Shown: piece after piece, positions 1 through 64,000 of the stretch
Layout of the letters: the number at the start of each line of letters is the position of its first letter
Numbering within the stretch: the first letter of the stretch is position 1
Source: Anaerolineales bacterium
Lineage (GTDB): Bacteria; Chloroflexota; Anaerolineae; Anaerolineales; E44-bin32
NCBI GenBank assembly: GCA_016927115.1
Contig: JAFGNH010000126.1
Location: forward strand, 46,541-110,540
DNA: 64,000 bases
Direction: 5' to 3'
Translations under genes and position numbers: made by a program
Notes under the pieces: model-generated
The model's input: the letters and a program-made list of their open reading frames with translations, nothing else
The model's database searches: none
Told to the model about the DNA's origin: nothing

Positions 1-2
1 TG

Positions 3-1448
3 GGCAGGCTTGCCCTGACACCGATCAATAAACGGAATTCTGCGATCAGTTCCGGTATGGCACGTGCGATTGAAAAAGCCATGCAGGTTCGCCCGGTAGA
101 CAGGTATCAGACCGTCAGCGACTTTGCTGCAGCTATACGCTCGATTCAGGGATCCGGCCAGGCTACAGTGATCAGCAATTTGCCATTCATGAGCCGGGAT
201 CGAACTGCATCCGATAGTACTGAAAAGCGAGCAGCAAAGAATCCCCAGAAGCCCAAGCCGCTTTCAAGGCCTGCTGTCCAGCAGGTCACAAGCAGCCCAT
301 TGAAAAGGCGTCTTCCGCTGTACTTTATCGGTGCATTTACGGTCCTGCTTGTGCTTTATGGGGCGATTTACGCGATCCCGGGCTTGAACCCGCGCCTTGC
401 ATCATTCTTTGCCCCGGCAACAAATACGGATGTCGTCAGTGATCCGTTTTCTACAGATACGGCCAGTCCGGCGGTGCCGGAGGAGACAGAGCCGGTCCAG
501 ATGACAGAGAACACGGGCACACAGGAAACCAGTCCGGACCCCGCCACTATGCAGGTAAATACCGGGATACCGACTGAATCAGCGGAGGAAGTCGGCGGGA
601 TTGGCGGCGGTGCAGGCCAGATTGCGTTTGCTTCCAACCGCAGCGGTGAACCCCAGATTTACCTGATCTCCACTAACGGGTCGGATGAGGTCCAGTTGAC
701 GAATCTGGTCGACGGAGCCTGCCAGCCAGCATGGTCTCCTGACGGAACTCAAATTGTATTTACCTCACCATGTAATAAAAGTAAAACAACCTATCCCGGA
801 TCGAGCCTGTGGATGATAGGGGTTGATGGATCGGGATTATCATCTCTGCCCACTGTTGCCGGTGGGGGTGATTTTGATGCCCGATTTTCCCCTGATGGCA
901 GCCGGATTGCTTTCACGTCAATGCGCGACGGGCGCCCTCAGGTGTATCTGATGACACTGGAAACCAAAGAAGTGCAGAACATCAGTGATAATCTGACCAC
1001 AGAAAATCAGCCGGCGTGGCACCCGGAAGGCAACGCTCTTGTGTATAACTCATGGCGAGCAGGTTTCTCTGAACTATTCATGGTGGAGCTGCCGGATCTC
1101 GAGGAAAAACGATACACATTGAGTGACGAGCCTGATGCGAGCCATGCAGATTTTTCAGGTGATGGACAGCAGCTTCTATTCCAGCGGCTCGTTGGTGGAA
1201 TTCCGCGTTTGTTTGTGAATGAATATAATTCACGTGATCGTCTTGCCCGGCAGGTCTGTTCCGAATCACCTCTGGCAGCTTACCCCATGTCTGAAGCCCG
1301 CTGGTCACTGGACGGAAAGTGGATTGCATTTGAAACCTGGCCGGAAGGGGCTCATCAGATCGCCCTGATCACAGACAGCTGCGGGCAGTATCAGATTCTT
1401 ACCGGAGAATCAGGAGCTTATGATTTTGATCCGGCCTGGCGGCCGTAA
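3..1448 (+). CDS. C-terminal part of Ser/Thr protein kinase-like protein with TolB/PD40 beta-propeller repeats (5' end cut by window)
   Basis: Frame stays open upstream of the listed ATG to the window edge (LTPINKRNSAISSGMARAIEKAMQVRPVDRYQTVSDF, typical end of a kinase domain); one TM segment (PLYFIGAFTVLLVLYGAIYAI); repeated 'I.FTS.RDG.PQ.YL' / 'P.WSPDG..I.F' motifs. Confidence 0.75.
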   Translation, partial: GRLALTPINKRNSAISSGMARAIEKAMQVRPVDRYQTVSDFAAAIRSIQGSGQATVISNLPFMSRDRTASDSTEKRAAKNPQKPKPLSRPAVQQVTSSPLKRRLPLYFIGAFTVLLVLYGAIYAIPGLNPRLASFFAPATNTDVVSDPFSTDTASPAVPEETEPVQMTENTGTQETSPDPATMQVNTGIPTESAEEVGGIGGGAGQIAFASNRSGEPQIYLISTNGSDEVQLTNLVDGACQPAWSPDGTQIVFTSPCNKSKTTYPGSSLWMIGVDGSGLSSLPTVAGGGDFDARFSPDGSRIAFTSMRDGRPQVYLMTLETKEVQNISDNLTTENQPAWHPEGNALVYNSWRAGFSELFMVELPDLEEKRYTLSDEPDASHADFSGDGQQLLFQRLVGGIPRLFVNEYNSRDRLARQVCSESPLAAYPMSEARWSLDGKWIAFETWPEGAHQIALITDSCGQYQILTGESGAYDFDPAWRP

Positions 1449-1597
1449 ACTAGTATACGAATACAAAGTGTTTTCTGTCTGAGAGTGAAACTCGTTTATT
1501 CTATTTTTTACTTTTCTGCCCCGCACCGCAACTGCATAATTAACAGGAACTCAGTATCCTGAGGCAGAGAAAACCCGATGAAAGGAGTCGGATCGAG

Positions 1598-2473
1598 ATG
1601 ACTGCACAAATTATCGATGGGAAGGCAATAGCAGCTGAATTGCGAAAAGACGTTGCCGCTGGTGTGGAGGAATTGGTGGCAGCAGGGAAACCGCGACCAG
1701 GGCTGGCGACTGTCCTGGTTGGTGAAAACCCGGCTTCACAAACCTACGTACGCGGCAAGCAGAAAGCTTGCGCAGAAGTGGGTATTGAATCTTTTGGGCA
1801 CACCCTCCCGGCTGATACTTCTCAGGAAGAACTTGAATCCCTGGTTAAGGAGTTGAATGCGGATCCGAAAGTGCACGGAATCCTTGTACAGCTTCCACTT
1901 CCTCCGGGGTTGGACGAAGAAAAAGTCCTTAATGCGATCAGCATTGAGAAAGATGTGGACGGATTCCATCCGATCAACATCGGCCGTCTAGCCCAGAAAG
2001 GGCGAGAGCCATTGTTTGTTCCCTGTACACCGGCTGGTGTGATCAAACTGCTGAAGAAAGCAGGCGCAACTCTTGAAGGGGCCAATGCTGTCGTACTGGG
2101 ACGCTCCAATATTGTTGGTATGCCGGCAGCACTGCTGCTGGTGAAAGAAAATGCGACTGTAACCATCTGCCATTCGCGCACCAAGAATCTGAAGGACGTT
2201 TGCCGGGCAGCAGATATCCTGATTGTAGCGATCGGCCGGGCGGAGATGGTTCGAAAAGATTGGGTGAAACCGGGCGCGTATGTTATCGACGTAGGAATGA
2301 ACCGCGTTGATGATGCAAGCAAAAAACGGGGTTATCGCCTGGTTGGTGATGTGGCTTACGAAGAGGCAGCAGAAGTAGCCGGAGCTATCACACCAGTCCC
2401 TGGCGGGGTTGGCCCCATGACGATCGCCGGGTTGTTGTGGAATACCCTTCGGTCTGCAAAACGAGCTTCCTGA
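1598..2473 (+). CDS. folD: Bifunctional methylenetetrahydrofolate dehydrogenase/methenyl-THF cyclohydrolase
   Basis: [85 protein letters not shown]. Confidence 0.97.
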
Positions 2474-2500
2474 TTGAGGAAGCCGGCCATAAGTATCCAG

Positions 2501-2536
2501 ACAGCCGCAGCTTATCGACTGCGGCTGTTCCTTTTT
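2501..2536 (+). terminator. Rho-independent terminator after folD
   Basis: Perfect 10-bp stem ACAGCCGCAG/CTGCGGCTGT, 8-nt loop, followed by TCCTTTTT. Confidence 0.85.
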
Positions 2537-2587
2537 AATTGTCAGACAGGGGATAAATGTCATATTTGATTAAGTTGTCTGACAATT
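2537..2587. promoter_or_regulatory. Long inverted repeat with two TTGTCWGACA operator-like sites
   Basis: AATTGTCAGACA (2537-2548) and TGTCTGACAATT (2576-2587) are exact reverse complements; each arm is itself near-palindromic. Confidence 0.65.
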
Positions 2588-2614
2588 GACCTTCCAGCAA
2601 ACGTTTGTTAAAAT
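2586..2614 (+). promoter_or_regulatory. Sigma70-type promoter for the adenine deaminase unit
   Basis: TTGACC - 17 bp - TAAAAT (5/6 match in each box); -35 overlaps the right arm of the inverted repeat. Confidence 0.6.
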
Positions 2615-3028
2615 TATCTTATCCTGGGCAGAACGCGAAACACACTATGTTTCGCACAGTCTTCATACTGGTCGTGAAACGATCTTTAAGCAGTGGATTT
2701 TAAAGTGATATGGTTTTCGGCTTTGCTGAGACAGAGTTGGATCCGGCTGCGAACTCTCAAACCAGGCTGCCCCCAAGTCCGATCACAACACCCTGCATTC
2801 CTTTCGAAGCCGGCAGGTTGTCAAGATGGGGTTCTCTAACAGTGTTGTTCAAATTGTATCCACTATGCCGCTTTTTCCGGCGTTGACGCTGGAGCAGCAA
2901 TTTTTTTGGGGCAACCGGCTGCAGTAACCCCGTCGTTTCGTTTTCTGCACCGGTTTCCGCTGCTGCGAACCAGCGCTGAGCTTCAGCGGAACCCCCCCAT
3001 GTTTTCATAAATGGAAAGGTAACAGAAT

Positions 3029-4828
3029 ATGAGTGCATCAGAAGAAATCAAAAAGACAAGCAAGGCTCTTGTTGATGCTGCGATGGGGCGGACACCAGCC
3101 GATATGGTGATCAGGAACGGCCGCTGGGTCTGTGTCCAATCTGGAGAAATAATCGAGCACACTGATATTGCGATTCTGGGTGAGCGGATCGCTTATGTGG
3201 GGCCGGATGCAAGCCATACCATTGGTGGAAAAACAGAAGTGATAGACGCCGCTGGCCGGTTTCTCTCACCCGGGCTGCTGGATGGCCATATGCATATTGA
3301 ATCAAGCATGCTGACTGTAACAGAATATGTACGGGCAGTGCTGCCTCATGGTACGACAGGGGTGTTTGCTGATCCTCATGAGATTGCCAATGTCCTTGGT
3401 ATGGATGGTGTGAAAATGATGGTGGATGAGGCGGCTGCTCAGCCCATTCATGTCTGGGTGCAGATGCCTTCGTGTGTCCCCTCAGCACCGGGGTTAGAAA
3501 CACCGGGTGCAGCGTTGGGGGCGGAGGAGGTGGCTGAAGCGATGAAGTGGCCGGGAATTATCGGTCTGGGAGAGGTGATGAACTTCCCCGGCGTCTTTCT
3601 CGGTGATGAAAAAATGCATGCTGAAATGTCGGAAACCATAGCCGCAGGAAAAACGATCGGCGGCCATTATGCTTCGCCGGATATCGGTATCCCCTTTCAT
3701 GGTTACGCTGCAGGCGGTCCACAGGATGATCATGAGGGTACCAGGCTGGAAGACGCGGTTGCGCGTATACGCCAGGGTATGAAAGCCATGCTGCGGTATG
3801 GCTCCGCCTGGCAGGACGTTGCGTCCCAGATTAAAGCCGTTACGGAATTAGGACTCGACTCACGTTTTTTCCTGCTGGTAACAGATGACTGCCATTCCGG
3901 AACATTGATTAATGAAGGCCACATGGATCGTGTGCTGCGGCATGCTATCGAAAACGGACTTCCTGTGATGCAGGCATACCAGATGGCAACGATTAACACT
4001 GCAGAGCACTTTGGTGTATCCCGTGATATGGGCTTGATTGCACCAGGGCGATATGCGGATGTTCTGCTTATTGATAATCTGGAAAATGTGTCGATAAGTA
4101 TGGTTATCGCCAGGGGGCAGCGGGTAGTTGAAAACGGGAAGCTGCTTGTCGATCTGCCAGCATTCCCCTACCCGGAAGAAGCAACAAAATCGGTTCACCT
4201 GCCCCGTCAACTGAATGAAGCTGACTTTATATTGCCTGCTGCAGGGGACGATCCTGTTGAAGTACATATTATCGGTGTTGTGGAAAATCAGGCGCCTACA
4301 CGACATCTGATTCGCATCCTGACTCCTGAAAATGGGCAGATCAAAACTTCCATCAAGGATGATCTGGCGAAGATTGCGCTGATTGAGCGCCATCACGGCA
4401 CCGGGAAGGTTCAGGTAGGGCTGGTTTCAGGGTTCGGTTTTAAGGCAGGATGTGCCGTCGCAACCACGGTAGCACACGACTGCCACCAGATGATCGTCGT
4501 TGGTACAGATGAATCCATGATGTCCCAGGCTGCCAATGAACTTGCAGACATGGGCGGCGGCCAGATTGTTGTCAAGGAAAGTGAAGTGTTTGCCCGGGTC
4601 GCGCTGCCAATTGCCGGCCTGATGTCGAATGAACCGGCTCAAGCAGTGGCAGAAAAAGCCGAAAAAATACTCGAAGGCTTTCGCTCCTGCGGCTGCACGC
4701 TGAATAATGCCAATATGACCATGAGCCTGCTTGCACTGGTTGTTATTCCTGAACTGCGGATTTCAGATCTGGGCTTAGTAGACGTGAATCGTTTTGAGTT
4801 GATTCCGGTAATTTCATCTGCAGAATGA
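3029..4828 (+). CDS. ade: Adenine deaminase
   Basis: DGHMHIESSMLT, GTTGVFADPHEIANVLG, GHYASPDIG, LVTDDCHSG, C-terminal Ade domain (LALVVIPELRISDLGLVDV). Confidence 0.93.
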   Translation: MSASEEIKKTSKALVDAAMGRTPADMVIRNGRWVCVQSGEIIEHTDIAILGERIAYVGPDASHTIGGKTEVIDAAGRFLSPGLLDGHMHIESSMLTVTEYVRAVLPHGTTGVFADPHEIANVLGMDGVKMMVDEAAAQPIHVWVQMPSCVPSAPGLETPGAALGAEEVAEAMKWPGIIGLGEVMNFPGVFLGDEKMHAEMSETIAAGKTIGGHYASPDIGIPFHGYAAGGPQDDHEGTRLEDAVARIRQGMKAMLRYGSAWQDVASQIKAVTELGLDSRFFLLVTDDCHSGTLINEGHMDRVLRHAIENGLPVMQAYQMATINTAEHFGVSRDMGLIAPGRYADVLLIDNLENVSISMVIARGQRVVENGKLLVDLPAFPYPEEATKSVHLPRQLNEADFILPAAGDDPVEVHIIGVVENQAPTRHLIRILTPENGQIKTSIKDDLAKIALIERHHGTGKVQVGLVSGFGFKAGCAVATTVAHDCHQMIVVGTDESMMSQAANELADMGGGQIVVKESEVFARVALPIAGLMSNEPAQAVAEKAEKILEGFRSCGCTLNNANMTMSLLALVVIPELRISDLGLVDVNRFELIPVISSAE

Positions 4829-4864
4829 GATTTGATTAAATCGGTAAGGAGAAATGATTACGTA

Positions 4865-5617
4865 ATGGTTGACGCAAACGAAAACTCGACCATCAAGGGT
4901 AGTCCGCTCTATCAGCAGACATCCGAGGCACTTGAAAAAATCATCACCGAAACTGCTCCGGGAGATTTTCTGCCATCTGAACCCAAAATGGCGAAATTGT
5001 TGGGCATTTCCCGGGCTACACTCCGTGAAGCGATGCGAACTTTCGAAGAGCGCGGCCTGATTGTTCGCCGTCAGGGCGTGGGTACCATTGTCACCTCACC
5101 AACGCCGATTCTGGAAGCCGGGTTGGAAGTGCTGGAAAGCATTGAGACAATTGCTGACAGGATCGGGCTGGATGTGACAATGGGGGAGCTCAGGATCGTC
5201 GAACGCAATCCGGATCCAGAGGAATCCACGCTGCTCGAGGTCTCTCAGGATGAGACCATACTGGAAGTGTCCCGTGTTATTCTGGGGGACTCCCGCCCGG
5301 TGGCGTTCCTGATTGATGTGCTGCCGCGGGCGCTTTTCCCGCCGGATGCGCTGGAGAAAGGATTCACCGGGTCTGTGCTGGATTTTCTGCTCAGGGAAAG
5401 CAAAAACCGATTGAAATTATCCCGAACAGAAATTACAGCTGTGTCGGCTTCCACACGGATCGCCCGCCAGTTTAAGATTCAGCGCGGGGATGTGCTTCTG
5501 CAGCTGGAAGCGTATCTTTATACCGATGATGGCCGCGCCATTGATCATTCCCACAGTTATTTTCTACCGGGGATTTTCCGGTTCCACGTGGTTCGCCGGG
5601 TGGAACATTCAGGATAA
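4865..5617 (+). CDS. GntR-family transcriptional regulator with UTRA effector domain
   Basis: N-terminal wHTH (PLYQQTSEALEKIITE..PGDFLPSEPKMAKLLGISRATLREAMRTFEERGLIVRRQGVGTIV) and C-terminal UTRA-like region; ATG at 4865 better fits the domain start than 4832. Confidence 0.85.
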   Translation: MVDANENSTIKGSPLYQQTSEALEKIITETAPGDFLPSEPKMAKLLGISRATLREAMRTFEERGLIVRRQGVGTIVTSPTPILEAGLEVLESIETIADRIGLDVTMGELRIVERNPDPEESTLLEVSQDETILEVSRVILGDSRPVAFLIDVLPRALFPPDALEKGFTGSVLDFLLRESKNRLKLSRTEITAVSASTRIARQFKIQRGDVLLQLEAYLYTDDGRAIDHSHSYFLPGIFRFHVVRRVEHSG

Positions 5618-5720
5618 ATTGTTGGAGGTGTGAAAGAACCGTAACGTCCTAACTGGTATATTGTTCAGCTATAAACCAAACGTAACAATACTATATTTTT
5701 TTATTAAAAGGAGATCTGAG

Positions 5721-6671
5721 ATGCGTAGTTTTGCCGGAAGAGATATTCTTTCATTGAAGGGTTTTGAGCGGAATGAGTTTTTCCGACTGTTTGAAATTGC
5801 TGACCGTCTTGCTCCCATTGCCCGGGATCGGAAGCGAAGTGATCTGCTTAAAGATAAGACCCTGGTAACCGCTTTCTATCAGCCAAGCACACGCACCCGC
5901 CTTGCTCATGAGGCAGCCATGCTGCGGCTTGGTGGTGTGGTGACAGGTTTCTCTGATGCGAAGATGACCCGTGCAGGCGATTTCTATCAGGAATCAATCA
6001 AAGACACCGTCCATATGCTGGAATACTACGGTGACGTGATTGTGATGCGGCATTTCAAGCAGGGCGCTCCCCAGGAAGCAGCCAAATGGGCCAGCGTTCC
6101 TGTTATCAACGCCGGTGATGGCTGGGGCGAACACCCCACACAGGTCCTCACGGACATGTATACCATCTGGAAGGAAAAAGGCACCCTTGACGGCCTTAAC
6201 TTCCTGCTGATCGGCGACATGCGCATGCGCACCATGCATTCCATGAGCTATGCCATGGCCCAGTTCGATATCAATGCCACTTACATTTCCCCGCCGGAAA
6301 TGAGCCTGCTTCCTGAGTTTAAGGAAGAAATTGATGCGCTGAACCTCAACTATCGCGAAGTTGACCATGTCAAGGATGCGATTGCTGATGCAGACGTGAT
6401 CTATATGGAGCCGGTTGTGCAGCCCGACTACACAAAGGCCCGTGACGAGCGCTCCGGCGATGTCGGCCTTACGCCTGCTCAGTACCAGGTAACACTGGAC
6501 GTGATGAAGAAGGCCAGGCAGGACTCCATCATTTTGCACTCATTGCCGCGTATGGATGAACTGCTTCCGGAAGTTGATGGAACCCGCCACGCCCGCTATT
6601 GGGAAGAGGCTTTCAACGGCGTTGTCATGCGAATGTCACTGCTGGCTTCCGTTCTCGGTGTGATGGAGTAG
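5721..6671 (+). CDS. Aspartate/ornithine carbamoyltransferase family protein (ATCase-like)
   Basis: QPSTRTRLAHEAAMLRLGG, INAGDGWGEHPTQVLTDMYTI, HSLPRMDELLPEVDGTRHARYWEEAFNGVVMRMSLL. Confidence 0.88.
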   Translation: MRSFAGRDILSLKGFERNEFFRLFEIADRLAPIARDRKRSDLLKDKTLVTAFYQPSTRTRLAHEAAMLRLGGVVTGFSDAKMTRAGDFYQESIKDTVHMLEYYGDVIVMRHFKQGAPQEAAKWASVPVINAGDGWGEHPTQVLTDMYTIWKEKGTLDGLNFLLIGDMRMRTMHSMSYAMAQFDINATYISPPEMSLLPEFKEEIDALNLNYREVDHVKDAIADADVIYMEPVVQPDYTKARDERSGDVGLTPAQYQVTLDVMKKARQDSIILHSLPRMDELLPEVDGTRHARYWEEAFNGVVMRMSLLASVLGVME

Positions 6672-6765
6672 GATTCGTTTTCAGACGCATGGCCGGTATG
6701 TTCCGGCCATGCGCCCCCATTTATTTCACTCTGATCCAGAAAATCAGACAGGAAAGGGAAAGAAG

Positions 6766-7746
6766 ATGCAGACAGGATTACGGGGCAGAAGCCTCATCAG
6801 TGATCTTGATTTCAGTAAAGAAGAAGTTGAAACCGTACTTGATGTTGCCTGGGACCTCAAAGCCAAGCGGGCAATGGGCCTGCCGCATGCATATCTGCGT
6901 GATAAGACCCTGGCGATGCTGTTTTTCTTCAGCAGCACACGAACACGGGGTTCATTTGAATCCGGTATAGCACAGCTGGGCGGTCACGGTGCATTCATTG
7001 ATTCCAAAGTGACCCAGATTGCCCACGGTGATACCGAAAAGGAACTCGGCGAAATTTTTGGCCGATATTTCGACGGTATCGCCATTCGTCATGTCACCTG
7101 GGGCGTCGGCAATCGCTACCTCAATCTGGTCAAGGAAGCTTCTCGTGCACCGATTCTGAATATGCAGTGTGAAGATTACCATCCATTCCAGTGCCTGGCA
7201 GACCTGATGACCATCCAGGAAAAGAAAGGCCGTGATCTCCGAAAAAAGAAGATCGTTGTCTCCTGGGCGTATGCTGAGAGCTATCGCAAGCCCAATTCAG
7301 TCGCGAATTCTCTCATCCTTCAGCTGCCGCGCTTCGGTGCTGATGTTGTGCTGGCGCACCCGCCGGAGTTCAACCTCAAACCGGAATTCATTGAGGAAGC
7401 CAAAGCACTTGCCAAACGCTACGGCGGCGCCTTCACCATGACCGATGATATGGAAGAGGCCATCAAAGATGCTGATGTTGTGTACGCCAAGTCCTGGGGC
7501 CCGATGATGACCACCACGACAGAAGAAGAAGCCATAGAGATTACCAGGAAATACAGCTCATGGATCACGGATGAAAAGAAGATGGCCCTGGCCAGGCCGG
7601 ATGCGATCTATATGCACCCGCTGCCGGCAGAGCGTGATGTGGAAGTAACCAGCGCAGTGATGGATGGCCCCAACAGCGTGGTGTTTGATCAGGCAGAGAA
7701 CCGTCTGCATGCACAGAAGGCTGTAATGGCTCTCACAATGTGCTGA
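6766..7746 (+). CDS. ygeW: Knotted carbamoyltransferase, YgeW-like
   Basis: FFSSTRTRGSFESGIAQLGGH, QCEDYHPFQCLADLMTIQEKKG, YAKSWGPM, MHPLPAERDVEVTSAVMDGPNSVVFDQAENRLHAQKAVMALTM; directly followed by carbamate kinase. Confidence 0.8.
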   Translation: MQTGLRGRSLISDLDFSKEEVETVLDVAWDLKAKRAMGLPHAYLRDKTLAMLFFFSSTRTRGSFESGIAQLGGHGAFIDSKVTQIAHGDTEKELGEIFGRYFDGIAIRHVTWGVGNRYLNLVKEASRAPILNMQCEDYHPFQCLADLMTIQEKKGRDLRKKKIVVSWAYAESYRKPNSVANSLILQLPRFGADVVLAHPPEFNLKPEFIEEAKALAKRYGGAFTMTDDMEEAIKDADVVYAKSWGPMMTTTTEEEAIEITRKYSSWITDEKKMALARPDAIYMHPLPAERDVEVTSAVMDGPNSVVFDQAENRLHAQKAVMALTMC

Positions 7747-7771
7747 TCTGTATTGTTATAAGGAGACAGGT

Positions 7772-8716
7772 ATGTCGAAGAAAGTAGCAGTTATCGCAGT
7801 CGGAGGGAACTCCCTCATTAAAGACAAGCAGCACAAGACTATTCCGGATCAGTACGTGGCAGCCGGTGAGTCGATATCACACATTATTGATATGTTGGAA
7901 GCAGGATGGGATTGTGTGGTCGCGCATGGAAACGGCCCGCAGGTGGGTTTTATCCTGCGCCGTGCAGAGCTCTCTCTTGGTGAACTGCACCCTGTTCCAC
8001 TGGATTACTGCGGTGCAGATACACAGGGTTCCATTGGCTACATGTTCCAGCAGTCAGCGTACAATGAGTTTCTCAAACGGGGCATGAAAAAGAATGCCTG
8101 CACCATCATTACCCAAACCCTGGTCGACCGCAAGGATCAGGCTTTCGCCAATCCCTCGAAACCGATTGGTTCTTTCATGGATGAGGCTGAGGCCAGGAAG
8201 CATGAGGCCGAAGACAGCTGGGCAGTTGTAGAAGATGCAGGACGCGGCTGGCGCCGTGTTGTCCCCTCACCTATCCCGCAGCGCATTATCGAAGCACCGG
8301 CTATTGAAGAACTTATCAATCAGGGATTCCTGGTGATCAGTGTCGGTGGCGGCGGTATTCCTGTTATCGAACGGGAAGACGGTACCCTGGAGGGTGTTGA
8401 AGCTGTGATCGATAAGGATTTCGGTTCGGCGATTCTTGCCAACAGCATCAATGCAGATCTGTTCCTGATTTCAACTGCAGTCGAAAAGGTAGCACTGAAC
8501 TTCAATAAGCCGGATCAGGTCTGGCTGGACAGGATAACAGTTGCTGAAGCCAAGCAGTATCTTGCTGAAGGGCACTTTGCCAAGGGCAGTATGGAACCCA
8601 AAATCAAGGCGATTATCAAGTACTTTGAAAATGGCGGCAAAGAAGCACTGATCACGAACCCTGAGAATATCGGCCGGGCGCTGAACGGCGAAACCGGTAC
8701 CTGGATTGTTCCGTAA
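7772..8716 (+). CDS. arcC: Carbamate kinase
   Basis: VAVIAVGGNSLI, VVAHGNGPQVGFILRRAEL, DYCGADTQGSIGYM, GSMEPKIKAIIKYFENGGKEALITNPENIGRALNGETGTWI. Confidence 0.95.
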   Translation: MSKKVAVIAVGGNSLIKDKQHKTIPDQYVAAGESISHIIDMLEAGWDCVVAHGNGPQVGFILRRAELSLGELHPVPLDYCGADTQGSIGYMFQQSAYNEFLKRGMKKNACTIITQTLVDRKDQAFANPSKPIGSFMDEAEARKHEAEDSWAVVEDAGRGWRRVVPSPIPQRIIEAPAIEELINQGFLVISVGGGGIPVIEREDGTLEGVEAVIDKDFGSAILANSINADLFLISTAVEKVALNFNKPDQVWLDRITVAEAKQYLAEGHFAKGSMEPKIKAIIKYFENGGKEALITNPENIGRALNGETGTWIVP

Positions 8717-8975
8717 ACATTGAATCCAGTATTGTGTGACTATGGAGACAGGCAGATTCTGCCTGCCTCAATGTCCACATCAATACGATTTCTGGAAGGT
8801 GCTGCTTAAAGGCATTCCATCCCTTTGCGGCAGACAACAGAAACTGCTGGTTGGAAATATCTGATGGAAGCAAAACAGTCAGCCGGTATGCTGGACATTT
8901 CTTTATACATGATCAAAACCCAGCCTTTTGGAGTTTTCGAGTGGGTTTCCGGATCAGAATGGCAGAAGAGGTCTT

Positions 8976-10238
8976 ATGAGTAAATTTCGTGGATATTGTT
9001 GTTCAGTTTGTGGGAAAGAGTACACCCCGGATGAGGTAACCTACACCTGTCCGGCCGATGGTGGAAACCTTGATGTACTGCTGGATATGGAGCAGATTCG
9101 TGCGCAGACTTCACCGGGTCAGATCAATGCATCCCGGGATGGATCGATCTGGCGTTATCTGCCTTTACTGCCGGTGGGTGATCCGGGTCACGAGAATACA
9201 CCGCTCCGAGCTGTTGGTTGGACTCCGGTATTCAGGCCGGCAAAACTGGCCAGCAATCTGGGCTTGAAGAACCTGTGGCTCAAGGATGACGGGCGTAATC
9301 CAACTGCTTCCTTTAAAGACAGGGCAAGTGCTGTTACCGTTGTCCGTGCAGAAGAAATCGGTGCAGAAGTGGTGATCACCGCCTCCACCGGGAATGCCGG
9401 TGCAGCACTGGCAGGCATGGCCGCAGCAGCTCAGCGTCCTGCCGTGATCCTGGCTCCGAAAACGGCACCACAAGGCAAGGTTGCACAGCTGTTGATGTTT
9501 GGCGCCAGAGTAATCCTGGTCGACGGAACCTACGATGACGCCTTCGACCTGACCCTCGAAGCAGCTGATGCGCTGGGCTGGTACTGCCGTAATACAGGCT
9601 ACAATCCGTTCACAGCTGAAGGCAAGAAAACCGTGGCGTTTGAAATTTGCGAGCAGTTCAGCATGCTGACCGGGCAGCTTAAAGAGAACGAATGGGTTGC
9701 GCCGGATGTAATTTTTGTATCTGTCGGTGATGGAAACATTATTTCCGGGCTGTACAAGGGTTTGAAAGACCTGGTTGAACTCGGCTGGATTAAGAAAATG
9801 CCGCGCATCATGGGCGTCCAGGCGGAAGGTTCCTCAGCTATCTACAACGCTTTTACTGCCGGAACAGAGGATATCGAACCGGTGCGAGCGACCACCATGG
9901 CGGACAGTATTTCCGTGGATCTGCCGCGCGATGGCCTGCGGGCACTGCGGGCAGCCACCCAGACCGGTGGCGCGTATATCCAGGTGACCGACGACGCGAT
10001 TCTGGATGCCATGCGCGCGTTGGGGCGCGACGCAGCGGTCTTTGCTGAACCGGCGGGTGCAACTTCCTATGCGGGCCTTGTTAAAGCCGTCGCGGAAAGC
10101 CTGGTGAAAGCGGATGACCAGATTTTAGTATTGAATACCGGTAACGGTTTGAAGGATGTTCGTGCGGCTCTGGAAGCAGCGGGTGAAGCCAAGGTGATCA
10201 AACCAGGCCTGGATGAATTGAAAGCAGCCCTGGGATAA
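8976..10238 (+). CDS. thrC: Threonine synthase-like PLP enzyme with N-terminal zinc ribbon
   Basis: CCSVCGKEYTPDEVTYTCPADGG ribbon, NPTASFKDRASAVTVV (PLP lysine), TASTGNAGAALAGMAAAAQRPAVI, SVGDGNIISGLYKGLKDL; start ATG 8976. Confidence 0.82.
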   Translation: MSKFRGYCCSVCGKEYTPDEVTYTCPADGGNLDVLLDMEQIRAQTSPGQINASRDGSIWRYLPLLPVGDPGHENTPLRAVGWTPVFRPAKLASNLGLKNLWLKDDGRNPTASFKDRASAVTVVRAEEIGAEVVITASTGNAGAALAGMAAAAQRPAVILAPKTAPQGKVAQLLMFGARVILVDGTYDDAFDLTLEAADALGWYCRNTGYNPFTAEGKKTVAFEICEQFSMLTGQLKENEWVAPDVIFVSVGDGNIISGLYKGLKDLVELGWIKKMPRIMGVQAEGSSAIYNAFTAGTEDIEPVRATTMADSISVDLPRDGLRALRAATQTGGAYIQVTDDAILDAMRALGRDAAVFAEPAGATSYAGLVKAVAESLVKADDQILVLNTGNGLKDVRAALEAAGEAKVIKPGLDELKAALG

Positions 10239-10284
10239 ATACCTTCCGAAACCTCCGGGTGTCCGAAAGGGGAAAGGTCCAGCG

Positions 10285-11241
10285 ATGAGCGAGGAAAGAG
10301 TTGTGTTCAGTGTGATAGCTCCGATCTATAACGAGATCGAGAGCATCAACGAATTCTATAATCGAATACGTTTGGTACTGGAACAACTGCAGCAGCCCTG
10401 GGAGCTCATCCTGGTGGATGATGGCAGTGTTGACGGGTCAACAGAGCGAATCCTCGCTCTGGCTGAAGAGGATGAGAGAGTGCTGCCAGTCATTTTTGCC
10501 CGAAATTTCGGACATCAGATAGCGGTAACCGCAGGATTGGATGCAAGCAGCGGGGATGCTGTTGTGATTATTGATTCGGACCTTCAGGATCCACCTGAGG
10601 TAATACCGGATCTGATCGCTCGCTGGCGTGAAGGTTATGAAGTTGTCTATGCAGTTCGATCTGAGAGGGAAGGCGAAAGCTGGTTCAAGCTTATCACCGC
10701 CGGCCTTTTCTACCGGCTGATTACAAGGATGACCGAGGTGGATATTCCACTGGATACCGGCGATTTCCGCCTGCTGGATCGGGAAGTGGTGGATGTGATG
10801 GGAACCATGAGGGAGCGTTACCGCTTCTTACGAGGCATGACTTCATGGGTCGGTTTTCGCCAGGCAGGTGTGTCGTATAAACGCGCCGCCCGTTTTGCCG
10901 GGTCTACCAAGTATCCGTTCAAAAAAATGGTCCGGCTTGCCCTGAATGCAGTGACCGGATTCAGCTTTGTACCGCTGCAGATGATTACGTACGGTGGTGT
11001 TATTGTGACCGTTATTTCGGTACTGCTGTGGCTGGTTGATCTGCTGCTTGTTCTGGGAGTACAGGGAATTCCTGAAATATTACAGCCAGGTTTGATTGGC
11101 CTGTTTTTCCTAGGAGGTGTTCAGCTAATCTCTATTGGTATTCTGGGTGAGTATATTGGCCGGTTGTATGATGAGGCTCGTGGCCGGCCGTTGTATATTG
11201 TTCGTAAAAATAAGACTCAAATAGAACATAATGAGGAGTGA
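10285..11241 (+). CDS. Family 2 glycosyltransferase, DPM1/GtrB-like, two C-terminal TM segments
   Basis: SVIAPIYNEIESINEFYNRI, LVDDGSVDGST, VVIIDSDLQDPPEVIP, GDFRLLDREVVD, GEYIGRLYDEARGRPLYIV. Confidence 0.9.
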   Translation: MSEERVVFSVIAPIYNEIESINEFYNRIRLVLEQLQQPWELILVDDGSVDGSTERILALAEEDERVLPVIFARNFGHQIAVTAGLDASSGDAVVIIDSDLQDPPEVIPDLIARWREGYEVVYAVRSEREGESWFKLITAGLFYRLITRMTEVDIPLDTGDFRLLDREVVDVMGTMRERYRFLRGMTSWVGFRQAGVSYKRAARFAGSTKYPFKKMVRLALNAVTGFSFVPLQMITYGGVIVTVISVLLWLVDLLLVLGVQGIPEILQPGLIGLFFLGGVQLISIGILGEYIGRLYDEARGRPLYIVRKNKTQIEHNEE

Positions 11242-11250
11242 GGAAGTATC

Positions 11251-12714
11251 ATGATTGATTTAACAATGCATAAGGAACAACTTGAAAGCGCGGTAAAACG
11301 TGCCAGAGAACGAAACATTATTATCCCTACCTTTGCACAGCAGAAGGATCCAAGCCTGATTCCTGCAAAAATCAAGGAAGAACTGGCTAATATCGGCTTG
11401 TGGGACATCACCCCGCGCAACCTTTTCCGTATCACCTGGAAGAATGAACCGGTCGCCAAGGGTGGCGGATTCGGCGGCGTGAACTATGTTGAGCTGCCGA
11501 AAAGCCTGACTGGTGTCGACGCCCGTATCATTGCGCTGGTGGGTAAATGGTTCCCTACCGGTGCGCATAAGGTTGGTGCAACTTTTGGTTGCCTGGTTCC
11601 CCGACTGGTTACCGGACAGTTTGACCCCATCGAGCACAAGGCTGTCTGGCCTTCGACCGGCAACTATTGCCGCGGCGGTGCTTATGACTCCACACTGCTC
11701 GCCTGTGAATCGATCGCCATTCTGCCGGAAGAGATGAGCCAGGAGCGTTTTGACTGGCTTTCCAAGGTAGCCGGTGAAGTGATCGCCACACCGGGCTGCG
11801 AGAGTAATGTGAAAGAAATCTTTGACAAAGTCTGGGAACTGCGCCGGACCCGCGGCGATAAAATCTTTGTCTTCAACCAGTTTGAAGAATTCGGCAACTA
11901 CCTGTGGCACTATGACATCACCGGGCATGCGATGGAAGAAGTCCTGGCTAAAGAGCTTGGCCCCAATGACAAGTATGCTGGTGTATGTCTCACCACTGGC
12001 TCAGCAGGCACGATTGGCTGTGGCGATTACATGAAGCAGCTGTTCCCCACCAGCAAGAATGTTGCTGGTGAGGCACTGCAGTGCCCGACCCTGCTTGAGA
12101 ACGGTTTCGGCGGCCATCGCATCGAAGGTATCGGCGATAAACATGTACCGTGGATCCACAATGTTAAAAACACCGACATGATCATGGCCATCGATGACAA
12201 CCTGGTCGTCAGCCTGGCCCGCCTGTTCAATGAACCGGAAGGGCGCAAGTACCTGGCATCACAGGGTGTGCCTGAAGAGCTGGTTGGCCAGCTCGATCTG
12301 CTCGGTTTCTCATCCATTGCCAATACCGCGATGGCTATCAAATTTGCCAAGTACTACGAACTGGGCGAGGAAGATGTCGTACTCACGGTATGGACAGACT
12401 CGATGGAGCTTTACCAGAGCCGCCTCAAGGACATGCATGAAACCTTGGGCGAATACACCGAGAAAGATGCTGCTGCTGATGATGCTCGCTGGTTGAAGGG
12501 TATCACCATGGACTATCTGCAGGAACTGACCTACACAGACCGCCGTCGCGTGCACAACCTCAAGTACTACACCTGGGTTGAGCAGCAGGGCAAGACCTAT
12601 GAGGAAATCATGGATCAGTGGTACAAAGAAGACTACTGGACCAGCTTCCAGAACCAGACAGAAGAAATGGACGCACTGATTGAAGAGTTCAATGCCAAAG
12701 TTGGCTTGCTTTAA
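11251..12714 (+). CDS. Fold-type II PLP-dependent enzyme (TrpB/cysteine-synthase-like) of unassigned reaction
   Basis: KWFPTGAHKVGATFGCLVPRL (PLP lysine), STGNYCRGGAYDSTLL, TTGSAGTIGCGDYMKQLFP. Confidence 0.75.
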   Translation: MIDLTMHKEQLESAVKRARERNIIIPTFAQQKDPSLIPAKIKEELANIGLWDITPRNLFRITWKNEPVAKGGGFGGVNYVELPKSLTGVDARIIALVGKWFPTGAHKVGATFGCLVPRLVTGQFDPIEHKAVWPSTGNYCRGGAYDSTLLACESIAILPEEMSQERFDWLSKVAGEVIATPGCESNVKEIFDKVWELRRTRGDKIFVFNQFEEFGNYLWHYDITGHAMEEVLAKELGPNDKYAGVCLTTGSAGTIGCGDYMKQLFPTSKNVAGEALQCPTLLENGFGGHRIEGIGDKHVPWIHNVKNTDMIMAIDDNLVVSLARLFNEPEGRKYLASQGVPEELVGQLDLLGFSSIANTAMAIKFAKYYELGEEDVVLTVWTDSMELYQSRLKDMHETLGEYTEKDAAADDARWLKGITMDYLQELTYTDRRRVHNLKYYTWVEQQGKTYEEIMDQWYKEDYWTSFQNQTEEMDALIEEFNAKVGLL

Positions 12715-12756
12715 GATCTGATTTGCTCTAAGATCTGATATCTGCAATATGAAATA

Positions 12757-12793
12757 ACAATCCCCCCGGTATTTTTTGGGGGGATTGTTTTTT
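12757..12793 (+). terminator. Rho-independent terminator
   Basis: 11-bp perfect stem ACAATCCCCCC/GGGGGGATTGT followed by TTTTTATT. Confidence 0.88.
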
Positions 12794-12946
12794 ATTCCGG
12801 ACAGGAGTGTGGTAGGATCGGGGAGAAGCCGGATTCGGTCCGGCAAGGGGGAAACAGCATCGTTCAGGAATCAAAAGGGGGAATGGAGACATCAGTAAGC
12901 CGTTATTTTCCTTTTTAACACACACTACAGAAAAAGGGGAGGGGGC

Positions 12947-13438
12947 ATGGAAACGATATATCCTGAAGATTTGATTCTGGTTGCGATAATTCCGTCACCG
13001 CGTGATCTGGAAATCGCCCGTGTATTGGGATGGTACCGCATACCGCTTCAATCAGCGCCGCGTACGGTGCGTGTTGATTGGATTGCATTCTACCAGCCCG
13101 GCATCTTCGGCCCTGAGCGCTGGTCCATCCGCATGTATGCCAGGGTTGAAGGGGTGGAACTGGTATCGCGGTGGGAGCTGCTGCAGGAAGAGCAGAGGCA
13201 TCCACGCGCGAATGAGCCGTACTACAAAATCCAGTTGGGGCCGATGCAGCGATTGGAAAAGCCGATTCTTGCTGTGCGCTGGCATCGATTCACATTTCTG
13301 TACACAACCGGGGAGCGTTTTTTACAGGCTCGGACAATAGAGGCACTTCGAATACGCTCCGTTGCTGAACGCAACAGCCTGCTGCGCTCATTGCGCGAGC
13401 GGGCGGCCGGTTCTGGCAGTTCTGATTGTAAGAAATAG
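12947..13438 (+). CDS. Conserved-looking hypothetical protein
   Basis: 163-aa ORF after gggaggggg at 12937-12945 and ATG; no recognised domain. Confidence 0.6.
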   Translation: METIYPEDLILVAIIPSPRDLEIARVLGWYRIPLQSAPRTVRVDWIAFYQPGIFGPERWSIRMYARVEGVELVSRWELLQEEQRHPRANEPYYKIQLGPMQRLEKPILAVRWHRFTFLYTTGERFLQARTIEALRIRSVAERNSLLRSLRERAAGSGSSDCKK

Positions 13439-13459
13439 TTGGATAGGGAACAAGTACAC

Positions 13460-13489
13460 TTGGTTGTTATGACACAATTTTGCTATTAT
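13460..13489 (+). promoter_or_regulatory. Putative sigma70-type promoter of the methyltransferase operon
   Basis: TTGGTT - 18 bp - TATTAT; predicted start ~13496, just before the structured leader. Confidence 0.45.
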
Positions 13490-13510
13490 TTGTATGACGA
13501 CTGACATGGC

Positions 13511-13581
13511 TTGCCTGAAAAGAAGGGTGCTGTATCCGGTGCAGAACACCCCAGGGAGCCCGGTCAGGCAACGATTTTTTT
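13511..13581 (+). promoter_or_regulatory. Structured leader RNA candidate ending in U7
   Basis: Closing stem TTGCCTGA (13511-13518)/TCAGGCAA (13564-13571); inner stem GGGTG (13525-13529)/CACCC (13547-13551); T7 at 13575-13581; SD and ATG follow. Confidence 0.5.
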
Positions 13582-13590
13582 CTGGAGGGT

Positions 13591-14679
13591 ATGCTGCGAA
13601 TGGATGGGAAAAATAGTCTGGTAGAGTTTATTGTTGAGGTTGGCAGAGTACCGATCATCCCACTGCTGGGATTTCCTGGGAGGCAGATAACGAACTCTTC
13701 GATTAAGCAGAATGTGTTTAATTCGGGTGTTCATTTTCTTTCCTTGCTGGAACTCGTGGATCGTTTCCAGCCGGATGCGATCTTCCCCATGATGGACCTG
13801 ACTCTGGAGGCGAATGCTCTTGGGGCCTCTGTCCGCTATCATCTGATGGCGCCCCCAAGTGTTGATGATTTTCTGATTACCTCTGAAGAGGATATGGAAA
13901 AGGTGTATCCGGTGGACATTCTGCGAGATGGGCGTATCAATGTGTTTCTGGACACCATGCGATTGATGTCCGCGCATTTCACCATCCCTGCTGCGGGTTA
14001 TGTAATAGGGCCGTACACGCTGGCATCGCAGTTAATGGGAGCGAGCCAGGCGGCGAAAGCTGTGATAAAGAAGCAGGATTTTCTGGAGAAAGTGCTGGCT
14101 TTTTCCACGCATGTGATCGGGTTGTATGCCCGGGCCCTGGTAGAAGCAGGAGCTTCCATGATCTGCGTTCTGGAACCGAGCTCGATGATGCTTTCCCCCA
14201 GGCAGTTTGAACGGTTTTCAGGACAGTACCTGTCAGAGCTGTTTACCAGCTTTGATGCCAATCCCATTCTGCATATCTGTGGGGATACGACGCATCTGAT
14301 CGAAAAGATGGTAGCGACAGGCGCTGAAGGTTTAAGTCTGGATTCAATGGTTGATTTTTCTGCCATTATCAGGCAGCTGCCTGAAGATGTAGTCCTGATT
14401 GGCAATATAAATCCGGTTGAGATCATGCTGCTCGCAAAACCGGAAGAGGTGCATGCTAGAACCCGTCAATTGATGGATCAGATGAACGGTTTTCCTAACT
14501 TTATTCTTTCGACGGGCTGTGATCTCCCTGAGGATACACCCTTTGATAACCTGGACGCGTTCATGAGTGCCGGTTCTGGGCTTCCTCTGGGTACACGCCC
14601 TCCGGCTGAAAAGGTGCTGACAGCAGAGAAGGTGGCGATAACGGACCTTTTTAAAAGCGAATGGCAAAGGAGTGATTGA
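13591..14679 (+). CDS. Uroporphyrinogen decarboxylase-fold corrinoid methyltransferase (MtaA/MtbA-like)
   Basis: Zinc-site motif H-x-C-G (LHICGDTTHLIEKM, 14272-14280) with a distal Cys (ILSTGCDLPEDTPFDNLDAFM, 14518); neighbours encode corrinoid protein and MtmB-like protein. Confidence 0.85.
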   Translation: MLRMDGKNSLVEFIVEVGRVPIIPLLGFPGRQITNSSIKQNVFNSGVHFLSLLELVDRFQPDAIFPMMDLTLEANALGASVRYHLMAPPSVDDFLITSEEDMEKVYPVDILRDGRINVFLDTMRLMSAHFTIPAAGYVIGPYTLASQLMGASQAAKAVIKKQDFLEKVLAFSTHVIGLYARALVEAGASMICVLEPSSMMLSPRQFERFSGQYLSELFTSFDANPILHICGDTTHLIEKMVATGAEGLSLDSMVDFSAIIRQLPEDVVLIGNINPVEIMLLAKPEEVHARTRQLMDQMNGFPNFILSTGCDLPEDTPFDNLDAFMSAGSGLPLGTRPPAEKVLTAEKVAITDLFKSEWQRSD

Positions 14680-14743
14680 TCCCGGGCCGCCCCTTTGTCT
14701 GCAGCAGGTTATCAGTCCTCTTGCGTCTGAGGACTGCTTTCAA

Positions 14744-15623
14744 AATGGAATCACAGTATAATTCCAGGTACAGTACTGCTGCGGCCAGGTATGCTGATAT
14801 TACAGCAGACCGTTTGGGACAAGGGCAGTTCTTTCTGGAGAGGAGCAGGGAATTGGCGAAACGCATCAGCAGGGCAAAGGAAGTTGAACTCAAGCTGCTG
14901 GATCTGATAGAAAAAGGGGAGTGGAATGATGGCCGGCTGCCTTCTGAAACGGATCTTGCCGGTCAATTTCAGGTCAGCCGTGTGACCGTTCGGGAAGCGC
15001 TGTCATCACTCGCCGGGATGGGGGTCGTACAGCGTAAACACGGTCTGGGCACCTTTATCAGCAAGGATTGGTTTGGCGGCTCGGCCGGGATTCAGGCCAG
15101 ACTGGATGAACCCTTCGAATTGGGAACCATGATCACCCAATCTGGTTTTGACATGACCATATCGGTGGTGAGTTTTAATTACGGGAAAACAACAGAGCGT
15201 AATGCCCGGTTGTTGAATATTTCAGCGGATGATGAAACCTTCACTGTGCATAAGATATTTATGGCTGACGGCATGCCGGCGATTTCTGTGCAGAACATTG
15301 TTCCATTGAACCTCTCATTGGATAAAGCCCCTCTCGAAGTCCGGGGTATGATCAATCCGGAGGAACAGATCTACCTGCAGGTGGAGAAACTGTTTGGGCG
15401 GACAACGGGGTACCTGATATCTGATATCAAGCCGATGCTGGTGACAGAGGAGTTAACGAAGTATCTTGACCGGCCGGTTGGCAGCCCGATCCTGCATCTG
15501 GAAGAAGTGGCTTACAGTACGGACGGGGAGCCATTGTGGGTGGCGCTGGAGCATCATGTACCCGGGATTATCAATTTCCGTTTGAAGCGAACATTGTTCA
15601 AGAACACCAATTATCCAGGATAA
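14744..15623 (+). CDS. GntR-family transcriptional regulator with UTRA domain
   Basis: LPSETDLAGQFQVSRVTVREALSSLAGMGVVQRKHGLGTFIS; C-terminal UTRA-like. Start uncertain (14676 in ORF track). Confidence 0.82.
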
Positions 15624-15729
15624 AGGTGCAGGGCAGCAGTACTCGTGGTAAGATGATATGACAACTTGTAATACGACTAACAACAGACAACATACGTCGT
15701 ACGTCACATCGAATCTGGATAAGCTTCAC

Positions 15730-15758
15730 TTGTTTTCACTCCTCCGGCATGCTATCGT
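15730..15758 (+). promoter_or_regulatory. Possible promoter of the corrinoid/MtmB-like pair
   Basis: TTGTTT - 17 bp - TATCGT. Confidence 0.3.
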
Positions 15759-15824
15759 ACTTTTGATATCATCTGAAGGCAGATAATTTAATTCGATTTG
15801 TGTATCGAGAAGATGGAGAGAGTA

Positions 15825-16526
15825 ATGACCGTTGACGAGTATTTTGAAAAAATAAAAGAGACAATCCTTGAATATGATGATGAGGCAGCTCCAGTTGCCG
15901 CCCAGGAAGCCCTGGACGCCGGCGTGGATCCGATGGACATTATCACCAAGGCGGTCCAGCCGGCAATGGACATTATCGGCAAGATGTACGATGAGGGTGA
16001 AGTTTTTCTCCCGGAACTTATTCTTGCCGGGGATGCGGCAACGAATATTCTCGATACTGTTGTCCCTTATATTTCCGTTGAAGATCAGGAGAAGGCTGTT
16101 ACCGGTACCGTTGTGATCGGTGTTATGTACGGCGATAACCATGATATTGGAAAGAACCTGGTGAAGGCTCTTCTGCAGGCATATGGTTTTAAGGTTATCG
16201 ACCTTGGTGTCGATGTTACCGTAAAGGAATTTATTAGTACCGCTGAAAAGGAGAAAGCCGACATCATTGCTTCCTCAACCCTGATTACTACTTCCATGCC
16301 TTACCAGCGCCAGATGATCCAGCTTCTGAAGGACAGTAACCGGCGCGATAAATTCTTTGTCATTCTTGGCGGCGGCCCGATCACTCCGAAGTGGACTGCT
16401 GAGATCGGTGCTGATGGTTATGGAAACAACGCCCAGGATGCGGTTGCTCTCTGCAGCAAGCTGATGTCGGACGGGAAGAATGCCCCACTGGATGAGCCGG
16501 TTATTATCGGTGCTGTAACCCGCTGA
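15825..16526 (+). CDS. Corrinoid (B12-binding) methyltransferase protein, MtbC/MtmC-like
   Basis: Cap helices plus cobalamin motif GDNHDIGKNLVKALLQAYGFKVIDLGVDV, then SSTLITTSMPYQRQMI and GGGPITPKWTAEIGADGYG. Confidence 0.92.
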   Translation: MTVDEYFEKIKETILEYDDEAAPVAAQEALDAGVDPMDIITKAVQPAMDIIGKMYDEGEVFLPELILAGDAATNILDTVVPYISVEDQEKAVTGTVVIGVMYGDNHDIGKNLVKALLQAYGFKVIDLGVDVTVKEFISTAEKEKADIIASSTLITTSMPYQRQMIQLLKDSNRRDKFFVILGGGPITPKWTAEIGADGYGNNAQDAVALCSKLMSDGKNAPLDEPVIIGAVTR

Positions 16527-16549
16527 TTCCAATCAAGGAGATTGATACT

Positions 16550-17938
16550 ATGCAGAACAAGCCTGATATTCTGGAAATATTAAGACGGGGCGAAACCGGC
16601 GAATACTGCACTGTCAAGGAGTGGGATGTCCGCCGCGTTCCTGGTGCGGTCCGAAAGATGCTGAAAAAGTACGATCTTGCCAATACCTGCGATGTTGAAA
16701 ACCCCGTTAACTACGATTACGACCTGGCTGACCGCTTCTTTCAGGCCGGCTTCGATCTGGCAGTAGAACTGGGTATGCTCAATGAAAGCACAGAGCGTAT
16801 TATCCGTGTTTCTGAAGAGGAACTCAGTAACGCAGTGAAGTTTGCTCCCTCAGAACTGTTTCTCGGTGAAGGCGTGGACGGTACCTGGGTTAAGACCCGC
16901 CGGCCGGCAGATCCCTATCCCTGTAAGGTGGCTGCTTCGCTGGGCATTACTGTATCTGAGGATCTTTTTCTGGATCTTGTTACAGGGATCGCTCGTGAAC
17001 GAGAGGTCGATATTCTCGAGGCCGGTTCGATTGTAACCGTGCACGGTGAAGAAGTGCTTTCAGGCACACCTTTTGAAACACTGATGGGTCACTGGCATGG
17101 CCAGCTTCATCGTGAAGCCCGCCGCCGCGCTGGCCGACCCGGTATCGGTGCAATCGGCAGTATCTCTGCAGTGACGGAATACGGTCAGTTTGGTGCTTAT
17201 GGGACCCCGGGTGGTTTTCTGCCCCGTGATCTGGCGCTGATCCTGCTTCCATCAGAGTTGAAAGTTGATTACCGCAGTCTGCAAAAGATTGTGCATACCA
17301 TCAATATGGGTGGTGTTTTGAAATGTGACTCACCTTCGATGATCGGCGGCATGTCCGGCCCGCCCGAGGGCGCTGTGATCTCCGCTGTTGCCTGGTCGCT
17401 GCTTTCCTATGCTATTCTCCAGAACACGGTCGGTGGCGGCGAAACGTACGATGTGCGCTATCTCGCGAATGTCAATCGTGAAGGACTCTGGGCACTGAGT
17501 TTGATCGATCAGGCACTCAGCCGCAACACTGATACCATCGTACACACCATCGCCAATGAAGTATCCGGCCCGATGACCGACACGCTGCTCTATGAAATTG
17601 CGGCTGGTATGTCTGTGATCGCTTCCAGCGGGGCTTCGATGACAACCGGGCCAAGGACTGCCGGCGGGAAATTACACGACTACATCACACCTCTTGAATG
17701 CCGCTTCCTTGCTGAAGTCACGCATGCCTCTTCCGGCCTGGAACCAGCGGTTGTGAACGAGATCGTCAAACAACTGCTCCCCCGCTACGAAGATAACATC
17801 AAGACCCCCAATGTGGGTGTGCCCTATCAGGAAGCCTACGATATGGAAACCCACACACCGAAGAAGGAATGGGAAGACATCTATCGCCGGGTGAAGCAGG
17901 AAATGATCGACCTCGGAATTCCGATGGATACTTTTTAA
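16550..17938 (+). CDS. Monomethylamine methyltransferase (MtmB)-like protein without an in-frame amber codon
   Basis: 462 aa, MtmB length; aligns by eye with MtmB (AGRPGI..., SIVTVHGEEVLSGTPFE, HASSGLEPAVVNEIVKQLLPRYEDN, PYQEAYDMETHTPKKEW); reading frame uninterrupted. Confidence 0.82.
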   Translation: MQNKPDILEILRRGETGEYCTVKEWDVRRVPGAVRKMLKKYDLANTCDVENPVNYDYDLADRFFQAGFDLAVELGMLNESTERIIRVSEEELSNAVKFAPSELFLGEGVDGTWVKTRRPADPYPCKVAASLGITVSEDLFLDLVTGIAREREVDILEAGSIVTVHGEEVLSGTPFETLMGHWHGQLHREARRRAGRPGIGAIGSISAVTEYGQFGAYGTPGGFLPRDLALILLPSELKVDYRSLQKIVHTINMGGVLKCDSPSMIGGMSGPPEGAVISAVAWSLLSYAILQNTVGGGETYDVRYLANVNREGLWALSLIDQALSRNTDTIVHTIANEVSGPMTDTLLYEIAAGMSVIASSGASMTTGPRTAGGKLHDYITPLECRFLAEVTHASSGLEPAVVNEIVKQLLPRYEDNIKTPNVGVPYQEAYDMETHTPKKEWEDIYRRVKQEMIDLGIPMDTF

Positions 17939-18032
17939 ACTTTGTGAGTTGGTTGAAACCGGTTTTTCTGGTATGGGATGGTTTCAGCTTAAAAATATGT
18001 GAATGGGTCGGTATCTTGTGATGGTAATGTCA

Positions 18033-18071
18033 GCCAGACTGCAGCCTTAAGGCTGCGGTACTGGCTTTCTT
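18033..18071 (+). terminator. Terminator-like hairpin after the MtmB-like gene
   Basis: GCCAG-A-CTGCAGCC-TTAA-GGCTGCGG-TA-CTGGC followed by TTTCTTTCT. Confidence 0.55.
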
Positions 18072-18145
18072 TCTGCCTGAAGCACCCGGCTGTTTGTTTA
18101 ATCAGATCTGCTGGTTTGATATAATTCCGTTATTCCACACAGCAT

Positions 18146-18176
18146 CAGTCTGCCGGCAGCGCAGTCTGCCGGCAGC
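18146..18176. repeat. Tandem 15-bp direct repeat with palindromic core
   Basis: CAGTCTGCCGGCAGC-G-CAGTCTGCCGGCAGC; each copy holds the perfect palindrome CTGCCGGCAG. Confidence 0.8.
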
Positions 18177-18203
18177 CAGAAAGCATCAATTGAGGTGAAT
18201 CAA

Positions 18204-19577
18204 ATGGCAACATTACTGGTTAAACATGCGCAGGTTCTTCTGACCATGGATGATAAACAGAATGTTTTCCGGGATGGAGCGATGTTCATTCGGGATAATG
18301 TGGTAAAGCAGGTTGGTGCCACAGCGGACCTCCCGGATTCCGCAGATCGAGTGATCGACGCCTCCGGCATGGTCATAATGCCTGGATTGATTAACACCCA
18401 CCATCATCTCTACCAGACTTTGACCCGGGCTCTCCCGGGAGCACAGGACGCGAAACTTTTCGACTGGCTGGTGCGCCTCTATCCTGTCTGGAGTGAACTG
18501 ACCGATGAAGCGAATTATGTGTCCAGTAAAATCGGTTTTGCAGAACTCATCAAGACCGGCTGTACCACGGTGGCCGACCATCTCTACCTGTATCCTAACG
18601 ACGTTGCTCTGGATACCAACATTCGGGCTGCACAGGAAATGGGAGTACGTTTCCATCCCACGCGCGGCTCGATGAGCCTTGGGCGCAGCAAGGGAGGGCT
18701 GCCGCCGGATAAAGTTGTTCAGGATGAGGAGACGATTCTGAAAGACAGCCAGCGGCTGATTGAACGCTATCATGACCCTGAGCCCTACGCCATGGTGCGT
18801 ATGGCACTTGCGCCATGTTCCCCGTTTTCCGTCACTGCGGATGCAATGCGTGAAGCTGCCAGCCTGGCGCGTTCGTATGACAAGGTCATGCTGCACACCC
18901 ATGTGGCAGAAACCAGTGATGAACAGGATTTTACGCTGGAACAGTTTGGTATGCGTCCCGCACGATATATGGAGCATCTTGGATGGGTGGGGGAGGATAC
19001 CTGGTGGGCACACTGTATTTATCTTGATGATTCAGAGATAGAGATGATGGCTGAAACCGGCACAGGTGTAGCGCACTGTCCCTCCTCGAATATGCGATTG
19101 GGTTCCGGAATTGCCAAAATCCGCCAGATGCTGGATAAGGGAGTGAAAGTCGGGCTGGCCGTGGATGGATCTGCCTCAAACGACAGGTCCAGCTTGCTGG
19201 ATGAAGCCCGTCAGGCGCTGCTGCTGCAGCGGGTACAAAATGGTGCGGATGGGCTGTCTGTGATGGAGACGCTGCGGATAGGTACGGTTGGTTCTGCATC
19301 TGTGCTGGGGCGGGACGATCTCGGCCGGTTAGCACAGGGAATGGCAGCTGATTTTATCGGCTTCCGTACTGATCGCCCGGAAATGGCTGGCGGTGCCATC
19401 CATGATCCGGTTGCAGCACTCCTGCTGTCTTCACCATACACCGTCGATCTCTCGGTCATTAATGGGCGTGTTGTAGTTGAGGATGGTGAGCTGCTGGGAG
19501 TGGATATGAAGGCGCTGGTTGCCCGGCACAACGAACTTGCTGCGGCTATGGCAGCCAAACACCCGTACGTGCCATGA
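18204..19577 (+). CDS. Amidohydrolase, 8-oxoguanine deaminase-like
   Basis: MPGLINTHHHLYQTLTRALPGAQD, MLHTHVAETSDEQDFTLEQFGMRPARYMEHLGW, GTGVAHCPSSNMRLGSGIA, GLAVDGSASNDRSSLL. Confidence 0.88.
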   Translation: MATLLVKHAQVLLTMDDKQNVFRDGAMFIRDNVVKQVGATADLPDSADRVIDASGMVIMPGLINTHHHLYQTLTRALPGAQDAKLFDWLVRLYPVWSELTDEANYVSSKIGFAELIKTGCTTVADHLYLYPNDVALDTNIRAAQEMGVRFHPTRGSMSLGRSKGGLPPDKVVQDEETILKDSQRLIERYHDPEPYAMVRMALAPCSPFSVTADAMREAASLARSYDKVMLHTHVAETSDEQDFTLEQFGMRPARYMEHLGWVGEDTWWAHCIYLDDSEIEMMAETGTGVAHCPSSNMRLGSGIAKIRQMLDKGVKVGLAVDGSASNDRSSLLDEARQALLLQRVQNGADGLSVMETLRIGTVGSASVLGRDDLGRLAQGMAADFIGFRTDRPEMAGGAIHDPVAALLLSSPYTVDLSVINGRVVVEDGELLGVDMKALVARHNELAAAMAAKHPYVP

Positions 19578-19614
19578 GAGAGATACCAGGGCAGAGAAGC
19601 AGGTTGCCGTAAAT

Positions 19615-20247
19615 ATGGGTGCGCAGTTGAATCCTGATCTATGTGTTTCCGTGCTTGTCCCGGCAGTGTACCAGGAGGTGAATCTGGAGCTGTTTCTGCA
19701 GCGTTTTGGCACTGGCCGCCGACGCAGGGCAATGGAATCAATCTATAGTGACATGCTTGAAGAGGCGCGTGAGCTGTTGGAGCCCTTATCACTGTACCGA
19801 ACATTTCCTGCGTACGAGGTGCCGCAGTATGGTGATTTTATTGCGGGAGCAGAGTGGGTCACACTCGGAATCTGCTCCGTAGGGAGGGAGATTGACCGCC
19901 GGGTGGAAGATCTGGCGAAGGTGAAAATGGCCAACGCAGTGGTGCTGGATGAAATTGGCACCGTAATGGTTCTCGAGCTGGCCAATCAAATGTATAAGCA
20001 AATCCGGGCTGCAGCAAAGACGGCGCAGCAGCGGACCTCTCCTTCCTACAGGCCGGGTATTGGACGCTGGCCGCTGGAACTGCAGAATGATATCTATGAG
20101 GATCTGTCGGCAGAAGCGTATGGCCTCCAATTGCATGAATCGCTGCAAATTTTGCCTCAGAAGACGGTTAGTATGATAGTGGGCAGCGGTTCTGAACTGC
20201 GGATCCGTCGAGTCCCGGTGCAGTGGTATCGTATGTGGCAGAATTAG
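19615..20247 (+). CDS. Stand-alone protein resembling the cobalamin-dependent methionine synthase reactivation domain
   Basis: SPSYRPGIGRWPLELQNDIYEDL, LQLHESLQILPQKTVSMIVG; located between corrinoid genes. Confidence 0.6.
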   Translation: MGAQLNPDLCVSVLVPAVYQEVNLELFLQRFGTGRRRRAMESIYSDMLEEARELLEPLSLYRTFPAYEVPQYGDFIAGAEWVTLGICSVGREIDRRVEDLAKVKMANAVVLDEIGTVMVLELANQMYKQIRAAAKTAQQRTSPSYRPGIGRWPLELQNDIYEDLSAEAYGLQLHESLQILPQKTVSMIVGSGSELRIRRVPVQWYRMWQN

Positions 20248-20611
20248 TCTTGTGGAGACAAGAAATACCTCAAGAAGTACCCGGTTTTCGTTAGAGCCCG
20301 GGCAGATCTGTTTTTGCAGAACGAATCCCGATGGAACAGTGATGTGTTAATTTTATAGGCGTTTTTCGTAAGTATTCTGTCGGCGGGAACCAGCAAGGAA
20401 AAACGTCATAGATTCAAACGTCAAAATGAATTTGACCTTACGGTGAGGATTTGCTAGGATGATTTCATCTGCAGCCTGACAGTGTGCGGAGGAAAGAATC
20501 TGGTTTCCGGAATGGCAGACGGGTTTTTCCGGAAAAGGGCTCAACCTGGAAGCTGCAGTTCTACCGGGGTGCCGGCGGGTTGTTGTGCGGGTTTTCCGGA
20601 GCTGAAGGAAG

Positions 20612-20646
20612 AACCGGTTTCTATTTCAGAGATAGTAGAACCGGTT
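20612..20646 (+). promoter_or_regulatory. Inverted repeat in the leader upstream of the second corrinoid gene
   Basis: AACCGGTTTCTAT ... ATAGTAGAACCGGTT (one-to-two nt bulge). Confidence 0.4.
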
Positions 20647-20919
20647 AGAGGTTCATTAACAGCTTCCTACTGCGTCCTGTGTGCACCTGGCGGGAAAGGC
20701 CAGTCGGTGTTGGTACAGGACAACATGCACCGGATCAGCGAAGTTTTTTTCGGACAGGATGTATGATGACAGACGTCTGAGAACCTTGCAGCAGCTCCGA
20801 TCTGGAGGGCAGAACGGCAGCGTTGAAAGGGCACGGTGTCTCAGCAAGTGGCTGATCTTGGCGATTTCTATCCCCCTCGATCGGTTGCCGGTGTATAGGA
20901 TAATTCCACGGAGGAAAGT

Positions 20920-21576
20920 ATGGCAACATTTGATGAAATTAAAGAAAAAATGGCTGAGGCACTCGTTGAAGGGGACGAAGAATCCGCAGCGGTAATTGCT
21001 CAGCAGGCTCTTGATGATAATATCGGCCCAACCAGGATTTTTAAGGAAATCATTACCCCGGTTCTGACTCAAATCGGTGAACGCTTTGGCCGGCTGGAAA
21101 TATTCCTGCCGGAAGTGCTGCTTTCTGCTGATGCGGCGAAAGCGGTCTTCCTGGTACTGAAGCCAGTTATCGAAGAACAGAAAGTGGAGGATTCCCATCT
21201 GGGTAAAGTTGTGATCGGAACCATGTCCGGAGATGTGCATGAAATCGGCAAGGATATCGTGGCGATCATGCTTGAGGTCAATGGCTTTGAGGTTAATAAC
21301 CTCGGGCGCGATGTCTCGGTTGATACACTTCTGAATACTGCCAGGCAGGATGGCGCTCAGATCATTGCCATGTCAAGCTTGCTGACCACGTCTCTTCCTT
21401 ATATGAAGGACATGATCAATATGCTCAAGGAAACAGGACAGAATAATATGTTCAAAACCCTGGTAGGTGGTGGGCCGGTGACCTCAGAGTGGGCGGCTTC
21501 CATTGGCGCTGATGGATATGGCAAGGATGCATCGGAAGCGGTACTGGTTGCCAAGAAACTTGTTGGCGCTGCCTGA
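20920..21576 (+). CDS. Second corrinoid (B12-binding) protein
   Basis: GDVHEIGKDIVAIMLEVNGFEVNNLGRDV, SSLLTTSLPYMKDMI, GGGPVTSEWAASIGADGYG. Confidence 0.92.
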   Translation: MATFDEIKEKMAEALVEGDEESAAVIAQQALDDNIGPTRIFKEIITPVLTQIGERFGRLEIFLPEVLLSADAAKAVFLVLKPVIEEQKVEDSHLGKVVIGTMSGDVHEIGKDIVAIMLEVNGFEVNNLGRDVSVDTLLNTARQDGAQIIAMSSLLTTSLPYMKDMINMLKETGQNNMFKTLVGGGPVTSEWAASIGADGYGKDASEAVLVAKKLVGAA

Positions 21577-21690
21577 TCGGTTTTAAAGGGAGATAAACCA
21601 GGAGCATTAGCTGATCTTTTCGGCAAAAAACGGGATTTTTCGATCGGCTTACCTGGCCATACAGCTGATAAACAATTGGATGATTGCTGC

Positions 21691-22428
21691 ATGGATGGAC
21701 AGAAGATGGCGTGTACAGAACCCAGAGGATTGATCGGTTGTGCGGTTCTACGCGGAGCGATTGAACCGCTCATGTATGCTGCCACTGACTGGGATTTTGT
21801 GGAGTTCCTGGATGCCGGCCTGCATACCACACCCACAAAGCTGCGGCCGGCGCTGCAGGACCGCCTCGATATGATTACAACTCCCAGTCGGATTTTTCTG
21901 GCGTATGGTTTGTGCGGCAATGGCCTGGAGGGACTCAGATCCGGAAAACATACTCTGATCATCCCGCGAAATGGCGACTGCATCCCACTGCTGATGGGTT
22001 CCTATCAGCAGTATGCAGCGGATTTGCAGGAAAATCCGGGAACGTACTATTTATCTGAAGGCTGGCTTGAAAATGATTTTCACCCGATCGGCCAGTACTC
22101 TGAATGGCTGCAGACCTATAATGAAAAAACAGCACGCCGATTGCTGGAATTATATTTCAAGCACTACCGGCGTGTTCTACTGTTAGGATATACGAAGGAA
22201 GAACTTGATCGTGGGCGGAATCTGGCTGGCGAAGGAGCAGAATTTCTGGGGCTGGCATACGCGGAGAAGCTATCTTCACCCCGGTATCTGCAGCACCTCC
22301 TGAAAACCGGAATGGACCTTACGGTATCCAATGAGGATTTACTTCTGATCCCGCCGGGTGGCGAGACGACTTCAATCATGTTTATCCGTGAGCTTGAGCA
22401 TAATCACACGGCGGCTGGTGGTAAATAA
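21691..22428 (+). CDS. DUF1638-type protein
   Basis: IFLAYGLCGNGLEGL, LIIPRNGDCIPLLMGSYQQY, GTYYLSEGWLEN; neighbour of corrinoid genes. Confidence 0.7.
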   Translation: MDGQKMACTEPRGLIGCAVLRGAIEPLMYAATDWDFVEFLDAGLHTTPTKLRPALQDRLDMITTPSRIFLAYGLCGNGLEGLRSGKHTLIIPRNGDCIPLLMGSYQQYAADLQENPGTYYLSEGWLENDFHPIGQYSEWLQTYNEKTARRLLELYFKHYRRVLLLGYTKEELDRGRNLAGEGAEFLGLAYAEKLSSPRYLQHLLKTGMDLTVSNEDLLLIPPGGETTSIMFIRELEHNHTAAGGK

Positions 22429-22555
22429 ATCGCAGGCAGAACCCGGAAAACCGGGAGTTCTATAAAGGTAGGACGGACGACAGATACGTGTTGAAGCTCT
22501 TCCCGGAAAATCAGAACAGGGCTTCAGCAGCAGAAAGATAAGTGGAGAGTGCCTT

Positions 22556-23437
22556 ATGAAATTTAACCTTTCAAGTCCGACTGCTGTAGATGAAGCGCTT
22601 CATCTGCTGCACAAATCCTCAGGGTCAGCGAGGCTGCTCGCCGGGGGAACCGATGTGATGGTGGGCATGCGGGTTGGCAAAATCAAACCGGATTTTCTGA
22701 TAAACCTGAACAAGATCCCCGATCTTGCCGGGATTCATCCCAGCTCACATTTCAAGGGAGGCCTCTTTATTGGCGCTCTTACGAAGATCAGTGATGTTGA
22801 ACATTCGCCTGAGCTCTGCGGTGGTTATCGTATCCTGGCACAGGCAGCCGGAACGCTGGCATCGGTCCAGATACGCAATCTGGCGACCCTTGGCGGAAAT
22901 ATCTGTAATGCAGCACCTTCAGCGGATACAGCGACATCACTGCTTGTGCTTGATGCCGTGGCAGAGATTGCCGGTCAGGAAGGTTTTTCATTTGTTCCCC
23001 TTCAGGACTTCTTTACTGGGCCAGGCACAACTGTACTTGGCAGCGACAAGATCCTGATCGGCTTTCATCTTCCACCTCAGCCGGAAAAGACAGCTGGTAC
23101 GTATATCAAGCATGGTGCCCGTAAAGCGATGGACTGCTGCACACTGGGTGTCGCAGCACAAATATCCATGGCGGATGGCCGTATAACAAAAGCACGGATC
23201 GCAATCGGAGCCGTTGCTCCCACCCCGCTGCGTGTACACGAGGCAGAAGCGGTTCTGGAAGGAAAGAATGGGCTTACCGACATTTTGATCAACAAAGCTG
23301 CACAGATAGCCGAGGAGGCTGCCAGGCCGATTGACGATGTGCGCGGGCAGGCATGGTATCGGAAACAGATGGTAGGTGTGGACACGCAGCGTGCGTTGTC
23401 GATGATTGCCGGGATGCTGGAAGGTGAGCAGGTATGA
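22556..23437 (+). CDS. Xanthine dehydrogenase family FAD-binding subunit
   Basis: LLAGGTDVMVGM, IRNLATLGGNICNAAPSADTATSLLVLDA. Confidence 0.93.
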   Translation: MKFNLSSPTAVDEALHLLHKSSGSARLLAGGTDVMVGMRVGKIKPDFLINLNKIPDLAGIHPSSHFKGGLFIGALTKISDVEHSPELCGGYRILAQAAGTLASVQIRNLATLGGNICNAAPSADTATSLLVLDAVAEIAGQEGFSFVPLQDFFTGPGTTVLGSDKILIGFHLPPQPEKTAGTYIKHGARKAMDCCTLGVAAQISMADGRITKARIAIGAVAPTPLRVHEAEAVLEGKNGLTDILINKAAQIAEEAARPIDDVRGQAWYRKQMVGVDTQRALSMIAGMLEGEQV

Positions 23438-23907
23438 TTAATATCACTTTAACTATCAATGGTATTGTACGGACTCTTGCTGTTTTGCCGGAGGAGCGGT
23501 TGTTGGATGTTCTGCGTGACCGCCTCGGATTGATGGGAACGAAAGAAGGCTGCGGCTCCGGAGACTGCGGCGCATGTACAGTACTGATGAACGGCCGTCC
23601 GGTGACATCCTGTATGGTCCTGGCTGCAACGGTGGACCAGGCTGATATTCTTACCATCGAAGGTCTGGAACAGGATGGGAAGCTGCATCCGCTGCAGCAG
23701 GCGTTTATTGATGAAGGGGCCGTGCAGTGTGGTTTCTGCACACCAGGTATGATTCTTTCCTCGCTTGCACTGCTTCAGGAGAATCCTGATCCGGATGAAG
23801 AAGCGATCAAACGAGCAATCGCCGGAAACCTCTGCCGCTGCACCGGGTATGCCCGGATTTTTGCCGCAATCAAAACAGCAGCATTAAGGATGCGGAGCGA
23901 TGCGTGA
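23434..23907 (+). CDS. Xanthine dehydrogenase family [2Fe-2S] subunit
   Basis: KEGCGSGDCGACTVLMNGRPVTSC, VQCGFCTPGM, NLCRCTGY; ATGA overlap with upstream gene. Confidence 0.97.
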   Translation: MINITLTINGIVRTLAVLPEERLLDVLRDRLGLMGTKEGCGSGDCGACTVLMNGRPVTSCMVLAATVDQADILTIEGLEQDGKLHPLQQAFIDEGAVQCGFCTPGMILSSLALLQENPDPDEEAIKRAIAGNLCRCTGYARIFAAIKTAALRMRSDA

Positions 23908-26215
23908 TCAAAAGGAACTGAAAGTTGTAGGAGTATCCCTGCCGCGCGTTGATGGAGTTCAGAAAGTTCGGGGAAGAGCGGTGTATGCACCAGACTTTGT
24001 ATTGCCGCGGATGCTGTATGCGAAAGTTTTGTGGAGCGATCGTCCGCATGCCAAAATCGTGCGCCTGGATGCTTCGAAAGCACTGCAGGTCCCCGGTGTC
24101 GTGGTGTTTGTCTCAGCTGAGGATGCACCCCGGAACCGCTATGGGGTCTATCTGAAAGATCAGCTGGTATTTGCCAGAGGTAAAGTACGCCATATCGGCG
24201 AGCCTGTCGCAGCGCTGGCTGCCGAAAGTGAGCAGGCGGCATTGGAAGCGCTGAAACTGGTGGAAGTTGTGTACGAAGATCTTCCGGTTGTTTTTGACCC
24301 CCTTGAAGCAATGCAGGATGGTGCGCCGATTGTTCATCCGGACCTGGAGAGCTATAGTGCAACCTATCCTAAGGTAGCCTATGGAAATGTGGCGCTTTAT
24401 ACCCGGCTGTCCATAGGTGATACAGAAAAGGGATTTGCCGAGGCAGACCACATTTTTGAGGATGAATTCAAGACACAGGCAATGTACCAGGGGTATGTGG
24501 AACCGCGTGCATGCGTGGCTGGTTTTGATCAGCGTGATAAGCTAACTGTGTGGACAAGCAACCAGCAGATTGCAGAGTGCCACGCCGAGCTTGCCGCTGC
24601 ACTGGATGTGCCTATGACGGATGTGCGCGTGGTTGGGACAGCTCTGGGAGGCGGTTTTGGTGGAAAACTGAAAACCCATCTCGAACCGATTGCAGCATTG
24701 CTGGCAAAAAAGACCGGCCGGGCGGTGAAAATCGTGCTGACCCGTGAGGAAGATATGATTGCCAGCCGGGCGCGTCCACCATACATTATCCGGCTGAAAA
24801 CAGGTGTCACCAACGAAGGCCGTATCACAGCGCGGGAGACGCAGCTCGTATCAGACTGCGGCGGTTACAGCGATCATGTGGTTGGTACCATGGGCCTGGC
24901 AGTTACTTTTGCCCAGGGTGCGTACAAGATTCCAAACTGTGAGGTAAAAGGGTACGTTGTCTACACCAATAATCCCAATTACAGCTGCATGCGCGGGTAT
25001 GGCGCGCACCAGATAGACTTTGCCAACGAATCCCAGATGGATATGATCGCTTCCCGGATGGGGTGGGATCCCGTGGAATTCCGGCGAGAGAACCTCATTG
25101 AAGATGGTGATGTACTTGTCAGTACACAACCGATCAAGGAAGTGACTATCAAAGAGACGATGGACGTTGCCCTTGAACGGTCAAAATGGGTTGAGAAGGT
25201 TAAGCAGGAAAAAGTCCTCGGCGATAAAGTGCGTTATGGTATCGGCATCGGAAACACGATTATCAACATGGGCCTTCTTTCATCCTCAGCCATGATCAAG
25301 TTCAACGGTGATGGCACAGCTACGATCCTGACTTCAGTGATGGACCTGGGTACAGGCAATCATACTGCTCTGATTCAGATTGCGGCGGAGGAACTGGGGA
25401 TGCTGGCGGAGCAGGTTAATATTGCAGAAGTTGACTCCGATTCTTCACCGTATGATCTCGGGCAGATAGCCAGCCGTACCATCTTTGATGCCGGCAATGC
25501 CGTCAGACTTGCAGCGAAAGATGCCCGGAAGAAATTATTTGAAACAGCTGCAGAGCTGCTGCAGGTGCCGGAAGAGGATCTTGAGTCTGAAAGTGGAATG
25601 ATCTTCTCCCGTACAGACCGGTCAAAGGAAATTGCGATAGCTGGTGTGAACGGCTACCGCATCTGGGTGAAAGGCGGGCCTGTAGTAGGCGGTTCAGGCT
25701 GGCTGGGGAGACCGGGTTTTGAGGAAGAAGTCGGAGAGGGTTATCCGCAGGCACCTTCCAAAACTTTCGTTTTCGGTACACATATCGCAGAAGTGGAAGT
25801 TGATATAGAAACCGGCAGGGTGACGGTGGTGAAAGTTACGGCAGTTCATGATGTTGGCAGGGCGGTCAATCCGCTTGGCGTACAGGGACAGATTGAAGGT
25901 GGTGTGGTGCAGGGTGTCGGTTATGCCCTTATGGAGGAGCTGCAGGTGAAGGACGGTGTGATTCTGAATCCTGACTTCCTGAATTACCGGATGCCGACCA
26001 CGCTGGATATCCCCGAGATTGATCCCGTGATCCTTGAAATTCCATCGGAATTCGGCCCCTTCGGTGCCAAAGGGCTCGGGGAGCCGGTGATGATGGGTGT
26101 GGTACCGGCAATAGCGAATGCGATTGAAAATGCGATTGGTGTGCGGGTAACCGAAGTGCCTATCACGGCTGAACGGCTGCTCCAGGCGGTGAAGGAAAAG
26201 AACCAGCGAAAATAA
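23900..26215 (+). CDS. Xanthine dehydrogenase family molybdopterin-binding subunit
   Basis: GTALGGGFGGKLKTHLEPIAAL, MRGYGAHQ, GQIASRTIFDAGNAVR, GAKGLGEPVMMGVVPAIANAI. Confidence 0.95.
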   Translation: MRDQKELKVVGVSLPRVDGVQKVRGRAVYAPDFVLPRMLYAKVLWSDRPHAKIVRLDASKALQVPGVVVFVSAEDAPRNRYGVYLKDQLVFARGKVRHIGEPVAALAAESEQAALEALKLVEVVYEDLPVVFDPLEAMQDGAPIVHPDLESYSATYPKVAYGNVALYTRLSIGDTEKGFAEADHIFEDEFKTQAMYQGYVEPRACVAGFDQRDKLTVWTSNQQIAECHAELAAALDVPMTDVRVVGTALGGGFGGKLKTHLEPIAALLAKKTGRAVKIVLTREEDMIASRARPPYIIRLKTGVTNEGRITARETQLVSDCGGYSDHVVGTMGLAVTFAQGAYKIPNCEVKGYVVYTNNPNYSCMRGYGAHQIDFANESQMDMIASRMGWDPVEFRRENLIEDGDVLVSTQPIKEVTIKETMDVALERSKWVEKVKQEKVLGDKVRYGIGIGNTIINMGLLSSSAMIKFNGDGTATILTSVMDLGTGNHTALIQIAAEELGMLAEQVNIAEVDSDSSPYDLGQIASRTIFDAGNAVRLAAKDARKKLFETAAELLQVPEEDLESESGMIFSRTDRSKEIAIAGVNGYRIWVKGGPVVGGSGWLGRPGFEEEVGEGYPQAPSKTFVFGTHIAEVEVDIETGRVTVVKVTAVHDVGRAVNPLGVQGQIEGGVVQGVGYALMEELQVKDGVILNPDFLNYRMPTTLDIPEIDPVILEIPSEFGPFGAKGLGEPVMMGVVPAIANAIENAIGVRVTEVPITAERLLQAVKEKNQRK

Positions 26216-26224
26216 TCGCGGACA

Positions 26225-26260
26225 AATGCCCCGGCTTTCCCCTGACAGAGCCGGGGCATT
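26225..26260. other. Strong intergenic hairpin
   Basis: 12-bp perfect stem AATGCCCCGGCT/AGCCGGGGCATT; no T tract on either strand. Confidence 0.6.
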
Positions 26261-26361
26261 CTGAGACTGATGATGCAGCTGCAATGTAATTGAATTAACC
26301 TGCTGCCAAACGTGAGTGGTAAATGTGGCAGAAGCGGACAGGATAGCCAGGAGATAGCATA

Positions 26362-27771
26362 ATGACAGAAGCAACACTACTTGTGAATAATATCCATACA
26401 CTTGTGACAATGGATGAGGAACGCCAGGTTCTGCAGGATGCCTGGATCCTGGTACGGGGTGGCATGATAGATAAGATCGGCACAGGCAGTCCACCGGCTG
26501 CAGACCGAACGATAGATGCTTCCGGCCATATTGTGCTCCCAGGCCTTGTTAACACCCATCACCATTTCTTTCAGACACTGCTGCGAGGTGTCCCCTCGAT
26601 GCAGAATAACGAACTGTTTCCCTGGCTGGAGGATCTTTACCTGCTGATGGCGGGGATGACAGATGAAATGGTCTATGTGAGTACGCAGGTGGCAGTTGCT
26701 GAATTGATGCTTTCAGGGTGTACCACGGCACAGGATCATTCCTACCTGCATGTGAATGATATGAAGTTTGAGACAGAGATCGCGGCGGCGCAGGAATTGG
26801 GAGTCCGCTTCCATCTCAGCCGCGGCAGTTTTGATGTCGGCCAGTCACAAGGTTATCTTCCTCCGGATGAAGTAGTGGAGGATCATGATGAGATCCTGGC
26901 GGACTGTGAAGCCCTGATCAAGGGATTCCATGAATACGACCGGTTTGGAATGGTGCGTATCGAACTTGCGCCGTGTTCTCCTTTTTCGGTTACCGAGAGC
27001 CTCATGGAAAAAAGTGCCGAGATGGCGGAAAAATACAGTGTTGGACTCACGACACACCTTTGTGAGACACACGATGAAGAACAATTCTGCCTCGATAAGT
27101 TCGGAAAAACACCGGTTCAATTTGCTGCTGATCTGGGCTGGATGGGAGAGAGAACCTGGTACGCACACTTTGTGCATGCAGAAAACAGTAACATTGATGT
27201 GATGGCACAGACGGGAACAGGAGTGGCACACTGCCCGGGTTCAAATGCACGTCTTGGTTCAGGTATCGCGCGTGTTAATGAGATGTTGAAGAAAGGTGTA
27301 AAGGTCGGCCTGGGTGTTGATGGCAGTGCTTCGAATGACAGTTCCCACATGCTGGCTGAGGTTAGACTGGCACTGCTCTTCCAGCGTGCGAAGTATGGAG
27401 CAGATGCGCTGACCGCGACACAGGCCCTGGAACTGGCTACGCTGGGCGGCGCTGAAGTACTCGGCCGTAACGATATTGGTGCACTCAAACACGGCATGGC
27501 GGCAGATTTTATCGGGATAAAACTTAACCAGCTGGGTTATGCCGGAGGACTGCATGATCCGGTCGCTGCACTTGTCCTCTGTGAACCGGTCAATGTGGAT
27601 TTCTCAGTCATCAACGGCAAGGTTGTTGTTGAAGATGGAAGTCTTTCTGGCCTGGATCTGGAACAGCTCAAGAAACAGCAAAACAAACTCGCGGCTGCAT
27701 TGGTTCAGAAAGCTGAAAAGCGATACAGTAAAAATATGACCAGCTGGACATGGCGCAGGAGGGGAGAATAG
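26362..27771 (+). CDS. Amidohydrolase, 8-oxoguanine deaminase-like (paralogue of 18204-19577)
   Basis: LPGLVNTHHHFFQTLLRGVPSMQNNELFPWLEDLY, THLCETHDEEQFCLDKFGKTPVQFAADLGWMGERTWYAHFVH, GTGVAHCPGSNARLGSGIA. Confidence 0.88.
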   Translation: MTEATLLVNNIHTLVTMDEERQVLQDAWILVRGGMIDKIGTGSPPAADRTIDASGHIVLPGLVNTHHHFFQTLLRGVPSMQNNELFPWLEDLYLLMAGMTDEMVYVSTQVAVAELMLSGCTTAQDHSYLHVNDMKFETEIAAAQELGVRFHLSRGSFDVGQSQGYLPPDEVVEDHDEILADCEALIKGFHEYDRFGMVRIELAPCSPFSVTESLMEKSAEMAEKYSVGLTTHLCETHDEEQFCLDKFGKTPVQFAADLGWMGERTWYAHFVHAENSNIDVMAQTGTGVAHCPGSNARLGSGIARVNEMLKKGVKVGLGVDGSASNDSSHMLAEVRLALLFQRAKYGADALTATQALELATLGGAEVLGRNDIGALKHGMAADFIGIKLNQLGYAGGLHDPVAALVLCEPVNVDFSVINGKVVVEDGSLSGLDLEQLKKQQNKLAAALVQKAEKRYSKNMTSWTWRRRGE

Positions 27772-28131
27772 TCCAGCCACCTGAATGGGCGATAAATACT
27801 GGTGCCTTTTACCCTTAAGTACCAAAAAAAAGTGGATTAATTTCCTTATTCGAAGGAAAAGTCTCCCTATTTTCCATTAATAAGGATAATATCGGTTAAG
27901 ATTAGACATTACATACATTCGTGCTGAATTCTGCCTGAAGTGAAATAATCTTGAAACGGATGCAGTCGTTAGCGCAAATGTAATTCGAGGTGGATACAGG
28001 CATTTCCTTTTGTGCTTAACTATGACTACTCAGAATGAGTTACCACAGATAAAAGGAGGTGGTGTATACCTGAATATTTGTATGATCAAAATGAGAACGA
28101 TTTTCCAAACCCTAACTTTTAAGGAGAAAAG

Positions 28132-29418
28132 ATGAAGAAAAGAGCACTATGGATATTCAGCATTTTGCTGATCGCCGCTATGATTCTTTCAGCCTGTGGT
28201 CCGGCTGGAGAAGCGCCGGTAGAAGAAGCACCGGCTGCAGAAGCACCGGCTGCTGAAGAACCGGCAGCTGAAGAGCCAGCTGCTGAAGAGCCAGTCGCTG
28301 AAGAAGCTACCATGGAAATCCCTGACATTGAGGACGGGATGTTCAACGTTGCTGTAGCAATGCTCAGTGTACATGATGACGGTGGCTGGTCGCAGGCCCA
28401 GTATGACGGCCTGACCTATCTTGAAGAAAATATGGAAAATGTACATACAGCCTACGTCGAGAACGTTGCTGAGGGTGCGGATTCCGAACAGGTTTTCCGT
28501 GCGCTTTCCCGCAAGGGCTTCGATCTGATCATCGGTGGCTCTTTTGGATACATGGACTCGATGGAAGTGGTTGCTGAAGAGTTCCCGGATATTGCGTATG
28601 TCCACATCAGCGGCTACAAAGCCAACGAAGTTAACTTCGGCAATCTGATGGGCGCCATGGAAGATATGAAATACCTGGCCGGTATGCTGGCTGGTTCCCG
28701 CTGCGTTGCAGACGGTGCAACCAAGACCGGTTACATGGCAACCTTCCCGATTCCGGAAGAAACACGCCTGGGTAATGCTTTTGCTCTTGGTTTGCAGCAG
28801 ACATGCCCTGAGTGCACCATGGATGTGCGCTGGATCAATACCTGGCATGACCCGATCATTGAGCGTGAGGCGGCTGATTCCCTGTTTGACGCCGGCGCGC
28901 ATGTGGTTTTCACCGGCGCGGATACACCGGCTCCTGCTCTGGCAGCTGCCGATCGTGAAGGCGTGTACGGTATCACCTATGACTGGTCCGGTTCGTGTAC
29001 AGATCCTGCTTGTCTGACGGCCCCGTATTGGAACTGGGGCCCGGTGTTCCTGCAGATTGCAGAAGAGGTTCAGGCTGGTACCTATGTATTTGGCTGGCAC
29101 TACTTTGATGCTGATACCGGTGGCCTTGGTCTGTCCGGTTTTATGGATGGACAGGAACCCCAGCCGGGTATCGCGGACCTGCCTGAAGAGGATGTTCAGA
29201 TGGTGCGTGACACCCTTGCCTTGATGCTGGCTGGTGAGTTCGATCGTTTTGATGTTTTCTCAGGTCCGATCGTTGATAATGCCGGAAACACCATTGTTCC
29301 GGAAGGCGAAAAGATGGAGCAGCTTGATATGGATCAATTCCCCTCCTACGGGGGTGGCTGCACCTACTGTATGTACTGGTGGAACCAGAACATAACCGCC
29401 GAGCTTCCTGAAGAGTAA
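28132..29418 (+). CDS. BMP-family (PnrA/Med-like) substrate-binding lipoprotein of nucleoside ABC transporter
   Basis: Lipobox ILSACGP, Ala/Pro/Glu linker, FNVAVAMLSVHDDGGWSQAQYDGL, LIIGGSFGYMDSM; followed by ATPase and two permeases. Confidence 0.9.
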   Translation: MKKRALWIFSILLIAAMILSACGPAGEAPVEEAPAAEAPAAEEPAAEEPAAEEPVAEEATMEIPDIEDGMFNVAVAMLSVHDDGGWSQAQYDGLTYLEENMENVHTAYVENVAEGADSEQVFRALSRKGFDLIIGGSFGYMDSMEVVAEEFPDIAYVHISGYKANEVNFGNLMGAMEDMKYLAGMLAGSRCVADGATKTGYMATFPIPEETRLGNAFALGLQQTCPECTMDVRWINTWHDPIIEREAADSLFDAGAHVVFTGADTPAPALAAADREGVYGITYDWSGSCTDPACLTAPYWNWGPVFLQIAEEVQAGTYVFGWHYFDADTGGLGLSGFMDGQEPQPGIADLPEEDVQMVRDTLALMLAGEFDRFDVFSGPIVDNAGNTIVPEGEKMEQLDMDQFPSYGGGCTYCMYWWNQNITAELPEE

Positions 29419-29428
29419 ATCCTGATAA

Positions 29429-29464
29429 TGACCGGGTACATCTTGTACCCGGTCACTTGTTCTT
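29429..29464 (+). terminator. Hairpin between binding protein and ABC ATPase (terminator/attenuator-like)
   Basis: 12-bp stem TGACCGGGTACA/TGTACCCGGTCA then CTTGTTCTT. Confidence 0.6.
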
Positions 29465-29566
29465 ATCACTTATTTTCAAAATTTTTCTTATGAAGCAGCC
29501 CACCTTTTTTCCCACCCGATGGGAGGAGCGGATCTGCTTTAATATCTAAAATAAACGAGAGAGACT

Positions 29567-31132
29567 ATGGACCAGGCGAATGGAATCAGTGGTACAGATC
29601 ATGTTGTGACCATGAGCGGGATCGTCAAACGCTTTCCCGGAGTGGTCGCAAATGATCGTGTAGATTTCGAACTCAGGCGCGGTGAAGTTCATGCCCTGCT
29701 CGGAGAAAATGGAGCTGGTAAAAGTACTCTGATGAACATCCTGGCTGGCATGTACCGCCCGGATTCCGGGTTTATCAGTGTGAATGGAAAACGCGTTTCG
29801 TTTTCCTCCCCGCGCGATGCAATAGATGCTGGAATCGGTATGGTACATCAGCATTTTATGCTGGTTCCCTCCCTGAGTGTTACAGAAAATATTCTGCTGG
29901 GACTGGACGAACCGCGGTTCAGGATGAATCTTGCCCGCTTTGATGAGGTTGTTGCCGGCATAGCCAGAGAATACGGATTGCATGTGGATACGTATGCGCG
30001 TATCTGGCAGTTGAGTGTGGGTGAGCAGCAGCGAGTGGAAATTCTGAAAATGCTGTATCGCGGTGCAGATGTGCTGGTGATGGATGAGCCGACAGCTGTT
30101 CTTGCCCCTAGCGAAATTGATGAACTTTTCACAACACTGCGTTCAATGACGGCTGAAGGAAAATCGGTTGTATTTATCAGCCATAAGCTGCATGAAGTTA
30201 TGGAAATTGCCGACCGGGTGACTGTACTGCAAAAGGGGAAAGTTACATCAATGGGCTTGAATACATCGGATATCACCCGGGAAGATCTTGCCCGACTGAT
30301 GGTTGGGCGAGATGTGGTGTTTCGGATTGAAAAGAAAGAGGTTGAAGCCGGCGAGGTTGTGCTGTCGGTGGAAAATCTTGTTGCTGACAATGACAAATCG
30401 ATGACCGCACTGAATGGCGTTTCGCTGCAGGTAAACTCACATGAAATTGTCGGCCTGGCAGGCGTTGCGGGCAACGGGCAGAATGAACTGGCTGAAGTCC
30501 TGGCAGGGCTGCGAACGGCTGTGCAAGGCAGGATTGAGGTCAACGGTAAAGATGTTACCAACAGTTCAGTCAAGCAGGGGATCCGTCATGGAATCTCCCT
30601 GATCCCGGCAGATCGGACTGCGGTCGGTACTGCGCCAAATCTCAGCGTGACCGACAATGTGATCATGAAAAACTATGATCATACCCCGATAGGTAACTCC
30701 TGGATGGTTAATTCCATCGAAGCGGGCAAGTATGCACGAAAGTTGAGAGAAGCTTTTGACATCATGGTGCCCAACGTTGAGACTTCCGTCCGGCTGCTAT
30801 CAGGTGGCAACCTGCAGAAAGTGATCCTGGCGCGTGAAATTTCAAGTGAGCCCGACCTGATGATTGCAGTACAGCCGACACGGGGCCTGGATGTTGGCGC
30901 GATCGAGAGTGTCCAGCACCTGCTGCTGGCGCAGCGGGAAGCGGGTGCAGCCATTTTATTGATTTCTGAAGAATTGGAAGAACTGCTCTCATTGAGTGAC
31001 CGGATATATGTGATCTATGAAGGTGAGATTATGGGGGAGGTTTTTGACGGTGATATTGATTCAATTGGCCAGATGATGACCGGAACCAGACAGGATCAAA
31101 TCAGGAAGCAAGGAGTGGCGCAAGATGACTGA
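29567..31132 (+). CDS. Sugar/nucleoside-type ABC transporter ATP-binding protein (two ATPase domains)
   Basis: LLGENGAGKSTLMNILAGMYRPDSG, QLSVGEQQRVEILKMLYRGADVLVMDEPTA, second domain RLLSGGNLQKVILAREI. Confidence 0.95.
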   Translation: MDQANGISGTDHVVTMSGIVKRFPGVVANDRVDFELRRGEVHALLGENGAGKSTLMNILAGMYRPDSGFISVNGKRVSFSSPRDAIDAGIGMVHQHFMLVPSLSVTENILLGLDEPRFRMNLARFDEVVAGIAREYGLHVDTYARIWQLSVGEQQRVEILKMLYRGADVLVMDEPTAVLAPSEIDELFTTLRSMTAEGKSVVFISHKLHEVMEIADRVTVLQKGKVTSMGLNTSDITREDLARLMVGRDVVFRIEKKEVEAGEVVLSVENLVADNDKSMTALNGVSLQVNSHEIVGLAGVAGNGQNELAEVLAGLRTAVQGRIEVNGKDVTNSSVKQGIRHGISLIPADRTAVGTAPNLSVTDNVIMKNYDHTPIGNSWMVNSIEAGKYARKLREAFDIMVPNVETSVRLLSGGNLQKVILAREISSEPDLMIAVQPTRGLDVGAIESVQHLLLAQREAGAAILLISEELEELLSLSDRIYVIYEGEIMGEVFDGDIDSIGQMMTGTRQDQIRKQGVAQDD

Positions 31133-32258
31133 GATGGATACTGCGAAACCGGAAAACCGGTTTTTGTTACCCTTCAGGATCCGTATAGAAGCACGATTGA
31201 AAGAGCCATCGCGCTGGTTTGCTTCGCTGCTTTCGTTTCTTGCAGTTGTCCTGGCGTTGTTGATCGGAATGTTGATAATCAAACTGGGCGGGGGGCAGCC
31301 GTGGCTTATCTATAAGCATATTGCCAAATCATCCTTCGGCAGCCTGGGTGTTTTTTCCGACACGATGGTAAAAGCGATCCCGCTGATGCTGGTCGGGCTG
31401 GCGTGTGCTCTGGCTTTTCGGATGCGGTTGTGGAACATCGGTGCAGAAGGGCAGTTTTTCCTGGGGGCATTCGGTGCCAGCCTGATAGTGCTGCTGCCGG
31501 TTTTGCCTGAAGGTGCACCCCGCTGGCAGTTCATCACGCTGATGATCCTGTCCGGTATGTTATTTGGTGCGCTGTGGGGCTTTATCCCCGGGTTCTTAAA
31601 AGCAAAATACAACGTAAATGAAGTGATTTCAACGTTGATGATGAACTACATCGCAGTTGAATGGAATAACTATTTTATCTATGCGGTTTGGTCTGAAGGT
31701 GGTTTTCAGATGTCGCGGATGTTCCAGCGTAATGCCTGGCTGCCGCGTCTGGCAGATTACGCCAAAGAAGTGAAATTATTCAGCGGTTTGACGACGCATC
31801 TGGGACTTGTGTTAGCGCTGGTGGCTGCAGTGATTGTATGGTTGATTCTGACGAAGAGCCGGTGGGGATATGAAATCAGGTTAATCGGAGATAATCCACG
31901 TGCAGCTGAGTATGCCGGGATTTCGATTAAGAAAAATGTTGTTTATGTAATGCTGCTTTCCGGCGCGCTGGCCGGGCTGGCTGGTATGTCGGAAATCAGC
32001 GGGGTTGTTCACAGGTTGCAGGGTGCGATTTCACCGGGATATGGCTACACGGGTATTATTATCGCCTGGCTGGCCAAGCTGAACCCGCTGGCTGTTGTTG
32101 TTGTATCGATTCTATTCGGAGCTCTGATCCTGGCTGGGCGTGAAGTACAGCCAAGCGGCATTCCAACATTGATCCAGGGTGTAATCATGGTGTGTCTGAT
32201 CGCCAGTGAATTCTTCATGCGTTACAGGATCACGATAACGCGGCGGGTGGAGGGCTAA
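31125..32258 (+). CDS. Nucleoside-type ABC transporter permease
   Basis: Multiple TM segments; LWNIGAEGQFFLGAFGA, YNVNEVISTLMMNYIAVEWNNYF. Confidence 0.92.
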   Translation: MTEMDTAKPENRFLLPFRIRIEARLKEPSRWFASLLSFLAVVLALLIGMLIIKLGGGQPWLIYKHIAKSSFGSLGVFSDTMVKAIPLMLVGLACALAFRMRLWNIGAEGQFFLGAFGASLIVLLPVLPEGAPRWQFITLMILSGMLFGALWGFIPGFLKAKYNVNEVISTLMMNYIAVEWNNYFIYAVWSEGGFQMSRMFQRNAWLPRLADYAKEVKLFSGLTTHLGLVLALVAAVIVWLILTKSRWGYEIRLIGDNPRAAEYAGISIKKNVVYVMLLSGALAGLAGMSEISGVVHRLQGAISPGYGYTGIIIAWLAKLNPLAVVVVSILFGALILAGREVQPSGIPTLIQGVIMVCLIASEFFMRYRITITRRVEG

Positions 32259-32259
32259 C

Positions 32260-33228
32260 ATGGACGTACTGATTATTTTGGCTTCAGGTGTAGCCACAGG
32301 TACGGTTTTACTGTACGCCACCGTAGGTGAAATCTTCGCCGAGCGTTCAGGTGTGATGAACCTTGGGTTGGAAGGTATGATGCTGTTTGGAGCCATGTTT
32401 GCATTCAAAACAGGAGCTACTACCGGCAATCCGTGGCTGGGTGTCCTGGTCGGAATGCTCGCAGGCGGCGTAATCAGCCAGGTGCATGCCTTTATCAGCA
32501 TTACACTGCAGGCAGATCAGGTTGTCAGCGGGCTTTCGCTTAACTTCCTGGCAACAGGGTTGAGCATGGTGTTGGGTCAGGGGATGACGGAAATGCGCAG
32601 TGTGAACTCCATCGCGCGTGTTTCAGTCCCATTACTTTCCGATATTCCCTGGATTGGAGATGTGTTCTTCACCAATCAGAGCATTCTGGTTCTTCTCGGA
32701 TATTTATTCATTCCGCTGGCATGGTATTACATCTACAAAACCCGGCCAGGTATGCACATGCGTGCGGTGGGCGAATTTCCCTCCGCTGCGGACTCACAGG
32801 GAATAAGTGTGTTCCGGCTCCGCTACTTCTACGTGTTTGTCGGCGGTCTGCTCGCAGGATTGGCTGGTGCTACGATCAGCCTGTCGGTTTCACCGGGATG
32901 GTTTGCAGATAAGACCACATCCGGTCAGGGGTGGATTGCGGTAGGCCTGGTAATTTTCGCACAGTGGAATCCCATGCGGGCAGCGCTGGGCAGTTATATC
33001 TTCGGTGCGCTGCGGCGGCTTGTGCTCGATATTCAGGGCCCTACAATCATTCTGGGCTTCGCCAACCCCTTCTACTACAACCCTTACTATGGCTTTTTCC
33101 TCAAGATGCTGCCGTACGCGTTTACAGTGATCGTACTGGTGATCGGATCGCGCGAGGCAAACAGGAAAAGGATCGGAACGCCTGCTGCACTCGGCCTGCC
33201 GTATATCCGCGGTCAACGCGGGTTGTAG
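32260..33228 (+). CDS. Nucleoside-type ABC transporter permease
   Basis: Multiple TM segments; GEIFAERSGVMNLGLEGMMLFGAMFAF, SGQGWIAVGLVIFAQWNP. Confidence 0.92.
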   Translation: MDVLIILASGVATGTVLLYATVGEIFAERSGVMNLGLEGMMLFGAMFAFKTGATTGNPWLGVLVGMLAGGVISQVHAFISITLQADQVVSGLSLNFLATGLSMVLGQGMTEMRSVNSIARVSVPLLSDIPWIGDVFFTNQSILVLLGYLFIPLAWYYIYKTRPGMHMRAVGEFPSAADSQGISVFRLRYFYVFVGGLLAGLAGATISLSVSPGWFADKTTSGQGWIAVGLVIFAQWNPMRAALGSYIFGALRRLVLDIQGPTIILGFANPFYYNPYYGFFLKMLPYAFTVIVLVIGSREANRKRIGTPAALGLPYIRGQRGL

Positions 33229-33259
33229 CCTGTCTCGTGTTTTTCTCAGCAATATCAGG

Positions 33260-33290
33260 AGAGGCTGTCGGAGAAGACAGCCTCTTTTCT
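33260..33290 (+). terminator. Terminator of transporter operon
   Basis: 10-bp stem AGAGGCTGTC/GACAGCCTCT followed by TTTCTG. Confidence 0.7.
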
Positions 33291-33334
33291 GTACCATTTG
33301 TGAGTGACATAGACCCCGGCTGCAGGTTCCCCCT

Positions 33335-33670
33335 TCACCCTTCAGGAAGATCATCCAGGATCTGCTGCATGCTGCTTCTATAACTGCGGAAGGCTTCTCT
33401 GCCGGCAGCTGTCAACTGCAAGGTTGTGTTAGGTTTCCGCCCGCGGTATCCCTTCTCGATTGAAAGATAACCGGCTTCTTCCAACTTGTTGATATGGGTG
33501 GAAAGATTCCCCCATGAATAACCGCTCTGATTCTTCAGAAATACATAGTCCATACTATCTACAACATAAAGCATCGTCATCAGTTTCAATCGTGCTGGTG
33601 CGTGTATCAGGGTGTCCAGCTCATCAACGGAATCCTGTATCGATTTGTTTATTTGTGGTGCATCCATCAA
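33335..33670 (-). CDS. Winged-helix transcriptional regulator (small ArsR/PadR-like)
   Basis: IHAPARLKLMTMLYVVDSMDYVFLKNQSGYSWGNLSTHINKLEEAGYLSIEKGYRGRKPNTTLQLTAAGREAF. Confidence 0.82.
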   Translation of the reverse strand: MMDAPQINKSIQDSVDELDTLIHAPARLKLMTMLYVVDSMDYVFLKNQSGYSWGNLSTHINKLEEAGYLSIEKGYRGRKPNTTLQLTAAGREAFRSYRSSMQQILDDLPEG

Positions 33671-34311
33671 CGCTCCTCTGTTTCTGGAAGTGGTGAGGGA
33701 TCTACCGGATGGGAAAAGATAAGGCGGAGCAGCATGTAGAGTCCGACAGCAAAGAGGATAAACGCGCTGGTGCCAAAGCTGAGTGGATAGCCGTGATGTA
33801 CTGCAGAATAGTTCCGGTACAGGTATTCACCAATCAGAGGGGCTGCTGCCACCATGACTCCGTAGAGGTAGAATCGCGGCTGCTGAAGGAAGGCGGCTGC
33901 CAGGCTGAAACCGAGCAGCAGCAGCGCTGCAAAGCGGGAAGGGATTACCCATTCAGCCAACCCTTCGAACCCGAAGAAGGTGGAAATACCGAGGATCAGA
34001 GCTGCAAGATTGAAACCCAGCATAACGCGGGAGAATCCGAGCAAACGGTTTTTACGGTATTGGCCGAAGCGGACAGACCCTGTGCGCGGTAGGATAACTC
34101 TGGTACGGATAAATCTGACTGCCAGGGCAACTACTGCCCACAGTGGGAGGAAAATAAACGAAGACCAGAAATCACCCAGATCCTCGCTGAGCAGCGGTGC
34201 CAGAGCAAACATCAGGAGGAATGCTGCGAGGGAGATCTCAATAAGCCCGTCCTGAAAGGTTGACTGGTAAATTTTTTTCTCAACATCCCTGAGACTGATT
34301 TGGTTTGACAT
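33667..34311 (-). CDS. Integral membrane protein
   Basis: Several TM stretches; ATGA overlap with downstream regulator; paralogue of 35114-35725. Confidence 0.75.
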   Translation of the reverse strand: MSNQISLRDVEKKIYQSTFQDGLIEISLAAFLLMFALAPLLSEDLGDFWSSFIFLPLWAVVALAVRFIRTRVILPRTGSVRFGQYRKNRLLGFSRVMLGFNLAALILGISTFFGFEGLAEWVIPSRFAALLLLGFSLAAAFLQQPRFYLYGVMVAAAPLIGEYLYRNYSAVHHGYPLSFGTSAFILFAVGLYMLLRLIFSHPVDPSPLPETEER

Positions 34312-34806
34312 AGCTACCTCCCTATATTGCTTTGATAGTACAGAGTACTTTGAAAAAAAGAGTATATATGAATTATTACATTGATAATGCCGGTTGTCAA
34401 TCCCTGTTATTCATCTGCAAATAGCTGGCAGGGAGGAGAGGGGTGTTCCAGGAAACGCTGTCTGACAAAGGATTAAATTGGTTAAGGCTCAAGCTTGAAA
34501 ATGGATTTACATCACCGGATCCGGATCCATGATCCAGTAGGCCGGCCTTAAAGTCCGGATACCTGTATCAGGTGGTTCTGAACGCGCAGTCCTGCATTCA
34601 AAAAAACAAAAAAGTGAATAATCTTCTGCGTAAGGATAGTATGGTGATAATGAGACACCGCTGAATGGTATTAATCTGGCAGGGGGCGGCCACAAAAAGG
34701 ATGTGAAGGCAAAACATTCCAGGCAGCGAATACCACGGGTTGTTCAGCTGGAAGAAACCTCATCATTTCCATACTCTGCTGTTGTTCCCGGTAAGGAGCC
34801 GGGTCA

Positions 34807-35127
34807 TTATTTCTGCAGGATCGTACGCATCTGTTCCCTGTATTTCTGAAGAGCCTGTTTTCCGCTCCCGGTGATCTGCAGGGTTGTACGTGTTTTTCGC
34901 TGGACAATGCTTTTGCTGATCCTTAAATATCCTGCTTCTTCAAGTTTACGCAAATGAACTGAGAGATTTCCCCAGGTGAGCTCAGTCAAGTTCATCAGAT
35001 AGATAAAATCCATCTCTTCAACAACTTCCAGATAGGAAAGGATGATCAGGCGGGCCGGTGAGTGGATGATCCGGTCGATATCATCGATGGAGGGGAGGGC
35101 GACCTTTCGATCCTCAGGAGACGACAT
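34807..35127 (-). CDS. Winged-helix transcriptional regulator (paralogue of 33335-33670)
   Basis: IHSPARLIILSYLEVVEEMDFIYLMNLTELTWGNLSVHLRKLEEAGYLRISKSIVQRKTRTTLQITGSGKQAL; start ATG 35127. Confidence 0.82.
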   Translation of the reverse strand: MSSPEDRKVALPSIDDIDRIIHSPARLIILSYLEVVEEMDFIYLMNLTELTWGNLSVHLRKLEEAGYLRISKSIVQRKTRTTLQITGSGKQALQKYREQMRTILQK

Positions 35128-35725
35128 GATGGTTCTCCTGGAATGGATCGTTGATATCCTGGACAGGGTACCTGCGCAGGAAACGGATGAAGAAGAAAGT
35201 GGCAATCACCAGTGTCAGAATGCCGGAGGCAAGATACATTGTTCCACCGAGCTGTATATCGGCAAATTCGTTTAATCCGACCGCACATCCGATCAGAAGG
35301 GCATACAAGAAAAGGCGTTTGAAATCAAGGAACCAGGCCACAAGGAGAAGCGTGGCGGTGATTCCGGCAGTAAGGAGTGGTGCGATCAAGGCTCGTGAGG
35401 GTGGGTGTCCTGTAAGAACCGAAATAAACAGCACCAGGGTCAATAGTGAAACAACAGCTGCTATGCTTCTGATGGTGCGCAGTTTGCGTTTACGATCCGG
35501 GCTGAAGCGGACATAGCCGAGGCGGGGTGTGGTGATATAGCGTTTACCAAGTATCATCAACAGGGGTCCGAGCAGAATGACCAGCGCAAAGAGTGAATGA
35601 TCGGTAAGAAGGCCGAGGCCTTGCCCGATCATCATGCAGGCGAAAGCGAGATCCCACAATCCATCCTGATAGGCAAAGGAGAACGTTTTTTGTTCGGTTT
35701 TATCTATTTCCGGCAGGGGTTCCAT
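35114..35725 (-). CDS. Integral membrane protein (paralogue of 33667-34311)
   Basis: EKKIYQSTFQDGLIEI vs EQKTFSFAYQDGLWDL start; same TM layout. Confidence 0.72.
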   Translation of the reverse strand: MEPLPEIDKTEQKTFSFAYQDGLWDLAFACMMIGQGLGLLTDHSLFALVILLGPLLMILGKRYITTPRLGYVRFSPDRKRKLRTIRSIAAVVSLLTLVLFISVLTGHPPSRALIAPLLTAGITATLLLVAWFLDFKRLFLYALLIGCAVGLNEFADIQLGGTMYLASGILTLVIATFFFIRFLRRYPVQDINDPFQENHHVVS

Positions 35726-36041
35726 GATATTTCCTTTCTGTAAAGCACTTTGTATCATAAAGCGCTTTGATAATACAAGAGTTAGCTCCGGTTGTCAAGT
35801 CCCTGCTGCCTGCAAAGCCAGGCAGCCCATCACAGGAACTGCCGGGAAGGGGGGAATCTAACTTGCCTGTTGAGATGTTTTATGGTTCAGTAATACCGCT
35901 TTTTATTCCTGCGTGATAGAGTCCTTTCAATTCGTTGGTTTTCACTGGCTCTGCTGCAGCGTGAGTAGACACTGGTTCATCACTCAGTGAACCAGATTTG
36001 CGGTAAGCATCCACCGCAGATAGTACTGCCAGGAGGGACAT

Positions 36042-36464
36042 GTGCAAGATTATTACTCACAGGAGGAACTGAAAAAGCTCCATTGGAAGGAGCGCTGGGA
36101 GTATGAAGCCCGCCTTGAACGTGAACGTTTAGGGTCCCTCACCGAGGAAGAACTGCTGGAGATGGTGCAGACAGGTGCGACAGGCCTGTATTACCAGTTG
36201 TGGGATGTGTTGTCAGAAAAGGGAAGCCTGGAAAAAGCAGCCCAAGTCCTGTGGGAATTCCTGCACCGGCATCCTGGCAAGGCTAATATGCTCCATCGGT
36301 ATCACTGTTCGGCAGCACTGTTTGCCATCCTCGGTATGCCTGATCCGGATTGTAAAAACGAGCTGCGTAAAAAAGTCCAGTGGGACCTGGAGGGTGAGGA
36401 AGAAAGACAGTCAGCACTGACTGATCTACAAAGAATAATTGCGGAAAAAACGGAAAATCTTTGA
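36042..36464 (+). CDS. Hypothetical protein (GTG start)
   Basis: 140-aa ORF with aggaggg upstream; no recognised domain. Confidence 0.55.
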   Translation: MQDYYSQEELKKLHWKERWEYEARLERERLGSLTEEELLEMVQTGATGLYYQLWDVLSEKGSLEKAAQVLWEFLHRHPGKANMLHRYHCSAALFAILGMPDPDCKNELRKKVQWDLEGEEERQSALTDLQRIIAEKTENL

Positions 36465-36566
36465 TCATCTGGCAAATACTTCCCACATCGGACCCTGCAA
36501 TACTTCCGGAGCGTATGAGTAATAAAAAAACATTCTTGATGATACTGTGAAGACAAAGGAGGAACT

Positions 36567-37022
36567 ATGACAGATTACAATCAGAAAGCACTGGCCCTTT
36601 TTTCAGAGGGATATAATTGTGCACAATCGGTTCTGGGGGCATTTGCCGGGGATATCGGAATTCCATTGCGAACAGCACTTCGCCTGACATCTGGTTTTGG
36701 TGGGGGAATAAGCCGCCAGGGCGAGGTCTGTGGTGCTGTTTCCGGTGCGGTGATGGTTCTGGGCTTTGCCCTGGGCAGCAGTGATCCGGAAGATCAGGAA
36801 GCAAATGAACATACCTATGCTTTGGTCCAGCAGTTCCTGCGGACCTTCAGTGAAAAACATACGCATGTTCGCTGCTGTGACTTGTTGGGAAGCCCGATCG
36901 ACAGTCCAGAAAAACTCCAGAAGGTAAGAGATCAGGATCTGTTTCACACTATTTGCCCACATCTGGTGGGAGATGCAGCGGCGATTGCAGGAGTAATCCT
37001 GGCAGAGGAGAACTTCAGCTGA
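36567..37022 (+). CDS. C_GCAxxG_C_C-family putative redox protein
   Basis: GYNCAQSVLGAF ... GGGISRQGEVCGAVSGAVMVLG ... RCCDLLG ... CPHLVGDAA cysteine pattern. Confidence 0.75.
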   Translation: MTDYNQKALALFSEGYNCAQSVLGAFAGDIGIPLRTALRLTSGFGGGISRQGEVCGAVSGAVMVLGFALGSSDPEDQEANEHTYALVQQFLRTFSEKHTHVRCCDLLGSPIDSPEKLQKVRDQDLFHTICPHLVGDAAAIAGVILAEENFS

Positions 37023-37169
37023 ATTTTTACAGAATGGGTATCCATTTAAAGTCTGCATGTTTCCATCAGTGATTTTCAGGTTCGGATACAGGCAGACGTG
37101 TTATGATTTAACTATACCAGGGCTTTAACTGATTTCTTTTCAAACCCAAGATCCGAAAGGAACTCATCG

Positions 37170-38588
37170 ATGAAGAAACTCCTCATAAAGAATGGTACTC
37201 TGATCACGGCCAGCGAGACAATTAAAAGTGATCTGTTGATTGAAGGCGAAAAGATTTCAGCCATTGGAGACCTTCACGTTCCTGATACAGGGGTGATTGA
37301 TGCAAGCGGAAAACTGATAATGCCTGGAGGGTTGGATCCGCATGTACATCTGGACCTGCCGATGTTCGGGACAGTTTCCTCTGATGATCACTATACTGGC
37401 GGAAAAGCGGCTGCCTTTGGCGGAACCACGACGGTGCTCGATTTTATTGCACAGCCTGATACCGGCTCCTTTCAGATCAGCATCGAAGAGTGGATGCAGA
37501 AGGCTGAAAAGGCTTCAATAGATTACGGGTTCCATATGAATGTAACCCGGATGGATGAAAATGTGTTGAAGGAAATTCCTTCACTGGTAGATCAAGGTAT
37601 CACAACACTGAAAATGTTTACCGCCTACAACGGACGTCTGCGTCTTGATGATGGCAACATATTCCGGGTCATGCGTGCGGCTGCTGAGTTTGGGATGCTG
37701 CCCATGGTGCACTGTGAAAATGGCGATGTGATTGATATTCTGGTTGAAGAAGCGCTGCAAGCAGGGCATACAACGCCTGTATGGCATGCGCGCACACGGC
37801 CCGCATGGGGTGCCGGGGACGCAGTCCTGCGCACAGCCATGCTGGCCAAACAGGCCGATGCGCCGGTATATATCGTCCACCTCAATACCCGTGTAGGCCT
37901 CGACCAGGTGCGATATGCGCGTGAGAACGGGGTTAAGCTGATGGCAGAAACCTGCCCGCCGTACCTGTTTTTTACTGAGGAACATCTGGAGCGCCCTGAT
38001 GGTGCGAAATGGATTTGTTCCCCGCCGATGCGATCGGAAGAAGATAACCGTGCACTCTGGACCGGGCTGGAGGATGGCAGCATACAGACAATGGGTACGG
38101 ATCATTGCCCATTCTTTTTTGATGGTACAACCCCCATCGAATATGAGGGCGAAAAGATTGCTATCCCTGGTAAAGAACTGGGGAAGGGTGATTTTACGAA
38201 AATTCCAAACGGCACACCCGGGATTGGTGACCGGATGCCGGTGCTCTGGACCAGCGGGGTGGTATCCGGCAGGATAACACCGAATGAGTTTGTTGCCCTG
38301 ACATCCACCAATGCCGCCCGGATATTCGGGTTGTACCCTCGCAAGGGCAGCCTGATGCCTGGTGCCGATGCCGATATTGTGGTCTGGGATCCAAACAAGA
38401 AGGTGGATTATGGTGTTGCTGTTGCACAGCATAGGACAGATTACAACCTTTACGAAGGGATGAAGCTGCAGGGATTTCCGGAGCTTGTATTCCTGCGGGG
38501 TAAGTTGATTGTGGAAAAGCAGCAGTGGTTTGGCAAACGCGGCATGGGGCAGTACCAAAAACGGGCTCCCCGAGCTGCGATCCTGTAG
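37170..38588 (+). CDS. Dihydropyrimidinase/hydantoinase
   Basis: MPGGLDPHVHLDLPMFGTVSSDDHYTGGKAAAFGGTTTVLDF, TTLKMFTAYNGRLRLDDG, MGTDHCPF. Confidence 0.93.
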   Translation: MKKLLIKNGTLITASETIKSDLLIEGEKISAIGDLHVPDTGVIDASGKLIMPGGLDPHVHLDLPMFGTVSSDDHYTGGKAAAFGGTTTVLDFIAQPDTGSFQISIEEWMQKAEKASIDYGFHMNVTRMDENVLKEIPSLVDQGITTLKMFTAYNGRLRLDDGNIFRVMRAAAEFGMLPMVHCENGDVIDILVEEALQAGHTTPVWHARTRPAWGAGDAVLRTAMLAKQADAPVYIVHLNTRVGLDQVRYARENGVKLMAETCPPYLFFTEEHLERPDGAKWICSPPMRSEEDNRALWTGLEDGSIQTMGTDHCPFFFDGTTPIEYEGEKIAIPGKELGKGDFTKIPNGTPGIGDRMPVLWTSGVVSGRITPNEFVALTSTNAARIFGLYPRKGSLMPGADADIVVWDPNKKVDYGVAVAQHRTDYNLYEGMKLQGFPELVFLRGKLIVEKQQWFGKRGMGQYQKRAPRAAIL

Positions 38589-38696
38589 CAGCAATCCGGG
38601 TAAACAATCCGGTGAGGCCTGGCATGGAATTTCTGTCAGAAAGCAGTTGTCTGACAGGAATATGACAAAGGTCAGGAAAAAGAAGAGTAATATAAA

Positions 38697-38725
38697 TTGT
38701 AAGACGTCTTATGTGATGCTAGAAT
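38697..38725 (+). promoter_or_regulatory. Promoter with overlapping palindrome upstream of Mo-hydroxylase operon
   Basis: TTGTAA - 17 bp - TAGAAT; TAAGACGTCTTA palindrome 38700-38711 overlaps the -35/spacer; TTGTCTGACAG 38647-38657 upstream. Confidence 0.45.
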
Positions 38726-38754
38726 ACATATACTTCGGATCGGGTGTCGGCACA

Positions 38755-38820
38755 GGGGGTGGGATGCCGGCGGCGGGAATCCTCTTCCGCCGAAAAGTAC
38801 CCCCATCCCACGACCTCGGG
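38755..38820 (+). promoter_or_regulatory. GC-rich structured leader candidate
   Basis: CGGCG(G)GAA-TCCTC-TTCCGCCG hairpin (38771-38792) flanked by TGGGAT/ATCCCA and alternative GGGGG/CCCCC pairings. Confidence 0.45.
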
Positions 38821-38827
38821 AAAACGT

Positions 38828-39730
38828 ATGAGCCATTGGAATCATTATTTACAACCCGCAACTATCCAGGAAGCACTCATGATGCTGGAACAGGCAAATG
38901 GGCCAGCTCGAATCATCGGAGGGGGAACCGATCTGCTGCTTGACATGCAGCAGGGTCGTGCTCCAGCAGTCGATACTCTGGTGGATGTGACCGGCATCGA
39001 CGAAATGAAAGAGATTCGTTTTGAGGATGGAACCATTTTCCTCGGAGCGGGTGTTATCCATCGCCGTATAGTCGAGGATTCTCGGCTGCAGAACTCAGCT
39101 CAATGCCTCACCGAGGCGTGCGGGCTGATCGGAGGGCCGCAGGTGCGTAACGTTGCCACGATCGGTGGAAATGTTTCCCACGCTCTGCCCGCTGGAGACG
39201 GCACGATCGCTCTTGTGACCCTTGATGCGCAAGCGCTGCTTGCATCGGCCGGGGAACGAACCTGGAAGCCTATCCGTGAACTCTATGCCGGACCTGGGAA
39301 ACCCAGCTTTGATCCCGGAAAATCTGTTGTAGCAGGGTTCAAATTCAAGCAGAGTCAGCCAGGTGAAGGCAGCGCGTTTCGCAGAATCATGCGCCCTCAG
39401 GGTGTGGCGATCGCGATTCTGAACATGGGTGTTTGGGTTCGGGTTGGAGAAGGGGAGAAGATAGAAAAAATCCGCATCGGGATCGGCCCTGCTGGTCCAC
39501 GCCCGGTCAGGGCAGAAAAAACCGAATCAATGCTTGATGGCCGTGTCTGGGATGAACAGGCTCTGAAGGATGCTCATGTATCCCTGCTTGAGGAAGCTTC
39601 TCTGCGAACCAGTAAACACCGGGCAACGCAGGAGTATCGCCGCCATCTGGTTGGCGTATTACTGAAGCGAACGGTGTCCGAAGCTGTTCGCCGCGCTGTG
39701 CAATCCAGCCATTCTGAGCTGGTTAATTGA
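38828..39730 (+). CDS. Xanthine dehydrogenase family FAD-binding subunit
   Basis: IIGGGTDLLLDMQQG, VRNVATIGGNVSHALPAGDG; domain begins at M29 of the listed ORF. Confidence 0.9.
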   Translation: MSHWNHYLQPATIQEALMMLEQANGPARIIGGGTDLLLDMQQGRAPAVDTLVDVTGIDEMKEIRFEDGTIFLGAGVIHRRIVEDSRLQNSAQCLTEACGLIGGPQVRNVATIGGNVSHALPAGDGTIALVTLDAQALLASAGERTWKPIRELYAGPGKPSFDPGKSVVAGFKFKQSQPGEGSAFRRIMRPQGVAIAILNMGVWVRVGEGEKIEKIRIGIGPAGPRPVRAEKTESMLDGRVWDEQALKDAHVSLLEEASLRTSKHRATQEYRRHLVGVLLKRTVSEAVRRAVQSSHSELVN

Positions 39731-39766
39731 AGTATCCGACCAATGGTATTTAAAGGAAGAGGAACG

Positions 39767-42538
39767 ATGAAATTCTGGGTAAATGGTAAAGAGGTATCGG
39801 TCGAAATTGAACCGGGAGAGATGCTGGCCAATGTGCTGCGCGAGCGACTTGGATTAACCGGCACAAAAATAGCCTGTGGTGAAGCGGAATGCGGTGCCTG
39901 TACAGTCATTCTTGATGGTGAGCCGGTACTTTCATGCAGTTATCCTGCTGAAAAGGCAGAAGGAAAGCATGTCACTACAATCGAAGGTCTTGCAGGCGAG
40001 GGAGAGCTGCATCCGCTGCAGGAAGCGTTCATAAAATTTGGCGCGGTGCAGTGTGGTTTCTGCATCCCCGGACAGATTATGACAGCCGCAGCGCTGCTGG
40101 AAAAGAATCCAGAACCAGACAGTGACGAGATTCGTTATGCGTTGAAAGATACACTCTGCCGATGTGCCGGGTATCCGGCCATTGAGCGGGCTGTTTTAGC
40201 AGCGGCTGAAACGATGCGGACACACGAGCCGGTTGCTGACCCGATTCCGCTTGTCGTTTCATCTAACACCAGGGTGGTCGGCCAGATGGTCAATCGCCCG
40301 GATTCAGAAGGTAAAGTTACGGGCGAAGCGGTCTACACTGACGATCTGCAATTCCCCGGGATGCTTCACGGCCGGGTCAAAAGGGCAGGTGTTGCAAGCG
40401 CTATCCTGAAACAGCTGGATATTTCTGCTGCAAAGGCGCTTCCGGGTGTACAGGCTGTGTTGACAGCTGAGGATGTGCCAGGTGAACGAAACCATGGTGT
40501 GGTGAAAAAAGACTGGCCTGTGATGGTCGGTGTGGGTGAGCAGGTGCGTACAGTCGGTGATGCGGTTGCTGTTGTGGCTGCAGATACCCGTGCCATTGCC
40601 AGTGCTGCGCTGGATCTTATCGAAACTGAGTATGATCTGCTTCCGATTGTTTCAGATCCGCGCGAAGGGATCAAACCAGAGAGCCAGAAGGTGCATGAAG
40701 AAGGCAACCTGTTGAAACACATCAAGGTGCGCAAAGGAAATCTGGAGAACGGCCTGGATCAGTCAGCATGTGTACTTGAAGATAACTTCTATGTGGCCGC
40801 CACGGATCATGCCTTTATGGAAACGGAGTGCTCCATTTCCCGGCTGACCGATGAGGGACGGCTGGAAGTGTATGTCGGCTCTCAGATTCCTTACGGCGAC
40901 CGGGAAGATCTGGTTCGATGCCTTGATCTGCCGGTAGAAAAGGTTCGTGTGATTGGGCAGTTGATTGGAGGCGGCTTTGGTGGCAAGGAAGATATCGCCG
41001 GCCAGATCCATGCTGCCTTGTTGACTCTGGCAACAGGCCGGCCGGTGAAAATCCTGTATGATCGACACGAAAGTCTGATCGCACATCCGAAGCGGCATAA
41101 AACGTATCTTAATGTCCAACTGGGGGCTGATAAAGAAGGCAACCTGGTTGCAGCAAAAACCGAGCTGTTTGGCGATACCGGGGCATACGCTTCTCTGGGT
41201 GAAAAGGTGATGGGTCGGGCCACCACTCATTCCACCGGACCATACATCATCCCCAACGTGTGGGCAGATTGCTTCGCAGTGTACACCAACAACCCTCCGG
41301 CAGGCGCGTTTCGCGGTTTCGGGGTGTATCAGTCGATGTTCGCGATTGAATCCATGATGGATATGCTCGCTGAGAAACTGGATATGGATCCCATAAAGCT
41401 GCGCCGCAAGAATGCACTGCGGGTTGGTGCAGCTACCAGCACCGGGCAGGAGCTGAGAGAAAGTGTTGGATTGGTGAAATGCATCGATGAGGTGGAAACG
41501 AAACTGAAGGAACTGACCGAGGGCAAAGATCCCTGGCAGCCGATTGAGGTGGAAGGGGCTCCTCACCTGCGCCGGGTCTGGGGTTTTGCAGTGGCATTCA
41601 AAAACACCGGACTGGGAGAAGGCGCCCCGGACAAGGCTGGAGCAGAAGTGGAACTGTATCCGGATGGAACAGTTGAAGCACGCACATCTTCCGCTGAGCT
41701 CGGACAGGGTTTGGTCACTGTCTTGCAGATGACAGCGGCCGAGGAACTCGGTATGCCGGTGGAGCAGGTTCGTGTGCTGCTCTCCGATACTGATTTAACC
41801 CCGGATGGCGGCCCGACAACAGCTTCTCGACAGAGTTTTATTTCTGGTAATGCAGTGCGTAAAGCCGCCCAGTCTTTGCGGGATGCCATGAAGAGCTCCC
41901 TGGCAGAGCATTTTGACTGTGACCCGGAAAGTATCCATTTTGTGGAAGGCCTGGCCCAGGTGGGTGATCGAACGGTCACAATGGGTGAGGTTGTCGAAAT
42001 TATGAAGGCCGAAGGCCATGAACCGAAAGCCGAAGTGGAATACTGGGCACCAAAAACCGTTCCATTGGGAGAAACCGGCGACCAGCATTTTGCCTACTCC
42101 TTCGCCGCTCAGGCGGTTGAAATTGAGCTGGACATGGATACAGGCGAAGTGCGCGTGCTGCGTGTGATTTCGGCCACCGATGTCGGTAAAGCGCTCAATC
42201 CACTGGGCCTTGAAGGACAGATGGAGGGGGGCATTTTGATGGGGATCGGCCATACACTCACGGAAGAGTTTATCGTTGAAGATGGGCAGGTATTCAGTGA
42301 TGCGATGGCCCGCTACCGCATTCCTTCCATCAGTCTCACTCCTGAAATTTACCCGATTGTGGTGGAGGACCCTGTGGCTGAAGGCCCCTATGGTGGGAAG
42401 GGTGTCGGAGAGATTGTGATTATTCCTACACCACCGGCGATAGCCAATGCTGTATACAGGGCGTGTGGTGTGCGGCCCAAATGGATCCCGATAGATCAGG
42501 ATTGGCTGGCTCGCCAGATACAGGAGAAAGAAGACTGA
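39767..42538 (+). CDS. Fused [2Fe-2S] + molybdopterin-binding molybdenum hydroxylase
   Basis: [42 protein letters not shown], then [29 protein letters not shown]. Confidence 0.95.
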
Positions 42539-42540
42539 GG

Positions 42541-43164
42541 ATGAATCCACCTCGCTGGTTGAAGTGGGCACGCGAAATCCAGGCTGTCGCGCAAACGGCA
42601 GCCCATTATGCTCATGATTCGTATGACCGTGCGCGAGCAGAACAGTTGTTGGAGCTGGCTGCAGAAATGATCTCTACAGCAACTAATGAACCGTCTGCGG
42701 CTGTACAGTCAGCATTAACCGCCCAGGGTGGGTATATCACACCCAAGGTGGATGTGCGTGCGGCTGTTTTTAACCAGGACAGCCTGCTGCTGGTCAAGGA
42801 GAGAGCAGACGGCGGCTGGACGTTTCCGGGTGGATGGGCTGATGTTGGTGAAACCCCTCGCCAGGCAGTGGAACGGGAAACCTACGAAGAAAGCGGTTTC
42901 AAGGTCAGAGCAAAGTGCCTGATCGGGGTTTATGATGCGAATAGAATTGAGGATCAGCTAACCCTGTTTCATGCCTACAAGCTGATCTTTTTATGTGAGA
43001 TAGTGGGTGGGGAGGCCAGGGTCAGCAATGAAACAAGTGGGGTTGAGTTTTTTGCATTGGACAAGCTGCCACTGCTGCTTTCCGCCAACCGCACACAACC
43101 CCGCCACATTGAAGATGCAGTGCAGGCATATCAAAATCCACAGAAAACGGCTGTTTTCGATTGA
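42541..43164 (+). CDS. NUDIX hydrolase
   Basis: GGWTFPGGWADVGETPRQAVERETYEESGF Nudix box. Confidence 0.92.
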   Translation: MNPPRWLKWAREIQAVAQTAAHYAHDSYDRARAEQLLELAAEMISTATNEPSAAVQSALTAQGGYITPKVDVRAAVFNQDSLLLVKERADGGWTFPGGWADVGETPRQAVERETYEESGFKVRAKCLIGVYDANRIEDQLTLFHAYKLIFLCEIVGGEARVSNETSGVEFFALDKLPLLLSANRTQPRHIEDAVQAYQNPQKTAVFD

Positions 43165-43177
43165 GAAGGAGTGAAAG

Positions 43178-44530
43178 ATGTTAATTACGAATGGCGATCT
43201 GGTCACCTGGGAAAATCCCAATCGAATCTTAAAAAATCATGCTGTCCGCATTGAAGGTGATCGAATTGCAAAGATCGGGCCTTCCAATGAGTTGAAAGCA
43301 CAGGCCGGTGAGGAAGTCCTGGACGCCGGCGGACAGCTGGTGATGCCGGGAAATATTTGTGCACATACGCATTTTTACGGAGCGTTTGCCCGTGGTATGG
43401 GAATCCCTGGGGCTGCACCTGACGCTTTTCCGCAAATCCTTGAAAAATTGTGGTGGCCGCTTGACAAGTCACTCACAGATGAGGATGTGAAATATTCAGC
43501 GCTGGTGTGCCTGGTCGACGCGATTAAACACGGGACGACCACGTTAATCGACCATCACGCCTCTCCGAATGCTATTGAGGGTTCCCTCGATGTGATAGCC
43601 GATACTGTATATGAGTCCGGTTTGCGCGGTGTGCTCTGTTATGAAGTCACTGATCGGGATGGTAAAGAGAAAGCACAGGCGGGGATAGAGGAGAATGCAC
43701 GTTTTTACCGCCGCTGCGAAAATGAAAAGGTCGCAGACGGGCGAGTCCGGTCCATGTTCGGTATGCATGCATCGCTGACCATTTCCAATGAGACTCTTGA
43801 GCAGATTGTCCGTGAAGCGCCCGATGGCGCCGGGTTCCATATTCATGTGGCTGAACATGAAGTGGATGAATATGACAGCATGCAGAAATATGGCAAGCGT
43901 GTAATCGACCGTCTGAACGAATATGGTGCGCTGGGTGATCATTCGATTGTGGTACATGGTGTACACATCGATGCACGTGAAATGGCTCAACTGGCGGAAA
44001 CCAACACCTGGGTGACACACCAGCCGCGTTCGAATATGAACAATGGGGTGGGCGTATCCGAGGTGGAAGCGATGCTCCGGATGGGTATCAAGGTAGGCCT
44101 GGGAAATGACGGTTTTTCCAACGCTATGTGGGAAGAGTGGAAAGCAGCCTATCTGGTACATAAAGTATGGCGTCGGGATCCAAGGCGCATGTCCGGTACA
44201 ACGGTCGTTGATATGGCTGTATATAATAACCGCGAGCTGGTGAAATCTTTCTTCCCGGAAGCCTGTACCGGTTTGATCACACCAGGCGCGTTTGCCGATC
44301 TGATTTTTGTCAACTATCATCCGACTACACCACTGACAGATGGTAACCTTCCATGGCATATGATCTTTGGTTTCAACGAATCGATGATTACCACGACAAT
44401 TGCCTCCGGAAAGGTCCTGATGAAGGATCACAAACTTCTGGTTCTGGATGAAGCGGCGATTACAGCAAAATCGCGTGAGCTGGCTGCAAACGCCTGGAAG
44501 CGATATGAGAAAATCGTCCCCGGGAATTAA
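43178..44530 (+). CDS. ssnA: SsnA-like amidohydrolase
   Basis: MPGNICAHTHFYGAFARGMGIPG, ISNETLEQIVREAPDGAGFHIHVAEHEVDEYDS, VTHQPRSNMNNGVGVSEVEAMLRMGIKVGLGNDGFSNAMWEEWKAAYL. Confidence 0.88.
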   Translation: MLITNGDLVTWENPNRILKNHAVRIEGDRIAKIGPSNELKAQAGEEVLDAGGQLVMPGNICAHTHFYGAFARGMGIPGAAPDAFPQILEKLWWPLDKSLTDEDVKYSALVCLVDAIKHGTTTLIDHHASPNAIEGSLDVIADTVYESGLRGVLCYEVTDRDGKEKAQAGIEENARFYRRCENEKVADGRVRSMFGMHASLTISNETLEQIVREAPDGAGFHIHVAEHEVDEYDSMQKYGKRVIDRLNEYGALGDHSIVVHGVHIDAREMAQLAETNTWVTHQPRSNMNNGVGVSEVEAMLRMGIKVGLGNDGFSNAMWEEWKAAYLVHKVWRRDPRRMSGTTVVDMAVYNNRELVKSFFPEACTGLITPGAFADLIFVNYHPTTPLTDGNLPWHMIFGFNESMITTTIASGKVLMKDHKLLVLDEAAITAKSRELAANAWKRYEKIVPGN

Positions 44531-44557
44531 CGAAAATCGACAGGTACAGGAGGGATT

Positions 44558-45238
44558 ATGACCGAGAAATTGATACTGACCATCGCAGTTCTGGGTGGTA
44601 CAGGTAAAGAGGGAAGCGGGTTGGCCTATCGTTGGGCGCAGGCAGGGTACAACCTTATCATTGGATCGAGAACGCCTGAGAAAGCTGAACGTGTTGCAGG
44701 CGAACTGAATGCTGAGCTGGGTGAAGAGTTGATCCGTGGCCTTGGTAATGAAGAAGCAGCAAAGCTGTGTGATATCGGCGTGTTAACCGTCCCCTTCAAA
44801 GCGCACAGGGCAACGCTCGAGGCTTTGAAGCCGTATCTGCAGGGCAAGATACTGGTGGATGTGACTGTGCCACTGGTGCCGCCCTCTGTGGATACAGTGC
44901 AGATCCCTGAGGGTGGTAGTGCTGCAAAGAACGCTCAGGAACTGCTTGGCGAGGCTGTAAGCGTTGTATCAGCTTTTCAGAATATTTCCCATGAACATCT
45001 GCATGGGGATCATCCGATCCCATGTGACGTACTCGTATGCGGAAATAATCCGGAAGCGCGCGAGCAGGTACTGCAGCTTGTGGATGCTGCCGGCCTGCAG
45101 GGATGGAATGCAGGACCGATCGCAAATTCGATCGTCGCTGAGGGGCTCACATCAATCTTAATCAGCATCAATAAGCAGTACAAAGTGAAAGGTGCCGGGA
45201 TTCAGATCACGGGCGTTCCTAGAGAGAATGCAGATTGA
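44558..45238 (+). CDS. npdG: F420-dependent NADP reductase-like
   Basis: LGGTGKEGSGLAYRWAQAGYNLIIGSRTPEKA, DVTVPL, AGPIANSIVAEGLTSILISINKQYKVKGAGIQITG. Confidence 0.9.
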   Translation: MTEKLILTIAVLGGTGKEGSGLAYRWAQAGYNLIIGSRTPEKAERVAGELNAELGEELIRGLGNEEAAKLCDIGVLTVPFKAHRATLEALKPYLQGKILVDVTVPLVPPSVDTVQIPEGGSAAKNAQELLGEAVSVVSAFQNISHEHLHGDHPIPCDVLVCGNNPEAREQVLQLVDAAGLQGWNAGPIANSIVAEGLTSILISINKQYKVKGAGIQITGVPRENAD

Positions 45239-46013
45239 CGGTGTAATGGCACGACAGATGGTATTAACAGCACTCGAGGGTGTTCCTTTCATCCAGCCGG
45301 GTGATAATCTTGTCGAGATTATCCTGGAAGCTCTGGAGCAGTCCGGGCTGGAGTTGATGGATGGCGATTTGCTTGTACTGGCGCAGAAAATCGTCTCAAA
45401 ATCAGAGGACCGCTTTATCAATCTCAAATCCGTTCATCCATCGGGGGAGGCTGTTGAACTTGCCGGGCAAACCGGCAAAGATGCCCGTCTGATTGAGATT
45501 GTGCTGCAGGAGTCTGAACGCGTGCTTCGTGTGCGTCCAGGTGTGATCATTGTCAAACACCGGCTTGGATTTGTTTGTGCCAACGCCGGAGTGGATCATT
45601 CCAATGTGTCGCAGGATGAACAGGGAGACCGGGTTCTGCTGCTGCCGGAAAACCCGGATGGTTCTGCAGCAAGGATTCGAGCGCAGATTCTGGCACAAAC
45701 GGGCGTACCTATCGGTATTTTGATTATTGATTCTTTTGGACGGGCGTGGCGAAACGGAACAGTAGGGACAGCCATCGGCCTTTCGGGATTGACCGGCCTG
45801 TTGGATCTGCGTGGTAAACCGGATCTATACGGTGAGAAGCTGAAGATTACCCGTGTGGGGCTGGCCGATGAACTGGCCGCCGCTGCCTCTGTGCTCATGG
45901 GAGAGGCGGATGAGGCGAGGCCAATCGTGCATATTCGTGGAATTCCATATCTCCCGTTAGATGGATCATTAGCGGAATTACTGCGACCTGAATCGGAGGA
46001 TTTGTTTCTCTAG
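45228..46013 (+). CDS. cofE: Coenzyme F420-0:L-glutamate ligase
   Basis: DLLVLAQKIVSKSEDRFINL, VRPGVIIVKHRLGFVCANAGVDHSNV, IIDSFGRAWRNGTVGTAIGLSGLTGLLDLRGKPDLYG; start 45228 or 45246. Confidence 0.95.
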   Translation: MQIDGVMARQMVLTALEGVPFIQPGDNLVEIILEALEQSGLELMDGDLLVLAQKIVSKSEDRFINLKSVHPSGEAVELAGQTGKDARLIEIVLQESERVLRVRPGVIIVKHRLGFVCANAGVDHSNVSQDEQGDRVLLLPENPDGSAARIRAQILAQTGVPIGILIIDSFGRAWRNGTVGTAIGLSGLTGLLDLRGKPDLYGEKLKITRVGLADELAAAASVLMGEADEARPIVHIRGIPYLPLDGSLAELLRPESEDLFL

Positions 46014-46099
46014 GATCAACACCATGTGAAAGAGCACCGGTGTGAAAACTGGAAAACAGAGTGCGGGTAGTTTTGACAGGGAGCCCGGGATATTGATAA

Positions 46100-46246
46100 A
46101 TGTGTTCGAAGGATCTTTTAGACTCGCTTATTAAGGAACATTGTTCGATCCGCAGTTTTCGCATGGAAAAGATAAAGACGGGCATGCTGCAGGGCCTTGT
46201 TTTTGACAAAACGGAGACGGATCAGGTGGAAAAATTGGAGTGCTGA
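46100..46246 (+). pseudogene. Possible remnant of a nitroreductase-family N-terminus
   Basis: 48-codon ORF MCSKDLLDSLIKEHCSIRSFRMEKIKTGMLQGLVFDKTETDQVEKLEC; 'LLDSLIKEHCSIRSFR' resembles nitroreductase N-termini (LLE.I..RRSIR.F). Confidence 0.4.
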
Positions 46247-46358
46247 AAATCCAGATGTCGCTGACAGATATGACTACTATGAATCGCACTCGTCGAATAA
46301 TACTGATACAAAAAGTGCTGGAATTTACCGGTGATTTGCAAAGAAAGGAGGCTGTATT

Positions 46359-46997
46359 GTGGTGATATGGGCGATAGTGCCTATAAAGCCGTTAGAACAA
46401 TCAAAATCCAGATTAAGCGATATTCTTTCTCGTAAAAACATGGCCGAATTAAGCAAGGATCTGCTGATAAAAACACTGCAGGTTCTTGACGGTTCTGCGA
46501 GTATCGAGAAAACGCTGGTGGTGAGCCGGGATACCGCGGTTCTGGCGCTGGCCCGCACGTTGGGTGCCAAGACTGTGACGGAACGAGGGAACCCGGAGTT
46601 GAATGCTGCGCTGGAGCGGGCTACAGCTGTTGCCATAGGGTATGGCGTCTCTGCAGTGTTGATCCTCCCTGCAGATCTGCCTCTCCTGGGTGAAGATGAT
46701 ATTGAGAGCATGGTTGCACTTCTAAAAAAGAACCCCGAAGTTGTGATCGCCCCGGACAGGCATGAAAAAGGTACCAATGCCCTGCTTGTTTCCCCTCCTG
46801 GAATTCTTCCCTATTCATTCGGGGAAAACAGTTTCCAGCGTCACCTGGAGCTTGCAGAACAGGCAGGTGTGCTGGTCCATGTTTATCGGAATGAGGATAT
46901 CGGCCTGGATATCGATGTCCCTGAAGATTTGCAGTTATTGAACCACGAGCGTCAGAGGACGCAAAAAACGATTCTATATGGAGTGAACGATGGTTAA
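46359..46997 (+). CDS. cofC: 2-phospho-L-lactate guanylyltransferase (GTG start)
   Basis: [66 protein letters not shown]. Confidence 0.92.
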
Positions 46998-48000
46998 TAA
47001 ACGGATTGGACTTTATCTGCAGGATGCACACGACTTACGGACGGAAGGTCTGGATATTGCCCGATATGCAGAGGAAAAGGGTTTTGAGGCAATCTGGCAG
47101 GCTGAATCAAGACTGGTCCGGGATGCAATTGTCCCCATGGCGGCTTATGCTGCTGTAACAGAACGTATTCATATCGGTTCGGGTGTGATAAACAACTGGA
47201 CACGGAATATTGGTCTGCTGGCTGCGACTTTCCTTACGCTGGATGATCTTGCTCCCAATCGGGTGATCTGCGGTATCGGAGCCTGGTGGGATCCGCTGGC
47301 GAAGAACGTGGGTATTGAACGCCGGAAACCGCTTAAGGCGATGGCTGAAACCGTTGAAGTTCTGCGTCGTTTGCTGGCGATGGAGCGGGTGACGTTCCAT
47401 GGCGAATTCCATCATGTTGATGGTATCGAACTGGATGTTGTGCACGGACGCCGCGAACCCCGTAATGTACCGATTATGATCGGGGCGACCGGCCCTATGA
47501 TGCATGAACTGGCAGGCGAAATTGCGGATGGTGTATGTATGAATTACTGTGTGCCGCCGGAATACAATGATCCCATGCTCGATGCAATCGAAAGAGGGGC
47601 CAAACGAGTGGGCCGGACGCTGGAAAGCCTCGATCGGCCGCAGCTGGTTGTCTGTTCAGTCGACCATGACCGGGCGAAGGCGATGGATGTAAGCCGCAAA
47701 CTGCTCACACAATATCTTGCACAACAGCCTCATATTGCCAAGGCCAGTGGAGTATCTTCTGATGTGGTAGCCGAGATCCAGTCTATCCTTGGCTGGCCTG
47801 CCACAGCAGAGCAGGTCGAAGCTGCCAAGCACCTGGTCACCGATGAACTGCTGAATAAAATCACAGCCAGCGGTACACCGGACGAAGCCCGGGCGAAGGT
47901 ACAGGAATACATCAATCATGGCGCCACCTGCCCGATCCTGTATACAGCAGGCGGTGATGTGAATTTGCTTATCGATACGTTCAGCCCATTGGCAAACTGA
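46990..48000 (+). CDS. LLM-class F420-dependent oxidoreductase (Mer-like)
   Basis: [75 protein letters not shown]. Confidence 0.9.
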
Positions 48001-48291
48001 CGCCGAGAGTCTGCCAGTACGGCAAAAACTGCAGGGAGGAAGTATACGAACAGGTTGATCTTTCCTGCAGTTGGGTCTCTCCTGATCAGACTGCAAGAGA
48101 TAAGAAAATTCTGGAGATTGCCGGGAAAAGTTGGCTGTTGTCGATTAAAATAGGTAACAGAAACCTGTTCGGGAATTATAAAATGATTGGCTGCCCTGGC
48201 TGTTAGAAAGTTAAAGGGCATACAGGTTTATCTACACATAAGATCCGGCCCACGGGGGCTGTTCGGGGATATTGATGATGGAGGATGAAAG

Positions 48292-49068
48292 ATGACACAA
48301 ACCAGGTATTTCCGCCCGACCACAGTAGCGGAAGCGCTGACGCTTCTTAAGGATGCTGTTCCGCTGGCGGGGGGCACGGAATTGCTGCGCGCCACGAAAA
48401 AGCCAGAGGCTTATGTCGATCTCCAGGCGTTAGGCCTCGATGAGTTGCTTGTTTCTGGTGTTGAGATCACAATCGGTGCCATGGTTCGTCTGCAGGCGCT
48501 TGTCGAAGCCGGTGAGGAGATTTCCCCGGCACTTGTTCAAGCCTGTGTGAATGAGCGTGGCTGGAATCTGAGAAACATGCGCACCGTAGGGGGCAGTCTG
48601 GCAGCGACCGATGGGCGATCACCAGTTATGACCATGCTTCTGGCAATGAAGCCTGAAGTAATTCTTGCTCCCGGTGACACAGCAGTGGACATGAACGAGC
48701 TGCTGGACAGTCGTCCTGCGGCTTTGCTGGGCAAGCTTATTCTCAGATTGACCATGGTAAAACCGGCATCCGCCGCGTATGCCCAGGTCTCGAGAACACC
48801 TAAAGATCTTCCGGTTGTTTGTGCTGCAGCAGCACGCTTTGCCGGAGCGGCACCGTCATTTGGTATCGCACTGGGGGGCTATGGCAACCGGCCGATCCGG
48901 GTCCCGGCTGCGGAGAAGGCGTTGGCGGATGGAGCCAGTTCTGAAAACATCCATGCTTTAATACGGGACGCATATCAGCATGCCAGTGACTGCTGGGCGA
49001 GTGGAGAATACCGCTCTGAAGCTGCGGCAGTTCTGGTGGACAGACTGGTGGAGGAGGTAAGGGCATGA
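48292..49068 (+). CDS. FAD-binding subunit-like protein of molybdenum hydroxylase (YgfM-like)
   Basis: VPLAGGTELLRATK; divergent second motif LRNMRTVGGSLAATDGRSPVM; adjacent to XdhD-like gene. Confidence 0.8.
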   Translation: MTQTRYFRPTTVAEALTLLKDAVPLAGGTELLRATKKPEAYVDLQALGLDELLVSGVEITIGAMVRLQALVEAGEEISPALVQACVNERGWNLRNMRTVGGSLAATDGRSPVMTMLLAMKPEVILAPGDTAVDMNELLDSRPAALLGKLILRLTMVKPASAAYAQVSRTPKDLPVVCAAAARFAGAAPSFGIALGGYGNRPIRVPAAEKALADGASSENIHALIRDAYQHASDCWASGEYRSEAAAVLVDRLVEEVRA

Positions 49069-52000
49069 TGCAGGTTGAATTCACCCTCAATAACAAACCT
49101 GTTCAGTTAGAAGTGGCACCGGGAGAAATCCTGATGAATACACTTCGTTACCGGATGGGTCTTTACGGTGTGAAATTTGGCGACGAAGATGGCGAAAGCG
49201 GCGCATCCACCGTGCTGCTGGATGGAAAGCCGGTCAATTCCGCTCTGATGCTGACTGCTCAGGCAGGTGGGCATTCTGTAGAAACGATCGAAATGCTTGG
49301 TGAAAATCCGGAAATGGGCTGGAAAAATTCCGGCGGTCTCCATCCTATACAGCAGGCGTTTGTAGATACCGGCGCGATACAATCCGGATACAGCACACCG
49401 GGCACGATCCTGGTGGCAAAAGCACTGCTGGATAAGACGCTGAACCCAACCGAGGAGCAGATCCGTGATGCATTTTCCGGTATCCTCGATCGTGAAACAG
49501 CCTACGTCAAACCGATCCAGGCAGTCTTCCGGGCGGCGGCCATGCTGCGTGGCGAAGAAGTTGAACCCATCGAACGCCCGATACGGATAGACCCTGATTC
49601 ATTCAAGGGCGGCGGACCCGACGACGCAGGTCAGCCTGAAGAAATGGTTGGCAGGCCGGGTGGCCCCGCTCTGCAAACCCGGATCAATGTGATGCCTAAA
49701 ATCCAGGTGGCTCAGGATGTACACCCGGGCCAGGCTATTGGCAAACCAGAACCAAAGCTGGACGGCAATAAGCTGGCGCAGGGAAAACCAGCTTTCACAG
49801 CTGATTTTGAAATACGCGGCATGCTGATCGGCAAGATCCTGCACAGCCCGGTGGCGCACGCCAATATCCGAAAGATCGATGCCTCGAAAGCCCGGGCACT
49901 GCCCGGTGTGGCTGCAGTACTGACATGGGAGGATCTGCCTCGTATTCCCTTCTGTTCAGCCGGACAAACTGTGCCAATTCCGGGGCCAAAGGATTCCTTC
50001 AGCCTTGATAATAAAGTCCGCCATGTAGGTGATCGGGTAGCATTTGTCGCAGCCGAGACAGAAGAAATCGCGCAACAGGCATTGGAATTGATAAAGGTTG
50101 AATACGAAGAACTGCCTGTGATTATCGATCCGGAAGATGCAATGAAGAAGGGCGCAGTGGTGATCCACGATGAGCCTGATTATGTGAATTTTGCTGACTC
50201 GGATCCGCAGCGCAACCTGGCAGCAGAAATCAGGATCGACATTGGCGATATAGAAAAGGGATTTAAAGAAGCCGAAAAGATAATCGAGGGTGTCTACAGT
50301 GTGCCGAAAGTACACCAGGGCTACATTGAACCTCATGTTGTTATTACCTATTGGGATGAAGATGATCGGCTGGTAATCCGGACTGCGACACAGGTGCCGT
50401 TCCATGTGCGGAGGATGGTAGCCCCACTGGTGGGATTGCCGATTAAACGCATCCGGGTGATCAAACCCCGGGTTGGCGGTGCCTTCGGTGGCAAGCAGGA
50501 TATGGCCCTTGAAGATGCGGCTGCTCATCTTACCGTTGCAACCGGACGGCCGGTGAAGATTGAATTTACCAGGAAAGAAGAGTTTATCAATGCCCGTTCA
50601 CGCCATCCAATGAAAATGTGGATGAAAACGGGTGTCCGCAAAGACGGTACCATTACAGCTAACGAGATGAGACTGCTCAGTGATACTGGCGCATATGGTG
50701 CTCACGCGCTAACGGTAGCAGGAAACCTTGGCGCAAAGGCTATGGCAATTTATGTTGGCGATGGAACGTATCGTGAGGATCCCAATATTCGTTTCTATGC
50801 TGATATTGTCTACACCAATACACCCCAATCCGGTGCCTATCGCGGCTATGGTGCACCACAGGGCTTCTTCGCTGTGGAAGAGCATATGGATAAGGTCGCT
50901 CAGGCTATCGGGATGGATCCGGTTATCTTCCGCTTGAAGAACACACTGCGCGCAGGGGAGATTCATCCCTTTACCAAAGTGTGGAATGAAGGTGGTCAGG
51001 CTTTCCCGGAGAGGGTGGATAGTGTCGGGCTGCAGGACTGTATCCGTGAAGTAGCCGCGGTGCTGGAGTGGAAGAATAAATACAACAATCCGGATTGGCA
51101 GAATGTGCCAGGCAAGCCGTATCTGCGACGTGGTATCGGTATTGCGATAGGTATGCAGGGTTCGGCACTGTCACACATCGATATGGGCAGTGCAACATTG
51201 AAAATCAATGACGATGGCTCGTTTAACCTGCTGATTGGTGCTACAGACCTTGGCACGGGATCAGATACCGTGATGGCCCAGATCGCAGCAGAAACGCTGG
51301 GGATTTCCACCAGTGATATCGTTGTCTATTCTTCCGATACGGATGTAACCCCCTTTGATAAAGGCGCCTATGCCTCCAGCACCACCTATCTTTCTGGTGG
51401 GGCGGTGGCTCGAGCTGCTGAGATGGCCGCCATCAGCATCCGCGATAGAGCTGCACGAATCCTGAACGAGGCCGGGAATGGTACTGAAGTGACCGGGAAA
51501 GATATTCAGCTTGCAGACCGTAAAGCCTGGGCTCCAGATGGGCGCACATTGACAATCGAGCAGATTGCCATCAATGCCATCCATAATCAGGACCAGGAAC
51601 AGATTATGGGCTACGCTTCTTACAATACCAAAGTATCCCCGCCTCCATTTGCTGCTACAGCGGCAGAGGTCACAATAGACACCGGCACCGGCCAGATTGT
51701 TGTCGACCGCCTTGTTATGGCGGCGGATGCCGGCGTGGTGGTGAACCCTCTGACCGCAGCAGGGCAGGTTGAGGGGGGAATCCTGCAATCACTCGGGTAT
51801 GCGCTGTGTGAAGAAATGGCTTATGACGAAAAGGGGCAACCGCGGGAAACAGATTTTATTGGCTATCACCTGATGCGCTCGGATGAAATGCCCGAGATTC
51901 AATCGATTTTTGTGGAAACATTTGAGCCTTCGCATCCCTATGGTGTCAAATCTGTTGGTGAGGTAGTGCTCAATCCCACTGCACCTGCGATCGGTAATGC

Positions 52001-52079
52001 GGTGGCAAATGCAGCTGGCGTACATGTCGATCACCTGCCTATCACCCCGGAAAAACTCTGGCAGGCAATGAAGGCATAA
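49065..52079 (+). CDS. xdhD: XdhD-like molybdenum hydroxylase with cysteine-less ferredoxin-like N-terminal domain
   Basis: GGAFGGKQDMALED, GAYRGYGAPQGFF, GVKSVGEV; N-terminal ferredoxin-fold sequence has Asp/Ser/Ala/Glu at usual Cys positions. Confidence 0.85.
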   Translation: MMQVEFTLNNKPVQLEVAPGEILMNTLRYRMGLYGVKFGDEDGESGASTVLLDGKPVNSALMLTAQAGGHSVETIEMLGENPEMGWKNSGGLHPIQQAFVDTGAIQSGYSTPGTILVAKALLDKTLNPTEEQIRDAFSGILDRETAYVKPIQAVFRAAAMLRGEEVEPIERPIRIDPDSFKGGGPDDAGQPEEMVGRPGGPALQTRINVMPKIQVAQDVHPGQAIGKPEPKLDGNKLAQGKPAFTADFEIRGMLIGKILHSPVAHANIRKIDASKARALPGVAAVLTWEDLPRIPFCSAGQTVPIPGPKDSFSLDNKVRHVGDRVAFVAAETEEIAQQALELIKVEYEELPVIIDPEDAMKKGAVVIHDEPDYVNFADSDPQRNLAAEIRIDIGDIEKGFKEAEKIIEGVYSVPKVHQGYIEPHVVITYWDEDDRLVIRTATQVPFHVRRMVAPLVGLPIKRIRVIKPRVGGAFGGKQDMALEDAAAHLTVATGRPVKIEFTRKEEFINARSRHPMKMWMKTGVRKDGTITANEMRLLSDTGAYGAHALTVAGNLGAKAMAIYVGDGTYREDPNIRFYADIVYTNTPQSGAYRGYGAPQGFFAVEEHMDKVAQAIGMDPVIFRLKNTLRAGEIHPFTKVWNEGGQAFPERVDSVGLQDCIREVAAVLEWKNKYNNPDWQNVPGKPYLRRGIGIAIGMQGSALSHIDMGSATLKINDDGSFNLLIGATDLGTGSDTVMAQIAAETLGISTSDIVVYSSDTDVTPFDKGAYASSTTYLSGGAVARAAEMAAISIRDRAARILNEAGNGTEVTGKDIQLADRKAWAPDGRTLTIEQIAINAIHNQDQEQIMGYASYNTKVSPPPFAATAAEVTIDTGTGQIVVDRLVMAADAGVVVNPLTAAGQVEGGILQSLGYALCEEMAYDEKGQPRETDFIGYHLMRSDEMPEIQSIFVETFEPSHPYGVKSVGEVVLNPTAPAIGNAVANAAGVHVDHLPITPEKLWQAMKA

Positions 52080-52105
52080 CCTTGTTCCAGGACTGTAATT
52101 ACCTG

Positions 52106-52143
52106 GCGGGAGGACAGGATGGTTTTCTGTCTGGTTCTCCCGC
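52106..52143. other. Intergenic imperfect hairpin after xdhD-like gene
   Basis: GCGGGAG-GACAG ... CTGTC-TGGTT-CTCCCGC. Confidence 0.4.
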
Positions 52144-52206
52144 TGGTACTTTCCAATAGCGGATCAGAATTTTGCCAGTCCTGACAGTGGTCCCTGGGAG
52201 GGTTGT

Positions 52207-53019
52207 GTGTATTATCAGAGAATAGCGGAGGTAGAGAAAGACGGAATCCCGGCAGCAGTTGCTGTAATAGTCAGCACTTCCGGGTCTGTCCCCCGCCGCG
52301 AAGGCACCAAAATGGTGATTTTTGATGATGGTACATTCGAAGGCACAATCGGCGGTGGGGAAGTTGAACATCGTGTAATTAAAGAAGCACTGGAATCGCT
52401 GCAGGAATCCAAATCCCGAATTGTCCACTACCGTTTTGTTGATGTAAAACAGGGCGATGTGGGTGTTTGTGGCGGAGAGATGGATGTGTATATTGAACCG
52501 ATTCGCTCAGCGTTGACACTGGTTGTTGTCGGGGCAGGTCATGTCGGCAAGGAGGTTGCCCGCCTGGGCAAGTGGCTGGGGTATCGGGTGGTTGTAGTGG
52601 ATGACCGCAGGCAGTTTGCCACGCAGGAAATGGTTCCGGATGCAGACGAGCTCCTGAACTGTGAGATATCACAGATTCCCGAGCATGTGACGATTACAGA
52701 TCAGACGTATATCGTTTTTACCACGCGAGGTACTGAGATTGATGTGGACGGTTTACCTGGCCTGATCGATTCCCCTGCTGCCTATATTGGTGTGATCGGG
52801 TCACGCCGCCGGTGGGAGGTTAGTGCACAGCAGCTGTTTGAAAAAGGTATCAACAAGGAGCAGTTATCAAGAATCCATTCACCAGTCGGCCTGGATCTCA
52901 ATGCAGAGACACCACAGGAAATCGCAGTGAGTATTCTTGCACAAATGATCATGGTGCGGCATAGTGGTACAGGAAAATCCAAACAGCATACACCTGTTTT
53001 AAAGATGAAGCGAAAATAG
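52207..53019 (+). CDS. XdhC/CoxI-family molybdenum hydroxylase maturation protein (GTG start)
   Basis: VSTSGSVPRREGTKMVIFDDGTFEGTIGGGEVE, LVVVGAGHVGKEVARLGKWLGYRVVVVDDR, YIGVIGSRRR, SPVGLDLNAETPQEIAVSILAQM. Confidence 0.93.
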   Translation: MYYQRIAEVEKDGIPAAVAVIVSTSGSVPRREGTKMVIFDDGTFEGTIGGGEVEHRVIKEALESLQESKSRIVHYRFVDVKQGDVGVCGGEMDVYIEPIRSALTLVVVGAGHVGKEVARLGKWLGYRVVVVDDRRQFATQEMVPDADELLNCEISQIPEHVTITDQTYIVFTTRGTEIDVDGLPGLIDSPAAYIGVIGSRRRWEVSAQQLFEKGINKEQLSRIHSPVGLDLNAETPQEIAVSILAQMIMVRHSGTGKSKQHTPVLKMKRK

Positions 53020-53166
53020 CAGGTGGTAGTTCTCTCGAATGACCCGCCTGGCAGGCGGAAAAAGCTGGTTTGTACTCTGCGTGAAGGTTTTGGATGGTAT
53101 CGTTAAGGACGCTGGCAGTTATACCTTATCTCAATGGGCTGTGTGGTCCGGAACACGGAGAGAACA

Positions 53167-53538
53167 ATGGGCAAGAGTCAATACTGGGATTTTGAAGAAC
53201 AGAAAAAAATGGCAAAAAAGAGGCGTGGTCTTAATCCGATCTGGCGCGGCATTGGTTGTCTGCTGCTGTCGGGGCTGACAGTCGGCGGCTATTTTTTTGC
53301 AGAATGGTTAATATCCGAGAATGAACATCAAGGATGGCTGGCTATCCCTAACAGTTATTATTCTCCTTCCTTTGCGCCCTGGCTGCCGGAAGGTATGGTA
53401 ATCAAACTCGTGGTAGCCTTCTTCTTCCTGATTTTCAGTTTCGGGCTGCTGAATTTATTCTACGCAATTGTTAGTCCACGAGATGAAGAAAGAGTCGCTC
53501 CTCCGCCCTTGAAGCGAACAGTCAGGAAGCGAAGATAG
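53167..53538 (+). CDS. Small membrane protein, two TM segments
   Basis: IGCLLLSGLTVGGYFFAEWLI and GMVIKLVVAFFFLIFSFGLLNLFYAIV; basic C-terminus. Confidence 0.65.
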   Translation: MGKSQYWDFEEQKKMAKKRRGLNPIWRGIGCLLLSGLTVGGYFFAEWLISENEHQGWLAIPNSYYSPSFAPWLPEGMVIKLVVAFFFLIFSFGLLNLFYAIVSPRDEERVAPPPLKRTVRKRR

Positions 53539-53543
53539 AAGGT

Positions 53544-55244
53544 GTGATGGATCGTCGAGTTCCCAGTACCGGTTCGGAAGAGATCGATCTCTATATCCGG
53601 ACATACTATTCATTATTACGGTCGAGTATGGAAGTACGCATCCGAACCCTGGAAGAGGTCCATGCTTCCATGGGGTCTGCGCTGCATCCAAATGCGCGAT
53701 CGACTGAGCTGGATTTATCCGCCTTTGTGTACAGCGGTCTGCGCCTGCCGGGATGTATCACTGAAGTAGATCGCGTTGTCCTGGGCCAGGGGCGGGATCT
53801 GTTCCAGACCGGGCAGTACAACATCGGCACGTGGCAGAAAGTCTCGGCAAAGGCGCGCCGTCGTATGACGTACTACAACGGCAGTGATACCCTTGCGTTT
53901 TTCATCGGCAGCCGATCTGATATAGACGACATCATTCCGATGCTGACTGCCTTCCAGATTGAGTGGAACAAGCTGCATGAACTGCTGCGCGGAGATCAGG
54001 TCCGTGTATTCCTGGAAAATCCCGAGGACAACGAAGACGGCCTCGCTGCCCTGGCGCTTGGGATCGGGCTTCCTCTAGAATTCCTGTTCAGGCTCAGGCA
54101 GGTCTGGGAGGACAGGTTCTGGGAACTTCTGCGTATGATTTCCCGGACAAGGAAGAATTTCAAGGTCCGTCTTCTTTCAGGATCCTATAAGGAATACCGG
54201 AGGGCAACCCAGAGCTGGTGGCATCGGGCTGAAGAAAAGGCCCCGGCGTTCCGGGATCAGCCAGTCTATATAATCTCAAGCAATCCACACAGTCTTTTTA
54301 ATCTGCTGACAGGATTTGCTCTGCGCCATGAAAAGGAACTGACGGTATATCTTGATCAGCAGGGGGATACAAACCTGCGGGACGAATGGGAAAATATTCA
54401 GAATGAACAGGTCCGGTCCAGCCGGGAAAACTTTCTGTATTATGTGCTGAAGAAATACAGCAGCACTGCAGAAGGAGCCGGGCTGCTTGACGGAATTCGC
54501 TCTGATGAGAAGGAAATAGGTCTGATTCGTGTTCCAAGTGAATTCAGCTTTGACGTGGAAATCCAACTTTCAGCGCTCAAACAGCTCAGGAGAGAATGGT
54601 TGGATCCGCGCCTGTGCCTGCCCGGGATTGAGCGTCTGGCGAACAGCGATGCTTTGCTGGTCAATATTGATTATCCACTGGGTTTCTCGGCATACCAAAT
54701 TCTGTCATACATCTCTACCAGGGTGGGGCAAATCCGCGGCGTTTATATCATGGGGAAGGCCGCAACACTCAATGGGGTGATAGGGGATGTGATCGTGCCT
54801 TCACTCGTGCATGATGAACATTCGCGCAATACATACCTGTTCAATAATGTGTTTTCTGCACCCGAGGTAGCGGAATATCTGCATTATGGAACCGTGCTTG
54901 ATAACCAGAAAGCGGTTTCTGTCAGAGGGACGTTTTTACAGACTCCGCGTTATATGGATGTGTTTTACCAGGAAGGCTATACAGATATTGAGATGGAAGC
55001 CGGCCCCTATTTATCAGCAATATGTGAGATGGTCAGGCCAAACCGGTATCCGGAAAATGAACTGGTAGACCTGCACGATCTGCCCTTCGATTTTGGTATT
55101 CTGCACTATGCTTCAGACACTCCCTTGAGTAAGGGATTAAACCTGGGCGCAGCCTCATTGAGCTACTACGGCATGGATCCGACATATGCTGCCAGTGTGG
55201 CGGTTCTGCGGCGGATTATTGAGGTGGAATTGCGCAGGCTCTAG
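53544..55244 (+). CDS. Large conserved-looking protein of unknown function; C-terminal half resembles nucleoside-phosphorylase fold
   Basis: 566-aa ORF; C-terminal IRGVYIMGKAATLNGVIGDVIVPSLVHDE ... GYTDIEMEAGPYLSAI. Confidence 0.65.
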   Translation: MMDRRVPSTGSEEIDLYIRTYYSLLRSSMEVRIRTLEEVHASMGSALHPNARSTELDLSAFVYSGLRLPGCITEVDRVVLGQGRDLFQTGQYNIGTWQKVSAKARRRMTYYNGSDTLAFFIGSRSDIDDIIPMLTAFQIEWNKLHELLRGDQVRVFLENPEDNEDGLAALALGIGLPLEFLFRLRQVWEDRFWELLRMISRTRKNFKVRLLSGSYKEYRRATQSWWHRAEEKAPAFRDQPVYIISSNPHSLFNLLTGFALRHEKELTVYLDQQGDTNLRDEWENIQNEQVRSSRENFLYYVLKKYSSTAEGAGLLDGIRSDEKEIGLIRVPSEFSFDVEIQLSALKQLRREWLDPRLCLPGIERLANSDALLVNIDYPLGFSAYQILSYISTRVGQIRGVYIMGKAATLNGVIGDVIVPSLVHDEHSRNTYLFNNVFSAPEVAEYLHYGTVLDNQKAVSVRGTFLQTPRYMDVFYQEGYTDIEMEAGPYLSAICEMVRPNRYPENELVDLHDLPFDFGILHYASDTPLSKGLNLGAASLSYYGMDPTYAASVAVLRRIIEVELRRL

Positions 55245-55409
55245 GATGGCACCGGCTGTATCACTGCAACAGGGTTTGGAGAAATCTTCCAGGATCGTTC
55301 AACCTGCCAGGCAGATCCTGTTTCAATATAACCCATGAATCAATCTAAACAGAACCATCAAACTGATAGTAGAGACATCAAACAACGTTATCTTTGAGCG
55401 GAGACAGGT

Positions 55410-57629
55410 ATGGCAGAAATTGGTTCTTCAGTACAACGGAAAGACAGCTTTGCCAAAGTAACGGGGGCTGCGCAGTATCCCGGCGATCTGCTTGCTGCTG
55501 ATCAACTGGTCTTAAAAGTACTCTTTGCCGGCAGACCCCACGCCCGAATTCTCAGTATCGACACAACAATCGCAGAACAGCAGGATAATGTACTGGCGAT
55601 CCTTACAGCCAGGGATGTGCCAAACAATGAATACGGCCTTATGGAAAAAGATCAACCGGTACTGTGCGGCCCGGGTTCATCCAAGCCCGGCGCCGATAAA
55701 GTGCGCTGTGAAGGGGATCAGGTAGCGCTTGTTATTGCGGAAACAGAGGAAGCTGCTGAAGAAGCACTTCGTTCGATCATAGTTGACTATGAAGACCTGC
55801 CGGTTGTCACCGATATGGAAAAGGCGATGGCTGAGGATGCACCGCTGATCCATGAGGATAAACCCGGCAACCTGGTCCGGGAAGTTCATGTAAAACGCGG
55901 CGCTCCGGAGCAGGCATTTCACGATGCGGATGTTATTGTTGAGGGGGTGTATGAGACTCCGTGCCAGGAGCATGCCTATCTCCAGCCGGAATCCGGTATG
56001 GCCTATCTTGACGAAGAGGGGCGGATTACGGTCTGTGTGGCCGGGCAGTGCGCCCAGAATGATGTTTATGCCATTTCACATGCGCTGGATGTGCCCATGG
56101 AGCAGGTGCGGGTTATTTATCCCGCGATCGGTGGAGCTTTTGGCGGCAGGGAAGACATGTCAGTCCAGATCATACTTGCACTGGCTGTTCAATATCTGGC
56201 ACAGTGGGAAATATATCGGCCCGTGCGGATCGTGTGGAGCCGTGAAGAATCAATCATCGGGCACCATAAACGCCACCCGTTCAAGATCACAACCCGTTGG
56301 GCTGCCACTCAGGAGGGCAAGATTCTCGGAGCTGAATACTCAGTGCTTGCAGATGGTGGAGCGTATGCATCCACCTCTGGCTATATCCTGATCAATGCCA
56401 TTCTTCATCTTACGGGACCTTATGATATGCCTAACGTTTCCGTAGATGGTTATGCTGTATACACCAACAATATTCTCAACGGAGCATTTCGCGGCTTTGG
56501 TGGTCCCCAGGCTGTTTTTGCGGTTGAAGGCCAGATGGAGAAGCTGGCAGATGCACTGAATTTGGATCCGGTTGAAGTGCGGATGCGGAATGCGATGCGG
56601 GATGGCAGTTACAGCATCTTCAATACCGAAATGTCTCCCGGAGTTTCAATAAGGGAAGTAATCAGCAGGACTGCGGAAAGAGCCGGCTGGGAATCATCAG
56701 AACAGGGATGGCAGCGGCCGTTAAGAACTTCCTATGGAGAACCTGATGAACCTTATTTGAAACGAGGGCTTGGTTTTGCTTCAATTTTCAAGAATGTAGG
56801 CTACACATTTGGCGCTCGCACAATCTGTACGGCGCGTATTGAACTGCATGGCGGAGAGCAAATTGAAGAGGCGGTTGTATACCACGCTGCTCCCGAGGTG
56901 GGGCAGGGCGCGATCAGCGTGATTGCACAAATGGCGGCTGAAGAGCTGGGAGTTCCCTATGACCTGGTCCGGGTCGTAACAACGGACACAGCCGTGATCG
57001 GCGATTCCGGTCCGTCCTCCGCATCACGTATGACCTTTATGGCCGGGCATTCGATTAAAGGCGCTGCAGCGAAAGCACTTGAACAATGGTTTCAAGAGGA
57101 GCGACCGGCTGTAGGTGAGTATGTATACACCTCGCCGGAGACAAGCGCGCCGGATCCGGAAACAGGTGAATGCTATCCAAGTTATTCCTATGGATACTGC
57201 GCAGCCGCTGCGATTGTTGATGTGGATACCGAAACCGGCCAGGTGTATGTGCGCGATCTCATTGTAGGCGATGATGTCGGTAAAGCCCTCAACCCACAGC
57301 AGTTGGAAGGGCAGATCCAGGGAGCTGCTGTTCAAGGGGTTGGGTATGCTGTCATGGAGGATTTTCGCCAGGAAGGCGGGATAGTGCAAACACGCCAGCT
57401 GTCCACCTACCTGATACCGACAGCAGCCGATATACCCGACAGGGTTGACCCATTTATTCTTGAGATACCGGACCCACAGGGTCCATTCGGGGCCAGGGGT
57501 ATGGGTGAGATGCCGTTTATGGCTATCCCTCCTGTTGTAGTGGCGGCGGTGAAAGACGCAGTCGGTGTTAGTTTCGACAGCTTCCCGTTGGTACCACAAA
57601 AGGTGCTGGAGAAACTGCAGCGGGTATAA
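55410..57629 (+). CDS. Molybdenum hydroxylase, molybdopterin-binding subunit
   Basis: [70 protein letters not shown]. Confidence 0.94.
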   Translation: MAEIGSSVQRKDSFAKVTGAAQYPGDLLAADQLVLKVLFAGRPHARILSIDTTIAEQQDNVLAILTARDVPNNEYGLMEKDQPVLCGPGSSKPGADKVRCEGDQVALVIAETEEAAEEALRSIIVDYEDLPVVTDMEKAMAEDAPLIHEDKPGNLVREVHVKRGAPEQAFHDADVIVEGVYETPCQEHAYLQPESGMAYLDEEGRITVCVAGQCAQNDVYAISHALDVPMEQVRVIYPAIGGAFGGREDMSVQIILALAVQYLAQWEIYRPVRIVWSREESIIGHHKRHPFKITTRWAATQEGKILGAEYSVLADGGAYASTSGYILINAILHLTGPYDMPNVSVDGYAVYTNNILNGAFRGFGGPQAVFAVEGQMEKLADALNLDPVEVRMRNAMRDGSYSIFNTEMSPGVSIREVISRTAERAGWESSEQGWQRPLRTSYGEPDEPYLKRGLGFASIFKNVGYTFGARTICTARIELHGGEQIEEAVVYHAAPEVGQGAISVIAQMAAEELGVPYDLVRVVTTDTAVIGDSGPSSASRMTFMAGHSIKGAAAKALEQWFQEERPAVGEYVYTSPETSAPDPETGECYPSYSYGYCAAAAIVDVDTETGQVYVRDLIVGDDVGKALNPQQLEGQIQGAAVQGVGYAVMEDFRQEGGIVQTRQLSTYLIPTAADIPDRVDPFILEIPDPQGPFGARGMGEMPFMAIPPVVVAAVKDAVGVSFDSFPLVPQKVLEKLQRV

Positions 57630-57774
57630 TAAACAGGACACAAGGCCTGTATTGAGAAGTATATTGTTAGCCTTAATACTATCAGAAACAAGAGAACCAG
57701 CTATTTCATTTAACAGTTGATGTAAACAAAGAACCAGGATTCGATTAATTAGGGAGCATGGGAGCGACGAGATT

Positions 57775-59193
57775 ATGTGGGAACGATATTACACACCAGA
57801 GAGTATGAACAAGGCGGTACAGATCCATGCGGAGTTTGGCCCGGAATCACGGGTGATTGCAGGTGCCACAGATCTGATGCTGGAACTGGAACGCAAGCTG
57901 CGACCTGACGTAAAGGTTCTGGTCGATATTACCAGGATTCCGGGGCTTGATCAGATCAGTGAAGATAACCAGGGATGGATTCACCTTGGCCCGCTGGTGA
58001 CGCACAATCATGCGGCAAACTCAAGACTACTGGTCGAAAAGGCATTTGCACTTGCTTACGCCTGCTGGATGGTTGGATCTCCGCAGATTCGAAACCGGGG
58101 AACGATCGCCGGAAACCTGATCACAGCTTCGCCCGCCAATGATACGATTTCTCCTTTGATGGCTCTGGGTGCAAAGGTGACCCTGCAGTCAGCTGGTGGG
58201 ATCCGGGAAGTCGCCTTGAAGGATTTCTATCTGGGCGTGCGTAAAACCGTTATGGAACCGGGCGAAATTCTGGTGGATATCGCTTTCCCTGCGGCAGCCG
58301 AGGGAGTCCGCAGTAGTTTCTACAAACTGGCGCTGCGCCGTGCTCAAGCTATTTCGGTGGTGAATGCGGCTGTTGTCCTGGAGATGGACGGTAAAAAGGT
58401 GAAAAAGGCTGCAATCACCCTTGGATCGGTTGCGCCAACGATCATCCATGCAGGCGAAGCAGAGGTATACCTGGCAGGGAAGGAACTCAGCGAGGATGTG
58501 ATGGAAGAGGTGGGGCGATTGAGTATGGAAGCCGCCCGCCCGATTGATGATTTGCGCGCGTCAGCAGCCTACCGAAAACAAATGGTCAGGGTATCGGTAA
58601 TGCGGATACTGCGATCTATTGCGGAAGGCAGGGAAAAAGCCGCTTATCCTGAATCCCCGGTCATGCTGTGGGGTGCAGAGGAACCACATCTGCAAAACAT
58701 ATTACAGGCCGGTTTGGTTCATACAGCCGAAGAGCCCATCAGGGCGACGATCAATGGAAAGGCGTGTGAATTTACCAGCGGGCAGGATAAGACACTGCTG
58801 CGATTGCTTCGTGAAGAAGGCGGCCTTACAGGGCCGAAAGAAGGCTGCTCGGAAGGCGAATGCGGCGCCTGTACAGTCTGGATGGACGGCATAGCGGTCA
58901 TGTCCTGTCTGGTACCGGCACCCAGAGCGCATGGAACGACGATTGTAACCGTTGAAGGCCTGGCGAAGGATGGCAAACTTCACCCGATTCAGCAGGCGTT
59001 TATCGAAGAGGGGGCCGTGCAGTGTGGATACTGCACACCTGGCTTCCTGATGTCTGGAGCGAAGCTGCTTGAAGAACGCCCTCAGCCGGATGAAGATGAG
59101 ATCAAACAGGCTATTACGGGTAACCTCTGCCGGTGTACCGGCTACTACAAAATCATTTCCGCTTTTGAAAAAGCTGCAAAAATGCAGGTATGA
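57775..59193 (+). CDS. Fused FAD-binding + [2Fe-2S] molybdenum hydroxylase subunit
   Basis: FAD domain VIAGATDLMLELE and IRNRGTIAGNLITASPANDT; C-terminal KEGCSEGECGACTVWMDGIAVMSC, VQCGYCTPGF, NLCRCTGY. Confidence 0.94.
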   Translation: MWERYYTPESMNKAVQIHAEFGPESRVIAGATDLMLELERKLRPDVKVLVDITRIPGLDQISEDNQGWIHLGPLVTHNHAANSRLLVEKAFALAYACWMVGSPQIRNRGTIAGNLITASPANDTISPLMALGAKVTLQSAGGIREVALKDFYLGVRKTVMEPGEILVDIAFPAAAEGVRSSFYKLALRRAQAISVVNAAVVLEMDGKKVKKAAITLGSVAPTIIHAGEAEVYLAGKELSEDVMEEVGRLSMEAARPIDDLRASAAYRKQMVRVSVMRILRSIAEGREKAAYPESPVMLWGAEEPHLQNILQAGLVHTAEEPIRATINGKACEFTSGQDKTLLRLLREEGGLTGPKEGCSEGECGACTVWMDGIAVMSCLVPAPRAHGTTIVTVEGLAKDGKLHPIQQAFIEEGAVQCGYCTPGFLMSGAKLLEERPQPDEDEIKQAITGNLCRCTGYYKIISAFEKAAKMQV

Positions 59194-59363
59194 AGCACGG
59201 AAAATCACTGCGACTGCAGGTCAGGCGGGCATCAGGATAACAGGGAAAGGTTTCTATCTGCAAAGAAAAGGGCCGGGATTCGCAGCAGTTATCCGGAGTG
59301 GATCAGGCAAGGCAGAGAGTAACGAGCGTTTGAGTATAAAAGTACGAGAATGAGGTGTATTTT

Positions 59364-61586
59364 ATGAGCACAATTGGCAATTCTGAAATCAGGGTGGATG
59401 CCCGGGCGAAAGTGACCGGTGAAGCGCTTTACCCTGGTGATTTCACATCCGACGATCAACTTATGATGAAGGTGCTGTTCGCTGCCCGCCCGCATGCGAT
59501 TGTTCGTTCAATCGATACCTCTGCAGCAGAAAAGCTGGAGGGTGTGGTTGCTGTGTATACCGCGAAGGATGTGCCGATCAACAGGTATGGTCTGGGTGTG
59601 CCGGATCAGCCGGTGCTGTGCGGCCCGGGTTCTGACACGCCGTTTACAGACCGGGTGCGGTTTATGGGCGATCAGGTAGCTGTTGTGGTTGCAGAAACTG
59701 AGAAGATAGCTTCCTGTGCGCTTGATCTGATCAAAGTAGACTATGAGGATCTGCCGCAGCTTTCCGACCCGGAAGAGGCGATGAAGGATGGGGCGATACT
59801 GATCCACCCGGACCAGGAGTCAAACATAGTCACACACTATCGTATACGGCGCGGCGATGTTGAAGAAGCGTTTAAACAGGCGGATGTGGTCGTTGAAAGT
59901 ATCTATGAAACACCGGCACAGGAGCATGCCTACCTGCAGCCGGAGGCCGGGGTTGGGTACATTGATGAGGAAGGCCGGGTAACGGTTGTTGTAGGCGGCC
60001 AGTGGACTAATGAAGATCGGGAGCAGATTGCACATTCCCTCGATTTGCCGGAAGAAAAGGTCCGTGTGATCTATCCGGCTATCGGTGGTGCGTTTGGCGG
60101 ACGTGAGGACATGTCGGTTCAGATTATTCTTGGGCTGGCTGCGATGCGCCTGCATGAACGCGGCATCGACCGCCCGGTGAAAATCATCTGGTCCCGGGAA
60201 GAATCGATCATCGGCCATCACAAGCGCCATCCATTCAAGATCTATTCCCGCTGGGCGGCAACGAAGGACGGCAAGCTTACCGCTGTTGAAACCACCCTTA
60301 TCCAGGATGCTGGTGCGTATGTATATACCTCCCCGAAGGTTCTGGGGAATGCCACGGTGATGGCCACCGGGCCATATGATATTCCAAATGTTTGTGTTGA
60401 TACTTATGGTGTGTACACCACCAATATACCCGGCGGCGCTTTTCGCGGCTTCGGGGGGCCTCAGGCCGCCTTTGCTGCTGAAGCGCAGATGAACAAGCTG
60501 GCCGAAAAGCTGGGGATGGATCCAGTCGAACTTCGAGTACGCAACCTGCTGGCAGATGATGTTCCCACTGCGGTGGGGTCTGTGCTGCCGCCCAATGTAA
60601 CGATAGATAAGGTTGTTGCAGAAGCGGCAAAACGTTCCGGATGGCAGAAAACCGAAACCGGCTGGAAAAAACCCCTGATCGATTCGGGGCCGGATCCAAT
60701 CCTGCGGGGTGTTGGATTCGCCTGCGGCTATAAGAATATCGGCTTTTCCTTCGGTTATCAGGAGAATTGCACCGCCCGGATTGAACTGCACGGCCGGAAT
60801 AAAATCGAGGAAGCGGTCATTTATCATGGAGCGGCTGAAGTCGGGCAGGGGACCCATACGGTAATCCGCCAGATGACTGCAGACGCGATTGGTGTTCCGC
60901 TGGAGAAGGTACGGCTGATCCCATCGGATACGAGTACATCCGGAAACGCCGGATCCGTCTCTGCCTCACGAATGACGTTCATGTCGGGGAATTCGATCCG
61001 CGGTGCAGCAGAAGCTGCTCTTAAAAAGTGGGCAGAGGAGGAGCGGCCGGCTGTCGCTGAGTACACCTATCTGGCTCCTAAAACCTCAAAGTTTGATCCT
61101 GTAACCGGTGAATGTGTTCCTAATTTTGCCTACGGCTACGTGGCTGAAACTGTCGTTGTGGAAGTTGACACAGAGACAGGGCATATTCATCTGAGAAAGG
61201 TGCTGTGTGCGGATGATGTCGGTAAAGCAATCAACCCGCAGCAGGTAGAAGGTCAGATTGAAGGAGCGCTGGTACAGGCAGCTGGTTATACGATTCTTGA
61301 AAATTTCGTTCAGAATGATGGCCGGATTCTGACTGATAAACTGTCCACGTATTTGATTCCAACTGTACTGGATATCCCGGATGAGATAGATTCGGTAATC
61401 CTGGAGTATGCTGACCCGCGCGGCCCCTGGGGCGCACGCGGGATGGCGGAAATGCCTTTCATCCCCTTGGCACCAGCAATCATTGATGCTGTGCATGATG
61501 CTACCGGTGTCTGGTTTGACAGTTTCCCACTCACACCTGAACGGGTACTTGAGGGTCTGGGAAAGTTGAAAGAAGTAACAAAATGA
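59364..61586 (+). CDS. Molybdenum hydroxylase, molybdopterin-binding subunit (paralogue of 55410-57629)
   Basis: [70 protein letters not shown]. Confidence 0.94.
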   Translation: MSTIGNSEIRVDARAKVTGEALYPGDFTSDDQLMMKVLFAARPHAIVRSIDTSAAEKLEGVVAVYTAKDVPINRYGLGVPDQPVLCGPGSDTPFTDRVRFMGDQVAVVVAETEKIASCALDLIKVDYEDLPQLSDPEEAMKDGAILIHPDQESNIVTHYRIRRGDVEEAFKQADVVVESIYETPAQEHAYLQPEAGVGYIDEEGRVTVVVGGQWTNEDREQIAHSLDLPEEKVRVIYPAIGGAFGGREDMSVQIILGLAAMRLHERGIDRPVKIIWSREESIIGHHKRHPFKIYSRWAATKDGKLTAVETTLIQDAGAYVYTSPKVLGNATVMATGPYDIPNVCVDTYGVYTTNIPGGAFRGFGGPQAAFAAEAQMNKLAEKLGMDPVELRVRNLLADDVPTAVGSVLPPNVTIDKVVAEAAKRSGWQKTETGWKKPLIDSGPDPILRGVGFACGYKNIGFSFGYQENCTARIELHGRNKIEEAVIYHGAAEVGQGTHTVIRQMTADAIGVPLEKVRLIPSDTSTSGNAGSVSASRMTFMSGNSIRGAAEAALKKWAEEERPAVAEYTYLAPKTSKFDPVTGECVPNFAYGYVAETVVVEVDTETGHIHLRKVLCADDVGKAINPQQVEGQIEGALVQAAGYTILENFVQNDGRILTDKLSTYLIPTVLDIPDEIDSVILEYADPRGPWGARGMAEMPFIPLAPAIIDAVHDATGVWFDSFPLTPERVLEGLGKLKEVTK

Positions 61587-62395
61587 GCTCCCGATTGATT
61601 GTACTGCGCGGCGGAGGCGACCTGGCTACGGGTGTGGCAGCACGCCTGTTTCACTGTGGCTTTGATGTAGTGGTAACGGAAATCGCGCAGCCGCTGGCTG
61701 TTCGCCGGCTGGTTGCCCTTTCAGAGGCAGTTTACAGGAATGAGGTTGTCATCGAGGACCTGCGCGGCCGGCTCGTGGAATCAGCCGGGCAGGCTCTGCA
61801 GACAATCAAGGAGGGAGTGATTCCTGTTCTGGTTGACCCGTCAGCAGAAAGCTGTAACACACTGCAGCCGCTTGCTGTGGTGGACTGCCGGATGCTGAAA
61901 AGGGCGCCTGAATCAGGTGTGGATCCCGCACCGTTTGTGGTCGGTTTGGGCCCCGGGTTTACTGCGGGTATGGACTGCCATGTGGTGATAGAAACCAATC
62001 GCGGCCATTATCTTGGGCGGGTTATCCGGGAAGGCACAACCGAGAAGGATACCGGTGTGCCCGGCAAAGTCGGTGGGCAGGCAGCCCGGCGGGTGCTGCG
62101 GGCACCGGTAGACGGTATTTTGCAGGAGCGCGCTGAGTTGGGGACGATAGTAAAAGAAGGCGATATTATCGCCGAGGTGGATGGACAGGCCGTCAGAGCC
62201 CCATTTGATGGTGCCCTGAGAGGCCTTCTTCCTGGCGGTACGCATGTCACGCAGGGTTTGAAGATAGGTGATGTGGATCCGCGCGGGGACGTGAAGATTT
62301 GTTCGCTGATCTCCGAAAAATCTCTGGCAATCGCCGGGGGCGTTCTTGAGGCACTACTTTCGCAGCCCGGAATACGTACCGCGCTGGGGCAGTAA
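61583..62395 (+). CDS. yqeB: YqeB-type selenium-dependent molybdenum hydroxylase maturation protein
   Basis: LIVLRGGGDLATGVAARLFHCGFDVVVTEIAQPLAVRR, VGLGPGFTAGMDCHVVIETNRGHYLGRVI, APVDGILQERAELGTIVKEGDIIAEVDG. Confidence 0.9.
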   Translation: MSSRLIVLRGGGDLATGVAARLFHCGFDVVVTEIAQPLAVRRLVALSEAVYRNEVVIEDLRGRLVESAGQALQTIKEGVIPVLVDPSAESCNTLQPLAVVDCRMLKRAPESGVDPAPFVVGLGPGFTAGMDCHVVIETNRGHYLGRVIREGTTEKDTGVPGKVGGQAARRVLRAPVDGILQERAELGTIVKEGDIIAEVDGQAVRAPFDGALRGLLPGGTHVTQGLKIGDVDPRGDVKICSLISEKSLAIAGGVLEALLSQPGIRTALGQ

Positions 62396-62396
62396 C

Positions 62397-63719
62397 ATGC
62401 GGCTTTCTGATGCACTGCGGCTGGAGGCAGGGTTTTCCGTGGCGTTTACAGGCGCGGGCGGAAAATCCCACTCGTTGCAGCGTCTCGTTCTTGAGGAAGT
62501 GTTTCAGCCCGTAGTTCTGGCCACTACAACGAAAATATTTCGTTTTCAATCGGATATTGCAGCTGAGCATCGGATTCTGACAGAATATGCTCAGCTGTCT
62601 TCTTTACGCGAGGTACTGAGAAAGAGTGCGTCACTGTTTCTTACCGGGGAAGAGGTGGAGGATCAACTGAAGTGGTCGGGAGTCCCACTGGAACTGATGG
62701 GCTCCGTGGTTGCTGCAGTGCGGGAAGTGGGAGGGCTGCTGGTTGTTGAAGCTGATGGCGCTCGCGGCGGCTCTTTAAAGGCACCAGCGGAGCATGAGCC
62801 GCAGATCCCGACGAATATAAATCTGGTTGTTCCGATTGCGGGGATTGATGTAATCGGGGAGCCGCTGGAATCAACGCTGGTTCACCGCCCGCACCTGGTG
62901 ACAGCGATTGCCGGGAGTGTCGATCGTATCACACCCGAGGTTGTAGCCAGAGTGCTGCGGTCTTCACAGGGAGGATTAAAGGGGGTTCCACAAGGGGGGC
63001 GCATCCGTGTTTTGATCAACAAGGTGGAGGATGAAGAAAAGCTGCAGCAGGCAAGAAAGATCGCCGGACTGCTGCTTGAAGAACCACGCATCGAGGCTGT
63101 GGTGCTGGGAGCTGTTTCGCAGGAAGATCCGGTGCAGGAAGTAATTGGCAGAACAGCGGGTATCGTACTGGCTGCAGGTGCTGCAGAACGTTTTGGGAGC
63201 CCGAAACAGCTGCTGGACTGGGATGGAAAACCGTTTGTTCGCCGTGTGGCAGAAACAGCACTGCAGGCCGGTCTGTCTCCAGTGGTTGTCGTTACGGGTG
63301 CCTATGGTGGACAGGTTCGGGAAGCTGTCCGGGGCCTTGGCGTGGAGATTGTCGATAACGAGGCATGGGTGTCAGGACAGGGTTCATCTGTGCGGGCCGG
63401 AGCAGCCGCGCTGCCGGACTCTGTTGAGGCTGCCTGTTTTATGCTGGCTGACATGCCGGCTGTATCGGAGGATTTGCTGCGTGCACTGATCCACCGTTTT
63501 CAGCAGACTCTGGCTTCGATTGTTGCACCGGTTTATCAGGGGAAGCGCGGGAATCCTGTTGTGTTCGATCGCAGAACATTCCGCGATTTACACAACCTCT
63601 CCGGGGCAGAGGGCGGTCAGCAGCTGTTTAAAAAGTATACGATTGAAAGCGTGTCCTGGGATGATTCGATCCTGGTGGATATTGACACTCCAGAGGATTA
63701 CCGGCGGCTTAAGCGCTGA
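62397..63719 (+). CDS. Fusion of YqeC (selenium-dependent hydroxylase accessory) and MocA-like nucleotidyltransferase
   Basis: N-terminal AFTGAGGKSHSLQRLVLEEV, ATTTKIF, LLVVEADGARGGSLKAPAEHEPQIP; C-terminal GIVLAAGAAERFGSPKQLLDWDGKPFV, DIDTPEDYRRL; one continuous ORF. Confidence 0.9.
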   Translation: MRLSDALRLEAGFSVAFTGAGGKSHSLQRLVLEEVFQPVVLATTTKIFRFQSDIAAEHRILTEYAQLSSLREVLRKSASLFLTGEEVEDQLKWSGVPLELMGSVVAAVREVGGLLVVEADGARGGSLKAPAEHEPQIPTNINLVVPIAGIDVIGEPLESTLVHRPHLVTAIAGSVDRITPEVVARVLRSSQGGLKGVPQGGRIRVLINKVEDEEKLQQARKIAGLLLEEPRIEAVVLGAVSQEDPVQEVIGRTAGIVLAAGAAERFGSPKQLLDWDGKPFVRRVAETALQAGLSPVVVVTGAYGGQVREAVRGLGVEIVDNEAWVSGQGSSVRAGAAALPDSVEAACFMLADMPAVSEDLLRALIHRFQQTLASIVAPVYQGKRGNPVVFDRRTFRDLHNLSGAEGGQQLFKKYTIESVSWDDSILVDIDTPEDYRRLKR

Positions 63720-63720
63720 A

Positions 63721-64000
63721 GAATGAAACGCTGATTACGCTGAGAATAAAGAACGCTGAGGGCGCTGAGAATAATGAAACGCTGAAGACGCTGAGAATAG
63801 AGAACGCTGAGGGCGCTGAGAATAAGGAACGCTGAGGGCGCTGAGAATAAGGAACGCTGAAGACGCTGAGAATAAAGAACGCTGAGGGCGCTGAGAATAA
63901 GGAACGCTGAAGACGCTGAGAATAAGGAACGCTGAGGGCGCTGAGAATAAGGAACGCTGAGGGCGCTGAGAATAAGGAACGCTGAGGGCGCTGAGAATAA
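63721..64000. repeat. Tandem ~25-bp repeat array, at least 11 units, runs off the window
   Basis: Unit GAACGCTGAGGGCGCTGAGAATAAG alternating with GAACGCTGAAGACGCTGAGAATAAG/A; each unit holds two CGCTGA half-units. Confidence 0.97.

Follow-up and report, generated by a model that had tools for sequence, protein, structure and literature searches.

A pyrrolysine-free MtmB homologue in a purine-degradation island of an Anaerolineales bacterium and its possible role in the demethylation of N-methylated purines

Corrinoid-dependent demethylation does not always require pyrrolysine (Pyl). MtgB, MtpB, MtcB and MtyB, of the non-Pyl MttB superfamily, are Pyl-free corrinoid demethylases, and these non-Pyl relatives of MttB are quaternary-amine enzymes. 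The N-demethylases of methylxanthines, NdmA and NdmB, are oxygen-dependent Rieske enzymes. In the MtmB family, whose namesake is the Pyl-containing monomethylamine methyltransferase of M. barkeri, MtqB of Methanococcoides methylutens is the sole non-Pyl member to have been assayed, and a 2026 study established that it removes methyl groups from tetramethylammonium and choline (PMC13044021). MtmBs without Pyl mostly lack an assigned function; in the tree of 1,061 MtmBs published with MtqB, which covers sequences with and without Pyl, the remaining non-Pyl ones are described as of unknown function (PMC13044021). Non-Pyl MtmBs are therefore already recognised as a group, one familiar for years, and the gene described here is not in itself a new branch, as a first-pass annotation of the same DNA had supposed.

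We analysed a 64,000-nucleotide stretch of DNA from an Anaerolineales bacterium of the Chloroflexota (assembly GCA_016927115.1, contig JAFGNH010000126.1, positions 46,541 to 110,540), hereafter the window, the features of which are collected in Table 1. The product of one of its genes, here called mtmB, matched the family profile PF05369 over profile positions 2-450 of 450 (cut-off 25 bits), and it could be aligned with MtmB1 of M. barkeri (1l2q/1nth/1tv2) over residues 7-457. This bore out the family membership and the open, TAG-free frame reported in the first-pass annotation; judged from the sequence, chance is excluded by a 462-codon frame combined with a 270-bit family match. Because the homology with MtmB runs from end to end, the protein is predicted to share its TIM-barrel fold. 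The structure predicted from an input of five sequences was of low quality (mean pLDDT 46.5).

Table 1. Features of the window, in order of position (window coordinates)
Feature	Position	Strand	Evidence
Adenine deaminase	3029-4828	+	TIGR01178 503 bits, over cut-off
Two carbamoyltransferase homologues	5661-6671, 6709-7746	+	TIGR00670 over cut-off; YgeW-like match under cut-off
Carbamate kinase	7772-8716	+	arcC over cut-off
UroD-family MtaA/MtbA-like protein	13591-14679	+	PF01208; NF004889/TIGR01463 matches below cut-off
GntR/UTRA regulator	14676-15623	+	PF00392 + PF07702
Corrinoid protein, DNHDIG cobalamin motif	15798-16526	+	PF02310 + PF02607; TIGR02370 202.7 bits, just below cut-off 215.3
Non-Pyl MtmB-family methyltransferase (MT1), 462 aa	16550-17938	+	PF05369 270.8 bits; 1l2q/1tv2 E 1.9e-53
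Codon ATC (Ile202), at the pyrrolysine 202 position of M. barkeri MtmB	17153-17155	+	Gap-free alignment, AGRPG block
8-Oxoguanine deaminase	18195-19577	+	NF006055 671.6 bits, cut-off 532; 7ww2 E 6e-158
Distant homologue of MetH-type activation module	19519-20247	+	Four-homologue profile vs PDB 1j6r (annotated methionine synthase), E 3.3e-08
Second corrinoid protein, DVHEIG motif	20920-21576	+	PF02310 + PF02607; TIGR02370 187 bits
DUF1638 protein	21676-22428	+	PF07796
Molybdenum hydroxylase, xanthine-dehydrogenase type	22556-26215	+	Three subunit genes
Mo hydroxylase FAD subunit	22556-23437	+	
Mo hydroxylase 2Fe-2S subunit	23434-23907	+	Cysteine pattern + position
Mo hydroxylase Mo subunit	23900-26215	+	XdhA 521 bits, 4-hydroxybenzoyl-CoA reductase alpha 575 bits, both under cut-off
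Second 8-oxoguanine deaminase	26362-27771	+	NF006055 623 bits, cut-off 532
ABC importer, BMP/nucleoside type	28132-33228	+	Binding protein match; gene set found again at further mtmB loci
Importer binding protein	28132-29418	+	Closest to AtzT-type binding protein 6pi5, E 5e-42
Further importer genes (putative ATPase, permease)	start 29567, 31125, 32260	+	Same gene set at other mtmB loci

The residue standing in for pyrrolysine was located through the conserved AGRPG block, which aligns without gaps (AGRPGMGV-X202-GPET in M. barkeri, where X is Pyl, versus AGRPGIGA-I202-GSIS in the window protein). The first-pass annotation was right in stating that an ordinary residue occupies the site, but the site lies two codons upstream of the stretch that it quoted (SISAVTEYG..., residues 204-222, from 17159), and its 'codon ~218' is the number of another residue. 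None of the genome's three MtmB genes has an internal stop, and genes in the window end on TAG in the ordinary way, for instance at 13438 and 33228. We considered the possibility of a recoded amber codon and rejected it, since the frame contains no TAG and TAG is a normal stop; a true monomethylamine methyltransferase was likewise rejected because pyrrolysine is lacking.

The pyrrolysine machinery was searched for as PylS and PylD in a genome that is 92% complete. The best PylS match reached 26.6 bits (cut-off 178), and matches at this level occurred as well in 13 of 14 control genomes, the majority of which lack Pyl; PylD had no match. Furthermore, none of eight genomes searched jointly (that of the window and seven relatives) had PylS above the cut-off. 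The absence of pyl genes, which had been proposed as a check, was thus borne out for these two, and at 92% completeness the conclusion is strong but not absolute. MttB (PF06253) had no match in the genome either, and membership of the MttB family was rejected on this basis.

Residues E229, E259, Q333 and Y335 of M. barkeri MtmB, which presumably line the Pyl pocket, are aligned with L230, D260, I334 and N336 in the window protein. Since these residues are replaced in addition to the Pyl site, the substrate is likely to differ from that of MtmB, in line with the change of substrate envisaged from the outset. Four other residues of the window protein (E157, Y217, P220 and D301) are the same in all six of its closest clade members and are uncommon outside this set. 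Homology and gene order together make the predicted class of the enzyme, that of a Pyl-free corrinoid methyltransferase MT1, a secure assignment.

The corrinoid-protein gene at 15798 ends 23 bases 5' of mtmB, and its product, which has a DxHxxG-type motif, is likely the cognate partner of MtmB. The MetH-activation-like protein is a possible partner for corrinoid reactivation or repair. The UroD-family protein, with candidate zinc-ligand Cys/His residues (HIC at 228, TGC at 308), is a possible MT2 or second MT1. It is, together with five PF00809 genes elsewhere in the genome, among the MT2 candidates, none of which is tied to the window system, and the cluster contains no THF-linked MT2. The genome has three genes for the reductive activase RACo and a gene for the CODH/ACS beta subunit, so that methyl groups carried by a corrinoid protein could be fed into the Wood-Ljungdahl pathway. 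At other loci, a RACo gene adjoins mtmB itself: this is the case at an orthologue (L037) and also at L075 and L095.

The surroundings of mtmB point to purine catabolism, and this most informative feature of the locus had escaped the first-pass annotation. Two 8-oxoguanine deaminases, an adenine deaminase and a carbamate kinase, all scoring over the cut-off, are found around mtmB and support a function related to purines. The island extends further over window positions 37170-63719, with a D-hydantoinase, SsnA, several more sets of Mo-hydroxylase-like genes, and genes for a CofC-like protein and a luciferase-like monooxygenase.

Further support comes from the conservation of this context and from its enrichment over random regions. 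A 79% orthologue in the same genus (L069) retains the order corrinoid protein, MtmB, 8-oxoguanine deaminase, MetH-activation-like protein seen in the window. In a 61% relative (L038), three MtmB genes are accompanied by subunits of xanthine-dehydrogenase type and an 8-oxoguanine deaminase, and nucleobase-deaminase-type amidohydrolases number three at this locus; the locus of a 52% relative that does not belong to the class (L196) has a Mo hydroxylase, two such amidohydrolases and a nucleoside-type permease. Compared with random regions that were a convenience choice from available contigs, mostly of the same genomes and unmatched in length to the mtmB loci, at least one purine category was present at 18 of 47 Chloroflexota mtmB loci versus 3 of 58 regions (p = 3.8e-5) and at least two at 12 of 47 versus 1 of 58 (p = 2.3e-4), on contigs whose frequent shortness biases against the detection of neighbour genes. 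For the window clade outside its own genome, the same kind of control gave purine genes at 6/10 loci versus 3/64 random regions (p = 8e-5). A hypothesis-free clustering of the genes near mtmB returned corrinoid proteins, nucleobase-deaminase-type amidohydrolases, nucleoside-transporter permeases and XdhA as the main enriched non-methyltransferase families. On an MtmB tree whose only Pyl protein has a long branch, the purine-linked label was clustered (14 changes versus a shuffled mean of about 21, with 0 of 500 shuffles as low), and one clade was nearly devoid of it (1/15 rows). The association of mtmB with purine genes appears not to have been described before.

Other observations were made at loci of this kind. 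At L075, a Rieske oxygenase gene (2380-3348, minus strand) adjoins MtmB, an 8-oxoguanine deaminase and a nucleoside-type importer. The best solved relatives of its product are SxtT/SxtDIOX, followed by NdmA/NdmB; as a distant Rieske relative near one mtmB locus only, it is taken as no more than suggestive. About 30 kb of one genome (L073/L074 of G501) contain six MtmB genes, one MttB, a Mo hydroxylase, amidohydrolases, an adenine deaminase and a nucleoside-type importer. In one MtmB subclade (L078, L079, L080, L081 and L099), ECF-transporter-like genes adjoin, with related genes clustering at all five loci; they include a PF09819 permease at L099, a family that we take to include the YkoE-type thiamine/hydroxymethylpyrimidine component, and a CbiQ protein at L081. 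These neighbours may indicate another heterocycle as substrate in that subclade. Five genomes (G062, G224, G482, G049 and G272) each have at least 20 MttB-family (PF06253) genes, which represents an extreme case of corrinoid-demethylase expansion within the Chloroflexota.

What is read from the sequence is the family, the absence of Pyl, the adjacent corrinoid protein, the RACo and CODH/ACS genes and the recurrent purine-gene neighbourhood. From gene context only, we infer that the substrate is an N-methylated purine or a related heterocycle; we give a probability of roughly 45% to the proposal that the window protein is a non-Pyl corrinoid methyltransferase demethylating such a compound and that the methyl group passes to the Wood-Ljungdahl pathway. 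The substrate, the direction of transfer, the identity of MT2 and every reaction step are proposals. In this scheme MtmB would be the MT1, the component specific for the substrate, in a pyrrolysine-free corrinoid methyltransferase system with three components. The BMP-type importer would bring in the N-methylated substrate, such as a compound of the 7-methylguanine or methylxanthine type, and the Ile202 protein, keeping the MtmB fold, would bind it in a reworked pocket; the ligand would be an N-methylated purine, either nucleobase or nucleoside, or an N-methyl heterocycle closely related to one. The N-methyl group would be attacked by Co(I) on the adjacent corrinoid protein, the cobalt being kept reduced by RACo, possibly with the MetH-activation-like protein, and an MT2 would transfer the methyl group to tetrahydrofolate and hence to the Wood-Ljungdahl pathway. 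The demethylated ring could then be deaminated by 8-oxoguanine deaminase and hydroxylated by the molybdenum hydroxylase, with ATP possibly formed from carbamoyl phosphate by carbamate kinase.

The main rival to a purine substrate, because MtqB uses them, is a quaternary amine. The window protein would then demethylate choline, tetramethylammonium or a betaine, and the purine genes would form a separate nitrogen-scavenging island beside mtmB. We consider this somewhat unlikely. The non-Pyl MttB relatives are likewise quaternary-amine enzymes, and the purine interpretation is weakened by two further observations. A 66% paralogue in the same genome (L005) stands alone near NRPS-type genes, outside any purine island and with no adjacent corrinoid protein, and 4 of the 10 clade loci outside the window genome lack core purine markers, three of these four being on contigs shorter than 14 kb. 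The characterised non-Pyl MtmB also speaks for a quaternary amine and against a purine (PMC13044021). Yet the adjacency to purine genes is kept in several genera and in one lineage outside the class, and no betaine or choline transporter gene was identified next to mtmB in the window.

The proposal that the protein demethylates a purine is also weakened by the Mo hydroxylase, which had no match over the cut-off among curated xanthine models, and by the lack of a THF-linked MT2 in the cluster. The former bears on another possibility, which we regard as rather unlikely, namely that the same hydrolases handle a different N-methyl heterocycle or amide, of the N-methylhydantoin/creatinine type or an N-methylpyridine such as trigonelline, with no purine involved. 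The Mo subunit had 1rm6 as its best PDB match, 4-hydroxybenzoyl-CoA reductase thus being closest among solved structures. A D-hydantoinase/dihydropyrimidinase (37170) and SsnA (43178) belong to the same island, a sister species (L114) has MtmB with the orthologous Mo hydroxylase and a hydantoinase, and UbiD and Amidohydro_2 genes are present near a relative (L070). Against this stand the 8-oxoguanine and adenine deaminases, which exceed curated cut-offs, and the recurrence of nucleoside-type importers at mtmB loci. A scaffold or inactive paralogue is very improbable: nothing direct favours it apart from the expansion of the family into many paralogues, whereas the frame is intact, family positions are conserved and the adjacent corrinoid protein is kept across orthologues.

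The conserved link with purine uptake and breakdown narrows the candidate substrates of some non-Pyl MtmBs to a specific class that can be tested. If a purine is indeed the substrate, the system would do without oxygen what the Rieske enzymes do for methylxanthines, and bacteria of anaerobic sediments would gain carbon and energy from methylated nucleobases derived from RNA turnover or from tea and coffee waste. Full-text searches of the open-access literature returned no description of a corrinoid pathway for methylated purines. We would extend the proposal to the phylum with marked reserve: the Pyl-free MtmB paralogues of Chloroflexota (up to seven per genome) might carry out an anaerobic, cobalamin-dependent N-demethylation of methylated purines (modified nucleosides, 7-methylguanine, methylxanthines), the various paralogues each acting on a ring position of their own, and so join purine salvage to acetogenic methyl metabolism.

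Compared with M. barkeri MtmB, the window protein has the same predicted fold and a corrinoid-protein partner, but it differs by the isoleucine at the Pyl position and the four pocket replacements, and its genome, in which neither PylS nor PylD was found, offers a bacterial purine island together with RACo and Wood-Ljungdahl genes. With MtqB, compared by description only, it has in common the MtmB family, the lack of pyrrolysine and a corrinoid-protein partner; MtqB, however, is archaeal, acts on tetramethylammonium and choline and is linked to coenzyme M. MtgB, MtpB, MtcB and MtyB share the general chemistry but belong to a different family (PF06253). Finally, NdmA and NdmB resemble the proposed system in their substrate class, N-methylpurines, whereas as enzymes they are unrelated to MtmB.
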